Part shown: positions 1 to 25,662 of the stretch, piece after piece
How positions within the stretch are numbered: the first letter of the stretch is position 1
How the letters are laid out: each line of letters starts with the position of its first letter
Source of the DNA: a virus
Direction: 5' to 3' (one strand)
IMG/VR virus record: IMGVR_UViG_3300030333_001198
Location: 1-25,662 of that record
Length of the DNA stretch: 25,662 bases
Made by a program: the position numbers and the translations under genes
The notes under the pieces: generated by a model
The model's database searches: none
Told to the model about the DNA's origin: nothing
The model's input: only the letters and a program-made list of their open reading frames with translations

Positions 1-23
1 TAATAGGTTTCTACCAACCTCAT
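1..23 (-). CDS. Start of an unidentified gene, cut by the window edge
   Basis: An ATG at 23-21 opens a frame reading M-R-L-V-E-T-Y that runs off the left edge. The ATG overlaps the TGA stop of the preceding small ORF as ATGA, the same coupling arrangement used elsewhere in this window, which is the main reason to believe it. Seven codons are too few to assign a function. Confidence 0.4.
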
Positions 24-160
24 GTCCACGCTTCTAAGTCGTGGCGGTCAGTAGGTTTGGGGCGTAGGAACCACATATCCCTCAACAAATCTAATATAAC
101 AGGTCTTGGGAGTCTGTGTTGGGTGAGTGTGCCAGTTTGTTCAGCTGCACACCATCTCAA
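20..160 (-). CDS. Small conserved-looking protein of 46 aa, function unknown
   Basis: The frame begins at a TTG overlapping the TGA stop of the upstream oxygenase gene (TTGA) and ends in a TGA overlapping the next ATG (ATGA), so both ends look translationally coupled. The product is basic and aromatic with a core around R-P-V-I-L-D-L-L-R-D-M-W and a charged tail ending D-L-E-A-W-T. There is no membrane span or recognised domain. By eye it is more GC-rich than the genes to its right. The start codon is uncertain: there is no in-frame ATG before the internal Met at residue 29. It could be a small baseplate or morphogenesis protein, given its place after the fibre genes, but nothing in the sequence proves that. 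Confidence 0.5.
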   Translation of the reverse strand: MRWCAAEQTGTLTQHRLPRPVILDLLRDMWFLRPKPTDRHDLEAWT

Positions 161-849
161 CCAAATGACCTCCAGTGGCTATAGTGTATAAGTCCTGTAT
201 CAAGGTCAGTATATTCTGGGTTAAGCATCAGTTTAACATCACCAGCGACTGAACGCAAGTAAGTTCCCTTACCCTCACAACTCTTAACATAATGAGGTAG
301 TGTAGATGGGAATACAAGCAGATCACCTTTAGATACCTCTAAGGTTTGATACTGTGTATTGATGAAGTTAGACTCTCTCTTTAGACTTCTCCTTGAACTC
401 CTTGGGTCATATGCACCATCAAAATACTTGTTGAGATTCTTATTAGGATTACCAAATGTTATGAATGAATCACGTGGTGGATCAACATAATATATGAATG
501 ATAGATCAGCACATGCATGAGTATGTTCTCTCATATCATCACTATAATCTAACATGGTACACCATGTCTTCATAATATATGGTATAATTTTATCAGTATT
601 GATACTTGCTTGCTCTAAGCAGTTTTTAATATTATTTGTTAAGTCATTAAAGAATGGTTCTAACTCAGCATCATGATGCATCATACATTTATCTCTGGTC
701 TCACCAGTTGAAGGGTATGATCCATCATCTGTTGGTTCATGAGGATCAAAATGATATTCTTTCTTATGCTTTAACAACTCTTCCCACCGAGTCATATTAC
801 ATTGGTAAATAACTGTAGGGAATATAGGATGTATTTGGTAATTACTCAT
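157..849 (-). CDS. 2OG-Fe(II) oxygenase, TIGR02466-like
   Basis: The 230-residue product resembles the putative 2-oxoglutarate/Fe(II) dioxygenases of the TIGR02466 / 2OG-FeII_Oxy_5 group. An N-terminal I-F-P-T-V-I-Y strand (residues 9-15) is typical of that family. H109-x-H111 is followed by a strand S-F-I-Y-Y-V (117-122). K-G-D-L-L-V-F-P (174-181) precedes H186, and R199 lies in the next strand. These are the expected metal and 2OG ligand positions, with H111 probably an iron ligand. Substrate is unknown; relatives in cyanophages are common. Its ATG lies at 849-847 and overlaps the ATG of the divergent plus-strand gene, so its own promoter or RBS must lie inside that gene. The 46-aa ORF follows with a 4-base overlap. 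Confidence 0.85.
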   Translation of the reverse strand: MSNYQIHPIFPTVIYQCNMTRWEELLKHKKEYHFDPHEPTDDGSYPSTGETRDKCMMHHDAELEPFFNDLTNNIKNCLEQASINTDKIIPYIMKTWCTMLDYSDDMREHTHACADLSFIYYVDPPRDSFITFGNPNKNLNKYFDGAYDPRSSRRSLKRESNFINTQYQTLEVSKGDLLVFPSTLPHYVKSCEGKGTYLRSVAGDVKLMLNPEYTDLDTGLIHYSHWRSFG

Positions 850-1666
850 GTCTGTTGAATCATATGGTAGCTATCTAACAGAAGATAGTGCAATCAAACT
901 GAGAACTGAAGCTGATAATATTATAACACATGATCCATTAGAACAAAAGACTTGGTGGTATAGTTTTAACAGACCACCACAAAATATAATAGAAGAGTTT
1001 ATATTCAAATCATCAAGACAGCACAATACATTTGAAAGTTATATTGGTGCTGAGTGGTGGATCAGAACACATAAAAGTAAGTCAAGCTCTTGGCCATTTC
1101 ATATTGATGCTGATCTTGGTCGTCACAGAAAGAAAGAAGGATATATATCTGCTCCATTTTGTAGTGTAACATACTTATCTGATTATGGTCAGCCAACTGT
1201 ATTAGTTGATCGTTATCATGACTGGACTATACCCACAAAAGATGGATTTTATATAACTGGTGATAATATGTGGACTATGTGGTCTGCACCTAAGATGGGA
1301 AAACATATATCATGGTCACTACCATACTTTCACGGTGTTGTTCGTGACTATGGTGACTTTCCAGAGGGTGAGACACGAGTAACACTCATGTATAACTGTT
1401 GGAAAGGTGAAAAACCTTATGCACCTGAATGTATAGAATATAATCTACCCTATAAAATATCAGAAGGGACTGTTGATATACTACCAATCAAGGACAAACT
1501 AGAGTTCTTAATACCACATGGTTTCACAACCATTGTTCTTGAGGGTGAGGAATTAGCACTACAATATCATGGATTTAACCAAAAAGGTAAGTCATGGATG
1601 GTAACTCAAGAAGCACCTGCAGGTGTTGATACTACCCCACGTTTTCCCAAGCAAGAACACCATTAG
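848..1666 (+). CDS. 2OG-Fe(II) oxygenase-like protein, lone plus-strand gene
   Basis: This 272-residue protein is the only plus-strand gene here. The core is a jelly-roll oxygenase: W-P-F-H85-I-D87 after an I-G-A-E-W-W-I-R strand, then S-V-T-Y-L-S-D-Y, then P-Y-F-H162-G-V-V and E-T-R177-V-T-L-M-Y-N. These match the H-x-D...H...R facial triad plus 2OG arginine. Residues after about 200 form an extra domain I cannot name. A frame this long, with catalytic residues in order, is unlikely to be an antisense shadow. The start ATG (848-850) overlaps the minus-strand ATG at 849-847, and the 3' end overlaps the minus-strand 114-aa gene by 35 bases. I see no clear Shine-Dalgarno sequence. The neighbours suggest insertion or inversion into a minus-strand operon. 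Confidence 0.8.
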   Translation: MSVESYGSYLTEDSAIKLRTEADNIITHDPLEQKTWWYSFNRPPQNIIEEFIFKSSRQHNTFESYIGAEWWIRTHKSKSSSWPFHIDADLGRHRKKEGYISAPFCSVTYLSDYGQPTVLVDRYHDWTIPTKDGFYITGDNMWTMWSAPKMGKHISWSLPYFHGVVRDYGDFPEGETRVTLMYNCWKGEKPYAPECIEYNLPYKISEGTVDILPIKDKLEFLIPHGFTTIVLEGEELALQYHGFNQKGKSWMVTQEAPAGVDTTPRFPKQEHH

Positions 1667-1976
1667 AATCAAATACACATGCATATATGTAATGATCTGC
1701 ATCTGGACAGAGACTAGACTTAGGAAACCAATCCTCTGCATCTGACTGTGCTGATATCTTATCATTGTAATGATAAGTACCATAAGTAGATAATTTAAAA
1801 TTCTCCCACACTGCGTCAGGCATGAAATCTTTATACCATGTCCACACAGTATTAATCTTAGTTGTATCACCAGCACTTTCTAGTGCTCTCATCTTCTGAC
1901 CATCATGCCAGATAAATGATTTACCTGATGCCTTAGCATAGGCAGATAGTGTATCTTTTAATGCTTTATAGTCCAT
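1632..1976 (-). CDS. Hypothetical protein, 114 aa
   Basis: The product is a soluble, Trp/Tyr-rich protein beginning M-D-Y-K-A-L-K-D and ending V-L-A-W-E-N-V-G. I do not recognise a family. The C-terminal third (A-D-H-Y-I-Y-A-C-V-F-D-S-N-G-V) reads like a beta-hairpin segment. It starts two bases after the stop of the upstream oxygenase gene, consistent with the same operon. Its last 35 bases overlap the 3' end of the convergent plus-strand gene. Position among tail-fibre-associated genes suggests a virion accessory or chaperone role, but that is inference from location only. Confidence 0.65.
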   Translation of the reverse strand: MDYKALKDTLSAYAKASGKSFIWHDGQKMRALESAGDTTKINTVWTWYKDFMPDAVWENFKLSTYGTYHYNDKISAQSDAEDWFPKSSLCPDADHYIYACVFDSNGVLAWENVG

Positions 1977-1978
1977 TG

Positions 1979-2698
1979 TTACTTATTCCTGTATGTGTCT
2001 GCAAATTTCCTCATCAACTTATATTTAACAGAGTTAAGATATGTAGCAGGATCAATATCTGGTTTCCATTTCTTTGGATCCAATGATGCTAATACATTAG
2101 TAATCATATCTTCATAATCATATATCAACTCACGTATATACTCATCTTGTACTAATGTCTCAACCCACATAACTGATACTCTACGTTCACCTTTGGTTAC
2201 AGGATTAACTGAATGCCATAGATTTGGATCAAAGAATATAGATTCACCTTTTTGTAATCTAAACTCATATGTTTCAGTACCATATCTAACCATCAATCCA
2301 CCACCTTCATACTCAGTACAATCATTAATAGCAGTTACCATAACATAGTCTGATCTTATCGAAGTACCATCTGCTCTTCCCATGATAGGTAAATCATTAT
2401 GCCAATTATAAAATCCACCAACCTCTTGGTTGAATGGATCTTTCTCGTCAGAAACATACTTAACGAACATTGGTACTGTTATTGCTCTCACCATGATGAG
2501 CTTAGCAAAATCAGAATTCCACCATTGATCTTGGAACAGTTTCGATGCTGCTCCATCATCATCGATCAGTTCTTGGTTACGTTTAATAAACCTATTAGGA
2601 CTACCAGTAGCCTTACCATCACGAAATTCTTTACAATCATATAAATTGCTAATGTTATCACAGACAACATCAGGCAACCACTTCATTCTTCGTATCAC
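1979..2698 (-). CDS. PKHD-type 2OG-Fe(II) hydroxylase
   Basis: The 239-residue product matches prolyl-4-hydroxylase-like (PKHD/PiuC-type) oxygenases. Y-N-W-H100-N-D102 supplies the first iron ligands, followed by Y-E-G-G-G-L-M-V (130-137). L-Q-K-G-E-S-I-F-F-D-P (149-158) leads to W-H162-S-V-N-P-V, the second histidine. G-E-R172-R-V-S supplies the 2OG-binding arginine. Family members hydroxylate amino-acid side chains, but the substrate here cannot be told. The chosen start is GTG at 2698, which shares a base with the TAG stop of the upstream gene (TAGTG) and has AAAGGAAG a few bases upstream. An ATG four codons later is the alternative. Confidence 0.88.
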   Translation of the reverse strand: MIRRMKWLPDVVCDNISNLYDCKEFRDGKATGSPNRFIKRNQELIDDDGAASKLFQDQWWNSDFAKLIMVRAITVPMFVKYVSDEKDPFNQEVGGFYNWHNDLPIMGRADGTSIRSDYVMVTAINDCTEYEGGGLMVRYGTETYEFRLQKGESIFFDPNLWHSVNPVTKGERRVSVMWVETLVQDEYIRELIYDYEDMITNVLASLDPKKWKPDIDPATYLNSVKYKLMRKFADTYRNK

Positions 2699-3561
2699 TA
2701 GCTTCCTTTCATTTGGTCAACTATTGCTTGTTCTAGTTCTATCTGTTTAATTAACCCATCAATAGGATCAGTCATATGTGATATACCAGGTATGTTTAAA
2801 TTAAATCCCTTTGAAGTAGGTGCTTTAATTCTAACTGCTACTCTAATATAATCTAACATTGCTGAATCCATTTTTCTCTCAGCATCTGGTGTGCCAGGGA
2901 AATCACAGTACTGTTCGTCAGTAGATAAGTAAGCAACTCCACTATTATAAGGCAAGAAGTTGTTTTTGTAAACCTTTGGATCAATAGGTATCTTGATACT
3001 CTGAACTAAATTAGTACCAGCAACTTCAAATTGATCAGGTAACTCACGTATCTTCTGTCTCCATGTCTTCCAGTCTGTTTTCTCATCAGCAGTAACAGGT
3101 GCATCCTCTAACATTGTCCAGTCAGATGTATGCAACAGGAAATCTCTCCAAACTTTAATTCTAGTTAATGATAAACCTTTCTCTTTCTCTATTATCTTGT
3201 TTACTATACCATTAACATCTGTCTCTACTACTGATAGAGCTGCATCAAATGCCTCTCTTGCAGCAGTAACCATATCTCTTACATTCTCAATGGTTGGTTC
3301 TGTAAACTGATAGTCTTTCCAATAATATACTCCAGTAGTATGATTACGTACATACTTTTGCTTATCACACTTCCATGTCTCTGATGAACCATTACTATAT
3401 TCAAACTTAACTAACTTATCTCTATCAGCACTCCATAGAGGATATAATACTGGTACGAAATAAGCATCCCAACTGGTATCAGATATGGTTTGAGTATTAC
3501 CACCTCTTGTTACACGATGGGTAGCACCGTCAATAATTAATGTGTTATTGTTTAATTCCAT
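2698..3561 (-). CDS. Tail assembly chaperone-like protein
   Basis: The product has 287 residues. Residues about 136-180 contain the signature of phage tail assembly chaperones of the Phage_tail_APC type: a basic start R-I-K-V-W-R-D-F-L-L, then H-T-S-D-W-T-M-L-E-D-A-P, then W-R-Q-K-I-R-E-L-P-D. In other phages such proteins help fold or assemble tail fibres or tape measure. Around this core are an N-terminal beta-rich stretch (1-90), a helical linker (92-130) and a C-terminal region of unknown role, so the protein is longer than a bare chaperone. It starts two bases from the stop of the upstream oxygenase, and its TAG overlaps the next GTG. Placement right after the fibre genes suits a fibre-folding role. 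Confidence 0.65.
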   Translation of the reverse strand: MELNNNTLIIDGATHRVTRGGNTQTISDTSWDAYFVPVLYPLWSADRDKLVKFEYSNGSSETWKCDKQKYVRNHTTGVYYWKDYQFTEPTIENVRDMVTAAREAFDAALSVVETDVNGIVNKIIEKEKGLSLTRIKVWRDFLLHTSDWTMLEDAPVTADEKTDWKTWRQKIRELPDQFEVAGTNLVQSIKIPIDPKVYKNNFLPYNSGVAYLSTDEQYCDFPGTPDAERKMDSAMLDYIRVAVRIKAPTSKGFNLNIPGISHMTDPIDGLIKQIELEQAIVDQMKGS

Positions 3562-3562
3562 T

Positions 3563-4264
3563 TTACACTGGTTGTTGATAGAACCATCCTGTTACTATGT
3601 ATTTAGTTCCTTTAAGCACTAGATTACCCTTATGAGTATGAGTAAATGCACCAGGAAATATACAAACTGTTCCTGTGGTAGGTTTAATCCTTCTCTTTTG
3701 ATAGAAAAACTCTGTCTCTCCTCCCTCAAAACCTTCATTGAGATATATTGTCCACACTAAATCTCTATTCTGTTCATTCCATGAACCATTCTCATGATGA
3801 AATACATGATAACCACCACCTTCAGGTGTCTTCTGCATCTTTGAAGTCCATGATGTAAGAGGTACTTTACTTAATGCAGAGTATTCAGTACAATAATGAT
3901 TCAAACATGCCTGTAAATATTGATTAACACGTGCATTCAACATACTATCCATATTGTCTAGCATGAGAGCATAGTCCTTTCTTCCTAATTGTTTGTCTTG
4001 AAACTGATCAGCACCTACCATTGCATTTGCTTCAGCAGCAAATGGATTTAATGGTTTAAGATCCTTCTCCATATTTCTTTGAACTGCACCCTCTTCCCAT
4101 CTCTCAAAGAAATGGATAAGATCATTACAGAATGCAGATGGTACAAAGCTTGGCCAAATAGCAATGAAATCATCAAACTCAGCCTTCTCACCCATCATAT
4201 TGACAGGTATAATAGGTGTGACCATCTCCATGTAGTTGGACGCACCTGTTCCAGTTATAGACAT
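3563..4264 (-). CDS. 2OG-Fe(II) oxygenase with H-x-E first ligands
   Basis: The 233-residue protein has the oxygenase jelly roll in its C-terminal half: G-G-Y-H-V-F-H156-H-E158, then W-T-I-Y-L-N-E-G-F-E-G-G-E-T-E-F (171-186), then T-G-T-V-C-I-F-P (197-204), T-H209-T-H211, and G-T-K221-Y-I-V-T-G-W-F. The usual H-x-D appears as H-x-E, and the 2OG arginine position appears to hold lysine. The overall order still fits the family well. The N-terminal half (1-140) is helical and unassigned, with an I-W-P-S-F-V-P-S-A-F-C stretch resembling the opening of P4H-like proteins. It lies seven bases downstream of the glycine-rich fibre gene and two bases before the chaperone-like gene. Confidence 0.82.
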   Translation of the reverse strand: MSITGTGASNYMEMVTPIIPVNMMGEKAEFDDFIAIWPSFVPSAFCNDLIHFFERWEEGAVQRNMEKDLKPLNPFAAEANAMVGADQFQDKQLGRKDYALMLDNMDSMLNARVNQYLQACLNHYCTEYSALSKVPLTSWTSKMQKTPEGGGYHVFHHENGSWNEQNRDLVWTIYLNEGFEGGETEFFYQKRRIKPTTGTVCIFPGAFTHTHKGNLVLKGTKYIVTGWFYQQPV

Positions 4265-4271
4265 AATTTAA

Positions 4272-6821
4272 TCAATAAGCTTTTATCAAATATTTAACCC
4301 TAAAGTATTTTAACACAAGAGGTACTGCTTGTCTAGGTACTATTGCAGGAGCAACACTTATTGACTCAGCACCAGTCATAGTCAATGTACCTTCATTCAT
4401 ACTAATACCAGCAGTATTAGGATCAACACTCATGTTATCCTGTGAGATAAAGTTAACAGTTTTACCATTATCATTAGCTTTACCATCATTCCACTTATGT
4501 ATACCAAAGACATTCTGGTTACCAGCAGGTCCATCTTCTCGATAAGCATCACTAGTACCACCACCAGAATAATCTGTGTTAGTAACATCACCAGCATTAC
4601 TAGGGAATGATCTGTTCTCACCCCATATAATTCTTACAAGTCCAGGTCCACCATCACCAGGATCAGATGCTACATCACTAGATGAGTGATGATAGTTTGC
4701 ACCACCTCCAGCACCATATCCTTGACCATCACCACCAAATGCATCATTATATATTGTACTACCACCAGTACATTCTGTTCTAGAATTCATTAGAACAGTA
4801 CCATTACTATTGTCTGTTATCTTCCAAGCAATACCAGCAGGGTTATCTGCCCATGTATCATAACCAGGAACAGAAACATTAGTTACCTGAAATGTTATAA
4901 TATGTGGTCCTTCTGTAAGACCTGTTAATGTAACAGATGTTGATGGTGTACTAGGTGTTGGTGTAGATACTGAATTAAATGATTGAGTCATTAATGTACT
5001 ACCATTAGGTGCTAACCAACTCATAATACCTTGATTATCACAAGCCATTTCTACAGTAACACTATTATATCCAGCAGCAGGTACATCTAACACAGCACCA
5101 CCTACTTGTGCTTGTCCTAGGTAAGGATCAACAGTACCCATAGCTTGAACAGCAGGGTATATTGCATAATCTAACATATGTTGTGTCCATACAGCAGCAC
5201 TACCAGATGATATATTACTAGCATTTACTGCGACCCAGTTCTTTGTACGTGCTTGTGGTGATGCTGTATTCTCACCATTCAAACCACCTGAGCCTGCCTG
5301 ACCTCCAGATACTACACTGTAAGTAGTAGTAACAGAGTTACCACCAATACCATCAGATCCAATTCCTAACTTACCTACACCACCGCCACCAGCACCACCA
5401 TTTACACCACCAGCAAGGTTGTAGTCACCACCAGCACCACCACCACCAGATCCAGATGGAGCATTTTTTGATGTTCCACCTCCACCGTTACCAGCATATC
5501 CAGCTGCACCACCTCCACCACCATATGTGGTAGAATCGCCTCCCATACCTCCACCACCACTAGTACCACCTTGCCATGTTGTTGAGTCAGCAAGTCCACC
5601 TAAATGAGATCCTGGTCTTCCTACACCACCACCTCCAGCAGCACATGTTGAGTAGTTATTAAAGTAAGATGTTCCTCCATTTCTTCCAGTACCTATTATT
5701 GAACCAGTATCACCTACACCACCTTTACCAACTTTTAAATTATACTGTGTTCCTGGTACAACAGTCATACCACTGATCCATGCTAAGGCTCCACCACCTC
5801 CACCGAGGTTACCTCCACCTCCACCAGCACCACCACCAATACAAAGTACTGATATTTCTGTTACTCCAGAGGGAACAATCCATGTATCATACTTATCAAC
5901 ACCTACAGTTGTAGTAAATTCTGCCTGACCCTGAGCACCAGTTGGTGTCTCAGCAGCATTTTCATGAGCAGCTGCTATATCATATGAATACATATCCTTC
6001 GGTGTATCCAATGATGCATCACTACCACTCTTAACTGGTCTCTCTAATGCTAACCAATGTGTATGAGGTGCTGCTGTACCTCTTTCTGGATCATAATCAA
6101 GAACAGCACCATAAACAGTTTCATATCCTTTCTGATTATCAAAGTTTGAAGCTGAACCAGATTCCATAGTTTGTCTCTGGTCATGTCCACTAGTAAGAAG
6201 TGTATGACTATGTGGTGGTGGACCTGATAAAGTTTTCTCTTCTAAAGGTCCAATCTGTAAAGTGGCTTGACCTGTTAATGTTCCAGTAATAAATGCTGTT
6301 ACACTATCATAACCACTGACTCTAGCACTACCAAAACTATACTCCTTTAACTGTCTTGCTCTAGATATATACCACTCACCACCTACATCTCCTACTTCCA
6401 TAGCAGCATCGTCAGGTGTTATTGAACCAGCTCCATCTATACCACCTGGTCCATTAATTCTTTTCATTCTTAGATCAGGTACTTTAAATGTACCTAAATC
6501 AGTACTTGCTGCTGTATGACCTGCTCTACCTGTCTTTGAACCATTCCAATTCTTTATATTTACATTCGCATCACCACCATACTTATTACCCAACACCTCA
6601 TATAATAATGGGAAATCAGATATATTTAATTCTTGTCCTTCACAATAAACATAGCCAGGATAATTATATGCTATCTTATCTTTATCAATAACATTTGCTT
6701 TACTATGATCATCTACATACACAGCAATAATCGATCCAATGGGAGCTCCCATATCTGCTGATAAGTCAGAGTAGTGGTGGTTATATAAACCCTGATCTCT
6801 TTTGTTAGCGAAAATAGGCAT
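4272..6821 (-). CDS. Tail-collar fibre protein with glycine-rich adhesin domain
   Basis: This 849-residue virion protein should act at the tail tip in host recognition. Residues about 25-120 form a tail-collar (short-fibre type) domain: G-A-P-I-G-S-I-I-A-V-Y, then Y-P-G-Y-V-Y-C-E-G-Q, then F-P-L-L-Y-E-V-L-G, then F-K-V-P-D-L-R. Two H-x-H motifs follow (H204-S-H206 and H253-T-H255). From 313 a Gly-rich domain begins (W-I-V-P-S-G-V-T-E-I-S-V-L, then runs of G). It is interrupted at about 525-690 by a beta-sandwich-like insert ending in P-A-G-I-A-W-K-I-T-D, and closes with G-G-P-G-L-V-R-I-I-W (724-733). The C-terminus ends Y-L-I-K-A-Y, like its two paralogues upstream. ATG overlaps the upstream TAA (TAATG). 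Confidence 0.85.
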   Translation of the reverse strand: MPIFANKRDQGLYNHHYSDLSADMGAPIGSIIAVYVDDHSKANVIDKDKIAYNYPGYVYCEGQELNISDFPLLYEVLGNKYGGDANVNIKNWNGSKTGRAGHTAASTDLGTFKVPDLRMKRINGPGGIDGAGSITPDDAAMEVGDVGGEWYISRARQLKEYSFGSARVSGYDSVTAFITGTLTGQATLQIGPLEEKTLSGPPPHSHTLLTSGHDQRQTMESGSASNFDNQKGYETVYGAVLDYDPERGTAAPHTHWLALERPVKSGSDASLDTPKDMYSYDIAAAHENAAETPTGAQGQAEFTTTVGVDKYDTWIVPSGVTEISVLCIGGGAGGGGGNLGGGGGALAWISGMTVVPGTQYNLKVGKGGVGDTGSIIGTGRNGGTSYFNNYSTCAAGGGGVGRPGSHLGGLADSTTWQGGTSGGGGMGGDSTTYGGGGGAAGYAGNGGGGTSKNAPSGSGGGGAGGDYNLAGGVNGGAGGGGVGKLGIGSDGIGGNSVTTTYSVVSGGQAGSGGLNGENTASPQARTKNWVAVNASNISSGSAAVWTQHMLDYAIYPAVQAMGTVDPYLGQAQVGGAVLDVPAAGYNSVTVEMACDNQGIMSWLAPNGSTLMTQSFNSVSTPTPSTPSTSVTLTGLTEGPHIITFQVTNVSVPGYDTWADNPAGIAWKITDNSNGTVLMNSRTECTGGSTIYNDAFGGDGQGYGAGGGANYHHSSSDVASDPGDGGPGLVRIIWGENRSFPSNAGDVTNTDYSGGGTSDAYREDGPAGNQNVFGIHKWNDGKANDNGKTVNFISQDNMSVDPNTAGISMNEGTLTMTGAESISVAPAIVPRQAVPLVLKYFRVKYLIKAY

Positions 6822-8008
6822 TAGAACTTAATTAGATATTCGAGAACAATATATGGTGAGACAACATCATCAAATTTAATAACAGTGCTTGTCCTTAGAT
6901 TAACCTCTGCTTGTAACCCATCAGGTCTCACAGTTTGTACATTGGTAGTGGCTTGATACTGAGTATCACCATACTCACGTTGTATTCTATGAGTATGTAA
7001 TGTATAATCTGTTGTCTCAGATCCTGGTGGTGATTCACTAGCATCAACAGTATTCTTAGCAGCAGGATATTCAACTTGGTTTCCTTCATCACCAGTTCTA
7101 GTATCATATGCCCATGCTTCACCTATGTTAATAGTAGTTACATTTGGCCATGATGTAGCAGTGTAATCATTTACTGATACATTTGCAGGATTCCATAATG
7201 ATGGTAATGCAGTTACAGTAGAGGTTGCACCACTAGAATCAGCCCATCCCATGAAATACTTGTTCCAATCAGTACATCTCCATGCACAGTTACCTAATCC
7301 ACCAATACTATTCTTTGTCTGATAATATTCTCGTGCTCTAGCATTACATTCACTTACATTTAAACTAGATGTATAACTATAGTCTTGTGCTCTTAAATAT
7401 GATGGTCTAGAAAGATTTGGATAAGCTGGATGGTCTTTAACTGCAACATAATTTATAGTAGTACGATGCATGTGAGGTCCAAAATCACCAGCGTCTACAC
7501 TTTCAGCCTCAGTTTGAGTTGGAATAGTCCATCCTATATTACCATTTAATGCAAAGTTCTGTTGTGGTACAGTAAATACACCGTTAAATGAAACTTGAGC
7601 AGTATCACCAACATTAGAATTAATATTTACACCAACACCAGCTTTCTTAACTACAGTAGAGTTAGCACCAGTACCACTTATTACCGTTGCATCATTAGTA
7701 ATACCTACATTACCAGAAGCAGATGCTTGAATATGTTTTGAACCTAAATCAGGAACTTGAAATTGGTTATCATTTAATGTTGTATTCTCTTTCTTGTATA
7801 TACTACCAGAACCTGTTCCAAGTATTTCTGCTAACCTTGGGTATAAATCTGAACTATAAACAGCTCCATCACACTTTAAATAACCTGCAGGTAAATCTGT
7901 CTTATTTTTAACAGTGTTTGGATCTGGATCGACAATAGTACTAGACCAGTTAATTATAGTACCTGGTGCATTACCTAGTTTTGCTTTTTCCTTTTGATAA
8001 TGCTTCAT
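6821..8008 (-). CDS. Tail-collar domain fibre protein
   Basis: The 395-residue product carries an N-terminal tail-collar domain: G-T-I-I-N-W-S-S (16-23), L-P-A-G-Y-L-K-C-D-G (39-48), Y-P-R-L-A-E-I-L-G (56-64) and N-Q-F-Q-V-P-D-L-G (81-89). H179-M-H181 and H338-T-H340 flank a variable middle region rich in aromatic and Cys residues (Cys221, 241, 245). The C-terminus, Y-I-V-L-E-Y-L-I-K-F, resembles the ends of the two neighbouring fibre proteins, so the three genes look like a tandem paralogous set. It starts immediately after the upstream stop. It is probably a short or side tail fibre acting in receptor binding; which T4 counterpart it replaces cannot be said. Confidence 0.85.
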   Translation of the reverse strand: MKHYQKEKAKLGNAPGTIINWSSTIVDPDPNTVKNKTDLPAGYLKCDGAVYSSDLYPRLAEILGTGSGSIYKKENTTLNDNQFQVPDLGSKHIQASASGNVGITNDATVISGTGANSTVVKKAGVGVNINSNVGDTAQVSFNGVFTVPQQNFALNGNIGWTIPTQTEAESVDAGDFGPHMHRTTINYVAVKDHPAYPNLSRPSYLRAQDYSYTSSLNVSECNARAREYYQTKNSIGGLGNCAWRCTDWNKYFMGWADSSGATSTVTALPSLWNPANVSVNDYTATSWPNVTTINIGEAWAYDTRTGDEGNQVEYPAAKNTVDASESPPGSETTDYTLHTHRIQREYGDTQYQATTNVQTVRPDGLQAEVNLRTSTVIKFDDVVSPYIVLEYLIKF

Positions 8009-9616
8009 TTAGAATGCCCTGATCAGATACATCATACTCAACGAAGGAGTTTTCATATCAACATTAATATTTAGTGCTGATGGAATATTCTGTGCTGCTA
8101 CAGTATTTGCAGTACCAGACAGAGAACTTGATATCTTAATATCATCTACTGGTACAATGGTTGGACACTTCAAATATCCAGGATTCATAGTCACTTCAAA
8201 TGTATAGTGTGAGTGCATTCCCTGTTGTTGATGATATTCATTATTATGATCTAGACAAGAACCAAATGTCTTGGATGTACTAGCATCTTGAGCATCAAAT
8301 AAATTAGTAGCAACAGCATCTGCAGCAGTTTGCTGACCTATCATACCAGCAGTACCATTATATGAATACCAATTTTTCTTTGTTGTATACCTACCATAAT
8401 CTTGATGACTAGACATTACTGGGTTGGTATGTGATCCAGCAACAGTACCATCATAAGTTGCACCGATTGGTCTAGGTATCGGACCTGACCATACAGGTTG
8501 TGGTGCAGAATATGGTTGACCAGTTGATCCAACATAGTTTGAATTTGATAGCCTAGGTTGAGACATATCAACTAAGGTAACACCCTGACTATATCTTGTT
8601 ACATAACCATATCCACCAGGATTACTACCAACTGAGAAGGCATCTCCACCTGGTAATATCTCTGCTTCTTTATCATTACCTTCACAACAACCTCTAGCAG
8701 TCGGACACTCAAATCCTTCAACTGCTTCACCTTCAAGTAATGCACTAGGATATCCAGATAAGTTAGCTGGATTAGCATGTCTATGACTAGGCATATGATC
8801 CTTACTAAGTTTTCTAGGTATCACATAAAATGTCTTAAAATATGATGGTGGGTTAACCGTAAATCCTTTAATCTGTCCTGTTAAATTACCAGAATCAGAT
8901 ACTGTAAAATTAACATCAGCAGGTGCATTCATTGATGTTGCTGGACTAACACCACTACCATCACCTGATATTAATTGTGTTCCTCCCTGTGGTATTAATA
9001 CATCATTAACAGAGGGAAGAATCCATTCAACTTTCAGTACAAGAGGTGTCACACCTGATGGTAAATCTACTGCTTGTATAGTTATAGTATCATTTATTGC
9101 ATATCCTGTTCCACCATCAGTAATAGATGTAACAGCAGCTCTACCAGTACTATCAACGTCAAGTACAATAGTTAAACCACTACCAGTACTATCATCAGCA
9201 GTTAAAGGTCCGAAAGTATATGTTGTACTTGCTCTCAAGTCATCTATTTCACCAGATGTGATAGACAATCCACCAACTGAATTGCTTTGAGCTGTTTGTC
9301 CCATCTGCAAATGAGCATACTGTGCTGCTGAGCTCACATATGATGGTTCATAATCAGTAAGAACCCTACCATTTAGGTTAGGTAATCTAAAGACATCACC
9401 ACTAATATATGAACCATATCCTCTACCATTAAGACCATTAGATGGTCCATAGGTATTACCTAGAACAGAAGCAAGAATAGGATATTCCATGCCTTCTAAT
9501 GTTTGTCCAGTACATTCCAACCAACCATCAGGTATTGATGCTCTATCACCAGACCAAGGGAGTATTGTCCCAACGGACGCTCCCTGCATTTTCCTAGTAG
9601 ATTCGTAGTATCTCAT
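8009..9616 (-). CDS. Tail-collar domain fibre protein
   Basis: The 535-residue product begins with a tail-collar domain: G-T-I-L-P-W-S-G (16-23), I-P-D-G-W-L-E-C-T-G-Q (28-38), Y-P-I-L-A-S-V-L-G (45-53) and F-R-L-P-N-L-N-G-R (76-84). Residues about 130-200 hold a small repeat-like beta unit with G-G-T-G-Y-A-I-N-D-T-I-T-I, a motif common in cyanophage structural proteins. H278-R-H280 and H468-S-H470 bracket a variable, Cys-containing centre (C304, C310, C311). The C-terminus, S-M-M-Y-L-I-R-A-F, matches the two downstream paralogues. ATG at 9616 has GGAG about ten bases upstream, lying inside the end of the giant gene four bases away, so translation is probably coupled. Confidence 0.85.
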   Translation of the reverse strand: MRYYESTRKMQGASVGTILPWSGDRASIPDGWLECTGQTLEGMEYPILASVLGNTYGPSNGLNGRGYGSYISGDVFRLPNLNGRVLTDYEPSYVSSAAQYAHLQMGQTAQSNSVGGLSITSGEIDDLRASTTYTFGPLTADDSTGSGLTIVLDVDSTGRAAVTSITDGGTGYAINDTITIQAVDLPSGVTPLVLKVEWILPSVNDVLIPQGGTQLISGDGSGVSPATSMNAPADVNFTVSDSGNLTGQIKGFTVNPPSYFKTFYVIPRKLSKDHMPSHRHANPANLSGYPSALLEGEAVEGFECPTARGCCEGNDKEAEILPGGDAFSVGSNPGGYGYVTRYSQGVTLVDMSQPRLSNSNYVGSTGQPYSAPQPVWSGPIPRPIGATYDGTVAGSHTNPVMSSHQDYGRYTTKKNWYSYNGTAGMIGQQTAADAVATNLFDAQDASTSKTFGSCLDHNNEYHQQQGMHSHYTFEVTMNPGYLKCPTIVPVDDIKISSSLSGTANTVAAQNIPSALNINVDMKTPSLSMMYLIRAF

Positions 9617-9620
9617 CGGT

Positions 9621-12600
9621 TTATATCTCCGCTAACCACCATCCTTGATATGTAGATGGTATCGTATTTGCTTCACTATCCTCAGATCCAGCAAAGACTA
9701 GACCAAATCCAGCATTACGTGTCTGAACAATAAGTTCACCACCAGCGTATGCACTACTTAGTCCACCAGCATTTGTTCCTGTAGCATCACCTTGAATTCT
9801 AACACCCAAAGGAGCACGAATGATTAATGATGCATCATAAGAAAGGTTGCCTCCAACCTCAATGAATCTAATCATATCACCAGTCTCTGCATCAGCAGGT
9901 AGTGTGAATACAGTATCAGCAGCAATGGTGATCATGTAGTTCTTACCACTCTCTAGTGTAGCAGTAGATGTAACATATGTCCAATGTCTACCACCGTTCT
10001 TGTTGTAGAATTTCTCAACACCAAATGCATCAATAGCAGCGTCTTGACGTATTCTATAGTTACGATTAGCATTTACACCTAAGTTAGTGATGTTCAATGC
10101 ATAATCTGTAACAGCAGGAGTTGCAGTAGATGTGCTAACAATGTTAACATGACCACCGTTGACTGTTAAATCACCATCACCTAATGCACTACCACTAACA
10201 CCAATTCTTGTATCACCAGTCTGTGCATCAATTTCAAACTTAGCAGTAGAAGCACCACCAAATTGAACTCCAGTTACATCACTGTATACTTTAAAGTCAT
10301 CATTGATTGATAACAGACCACCAATTAATGTGTTACCTGTAGCAGAATTAACATAGAATGAGTTTTCTGCAGAATCAACAGAACCTGCCTGACTATTGTT
10401 ATTAATTCTAAGGTTACCAGATAACCATTCTTCACCATTCTTATTGATGATTGCTTTAGGAGCAGCCTCAGTACCAACACCAACGATAGTTAACTTACCA
10501 TCGCTATCAACTGTTAGTCTTGTAGCAGGTAATGTCTCACCATTGACTATTCTAAACTGGTTATCAGTAGAGTTTGTATCAGCATTACCATAAAGGTTCA
10601 TCGTAAAGTCTTGATCACCAAGAACATTAGATGTAACACCACCATATACAGAGTCAATTACGAATCTAAGTGCATTAGTACCATCATTAACAATAAACTT
10701 CTCAGAGTTAGTATTGTTAACTGATACAATCTGTACAAATTCACCAGATGGGCAAGATGCAGATGGATTCAGTCTTAGATAATCGTTTTGATTGAACTGT
10801 CCACCAAACTCAGCAAGTGATAGTAATGTATCACTGAAGTTAAGAACAGCAGATCCAACTGTACCGCTAATTGGAACTGAAGCACCACCAGGATCAAGTG
10901 ATAACTCAAACCTTGTAACGCTATTACCAGTATCATTAACTGCTTTTACAACGAAGTAAGTTGCTGTAGTATTAATACCAACAATACTTCCAATATTAGT
11001 GAACTTAACTGCATCACCTGTTGCTAGTTCATTAATAGGAACTTCAAGTGAATTAGATACTGGATTGATAGCACTAATTGTAGGTGTAGTAGAGTTCTGT
11101 GGAACACGTCCAAGTAGGAATGTTGCACTTGGTGACTTCTCTAACTTACGAATAACAGTGTTATCATTATGAATTGCTACAGTTGTACAATCTGTACCTC
11201 TAGAAACCTTAACTCTTCTGTTATTCTTATCAGCACCAGGTGAGACAACCTCAACTAATTCTGTTCCGATAATAATAATATCACCAATATTAATACCTTC
11301 CACGTTATTAAGTGGTAGATACTCATAATCTACATCAGCAGAATTATTTGTCCATGTAGTAGTTGAACCACCAACAGCACCAGAAGTATCAATCTTTGTT
11401 TTATCTAATGTTAAAGCAACAGCAACACCTGGTGTACCAGTTACAGAAACCTTATCGGTTGTAGAAGCGGTTGTAGAAACTTGAACATTATTTCCACTTT
11501 GATTAATAATATAGTATATGTCGTTAGTATTAACACCTGTTAATCCACTTACATCAGTGAACTTAACTTGGTTACCATCAATGAAGTAGTTTTCTACTAA
11601 TGTTAGTGTACCATCTGAGTTATTAACACTGCTAACAGTCTCTGCACCATCAATATCATCAACAAACTTATAGAAGTCAACATTAAGATTAGTTAGAGAT
11701 CCAGTAGCATGAGCAACCTTAGATGTACCAAGTTTTGCTCTTTGAACTGTAACAGTACCACTATTGGATCCACCATGCATAGTGGTATCACCATAGATGT
11801 CTGCATCACCATTAACTTTTAAGGAGTTTCTAATAGTTGTTGAACCAGCAACACCACCAAAGTTTAATACAGATGCTCTTGATGCGAAGTTAACTTCAGA
11901 ACCATAACCAGCTCTTGTGAAGAGGTTAATAGTTGCAGAGTTAGACTGTAGATCACCACCGTTAACATCTAAGTCACCGTCAAGTATGGTCTGTGCATTC
12001 TTGATTGTAAATGTAGAGTTAGCAGTGTTACTAAACGCACCACCCATTGTGATGATTGACTTGTTAGTAGCAGCATCAGCAACAACACCAATGTTAACTG
12101 TCGAATCAATAGATGATGTGTGTACATTTAATGTTGTATCAGTAGAAGAAGTACCAATGTCTATTGTCTGAGCTGCTGTAGCATCATCACCAATCTTCAA
12201 AGTGGTTGCATCACCAACAAAATTGACTGTAGTTGCAGTAGTATTAAGAAGATTAAATGATGTAGCACCAGTGGTAATATCACCACCATCAACATTCAAA
12301 TCACCATCGATGTCTGCATTAGCAGTAGCACCAAATAAATGTAATGTTCCTTTAACGAACAAACTAGCATCTAGTTCAGCATTAGTTGCATTAATACCAA
12401 CTCTACCATCTAAAGTAGAAACTCTAAGTGTTGCTGCTGTTTGTGGAGCAGAACTATCACCACCAACTAAGAATGCATTAGCTAATAATGTCTCAACCTT
12501 GGATATAGTTGAGTTAGTAGAGTAACTATCAATATCTTTACCACTGATAAATGCATTACCAACAACATCTAAATTTGCTCTTGGTTTCTGCTGATCAAAG

Positions 12601-15600
12601 ACTACACCACCAGATGTATAGGTTAAGAATCCATGTTGATGTGAATCATGTGCAGTACGAGCAATAGTGTTAACACCCAACTTGTACTGACCAATAGAAT
12701 CAGTATCTGTTCTAAGTGCTTCAGCACCAATTACACCAGTCTCTTTCCAGTTCTCATCTGATCTTGAAAGAAGAGCAGTAGGTTGGTTAGCAGCATCCCA
12801 AGTATATGTTGCTGCTGGTAAAGCATTAGCACATATAAACTCAATGAAATCATCATCAGCACCAGACTGATCTGCTTTAGATACAATCCACTTACCATTA
12901 ATAGCAGTTTGATCAACAAATCCTGTGATACGAATAGTCGAACCAACCTTTAATTTAATACCACCAGATGTATTGGTTAATACACCACTCCACTTAATCT
13001 TAACTGTAGTACCACCATTAGTAGTAACATCTAAGATACTACTTTCAGGAATATCAGTATAGTAGTTTGCAAATATCCAACCAAGTGAACCACTGTTCTC
13101 AACCGATCCACCCTTATAAAGGATATCACCAGCTTGAGGATTAGCATCAGTAGCAGTACCACTATAGTATGATACAATCTGATTAGGATTATATGTTCCA
13201 GCCTGATCAGGTGTTCTATTATTTGGTAGTGCGTCTAACCTATTAAAGTTTGAACGGATACTATATGCTTGACCTGGATTGGATTGTGATCCACGACCTT
13301 TTACGTGTAAAATTGCCGAGGAAATTTTATTCTGACTAATGGTTATATCACCATCATTATTGTCTGCAAATGAAGTCCTAGACAAAGTATTATCTTCATC
13401 AAGACCATCAGTTCTAGGATTAGATCTGACTATTAATGATGGAACCTCAGTTGGTGGCTGAGTACTTATAATAACCTGATTGTTAAGGTTAGATATACCT
13501 TCAACAGTAATCTTATCCTTAAATGTAACAGGAGTATCAAATGATGTTATAAGTTGACCAATAGTATCTGTATCATCTTCAGATGAAACAAGTTGAGCTT
13601 TCTCTAGGAATGTTTCTTCACCAGTGATAGCATCAATCTTCTTGTTACCAATGTATAGGTCACCATTACTGTTAAGACCAGTGTAGAATACAATACCACC
13701 ATCCTCACGTTTTGCTTGTGAGTAGTAGTCTTGGAACTCAGATAGGATAACTTCCTGTCTTGCTGGTAGACCAGTTGAGTAGTTACCTGGACCAAAACCA
13801 AGGTATTCAAACGTATGGTTACCAGATCTAGCAATAGATGGTCTTCTTAGTTCAATGTATACCTTCTGATCATGAATAGATGTTGCATCACCAGCAATAC
13901 CAATCATTCTTTGCTCTGAACCAGCAGTAGCATTACCTGTTTGTGCTTCTATTGTATAGGTATTCTCCTTAAAGAATGGTGTCTCAGTAAGGTCAATAAT
14001 TGCTTCCTTGGTCATTGACCTCTTATAGTCATTGACCCAGACTAAACCATGTGTATAGTTGTCTGCGAAACTGTTAGCAGCAGGTGGATCAGTAATTAAT
14101 GTGTCCTTAGTACCATCGTTATCTGTAACCTGATACCATGTAGGATCGTTCTTATAGTCTAGTGGATATAGTGAGGAGATAGGCTGAGAGAACTTAAAGT
14201 TCTGGAAGTTCTGTCCTACACCAGCACCACGAGGCATTGGAGAAATGTTACCACGAACAGCAGTTAGATAGTAGATACCATCTTGCTGTCCAGCAACACG
14301 TTCCTGAATCTGTTCTGAATCAAAAATGTAGAATGTATCATCAATCTGTGGTACATCTTCTACAGCAATAATCTTAAACTGATTGCCTGTACTATCATCT
14401 AATGTATCACCAACTGTTAAGGTGAATACGTTAGAACCACCAACAACATAAAGGTTATTAGATTTACTATCTCTACCACCATTAACATCTGCTTGCTGTT
14501 TAGCATACACAGCACCTTGAGTGAATGTAGTTGTTGATAGAGGATCATATGTTGGTCTAGCACTTACATCCTTAAGAATAATATAGTGCTTACCACTTAC
14601 CTCGAAGTATGCATGTAGATAACCAAATCCACTACTACCACCACTCCACTGAACTATGTTAGCAGGACTAGATGATATCTTACTTGTAGCAAATGCACCA
14701 CCTTGAGGAGCATCAATCTCAACAGTATGGAATACTGTATTCTTAAGTGATGGTGCGTTAGTATCATCAACTCTATGATCAAATGCTGTTACCTGTAGTA
14801 ATTCTTGTGAACCAACAGTTACCTTTCTACCAGATCTAATACTAAATCTTAAATAGTTGTCTGTGTTAACAACACAAGGACTGCTATCAGGATCATAGAT
14901 GTACTTCTCTTGTAATGTACCAGCCTGTACTGCATTATTAAATTCAGTCTTAGTCATACCAATGCTTTCAGCACTGTTCTGTGACTGTGGGTTTCTAAAG
15001 ACAGCAGAAGCATTATGACCAACAGGTTCTAATGTAATGTTCTGTGGAACAAGATTACGCTTATCATCAGTACGTAACTTAAGAACAAAACCATTATTAG
15101 GTTTCCTTATTGAACCAGGGAATTGCTTAGACTGTACATAACGTAGACGATATATTCTATCATCTGCCTTACGATCATCCTTAGTACGAGTATAGTATGA
15201 ATCTGTTGTCTGTGTACGACCTGAACTACTACTATAATCTGTTATCTTAAGTCTTGTTAGTATGTTATCATCATTAACAGTCTCATCCTTAAGATTCAAA
15301 TACCACAAACCATCATTGATCTTAGGTATTCTACTTGCACTAACATCTACAAATGTAGGATCAAATTTAACTGGTGATGTACGCTTGTTAGCAAGTACAT
15401 ACCAGAACTGTGTTGGGTTGTTAGATAACTGAATCTCTGGTGACCCTAAGATTGCTGCACTAGCAGTCTCAAAGATCTTGAATGTATTCTCTGACTCATA
15501 TCTTACATAAAATTCTTGTACTGCAGAGATTTGTCCAGCACCACTACCAGCAAGTGTAGGTAATGTACCTGTGTTACCATCAGATCCAGAAGCTCTAAAG

Positions 15601-18600
15601 AATACCTTCTGAAGATCACCAGCATTTAGAGCACTGGTTGGCTTATCAAATACATGTGCTACATCTGTCTTGAGTAGTACACTACTTGATCCAGAGAATG
15701 TACACTTATACTCATGTAGATCGTAAGTAGTATCTAACGTAAAGTGTTGTACTAGAATCTCTACATCAGCATCCAAAGATTCTGTCTCTGGTGAGTAGAT
15801 GTAGATACCAGCAGCTGCTGCCTCTAATGACTCAGCAAGCATCAACTTAGTTTGATCACCACCATCAAATATACCACTATAAACATTAGAATCGTTATAA
15901 TTAAATGGTTGTGTGTTACGACCTGGAGCAATTACGAAGTAAGTTCTGTTAGGTTGGAATCCAAGTGGTAAACGAACGTCTCTCTCATCTGGAGTCTTAC
16001 CTGCTTTAGCACGAGCAACCAATCTGACTGGTGTTCCAGTTTCAAACTTATGTGGGTTAGTACCACCAGCATCTATGGTGAATAGAGTTGCACGTTGAGC
16101 AAACTGATCACTAGATGTTGCTGGATTTTCTCTAGCAACTACATTCTGAGAAGGTGATGATTTAGTTGTAGCAGCAAACTGTCCAGCATTTGTAGCATAT
16201 GCAGTAACACCGTTATTAACAGAAGTTACAAATGTATGTGGATAATTACCACCAGTCTTCATACCAAATGGTTTAGACTCTACAAATGTATGTGTATAAG
16301 CACCACCAGCACTCAAAGCACCAGCAGTTGCACTCACAAATGTGTGAGCATAGTTACCACCAGTTGTAATACTATCAGCAGTAGCACTGATAAAGTAATG
16401 TGTTGTTGTGTTAGTAGAAGGAGCAGATGCTAGAACATTAACTGTTACTGTTCCATCCTGTCTGCTCAATCCAAGAGCAGTTGCACCAGTGAATGCATGT
16501 GTAGATGTGTTTGTTGATGGTAGAGCTGGAAGAACCTGTACATCAAATGTATCTGTCTGTACATTAGAGATCTCTAACCAAGCACCAGATGCAGGGTCAT
16601 GTGCTCTAGGATATGTCTTAGCAGCAGTGTTACCATCAAGATCACATGTAAATGTGAGAGAGTTATCTGCTAACTTGATTCTGTTACCATTTTGGAATCC
16701 ATGTCCAACAATGGTTAGAGTCATTATACCTGTTACTGCATTATATACAGCATTTGATACTGTATGAGTAGTAACACCAACAGCAGTAATAGGAATTGCT
16801 GTATCAGATACAGGGTCAGATGAACGAGGATATGTATGCTGAGTTGCACGTGAGTCCTCATCACATTCAAATGTTAATGAATCATCAGCAATCTTAATAC
16901 CATCACCAACGTCTAGTGTGTGGTCACCAATCGCTAATACTAAGTTACCAGTGTTAGGATCATATGATGTACCAGTACCAGCAGTATGAGTTACTAGAGG
17001 TGAAGGTCCAACATGTAGTGTAATTGTATTTGCACCAACTGCCTTAATAGGAATTGCTGTGTTATGTACTGGATCAGAAGCACGTGGATATGTCTTCTGT
17101 GCAGTATTACCATCCATTGCACATGTGAAGGTCAATGAATCGGTAGCAAGTTTAACAGATTGACCTGCTTTGGTGATACTATTAGCAACACCAGAAGCAA
17201 ATGTGTGTGCAGTAATGTTAGTAGAAGGTACTGTTGCTAGTACCTGTACATCAAATGTATCAGCAGTTACAGCAAGAACTTCAATCTCTTTGTTAGCAAC
17301 AGGGTCAGTAGCACGTGGATATGCATGTGTTGTATTGTTACTATCTTCTAAACATGTGAAGCTAACAGCACCAGGTGCTATCTTAACTTGATCACCAATC
17401 ACAAGTCCATGACCTACATGTCTAACAGTCATGATACCTGTTGAAGGATCATATGTTGTACCAGCAGCAGGTGTGAACTTCTGTTCAGCAACTAAATTAT
17501 GAGATCCTATAGTTAGGGTCATATCACCTGTTACTGCATCATATACAGCAGCACTAGGTGTATAGGACACTAGAGGAGTTGTACCAACAATTGCCTGAAT
17601 CTTACCTGATTGCTTTTTAACACCGTTTGCAACGGCAGATACAAAGGTATGAGCAGATGTATCAGGAGATTGTCCTATGTTAATAGTAAATGTATTGCTA
17701 TCAGCAGCAGTAATTTCTAACCACTCACCACTAGCATCATCAGTTGCTCTTGGATATGCATGGTTAGTAGCATTACTATCCTTAGCACAACTAAATGTAA
17801 TTGATCCATCTTCTAGTAGTACACGATCACCAACTCTAGTGATACCATTAGTACCAGCAGATACAAATGTATGTGTAGACTTATCAGAAGAAACCCCAAT
17901 AGTAACTACGAATGTATTCTGTGTTACATCAGAGATTACTAAATCCTTACCTGAAGCAGGGTCAGTTGAACGTGGATAAGAATGTTCAGTAGCATTACTG
18001 TCCTTAAGACATGTAAATGTTAGAGAACTATCTGCTATCCTTATACTATCACCAGCATCAAATCCATGATTGTTAATAGTAATTTCCAACTTACCAGTGA
18101 AAGGATCATATCCAGCACTAGCAGCAGTATGCTGAGTACGTGCATGGAATCCATGACTGTTAATAGTAGATACTAAATCTCCAGTAGAAGGATTATATGT
18201 TGCATCTGTTATTGTATGACCTGTTGTAGGTACTGCTGATACAGCAATAGATGTATTAAACTTAGGATCAGAAGGTCTTGGGTAACTATGAACCGATCCA
18301 TAATTATCCATTTCACATCTAAAGGACAACGCATTGTTATCCAACTTAAATGTATCACCTACATTAAGATTATTGCTACCTATTGTTAATTCTAATACAC
18401 CAGTAGCACCATTATAAGATGCATCAGATACATTATATCCTACAATAGGTGTAGTACCAACATTAACCTTAACTGTATCTGTTGTAAGATCAGTAATACT
18501 TAGAAGTGTATTCTTAAATGCTGGATCTCCTACACGTGGGTATGTGTGGTTGGTAGAGTTGGAGTCCATACCACAAGTAAAGGTCAATGCATCTTGTGCA

Positions 18601-21600
18601 ATGCTTATCTTATTACTTGAAGACAATCCATGACCAGCCATTGTTAGAACTAAGTCACCAGTAGCAGCATCATATGTTGCATCAGATGGTGTGAATTGTC
18701 CTAACTGTTGTTGTTGACTACCAGCAGTATCAATACCATACTCAACTAACTGATAGAGAGTATCCATTGCTGAGATAACATCAGCACAGAATGTACCACC
18801 AACAGGATTAGGATCTGTAGTGATAGTAGTATCAACTGATTGTGTGTATGATGTAGTAACACCAGCTCTAGGAGTATATGTCTGGTTCTGTATTACCTTC
18901 TGTGATACAAGTTTAGCAACTCTAAATGCATAGATTGACTGCTCTTCTTCACCAGCAAGGTGAGCACCTGTAACATATAAGTTAGCAGCATCCCAAACCT
19001 TATTGTTTGCACCAAACTTGACGTTATATGCAACAGCTTCAACTATGTCTACAATATCATCAAAGCAGTTAACATTACCACCAGGAACAGTATGACTAGG
19101 ATACTCAATAAGCATATCCTTGACTGCTATATCAGCAATAAAGTTCTTATTAGCAAGTAATAAATCGTGTGCATCAGCATAACGATCACCTTCTGGGTTA
19201 ATACCTTGGTTGATAATAACCTTAATACCATCCATCAATGTAGTTACAGCAGAAGCAACTGAACTACATGCAGGATATACTGTATCCTGTGTAATATTTG
19301 CATCTACAGTACCAACTTCACTAGACCAGATTCCCTTACGGTCACCATTGTTATCTTCTAGTTTGAATAAAAGATTTGAACTAGCATTAGTTCCAGTAGC
19401 ATTTCTTGATGTACCTGTTGTTAGGTAACTTCTAGAACCAGAAACTACACTACCAAGTTCAATAGTTGTTGGGTTAACAATATTCCTAATGTAAGTGTTG
19501 CTAGGAATATTTGTTGTTACTAAACCACTAACACCTGTATTACCAACAACAGTTGAATACTCCTCAACCTTCATACCAATAGAAAGTCCTACTGTAGAAG
19601 GTACTGTTACTGTAGAAGATCCACTAGTTATTGAACATCCAGTCTGTAAGAAACTCCAGTTACGTGCAGCAGCAATAGCAAGGTCACGAGCATATTCAAA
19701 ACCTTCAATAGTCTCAAATCTCTCGTTATCAATATAGTTTAACTCACCAGCACTAAAGTATGATTCAGCAGCTTGAATAGTGTTGATGTTACCACCAAGA
19801 CGTAAGTCTGAGATAACAGCATCGAGAACCAATCCAACGTCTCTCTGACACTTGCTGATGATAATGTTCTTACTAAGAAGAGCTGGATACTTTGTAGTGA
19901 TATATCCATATGTTTCTTGTGCAATAAGATCCTTATTATCTTCAATTCTATTAGCAGCATCCTGATTCTTGTTATCTACAACTACTGTAGTAGGGTTAAG
20001 AATCTGTAAAGATGATGGGAATGTTTTAAAACCAGATGGTTCTAAAGTAGCATTATAGATCGCACCAGTTGGGGTAGTTTTACCAGCACCCTGACCATAG
20101 GGATCCAACTCAACAAATATCTTTTCTTTACTCTTAGAACCTAATCTAAATCCATCTAATGTAACAGCAGGACGGTTTAAAGGATCAGTAACACCTGTAC
20201 CACCATAATACAACTTAGTATTATTATTAGCAGAGTTAGATGCTTGAACATCAAATGTATAGTAATCTACTGTCTCTGTGTTAGCAGTAGACTCAACAAT
20301 CTTCTTAGGTGGAATAATTGCGTCAATGTAACCACCTTTATCCTGTGCAAAGGCATAACCTTTATGACCTACAGCATGAAGTGATGTGTTACCGAAGTTA
20401 CTGTTAGAGTTGGTGATACTCATATCACCACCACTTTCCATTAGGAAGTGATCAGCAAAACCAACAGCGAAGATGCTAACACACTGAATGAATGCATCAT
20501 TCGTTGCTTTTATGTGGGCGTTTCTCCAGTCATCCTTCCAATATGCATCACCCTTAGTGTGGTAAGGTACTGTTGCAAATGCATCAGAAAGAGATGCTTG
20601 GTTCCAAGTGTTTGTAAACTTATCGTATCTAATGAATGCTCTATCGTCTTTCTGTAGAGATACACCAGTATACTGAGCACAGACCATAGACTTGAAGCCT
20701 GTTGCCTTGCTACCATCTGCTAATAGACCACAGATACCCCATGTTGACCTGATAGACAGGTTGAACATGTATGGAGAAGCAGATTGAACTGAGTCAACCT
20801 CTGCCTGTACATAAGCACCTGAATTAAGACCGTTAGATGCACTATAAGTTTGATTATTCTGAAGACCTAAAGATGCTACAGTACCAGGTAATTGAAAGCT
20901 AAACCTTCTACGATTAGTAGAATCAATACTAGTAACACTAAAAGTACCATTTAATGCATCATCTAATCCATTATTCTGTACAGCAAAGAACTGGTCTTTA
21001 ATGTAACCATGAGCAATCTTAGTTGTTACATTAACACTAACAGTTCCAACAGGTGATGAATCAACAACCTGAATACTTTCAATAGATCTTAAGTCAGATA
21101 AAGGACCAACAATACGGTTCTCAGAAACATTAGCACCGAACTCATTCTGATCATCAATAGTAGGTTGATATTGAGCAAATGCCTTAGCAACCTTAACGTA
21201 ATATAGATCTAATTCTGGTTTCTCTGCATATTGGAATACAGTAATCTTGTGGTGAGAATACTCAGGTATAGCAAGGTTTGTGTTATCACCACTACGGTAA
21301 TAAACCTTACCAACACCAGCATTAGCGTCATATAATGGAGATTTTGTAGTGATATCTCCATCTTTAATGGTAAACTGCCAGATATAAGCACCACCAGTTA
21401 CATTAAAGATTGATGTTCTTGTTTGCTCTTTATCAGCAGGATCAGGAACATATAAAGGACGTATAATAGTTCTACGAAGATCATAACCAATTAGAGAACA
21501 ACCACGAGGGACTATGCAACCACCTTTAGAATCGTTAAACTTGTGAAGGACGTTATCAGGATTGGAAAGATCCACAACCGAAGAATCTGTCCAAGCACTA

Positions 21601-21902
21601 TTAAATTGATCATAACTGAAAACTGGTGTTCCAGAATCAGTTGCTAAACCAGGTCTATTATCAATATAATGGTCACCAGGCATAAGCATGATGGTGAACT
21701 CATCAAATCGATCATTATCAATTCCAGGAGCATAAGAATATCTTGCTACCTCGATAAATGCCCTCTGAATCGTTACAAATGGGCGATTAGGTGAATTACC
21801 TCTATTGTCTAGTTCATCAGATGCATTGAAATCATCTGGTGAGACATACAAATATCTACCAGTTTTACTGGAGATTAAGTTATCTAATCTGGTTAATGGC
21901 AT
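9621..21902 (-). CDS. Giant virion structural / tail-fibre-like protein, 4093 aa
   Basis: This is a single uninterrupted frame of 4093 codons, nearly half the window. Giant virion proteins of this type are known from T4-like cyanophages and are thought to form baseplate or fibre structures. The N-terminus (1-200) looks like a right-handed beta-helix-type domain (P-F-V-T-I-Q-R-A-F and a later C-S-L-I-G-Y-D-L-R-R). Two related helical modules lie near 680-755 and 945-1010. Residues about 1060-1900 hold tandem beta repeats with F-x-C...D...Y-P-R-x-x-D, eight copies. A further segment near 3150-3350 is rich in short T/N/G repeats (T-T-T-V-N-F-V, L-K-I-G-D-D). The C-terminus (about 3900-4093) is non-repetitive and ends Q-G-W-W-L-A-E-I. 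A late promoter precedes it. ATG at 21902 has AAGGA unusually close. Confidence 0.9.
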   Translation of the reverse strand: MPLTRLDNLISSKTGRYLYVSPDDFNASDELDNRGNSPNRPFVTIQRAFIEVARYSYAPGIDNDRFDEFTIMLMPGDHYIDNRPGLATDSGTPVFSYDQFNSAWTDSSVVDLSNPDNVLHKFNDSKGGCIVPRGCSLIGYDLRRTIIRPLYVPDPADKEQTRTSIFNVTGGAYIWQFTIKDGDITTKSPLYDANAGVGKVYYRSGDNTNLAIPEYSHHKITVFQYAEKPELDLYYVKVAKAFAQYQPTIDDQNEFGANVSENRIVGPLSDLRSIESIQVVDSSPVGTVSVNVTTKIAHGYIKDQFFAVQNNGLDDALNGTFSVTSIDSTNRRRFSFQLPGTVASLGLQNNQTYSASNGLNSGAYVQAEVDSVQSASPYMFNLSIRSTWGICGLLADGSKATGFKSMVCAQYTGVSLQKDDRAFIRYDKFTNTWNQASLSDAFATVPYHTKGDAYWKDDWRNAHIKATNDAFIQCVSIFAVGFADHFLMESGGDMSITNSNSNFGNTSLHAVGHKGYAFAQDKGGYIDAIIPPKKIVESTANTETVDYYTFDVQASNSANNNTKLYYGGTGVTDPLNRPAVTLDGFRLGSKSKEKIFVELDPYGQGAGKTTPTGAIYNATLEPSGFKTFPSSLQILNPTTVVVDNKNQDAANRIEDNKDLIAQETYGYITTKYPALLSKNIIISKCQRDVGLVLDAVISDLRLGGNINTIQAAESYFSAGELNYIDNERFETIEGFEYARDLAIAAARNWSFLQTGCSITSGSSTVTVPSTVGLSIGMKVEEYSTVVGNTGVSGLVTTNIPSNTYIRNIVNPTTIELGSVVSGSRSYLTTGTSRNATGTNASSNLLFKLEDNNGDRKGIWSSEVGTVDANITQDTVYPACSSVASAVTTLMDGIKVIINQGINPEGDRYADAHDLLLANKNFIADIAVKDMLIEYPSHTVPGGNVNCFDDIVDIVEAVAYNVKFGANNKVWDAANLYVTGAHLAGEEEQSIYAFRVAKLVSQKVIQNQTYTPRAGVTTSYTQSVDTTITTDPNPVGGTFCADVISAMDTLYQLVEYGIDTAGSQQQQLGQFTPSDATYDAATGDLVLTMAGHGLSSSNKISIAQDALTFTCGMDSNSTNHTYPRVGDPAFKNTLLSITDLTTDTVKVNVGTTPIVGYNVSDASYNGATGVLELTIGSNNLNVGDTFKLDNNALSFRCEMDNYGSVHSYPRPSDPKFNTSIAVSAVPTTGHTITDATYNPSTGDLVSTINSHGFHARTQHTAASAGYDPFTGKLEITINNHGFDAGDSIRIADSSLTFTCLKDSNATEHSYPRSTDPASGKDLVISDVTQNTFVVTIGVSSDKSTHTFVSAGTNGITRVGDRVLLEDGSITFSCAKDSNATNHAYPRATDDASGEWLEITAADSNTFTINIGQSPDTSAHTFVSAVANGVKKQSGKIQAIVGTTPLVSYTPSAAVYDAVTGDMTLTIGSHNLVAEQKFTPAAGTTYDPSTGIMTVRHVGHGLVIGDQVKIAPGAVSFTCLEDSNNTTHAYPRATDPVANKEIEVLAVTADTFDVQVLATVPSTNITAHTFASGVANSITKAGQSVKLATDSLTFTCAMDGNTAQKTYPRASDPVHNTAIPIKAVGANTITLHVGPSPLVTHTAGTGTSYDPNTGNLVLAIGDHTLDVGDGIKIADDSLTFECDEDSRATQHTYPRSSDPVSDTAIPITAVGVTTHTVSNAVYNAVTGIMTLTIVGHGFQNGNRIKLADNSLTFTCDLDGNTAAKTYPRAHDPASGAWLEISNVQTDTFDVQVLPALPSTNTSTHAFTGATALGLSRQDGTVTVNVLASAPSTNTTTHYFISATADSITTGGNYAHTFVSATAGALSAGGAYTHTFVESKPFGMKTGGNYPHTFVTSVNNGVTAYATNAGQFAATTKSSPSQNVVARENPATSSDQFAQRATLFTIDAGGTNPHKFETGTPVRLVARAKAGKTPDERDVRLPLGFQPNRTYFVIAPGRNTQPFNYNDSNVYSGIFDGGDQTKLMLAESLEAAAAGIYIYSPETESLDADVEILVQHFTLDTTYDLHEYKCTFSGSSSVLLKTDVAHVFDKPTSALNAGDLQKVFFRASGSDGNTGTLPTLAGSGAGQISAVQEFYVRYESENTFKIFETASAAILGSPEIQLSNNPTQFWYVLANKRTSPVKFDPTFVDVSASRIPKINDGLWYLNLKDETVNDDNILTRLKITDYSSSSGRTQTTDSYYTRTKDDRKADDRIYRLRYVQSKQFPGSIRKPNNGFVLKLRTDDKRNLVPQNITLEPVGHNASAVFRNPQSQNSAESIGMTKTEFNNAVQAGTLQEKYIYDPDSSPCVVNTDNYLRFSIRSGRKVTVGSQELLQVTAFDHRVDDTNAPSLKNTVFHTVEIDAPQGGAFATSKISSSPANIVQWSGGSSGFGYLHAYFEVSGKHYIILKDVSARPTYDPLSTTTFTQGAVYAKQQADVNGGRDSKSNNLYVVGGSNVFTLTVGDTLDDSTGNQFKIIAVEDVPQIDDTFYIFDSEQIQERVAGQQDGIYYLTAVRGNISPMPRGAGVGQNFQNFKFSQPISSLYPLDYKNDPTWYQVTDNDGTKDTLITDPPAANSFADNYTHGLVWVNDYKRSMTKEAIIDLTETPFFKENTYTIEAQTGNATAGSEQRMIGIAGDATSIHDQKVYIELRRPSIARSGNHTFEYLGFGPGNYSTGLPARQEVILSEFQDYYSQAKREDGGIVFYTGLNSNGDLYIGNKKIDAITGEETFLEKAQLVSSEDDTDTIGQLITSFDTPVTFKDKITVEGISNLNNQVIISTQPPTEVPSLIVRSNPRTDGLDEDNTLSRTSFADNNDGDITISQNKISSAILHVKGRGSQSNPGQAYSIRSNFNRLDALPNNRTPDQAGTYNPNQIVSYYSGTATDANPQAGDILYKGGSVENSGSLGWIFANYYTDIPESSILDVTTNGGTTVKIKWSGVLTNTSGGIKLKVGSTIRITGFVDQTAINGKWIVSKADQSGADDDFIEFICANALPAATYTWDAANQPTALLSRSDENWKETGVIGAEALRTDTDSIGQYKLGVNTIARTAHDSHQHGFLTYTSGGVVFDQQKPRANLDVVGNAFISGKDIDSYSTNSTISKVETLLANAFLVGGDSSAPQTAATLRVSTLDGRVGINATNAELDASLFVKGTLHLFGATANADIDGDLNVDGGDITTGATSFNLLNTTATTVNFVGDATTLKIGDDATAAQTIDIGTSSTDTTLNVHTSSIDSTVNIGVVADAATNKSIITMGGAFSNTANSTFTIKNAQTILDGDLDVNGGDLQSNSATINLFTRAGYGSEVNFASRASVLNFGGVAGSTTIRNSLKVNGDADIYGDTTMHGGSNSGTVTVQRAKLGTSKVAHATGSLTNLNVDFYKFVDDIDGAETVSSVNNSDGTLTLVENYFIDGNQVKFTDVSGLTGVNTNDIYYIINQSGNNVQVSTTASTTDKVSVTGTPGVAVALTLDKTKIDTSGAVGGSTTTWTNNSADVDYEYLPLNNVEGINIGDIIIIGTELVEVVSPGADKNNRRVKVSRGTDCTTVAIHNDNTVIRKLEKSPSATFLLGRVPQNSTTPTISAINPVSNSLEVPINELATGDAVKFTNIGSIVGINTTATYFVVKAVNDTGNSVTRFELSLDPGGASVPISGTVGSAVLNFSDTLLSLAEFGGQFNQNDYLRLNPSASCPSGEFVQIVSVNNTNSEKFIVNDGTNALRFVIDSVYGGVTSNVLGDQDFTMNLYGNADTNSTDNQFRIVNGETLPATRLTVDSDGKLTIVGVGTEAAPKAIINKNGEEWLSGNLRINNNSQAGSVDSAENSFYVNSATGNTLIGGLLSINDDFKVYSDVTGVQFGGASTAKFEIDAQTGDTRIGVSGSALGDGDLTVNGGHVNIVSTSTATPAVTDYALNITNLGVNANRNYRIRQDAAIDAFGVEKFYNKNGGRHWTYVTSTATLESGKNYMITIAADTVFTLPADAETGDMIRFIEVGGNLSYDASLIIRAPLGVRIQGDATGTNAGGLSSAYAGGELIVQTRNAGFGLVFAGSEDSEANTIPSTYQGWWLAEI
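16190..18725 (-). repeat. Tandem protein repeats inside the giant structural gene
   Basis: Translated repeats of roughly 75-110 residues recur here. Each has a (V/S)-x-Y-(D/N)-x-x-T-G-x-(L/M) opening, a G-H-G-(L/F) or similar turn, a (L/I)-(T/S)-F-x-C strand, D-(S/G)-N, then (H/K)-x-Y-P-R-x-x-D. I count eight Y-P-R units, with HTYPRVGDP, HSYPRPSDP, HSYPRSTDP, HAYPRATDD, HAYPRATDP, KTYPRASDP, HTYPRSSDP and KTYPRAHDP as their markers. One unit (D-A-T-Y-N-P-S-T-G) is cut short. At the downstream end the pattern decays into short H-T-F-V-S-A-T units (about 16190-16400). The DNA copies have diverged, so the array is old rather than a recent slippage product. Confidence 0.85.
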
Positions 21903-21943
21903 AGTCCTTGGATTACCAATTGGTTGTTATAGCTGTCCTTGGG

Positions 21944-22519
21944 TTATTTATCACAGTTCTTTTCTGCTTCCCCATTGCTATTTAGATGTGGCGTAAAGAA
22001 ATTAATGTTAATTACTGACTTAATTCTCATATCAGTTTGACTAACACCTCGATGTTTAAGATTTGATGGAAATTGGACGTATCTATTTGCTCTACATCCA
22101 ACCTTAGATCCATCTTCAAATTCGGTATAACCATTGCATGTATTGAGATAATATATGCCTGTAGTCATATAATCACACGAACCTTGTTCATCGCTATAAT
22201 CGGTATGATAATCACTTATATATGCTTCCTTAAATAAAGGTTGCATATTTGCCTTTATCCTATACAACCCAATATATTCTATTCTACTTAAAATAGGAAG
22301 CATAAGATTAAAGTGATCAGATTTTTTGTGTATCAATCCACCATAATGATTCTCCGATCTAAAGAATGGATGAACAAACTGAAAATTCTCTAATGAATCA
22401 GAATTACCACCAACCTTATACTCATTATAATGCCAAGGGAATTCTTGAAAGAATAAAGTATCAAATAATACCTTATACTCTGCCTTTGTTAAAAAGTCAT
22501 CAGTCAACCTTATAGTCAT
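21944..22519 (-). CDS. 2OG-Fe(II) oxygenase-like protein
   Basis: The 191-residue product shows the oxygenase pattern. Y-R-I-K-A-N-M (86-92) is followed by Y-H105-T-D107, then M-T-T-G-I-Y-Y-L-N-T-C-N-G-Y-T-E-F (118-134), R-Y-V-Q-F-P-S-N-L-K-H156-R-G and D-M-R165-I-K-S-V-I-N-I. H105, D107 and H156 are the predicted iron ligands and R165 the 2OG contact. Substrate is unknown. Similar small proteins are often found beside structural genes in cyanophages. The start ATG overlaps the upstream TGA as ATGA, so it is translationally coupled to the other oxygenase-like gene. The late promoter of the giant gene sits in its last codons. Confidence 0.83.
   Translation of the reverse strand: MTIRLTDDFLTKAEYKVLFDTLFFQEFPWHYNEYKVGGNSDSLENFQFVHPFFRSENHYGGLIHKKSDHFNLMLPILSRIEYIGLYRIKANMQPLFKEAYISDYHTDYSDEQGSCDYMTTGIYYLNTCNGYTEFEDGSKVGCRANRYVQFPSNLKHRGVSQTDMRIKSVININFFTPHLNSNGEAEKNCDK
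21945..21952 (-). promoter_or_regulatory. T4-type late promoter before the giant structural gene
   Basis: The minus strand reads GATAAATA, matching the NATAAATA late-promoter element of T4-like cyanophages. It overlaps the last codons and stop of the upstream oxygenase gene and lies 42 bases before the giant gene's ATG. It is the only good match I found in front of a gene in this window, and it stands at the head of the structural block. Confidence 0.65.
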
Positions 22520-23127
22520 TTTTTGCCACGAGATTTTTTCTTGGATCTGAAGAATGCAGTATCACGATAGGTAAACGCTATGGTTTTTCTTTCCAACCAT
22601 GCAAAATTATTAGGAGCAGATCCTCTATGTTTATAGTTAGCTTGGAATAAAACACCACGATTAGGTCTGTATGGTGTCATATAATGCTCATCATTCTCAC
22701 CAACACAAACAAAATCTCCACCCCACTGAGATTCCCAACCTTGGCAAACCATAACAATCATGGTGTACATATGTTCATCTCCATCAAAATGGAATGTACC
22801 CTCTTGTCCTGGAAATTGTATGTTAGAATTAATTCTCTCTAAGTATACTTGATGTTTTACTTGTTTTTGTACAGCATATTTTATTTTCTCTCCAATATTA
22901 ATGAGACATAGATTATCTCCTAGTTCATCCTCAGTTGGTTTATGTATAGCACCCCATTTAGGATAAGGGACATGCCCCATCCTATCTTTAATCTTAGTAC
23001 CATCACACTTATACGACCAATGCTCTTTCTTATAAAACATCCAAGGGTTATATTCTCCCCTGAACTCATCCATCAGAGCAAAGTAGTCATCACGTGATAG
23101 TATATTATCGTAGATCCATAGTTTCAT
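22516..23127 (-). CDS. 2OG-Fe(II) oxygenase-like protein
   Basis: I choose the ATG at 23127, giving 203 residues (M-K-L-W-I-Y-D-N). The frame stays open to 23193, but that extension would run into the 3' part of the tmRNA and is not oxygenase-like; an ATG at 23154 is a second alternative. In the 203-residue form, L-E-R-I-N-S-N-I-Q-F leads to F-H113-F-D115-G-D. Then come G-G-D-F-V-C-V-G (136-143), R-P-N-R-G-V-L-F (154-161), Y-K-H167-R-G and R180-K-T-I-A-F. These give the H-x-D...H...R set. The C-terminus is strongly basic (K-K-K-S-R-G-K-K), which could favour contact with nucleic acid or acidic surfaces. It overlaps the next gene by ATGA. Confidence 0.8.
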   Translation of the reverse strand: MKLWIYDNILSRDDYFALMDEFRGEYNPWMFYKKEHWSYKCDGTKIKDRMGHVPYPKWGAIHKPTEDELGDNLCLINIGEKIKYAVQKQVKHQVYLERINSNIQFPGQEGTFHFDGDEHMYTMIVMVCQGWESQWGGDFVCVGENDEHYMTPYRPNRGVLFQANYKHRGSAPNNFAWLERKTIAFTYRDTAFFRSKKKSRGKK

Positions 23128-23135
23128 ATTATTAA

Positions 23136-23152
23136 GGGGGAATTCCACCCCC
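23136..23152 (-). terminator. G5/C5 hairpin between tmRNA and oxygenase gene
   Basis: On the minus strand five G, a seven-base loop and five C are followed by TTAATAAT. It lies between the tmRNA and the ATG at 23127. It could end the tmRNA transcript or sit in the 5' leader of the downstream gene. The U-run is poor, so termination is doubtful. Confidence 0.35.
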
Positions 23153-23164
23153 ATATAGTCATTT

Positions 23165-23415
23165 GGGTAACAAGGCTGACTTAACCCCGTCATTCCTGAT
23201 TATACAGTCGCTAAAGAGCGAGCACCCTCTAGGTGAGGGATGCGAACGAATCCTACGATGTTATTCGCAGGAGGTGTATCTGTTTTTGCAGATGTGGTTT
23301 GCTTATCCAAGCAGGTTTCAGTCCCGATCCTTATACCCTGTCGAAGCCATGGCATCCCCTCGAATGGAGATGACGGGAATCGAACCCGTGTCCAGAATGT
23401 AGGTGTCGTCACCTA
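23165..23415 (-). ncRNA. ssrA: Permuted two-piece tmRNA (ssrA)
   Basis: The minus strand holds tmRNA parts in permuted order. First is the acceptor piece: T arm at 23389-23373 (ACGGG, loop TTCGATT, CCCGT), then CATCTCC plus discriminator A ending at 23365, with no encoded CCA. After only five bases (TTCGA) the coding piece starts at 23359 with GGGGATG, which pairs with CATCTCC with one G-U. It continues through the D-arm-like CTTCGACAGGG. Bases 23340-23329 pair, with wobbles and mismatches, with 23404-23393 before the T arm, as expected for helix 2. A tag frame starts at GCG 23268 and ends at TAA 23202-23200. This permuted layout is the one known in marine alpha-cyanobacteria. It would rescue stalled ribosomes during infection. 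The outer ends and cleavage sites are approximate. Confidence 0.85.
23200..23268 (-). other. tmRNA proteolysis/rescue tag reading frame, 22 codons
   Basis: From GCG at 23268 the frame reads A-N-N-I-V-G-F-V-R, then I-P-H-L-E-G-A-R-S-L-A-T-V, then TAA. The first nine residues fit the cyanobacterial tag pattern A-N-(N/K)-I-V-x-F-x-R. The rest is longer than known cyanobacterial tags (about 14-16 residues, ending in AA) and ends in L-A-T-V. Two hairpins fall within it (CCCTC/GAGGG and TCGCT/AGCGA), probably parts of the tmRNA fold near the stop. Confidence 0.75.
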
Positions 23416-23429
23416 TCCTCAAAAGAGGA
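23416..23429 (-). other. Hairpin spacer between tRNA-Thr and tmRNA
   Basis: The minus strand reads TCCTC, TTTT, GAGGA, a perfect five-pair stem with a four-base loop directly after the tRNA 3' end. A second stem (TAGGTG/CACCTA, 23400-23415) follows at once. They are likely processing structures of a shared tRNA-tmRNA precursor, or the 5' part of the acceptor piece. Confidence 0.45.
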
Positions 23430-23501
23430 TGCCATCAGAGGGATTTGAACCCCCGACCTTGGCTTTACAAAAGCCCTGCACTACCACTGTGCTATGATGG
23501 C
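23430..23501 (-). tRNA. tRNA-Thr (anticodon UGU)
   Basis: Seventy-two bases fold as a cloverleaf. The acceptor GCCATCA pairs perfectly with TGATGGC, with discriminator A and no encoded CCA. The D stem is GCAC/GTGC. The anticodon loop TTTGTAA gives UGU, with stem GGGCT/AGCCA having one closing mismatch. The T stem is GGGGG/CCCTC with loop TTCAAAT. It lies directly after the 28-aa ORF and just before the tmRNA acceptor piece. Phage tRNA-Thr(UGU) would read ACA codons, suiting the AT-rich, Thr-rich structural genes. Confidence 0.92.
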
Positions 23502-23587
23502 TATAAATGTGGATCGTAGTGTCTCATGTATGCTACGAAAAGGATAGAACCTGCTGCTAGAGCTGTTGGAATTAAAAACAATGGCAT
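23501..23587 (-). CDS. 28-aa single-span membrane peptide
   Basis: An ATG at 23587, four bases after the cpeT stop, opens a 28-codon frame ending in TAG whose last base is the first base of tRNA-Thr. The peptide begins M-P-L-F-L-I-P-T-A-L and continues A-A-G-S-I-L-F-V-A-Y-M before a polar tail R-H-Y-D-P-H-L. Residues about 3-21 would make one short transmembrane helix with a short His/Asp-containing tail. The size and shape recall the tiny single-helix subunits of photosynthetic complexes, but I do not recognise it as any specific one. The tight fit between cpeT and the tRNA, without wasted bases, supports a real gene. It has no strong Shine-Dalgarno and may rely on coupling to cpeT. Confidence 0.6.
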   Translation of the reverse strand: MPLFLIPTALAAGSILFVAYMRHYDPHL

Positions 23588-23591
23588 AATC

Positions 23592-24128
23592 TTAACTTGG
23601 TTGTATTATATCATGACGGCGATAAAATTTCAAGTGCCCCCACTTAGCACCCCAGACCTGTTGATCTGTCTCTAAGTCGAAACCCTTATCGAGAACCCAA
23701 TAAGAATCATCAGTCAATTCAATCTCATTAAGAAGGTATGTCTCTTTACCCTTGTACATTACTGTACAGTCTGAGCTTGCTGTCTTGCCGTGATAGACAA
23801 CACCAGACCTTACGAATTTAATATCACACCCCAGTCTCCTCTGCAAAGGAGCTTCTCTTAGTTTATTTAGATTTGAACACAAAACATATTGTCTAGGATC
23901 ATCTATGGAATAATTCTGAACAATATAACCGTCATCAACTGTAATAACTTTCAAGATAAACTGTCTGTATGGATCTTTAGGACAATAATTATAACACTGC
24001 TCACCATAAAATATCCCATCGCTTAACCTAACGTGGGATATATTAATATGAGCATAACGACTGGGATCCTTCATTGCTTGATGCTGGTTACTAAAGTGAC
24101 CAACTAAGCAATCTTCAAAGCTTTTCAT
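23592..24128 (-). CDS. cpeT: CpeT/CpcT-family bilin lyase homologue
   Basis: The 178-residue product matches the CpeT/CpcT family, which attaches or chaperones bilins for phycobiliproteins in cyanobacteria. Visible family marks are F-Y-G-E-Q-C-Y-N-Y (40-48), P-Y-R-Q-F-I-L-K-V (53-61), G-C-D-I-K-F (100-105), Y-L-L-N-E-I-E-L (131-138), W-V-L-D-K-G-F-D (144-151) and V-W-G-A-K-W-G-H-L-K-F (158-168). cpeT is a recurrent auxiliary metabolic gene of cyanophages; a phage homologue is known to bind phycoerythrobilin. It would act on the host light-harvesting antenna during infection. I choose ATG at 24128 over the TTG at 24143 of the longer frame. It overlaps the upstream 92-aa gene by 14 bases and is followed by the 28-aa peptide. 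Confidence 0.88.
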   Translation of the reverse strand: MKSFEDCLVGHFSNQHQAMKDPSRYAHINISHVRLSDGIFYGEQCYNYCPKDPYRQFILKVITVDDGYIVQNYSIDDPRQYVLCSNLNKLREAPLQRRLGCDIKFVRSGVVYHGKTASSDCTVMYKGKETYLLNEIELTDDSYWVLDKGFDLETDQQVWGAKWGHLKFYRRHDIIQPS

Positions 24129-24393
24129 CAGGCATAGTTTCAACTGTTATAACAGGTACATCAAATAATAATGGATGTATCTCTTCTTGTAGTAAATATT
24201 CTGAATTCTTTAAGATCTGTTCTTGAGTGAACTCTGGGTTCAAAGCACACTCAAATAATATCCATCTATCTTCTCGCTGGTCTCTGGTTAGTGGATCGTA
24301 TGTAAAAGGAGTATTCTCTATGAAATACATTTTTACTGGTGTTCCATCTAACCAGCAGTGTTTTATATTAACCCTGTAACCAGCGAACGCCAT
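24115..24393 (-). CDS. Hypothetical protein, 92 aa
   Basis: The product begins M-A-F-A-G-Y-R-V-N-I-K-H-C-W and ends V-E-T-M-P-D-E-K-L. It is soluble, acidic in the C-terminal half, with helices likely around E-F-T-Q-E-Q-I-L-K-N-S-E-Y-L-L. I do not recognise the family. The start ATG (24393) is preferred over the GTG one codon earlier. The stop lies 14 bases inside cpeT, so the two are probably translated together, and it follows the ParB-like gene by 30 bases. Its place points to a host-takeover role rather than a structural one, by context only. Confidence 0.6.
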   Translation of the reverse strand: MAFAGYRVNIKHCWLDGTPVKMYFIENTPFTYDPLTRDQREDRWILFECALNPEFTQEQILKNSEYLLQEEIHPLLFDVPVITVETMPDEKL

Positions 24394-24423
24394 CACTTAA
24401 ATTCATCTAATCTATGTAGACGA

Positions 24424-25461
24424 TCAATCCACTAATTTTTCAGGAATACCACTACCTACCTCTTTACCATAGAGTTGTGGTAGAAATCCTTCCCAATGAT
24501 ATGGTGCTTTACCATTTAGTTGAGACTTTAAGTAAGCATACTTACAGATTAGTCTATCAAGTTCATCAAATCTATCTTTTGCATCTTGACGTTGGTCGAT
24601 TACTGCTTGTTCAGTTTCACAACCTTTAGTGTATCCTATGAGTTGTGTTGTCTCAAGATTATTTTCATCTTGAACAAACTTTTTCATGTGAGTCATGAAA
24701 GCATCTTTGATATAGTCATCCTCTTTAGTGCATATAACTAGTGGATTTTCGATGCTGTCATTGTTATACTCCAGTTCTAATCCTAAAAAGTTTAAAGCTT
24801 CCTTCTTAGCTTTTGAACCTGCAGGTATGTGTCTAACATTAGTTACCTCAGATTCAACTAAGATAGTTGCAGCAATCTTATCAACATCTCTTTCTTTGAA
24901 CTGGTGATCAGAACGGTTAACCCAGTCTTTAATAGGTTCGATAGTGTCTATGACGTTACCCTTTAGTGCTTCTCTCTGTGTCCACTTAACACCTGTGTTG
25001 ATAAAGTCTTGTCGAGATGCTTCATCTGCATGTGGGTGATCATTTGCACTTAACTGAACATGATCCTTAACGTCTTGGAAGTCATAACCATCCTTAAGAG
25101 TGTATAACCATACAGGTGCTGTTGTCTCTCCAAGCTTTCTAAGTTGAATCCACCTGTTGAAACCATCCCAAAGATAATATTCTCCTTGATAGAAGATAAC
25201 TATCAAAGGTCTCTGTGTTACATCCCAACCCTTTGCAAGATCTTTTGCTTTAAGTGTAGTACCACCTGCACGAGCTTCGTTTGCTTCTTCATCAGTATTT
25301 ACCTTAGTCATATCAAAGATATAAAACTTACCTTCATCTAATCCCCAAAAGGGTGGAGGATTCTTGACTATTGCTGCAAACACTTCGTTCTCTACGACTG
25401 TTTCCCAGTTTCCACCAAGGAAAGGAGCAAAGGTTCTCACGCTGCTTTTTGTTACGGTCAT
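24424..25461 (-). CDS. ParB/sulfiredoxin-fold domain protein
   Basis: The 345-residue product has a ParB/Srx-like core at about 72-122: L-A-K-G-W-D-V-T-Q-R-P-L-I-V-I, then Y-Y-L-W-D-G-F-N-R-W (95-104), then L-R-K-L-G-E-T-T-A-P-V-W-L-Y (107-120). The D-G-F-N-R-W segment corresponds to the (D/G)-G-x-x-R nucleotide-binding motif of the fold. A long helical C-terminal region (130-330) could include a DNA-contacting part, but I see no clear ParB helix-turn-helix. Proteins with this fold bind or hydrolyse nucleotides or nucleic acids, so a role in phage regulation or DNA handling is possible. It is the first gene after the promoter at 25483-25510 and probably heads the cpeT-tRNA-tmRNA transcript. 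Confidence 0.7.
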   Translation of the reverse strand: MTVTKSSVRTFAPFLGGNWETVVENEVFAAIVKNPPPFWGLDEGKFYIFDMTKVNTDEEANEARAGGTTLKAKDLAKGWDVTQRPLIVIFYQGEYYLWDGFNRWIQLRKLGETTAPVWLYTLKDGYDFQDVKDHVQLSANDHPHADEASRQDFINTGVKWTQREALKGNVIDTIEPIKDWVNRSDHQFKERDVDKIAATILVESEVTNVRHIPAGSKAKKEALNFLGLELEYNNDSIENPLVICTKEDDYIKDAFMTHMKKFVQDENNLETTQLIGYTKGCETEQAVIDQRQDAKDRFDELDRLICKYAYLKSQLNGKAPYHWEGFLPQLYGKEVGSGIPEKLVD

Positions 25462-25482
25462 AATTTTAAATATCTAATTAAT

Positions 25483-25510
25483 AGTATATAGCAGAATTTA
25501 AGTATGTAAA
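25483..25510 (-). promoter_or_regulatory. Sigma70-like promoter for the ParB-like/cpeT operon
   Basis: The minus strand has TTTACA (25510-25505), a 16-base spacer and TATACT (25488-25483), close to the bacterial -35 and -10 consensus. Transcription would start near 25475, shortly before the ATG at 25461. It follows the terminator of the upstream gene, so a promoter is expected here. Confidence 0.55.
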
Positions 25511-25543
25511 TGACTTATGTTAAGAAACCGAAATATTGCCAAT

Positions 25544-25570
25544 AAAAAAGAGACCCCGAAGGGTCTCTTT
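25544..25570 (-). terminator. Intrinsic terminator of the porin-like gene
   Basis: On the minus strand AAAGAGACCC, a TTCG tetraloop and GGGTCTCTTT form a perfect ten-base-pair stem followed by TTT. It is 23 bases after the stop codon at 25594 and isolates this gene from the operon downstream. Confidence 0.92.
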
Positions 25571-25593
25571 GATCCATCTCGAACCGAGACTAT

Positions 25594-25662
25594 TTAGAAT
25601 GTGAACTTAGCACCGATCTTAGTACCCCAGTCAACGATGGTGTCGCCAGAAGCGTCTTCACC
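25594..25662 (-). CDS. C-terminal end of a porin-like or other highly expressed protein (partial)
   Basis: Only 22 codons and the TAA are present; the gene enters from beyond the right edge. The peptide is G-E-D-A-S-G-D-T-I-V, then D-W-G-T-K-I-G-A-K-F-T-F. A final amphipathic strand ending in Phe is the standard C-terminal signal of outer-membrane beta-barrels, and cyanobacterial Som-type porins end in this style. Codons favour C-ending forms (GAC, ATC, TTC) and AAG, unlike the AT-ending neighbours, as expected for very high expression or host origin. A strong terminator follows. The alternative is an abundant phage structural protein. Confidence 0.5.
   Translation of the reverse strand, partial: GEDASGDTIVDWGTKIGAKFTF

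Follow-up and report, generated by a model that had tools for sequence, protein, structure and literature searches.

Cyanobacterial-type permuted tmRNAs of phages: a lineage with its own hairpin and its own tag evolution

The DNA analysed here (the window) comprises all 25,662 bases of one IMG/VR contig, a fragment from a cyanomyovirus, and carries on its minus strand a permuted tmRNA gene of the cyanobacterial type. This gene belongs to a lineage of such tmRNAs in phages whose novelty lies in its own tag evolution and its own hairpin. Overall, we read the locus as functional trans-translation with a degradation tag that has been re-tuned and, we infer, is probably weaker. The presence of a permuted tmRNA in a cyanophage is already known and is not new. 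Of 18,146 phage genomes surveyed, 402 had a tmRNA; 53 of the 133 unique structures were two-piece, 50 of these 53 came from marine or aquatic phages, and tmRNAs of the cyanobacterial lineage grouped with those of their phages (PMC9004378). A tmRNA database holds 79 unique phage sequences (PMC11915505). Whether cyanophage tmRNAs had been catalogued was left open by the initial sequence-only reading of this DNA, and at survey level they have been (PMC9004378, PMC11915505). The more unusual part, a tag C-terminus unlike that of the hosts, was absent from that reading.

The sequence-only reading had proposed a permuted two-piece tmRNA of cyanobacterial type, to be checked with the cyano_tmRNA model or ARAGORN, and both methods find it. 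In a cmscan search RF01851 (cyano_tmRNA) matched 23446-23137 (-) over the full model (1-288) with 134.8 bits (E 7.4e-37; gathering threshold 70), RF04321 (tmRNA_permuted) matched 23413-23261 (-) with 72.5 bits, and ARAGORN called a permuted tmRNA (tmRNA*) at 23109-23454 (-). The region first proposed, 23165-23415, lies at the right locus but is too short, with the outer hairpins cut off. The upstream 17 nt of the RF01851 match are shared with a tRNA-Thr gene and probably lie outside the mature RNA. No spacer separates the two genes, with the tRNA-Thr 3' end at 23430 and the first tmRNA hairpin starting at 23429. A phage contig with a tRNA and cpeT as neighbours had also been proposed, and these two genes were recovered by ARAGORN and by Pfam and PHROG matches, respectively (Table 1). 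A tRNA-Thr gene precedes 39 of 90 phage tmRNAs and none of 113 host tmRNAs among the host matches listed. Within 22900-23800 we found no credible match (E up to 5) to the glutamine riboswitch reported for Melnitz and AG-345-P14 or to another RNA element; a weak Fluoride match of 17.4 bits (gathering score 34) falls on the pseudoknot and terminal hairpin of the tmRNA and was judged to be due to chance.

Tail-fibre and 2OG-oxygenase genes occupy much of the remaining window, as is cyanomyovirus-like. A single ORF of 4093 residues with many repeated stretches (9621-21902) probably encodes a very long tail-fibre-like protein. Two adjacent minus-strand proteins (21947-23127) both match PHROG 274 'DNA endonuclease V'; one of them also matches Pfam 2OG-Fe(II) oxygenase, below the cut-off, and the PHROG is possibly misnamed. 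A short ORF spanning the tmRNA (23200-23412) results from translating the RNA gene as if it were protein-coding. In S-SSM7 an annotated hypothetical CDS likewise overlies the phage's own tmRNA; hypothetical CDS annotations of this kind, SSSM7_025 (L002, 4004-4222) and S250808_204 (L254, 2516-2656), are probably not proteins.

Table 1. Features of the permuted tmRNA locus in window coordinates
Feature	Position	Strand	Basis
Permuted tmRNA gene (cyano_tmRNA), whole model	23137..23446	-	cmscan RF01851, ARAGORN
tRNA-Thr(TGT), directly upstream of tmRNA	23430..23501	-	ARAGORN
cpeT, upstream of tmRNA	24125-23592		Pfam CpeT 141.5 bits; PHROG CpeT-like antenna protein
Hairpin TCCTC-TTTT-GAGGA, 5' end of acceptor piece	23416..23429	-	sequence; first helix of RF01851
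Long P2-type helix, 5' strand	23393..23415	-	covarying helices 1-3
T arm ACGGG-TTCGATT-CCCGT	23373..23389	-	helix 4: 4/5 pairs compensated, 100% of cells paired
3' acceptor strand CATCTCC (23372-23366) and A73 (23365)	23365..23372	-	helix 5
Intervening segment TTCGA, 5 nt	23360..23364	-	sequence
5' acceptor strand GGGGATG, start of coding piece	23353..23359	-	paired to 23366-23372; compensatory pairs differ among phages
P2-type helix, 3' strand	23319..23341	-	covariation
Hairpin TGCTT-GGAT-AAGCA, common to hosts	23300..23313	-	covariation and host comparison
Phage-specific hairpin ATCTG-CAAAAA-CAGAT, 9 nt before resume codon	23278..23293	-	covariation; absent from hosts
Tag frame: resume codon GCG (23268-23266), 22 codons ANNIVGFVRIPHLEGARSLATV, stop TAA	23200..23268	-	alignment to host resume codon
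Pseudoknot after tag, helices 8 and 9	23157..23191	-	helix 9: 5/5 pairs compensated, 94.8% paired
Terminal hairpin GGGGG-TGGAATT-CCCCC	23136..23152	-	helix 10, 96.1% of cells paired

The pieces follow the permuted order, with the acceptor 3' piece, a 5-nt spacer and the 5' coding piece, and the motifs picked out at first sight (T arm, CATCTCC, discriminator A and GGGGATG) all occur in that order. Between GGGGATG (23359-23353) and the tag frame (23268-23200) comes TTCGACAGGG. The alanine identity elements G3-U70 and A73 are both kept in the window, and CCA is not encoded at the 3' acceptor. Among the phages A73 is retained and the G3-U70 wobble is preserved in 30 of 31 rows, whereas columns 83/105 are paired as CG, UA, GC or AU. 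The window RNA folds better than 200 of 200 shuffled versions (z -3.7). In the alignment of 31 phage rows, 92% of the cells at 51 pairs are paired and 26 pairs carry double-sided changes. Cells with double-sided compensation number 169 among these phage relatives; shuffles gave 55.7, and no slid version of the structure exceeded 34. Rows that are related may score above shuffles for other reasons, but the slid control speaks against this. RNAalifold placed double changes in 24 of 45 pairs. Two further RNAalifold helices (columns 34-38/264-268 and 192-198/205-211) overlap the tag frame, show little or poor variation and were not used.

The comparative set comprises 94 phage-side and at least 118 host tmRNAs with an ANNIV-type tag, obtained from pattern scans of viral contigs and bacterial genomes and from phage records. 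The hosts are a sample among the matches listed, and the third viral scan was keyed on the first part of the tag only, so that the tag end and the acceptor were unselected. Other lineages matched in IMG/VR, whose tags include ANDEKFALAA and GTYNAPLALAA, were set aside. Matches in the phage collection were S-SSM7, S-SSM6a, Sf-FS3, S-CAM1, S-CAM3, AG-345-P14 and S-CRM01, and none of the annotated cyanophage records examined for these matches has a tmRNA annotation. In a tree built without the tag columns, the phage tmRNAs form a single group apart from the host ones (100/99); S-CRM01 was omitted from the second tree because of its long branch. The nearest relatives of the window tmRNA by tree are the IMG/VR loci L027 and L047, with the tag ANNIVAFTRIPYAAARTLATV. 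S-CRM01 (L253) itself contains at about 2488-2709 an unannotated and very divergent permuted tmRNA without the extra hairpin, whose tag ANNVVKFRRTAVTSLVAAL ends in AAL. Another locus (L204, 197-493) is phage-side by tree and hairpin and has a tag identical to that of hosts (ANNIVRFSRQAAPVAA); it may be an intermediate or a host fragment.

When compared with the picocyanobacterial tmRNAs of RF01851, the window RNA has the same piece order, T arm, G3-U70 acceptor, P2 helix, tag start (ANNIV or ANKIV), pseudoknot and terminal hairpin. In contrast to these hosts, it has an extra hairpin, 31 rather than 12 nt before the resume codon, and a tag of 22 codons ending in LATV rather than 16 ending in PVAA. 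The tmRNAs of S-SSM7, Sf-FS3, S-CAM1, S-CAM3 and AG-345-P14 share with it the side of the tree, the extra hairpin and, in several cases, neighbouring tRNAs, but differ in tag sequence. The two-piece tmRNAs of the methylophage Melnitz and of pelagiphages (PMC9004378) are likewise phage-encoded, permuted and marine; however, they are of the alphaproteobacterial type, the tag of HTVC008M is canonical and ends in ALAA, and Melnitz has a glutamine riboswitch that finds no match at the window locus. The tmRNAs of Bacillus phage G and mycobacteriophages (PMC4131195) are also phage-encoded. The phage G tag, AKLNITNNELQVA, lacks an AA end as the window tag does, whereas the phage G tmRNA consists of a single piece and its lineage is unrelated.

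The phage-only hairpin lies between the hairpin shared with hosts and the resume codon, a distance of 12 nt in 109 of 114 hosts (among the host matches listed) versus 31 nt in 59 of 69 phages. The phage insert consists of a 4-6 bp hairpin that ends about 9 nt before the resume codon. Its versions, including ATCTG/CAGAT and AGATG/CATCT, covary, with 24 compensated cells versus 9.7 in shuffles and 12 in the best slid version, and double changes fall in only two of the five pairs. Alignment-based support for this predicted hairpin is good, not overwhelming. It is seemingly missing in S-CRM01, L031 and L039.

In most phages the spacer between the two halves is 4-11 nt long. Ten phage tmRNAs instead have a spacer of 79-88 nt that encloses an intact tRNA gene, in at least two separate forms: tRNA-Tyr in L199, L210 and L215, and tRNA-Asn in L203, L205, L211, L232, L243, L245 and L246. 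Such an arrangement is easiest to understand if the mature halves separate, and the spacer tRNAs of these ten relatives thus give indirect support to a mature RNA of two molecules; the TTCGA segment of the window would be lost on cutting of the precursor into two pieces. In one locus (L240, reverse strand), a 220-nt spacer of repeated GTTAGTATTC-type stretches stands just before the tag piece and holds no tRNA. A tRNA-Ala in the spacer of one nominally archaeal tmRNA has been called unique (PMC11915505), and the present set contributes further natural examples of entire tRNA genes separating tmRNA halves.

The largest departure from the hosts lies in the tag. All 118 host tags among the host matches listed, at least 14 of them distinct, have 16 residues and an AA end. 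The phages have 33 distinct tags of 14-25 residues, and 28 of the 33 do not end in AA; the ends are TA (15), TV (6), AA (5), LA (3), AV (2), AL (1) and PA (1). The window tag ANNIVGFVRIPHLEGARSLATV, ending in LATV, is among those without the ClpXP-type Ala-Ala degron, which is usual for a tmRNA tag but not strictly defining. Its open frame is predicted from a resume codon aligned to that of the hosts, which replaced a longer start called by ARAGORN (AKTDTPPANNIV...). The N-terminal part, ANNIV.F.R, is almost fixed among phages. The last five residues follow a loose rule, with a variable first position followed mostly by L/F/M, A/V, T/A/L/P and A/V. With the tag omitted from the tree, the phage part (tree length 5.2) requires at least nine changes between AA and not-AA and the host part (2.9) requires none; tag length changed at least 14 times among phages and never over 99 distinct host rows (among the host matches listed). 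The AA end is kept in some phage lineages (STVAA, 26 of 94 records). A general loss of the AA end by phage tmRNAs is ruled out by the pelagiphage HTVC008M, whose tag is ANFNEYALAA.

As judged from substitution patterns, the tag frame is under frame-specific purifying selection among the relatives. The values of pN/pS by length class are 0.21, 0.34, 0.46, 0.76 and 0.44, and the third codon position is the most variable in every class. The 22-codon class of the window gives 0.76, the weakest signal, from seven sequences that mix several lineages. These patterns bear on two other explanations. The first is that the gene is a relic, recently captured from a host and decaying in the phage genome, as the unlike tag and the sporadic presence among cyanophages (18 records with a match) could suggest; one phage lineage with compensated pairs and purifying selection is not decay, and we consider this already disfavoured explanation very improbable. 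The second, improbable but less so, is a decoy that binds SmpB or stalled ribosomes, does not carry tagging through and so inhibits the host system. The mycobacteriophage DS6A has a reduced tmRNA, with the tRNA-like domain only, that is reported to be inhibitory (PMC4131195, PMC11915505), but here the entire mRNA-like part is kept under selection, as are the resume region, an open frame for the tag and the pseudoknot, none of which a decoy would need.

With the presence and order of the parts, the covariation-supported structure, the kept identity elements and the selection on the tag frame in relatives observed, we consider it likely that the window encodes a functional permuted tmRNA that is processed and charged by the host and tags at stalled ribosomes. 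Its expression, processing and activity in infected cells are what we infer from these features. SmpB need not be encoded beside ssrA. Ten related phage records (nine of 178-250 kb and one 79-kb fragment) gave no match to SmpB (PF01668) or ClpP (PF00574), with positive Synechococcus elongatus controls for both; the window is itself a fragment. With neither protein present in the phages examined, the RNA must depend on partners from the host, and host SmpB is the presumed partner of the window tmRNA. The initial idea of a phage-supplied ribosome rescue is therefore supported only for an RNA that works with host proteins; host mRNA decay may be the trigger, as that reading suggested. In the proposed course of events, the tmRNA would be co-transcribed with tRNA-Thr, and host tRNA-processing enzymes would cut the precursor at G1 and after A73. 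The spacer would be lost and CCA added, with the two pieces remaining paired. Host alanyl-tRNA synthetase would charge the RNA via G3-U70. In infected cells, host SmpB and EF-Tu would deliver it to ribosomes that have stalled on broken messages, where translation would resume at GCG and add the tag.

The altered tag may cause tagged proteins to be degraded more slowly than host-tagged ones, or by another protease, because its last residues have left the Ala-Ala end kept by the sampled hosts; we hold this view tentatively. The phage would then free ribosomes while sparing its own incomplete proteins the full force of proteolysis by the host. For E. coli ClpXP, replacing one or the other of the two final alanines increases KM but hardly alters Vmax (PMC7652416). 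For Synechocystis, the E. coli tag tails AAV and ASV are described as weaker than LVA in the account of Huang et al. 2010 given by PMC3446811. LATV would by analogy be expected to work less strongly as a tag than PVAA. On the other hand, the two ends may lead to equally good degradation, since V, T and A at the C-terminus are all small and the specificity of picocyanobacterial ClpX is taken only by analogy. The phage RNA might thus be a plain substitute for the host tmRNA, its tag degraded equally and varying by neutral drift in a degron that needs a small hydrophobic end. The last four tag positions do stay hydrophobic or small, ANNIV.F.R is nearly fixed, and AA is retained in some lineages, so that its loss is not required for phage use. 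However, the repeated changes in the last two residues and in length on the phage side have no counterpart in the 99 distinct host rows among the matches listed, and recognition by E. coli ClpXP is weakened when one of the two final alanines is changed (PMC7652416); we regard such a substitute as conceivable and somewhat doubtful. A broader form of the re-tuning hypothesis is a slightly more speculative possibility than slower or redirected degradation. In this form the tag would have been repeatedly re-tuned away from the degron of the host, and stalled ribosomes would be freed during infection while the tagged products evade, delay or divert proteolysis by the host; the phage-only hairpin just before the resume codon would go together with this phage-modified quality-control tag.

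The set includes GenBank cyanophage records that leave the tmRNA gene unannotated or place hypothetical CDSs over it. The locus is of interest for the tag hypothesis rather than for simply carrying the gene. A tag end unlike that of the host in most phage lineages makes the question of why lytic phages carry tmRNA testable. If the phage tag is weaker, these phages would have uncoupled ribosome rescue from protein destruction.

Follow-up and report, generated by a model that had tools for sequence, protein, structure and literature searches.

Among the closest described systems is the alpha-cyanobacterial two-piece tmRNA of Prochlorococcus and marine Synechococcus (RF01851). The window, which is the whole stretch of 25,662 bases analyzed here, is a virus record resembling cyanophages. 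Its tmRNA gene shares with the alpha-cyanobacterial system the permuted order, the G3-U70 acceptor stem, the ANNIVxFxR core of the tag and the spacing between a hairpin and the resume codon. Unlike the host genes, it lies on a separate branch and has a proposed 29-residue tag ending in ATV, whereas the host tags have 16 residues and end in AA in 144 of 145 rows. Also close are the two-piece tmRNAs of the cyanophages S-SSM7, S-SSM6a, S-CAM1, S-CAM3, Sf-FS3 and AG-345-P14, which share with the window the lineage, a 7-codon extension ahead of ANNIV and a similar make-up of the tag. However, the tags of these phages end in VTA, VAA or ATA, while that of the window ends in ATV and includes an extra stem-loop.

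In the accessible part of one report, 53 marine phage two-piece tmRNAs are counted and AG-345-P14 is named (PMC9004378); the tmRNA of AG-345-P14 was also found in the present analysis. A 2025 tmRNA database, as described in part of its article, holds 79 unique phage sequences (PMC11915505). Neither the head extension nor the valine ends of cyanophage tags are discussed in the available portions of the literature searched, which did not extend to supplements or to the phage entries of the tmRNA database.

Two further systems can be compared within what the accessible text of their reports gives. Mycobacteria have additional, phage-derived tmRNAs whose tag differs, so that, as in the present case, a phage-type tmRNA supplies a second tag beside that of the host; those are related to mycobacteriophage Nappy (PMC9569102). 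The engineered E. coli ssrA variants AAV and ASV resemble the window in having a small change at the terminal alanines, for which slower degradation is expected, but they were designed and assayed in E. coli, whereas the end in the window is natural and known from sequence (PMC9097571).

Sequence Data

From 364 loci (designated by L numbers), 22 were dropped, as ARAGORN gave no tmRNA for them. Pattern matching supplied the phage set (70, 110 and 11 stretches), which has a bias toward whatever the patterns match; the Prochlorococcus host set likewise came from a tag pattern. Among host-family genomes, 99 were over the cut-off, of which 30 gave loci, and 37 more were added. The row counts exclude one-piece calls, second host copies, the duplicate of the window (L001) and repeats identical in both gene and tag, and the window itself stands outside the 95-row counts of phage tag ends. 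Three loci with edge-shifted coordinates (L069, L141 and L212) were kept in the tallies of tag ends and of position −4 and were removed from the trees and from the pN/pS, hairpin and acceptor-stem analyses. The careful tree additionally leaves out six long-branch rows; it comprises 93 rows (88 phage or window and 5 host) and excludes the tag columns. The hosts were thinned to these 5 in the careful tree and to 83 (68 plus 15 of 76) in a quick tree.

Structure and Genomic Setting of the tmRNA Gene

On the minus strand, positions 23446-23137 match RF01851 with a score of 134.8 bits (E = 7.4e-37; gathering score 70), and RF04321 also matches the gene with 72.5 bits. ARAGORN calls a tmRNA* at 23109-23454 on the same strand, on which all the parts described below lie. 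Because both Rfam and ARAGORN detect a tmRNA, a chance reading frame is ruled out, the RF01851 score being enough to exclude it.

The gene is of the permuted two-piece, cyanobacterial type. The 3' strand of the acceptor stem, CATCTCC (23366-23372), followed by the discriminator A at 23365, is placed ahead of the 5' strand, GGGGATG (23353-23359), with the five-base spacer TTCGA (23360-23364) between them; excision of this spacer would free the CCA end. All seven pairs of the stem are formed, including G3 (23357) with U70 (23368), the pair that specifies alanine identity. A G-U pair occurs at 3-70 in 69 of the 75 phage rows that could be measured (18 were unmeasured), and the G-C pair in the remaining 6 probably reflects mislocated stems. 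The five-base spacer is the commonest length in the measured rows (41/75). The T-arm contains GTTCGATTC, the hairpin GCTTGGATAAGC (23301-23312) precedes the proposed resume codon by 11 bases, a spacing shared by relatives and hosts, and the gene ends in the 3' stem-loop GGGGGTGGAATTCCCCC (23136-23152). The score is thus above the RF01851 cut-off, the acceptor stem with G3-U70 and the T-arm are in place, and the tag frame runs from an alanine codon to a stop. As read from the sequence, the features for trans-translation are all present in the window tmRNA.

A 25-kb-sized query from the window matched 43 phage records, which by name are 29 Synechococcus, 8 Prochlorococcus, 5 "Cyanophage" and 1 "Marine". 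A tRNA-Thr (TGT) called by ARAGORN at 23430-23501 (minus) lies directly upstream of the tmRNA gene, and the two would probably be carried on one transcript. Upstream of the tRNA, a promoter-like site TTGAAA-17-TATAAT (23605-23633, minus; 11/12) has TG ahead of the second hexamer; it is weak evidence because the stretch has 3 such sites against 2.7 expected by chance. Elsewhere in the window, one open frame of 4093 residues (9621-21902, minus) is tail-fiber-like by phage matches, and several frames at 157-4264 and 21944-23193 resemble 2OG-Fe(II) oxygenases, these names being taken from neighbors in S-SSM7 and Sf-FS3. The listed open frame at 22516-23193 (minus) begins within the tmRNA gene, and the ATG after 23137 is its likelier start.

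In a phage collection, the S-CAM1-type gene matches 16 of 50,697 records, and a tmRNA is annotated under none of the 16 matches. Most of these records have a probably false hypothetical protein over the tmRNA gene, and in S-CRM01 and S-CBWM1 the gene is present without any annotation beneath the match. The hypothetical proteins overlying the tmRNA in S-SSM7 (SSSM7_025; L004, 3004-3222), S-CAM1 (L005, 2974-3099) and S-CAM3 (L006, 2959-3099) are probably annotation artifacts. L005 also contains a wcaG RNA motif (5566-5662, 83.5 bits), at a distance of some 2.3 kb from the S-CAM1 tmRNA.

Phage tmRNA Lineage

In the careful tree, the phage and host rows are split by one branch with 100/100 support, and the window belongs to a starred group (95/98) made up of 16 phage rows. 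The quick tree with 83 hosts shows the same split (100). As placed by these gene trees, the window tmRNA belongs to a cyanophage lineage separate from that of the hosts. Contamination of the phage set by host sequences is rejected, as the phage and host rows stand on opposite sides of one branch. The last residue of the tag changed at least 6 times on the careful tree and at least 5 times on the quick tree.

Second tmRNA matches in three host genomes were considered as possible phage donors. Those of L324 (3988-4282, 168.5 bits) and L325 (1030-1266, 94.3 bits) look decayed. In L324, some 3 kb separate this copy from the intact gene, an arrangement that could result from an integrated element. 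The third host genome (L326, 966-1112) has a second permuted tmRNA-like sequence scoring 61.6 bits to RF04321. In a scan of viral contigs for one-piece tmRNAs, all 120 of the 120 tags read end in AA; these look like host tmRNAs at prophage ends and are therefore uninformative on lytic phages.

Starting Point of the Tag

A sequence-only reading had placed the tag at 23268-23200 (minus), opening at ANNIV. The letters of that reading, ANNIVGFVR, IPHLEGARSLATV and the stop TAA, are all present, but the opening itself is not borne out. ARAGORN starts the tag at GCA 23289, reading AKTDTPP-ANNIV and onward for 29 residues, AKTDTPPANNIVGFVRIPHLEGARSLATV, in a frame that occupies 23200-23289 with its stop. 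The resume codon is very probably this GCA (23289-23287), seven codons ahead of ANNIV, and the tag is then probably 7 residues longer than first read.

In E. coli, A86, the base at −4, is the main determinant of the frame and almost fully conserved, according to the accessible part of PMC2481249. Of the 95 phage rows, 94 have an A at −4 of the outer codon (23293 in the window), and of the 145 host rows, 144 have it at −4 of their resume codon; the two exceptions are probably L212 and L141, whose coordinates are shifted by the edge. The distance from the upstream hairpin to the outer codon is 11-12 nt, equal to the host spacing. Phage relatives lacking the extension read ANKIV or ANNIV straight from the same outer codon position, as in L242, which is otherwise S-CAM1-like. 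The first tag codon is alanine in 76 of 76 rows, spelled GCA, GCT or GCC. The extension measures 0, 18 or 21 bases, so that the reading frame is preserved, and it never contains a stop. Two points count against the outer start: the seven codons of the extension show mild protein-level constraint, with a pN/pS of 0.69 in frame compared with 1.28 and 1.56 out of frame, and a covarying hairpin of five pairs lies over the outer codon. Some relatives read ANNIDTA-ANNIV, which looks like a doubled tag head.

If the inner GCG at 23268 were instead the resume codon, the tag would be the 22 residues of ANNIVGFVRIPHLEGARSLATV and the 21 bases upstream would merely be an added RNA hairpin. The upstream segment does form a covarying hairpin, the host Synechococcus tag also begins GCG AAC AAC, and the Rfam alignment places ANNIV at the host tag start. 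This alternative is nevertheless improbable: an A is found at −4 of the inner GCG in just 1 of 79 extended phage rows, the unextended relatives begin at the outer codon, the bases ahead of the GCG are buried within an 8-bp stem, and the length of the extension is always a multiple of three, free of stops. RNA folding is no arbiter between the two codons because both sit in hairpins. The hairpin across the outer codon, ATCTG-CAAAAA-CAGAT (23278-23293), has five covarying pairs with compensatory forms in relatives, and 87.6% of cells are paired over 37 sequences, compared with 23-44% when the pairing is slid. That across the inner GCG and ANNIV, TCCTGCGA-ATAACA-TCGTAGGA (23251-23272), is likewise paired in relatives, in 92.7% of cells over 43 distinct sequences, compared with 14-62.5% when slid. 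Tryptic peptides predicted from the S-SSM7 or Sf-FS3 tags are SSDTAANNIVAFSR and TSDVAANNIVAFSR, of which SSDTAANNIVAFSR would span the junction of the extension and ANNIV in S-SSM7.

Hairpins and Constraint in the Tag

By RNA folding, the tag codons fold as successive hairpins. In the ANNIV stem of the window, a C-G pair takes the place of G-C, giving Pro at codon 7 and Gly at codon 13, and this compensatory swap is unique to the window. As the two sides of one stem swap, Pro 7 and Gly 13 are best read as changes at the RNA level. The 13-residue tail includes an additional stem-loop, and the tails of relatives read -IAELATV, -IPYAAARTLATV and -IPTANARQLATV; in the window, the tag end with its stop (23200-23241) forms this extra stem-loop and then the shorter one common to relatives. 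That the extra tag length represents hairpin sequence held in frame is well supported by the comparison with relatives. The tag grows and shrinks in frame, as its length changed at least 16 times on the tree. The long tag ends of L015, L004 and L031 read RTREFARTDELVTA, which resembles a repetition of the RTRELATA unit found in shorter tags; duplication may have lengthened the tag at both of its ends.

The constraint differs along the tag. The ANNIVxFxR core has a pN/pS of 0.057 in frame and 3.9-5.5 out of frame, which indicates strong constraint at the protein level. The last four codons are far less constrained, with a value of 0.66 in frame, against which one of the wrong frames gives 0.39. 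RNA pairing in the last hairpin may account for the penultimate Thr.

Tag Ends in Phages and Hosts

The window tag ends in Thr-Val, with RSLATV followed by the stop at 23200, and thus does not have the C-terminal Ala-Ala of an ssrA-type ClpXP tag. In the 95 distinct phage rows, the ends are VAA (28), ATA (21), VTA (15), VAV (15), ATV (10) and SLV (3), with a single row each for VPA, ALA and VVA. Among the 145 host rows, 142 end in VAA and one each in IAA, GAA and VLA. An AA end is thus found in 28 of the phage rows and in 144 of the host rows, and a Val end (VAV, ATV or SLV) in 28 of the phage rows and in none of the host rows. The terminal Val codons in the phage rows are GTT, GTC and GTA. 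A Val end is also absent from the one-piece tmRNA tags at 30 loci of other cyanobacteria, where 27 end in AA and 3 in VA. Among cultured phages outside the set, the tag of S-CRM01 ends in VAAL and that of S-CBWM1 in SCA. The tag of mycobacteriophage Bxz1 ends in ALV.

The cyanobacterial core and the absence of a short AA end, which had been noticed in the window from the letters alone, are confirmed; they recur across cyanophage tmRNAs and are not an accident of one contig. The description of the end as foreign is not sustained, as the end belongs to the same cyanophage lineage and the nearest relatives end alike. Shorter AA-ended tags, whose occurrence in homologous phage tmRNAs would have spoken against an unusual end, do exist in S-CAM1 and S-CAM3 (both ending STVAA), but most of the nearest relatives end in LATV.

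Proposed Function of the Phage tmRNA

The phage-encoded, circularly permuted tmRNA of alpha-cyanobacterial type would work with the alanyl-tRNA synthetase, EF-Tu, SmpB and ribosomes of the host and would free ribosomes stalled during infection, the 29-residue tag being added after the alanine carried by the tmRNA. The ends -ATV, -VAV, -SLV, -ATA and -VTA, which evolved more than once among phages and do not occur in the sampled hosts, would weaken the product as a ClpXP substrate. In E. coli, altering the last or next-to-last alanine raises the KM of ClpXP with little effect on Vmax, as stated in the accessible part of PMC7652416, and the endings LVA, AAV and ASV are degraded at different rates, with less instability for AAV and ASV than for LAA and LVA, as stated in that of PMC9097571. 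A weaker degron rather than a stable tag is therefore to be expected. Rescue in the infected cell would then be separated in part from the rapid breakdown of the tagged protein, and the conserved ANNIVxFxR core would retain some other recognition. The suggestion, made from the window alone, that ribosomes are released without proteolysis of the tagged protein thus stays plausible as weakened proteolysis, and its stronger form of no proteolysis is not the best guess. A working phage tmRNA with a cyanobacterial core and a ClpXP signal that is probably weaker yet not absent is, in our estimation, about evenly poised between right and wrong. Counting against the weaker degron are the 28 of 95 phage rows that end in AA and the last four codons, where frame constraint is not clear. 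Any benefit to the phage would be a further step. We propose only tentatively, as something short of probable, that cyanophages have re-specified the host rescue tag by repeated loss of Ala-Ala, often to Val, with the core kept and the head doubled, so that ribosomes are freed and the products are degraded slowly or via a recognizer that reads the core.

The main rival explanation accepts a functional phage tmRNA and gives its tag end no selected meaning, only ribosome release being needed while the end drifts or follows the pairing in the last hairpin. This possibility is a serious one, though it too falls short of probable. It agrees with the folding of the tag end in hairpins, with the lack of a clearly favored frame in the last four codons and with a lambda-P22 hybrid phage that, in the accessible part of PMC2481249, requires ribosome release and not destruction of the tagged chain. 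A drifting end sits less well with a terminal residue that is almost wholly Ala or Val over 95 rows, with Val in three spellings, and with the tightly held core (pN/pS 0.057). The tag could also act at full strength if the cyanobacterial ClpX takes ATV, VAV and ATA like VAA, leaving the fate of the product unchanged. AAV and ASV still serve as degradation tags in E. coli (part of PMC9097571), and some phages of the lineage retain VAA; however, a change at either terminal alanine raises KM in E. coli (part of PMC7652416) and AA is retained in 144 of 145 host rows, which makes an unchanged fate unlikely. The idea that the gene is a relic, derived from a host tmRNA gene and now in decay, could draw on the score of 134.8 bits, compared with at least 276.8 for the best match per host genome over the cut-off, and on the decayed copies in L324 and L325, but with the acceptor stem, G3-U70, T-loop, frame and stop intact, the core constrained, a compensatory swap unique to the window and the gene maintained across many phages, it is hardly credible.

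To our knowledge, no recognizer of the ANNIVxFxR core has been identified in cyanobacteria; the conservation of this core in the phage tags may mark it as a recognition element. A lineage that retains the rescue RNA with a repeatedly altered proteolysis signal would provide natural variants that separate the recycling of ribosomes from the destruction of proteins, which bears on why phages carry tmRNA genes.
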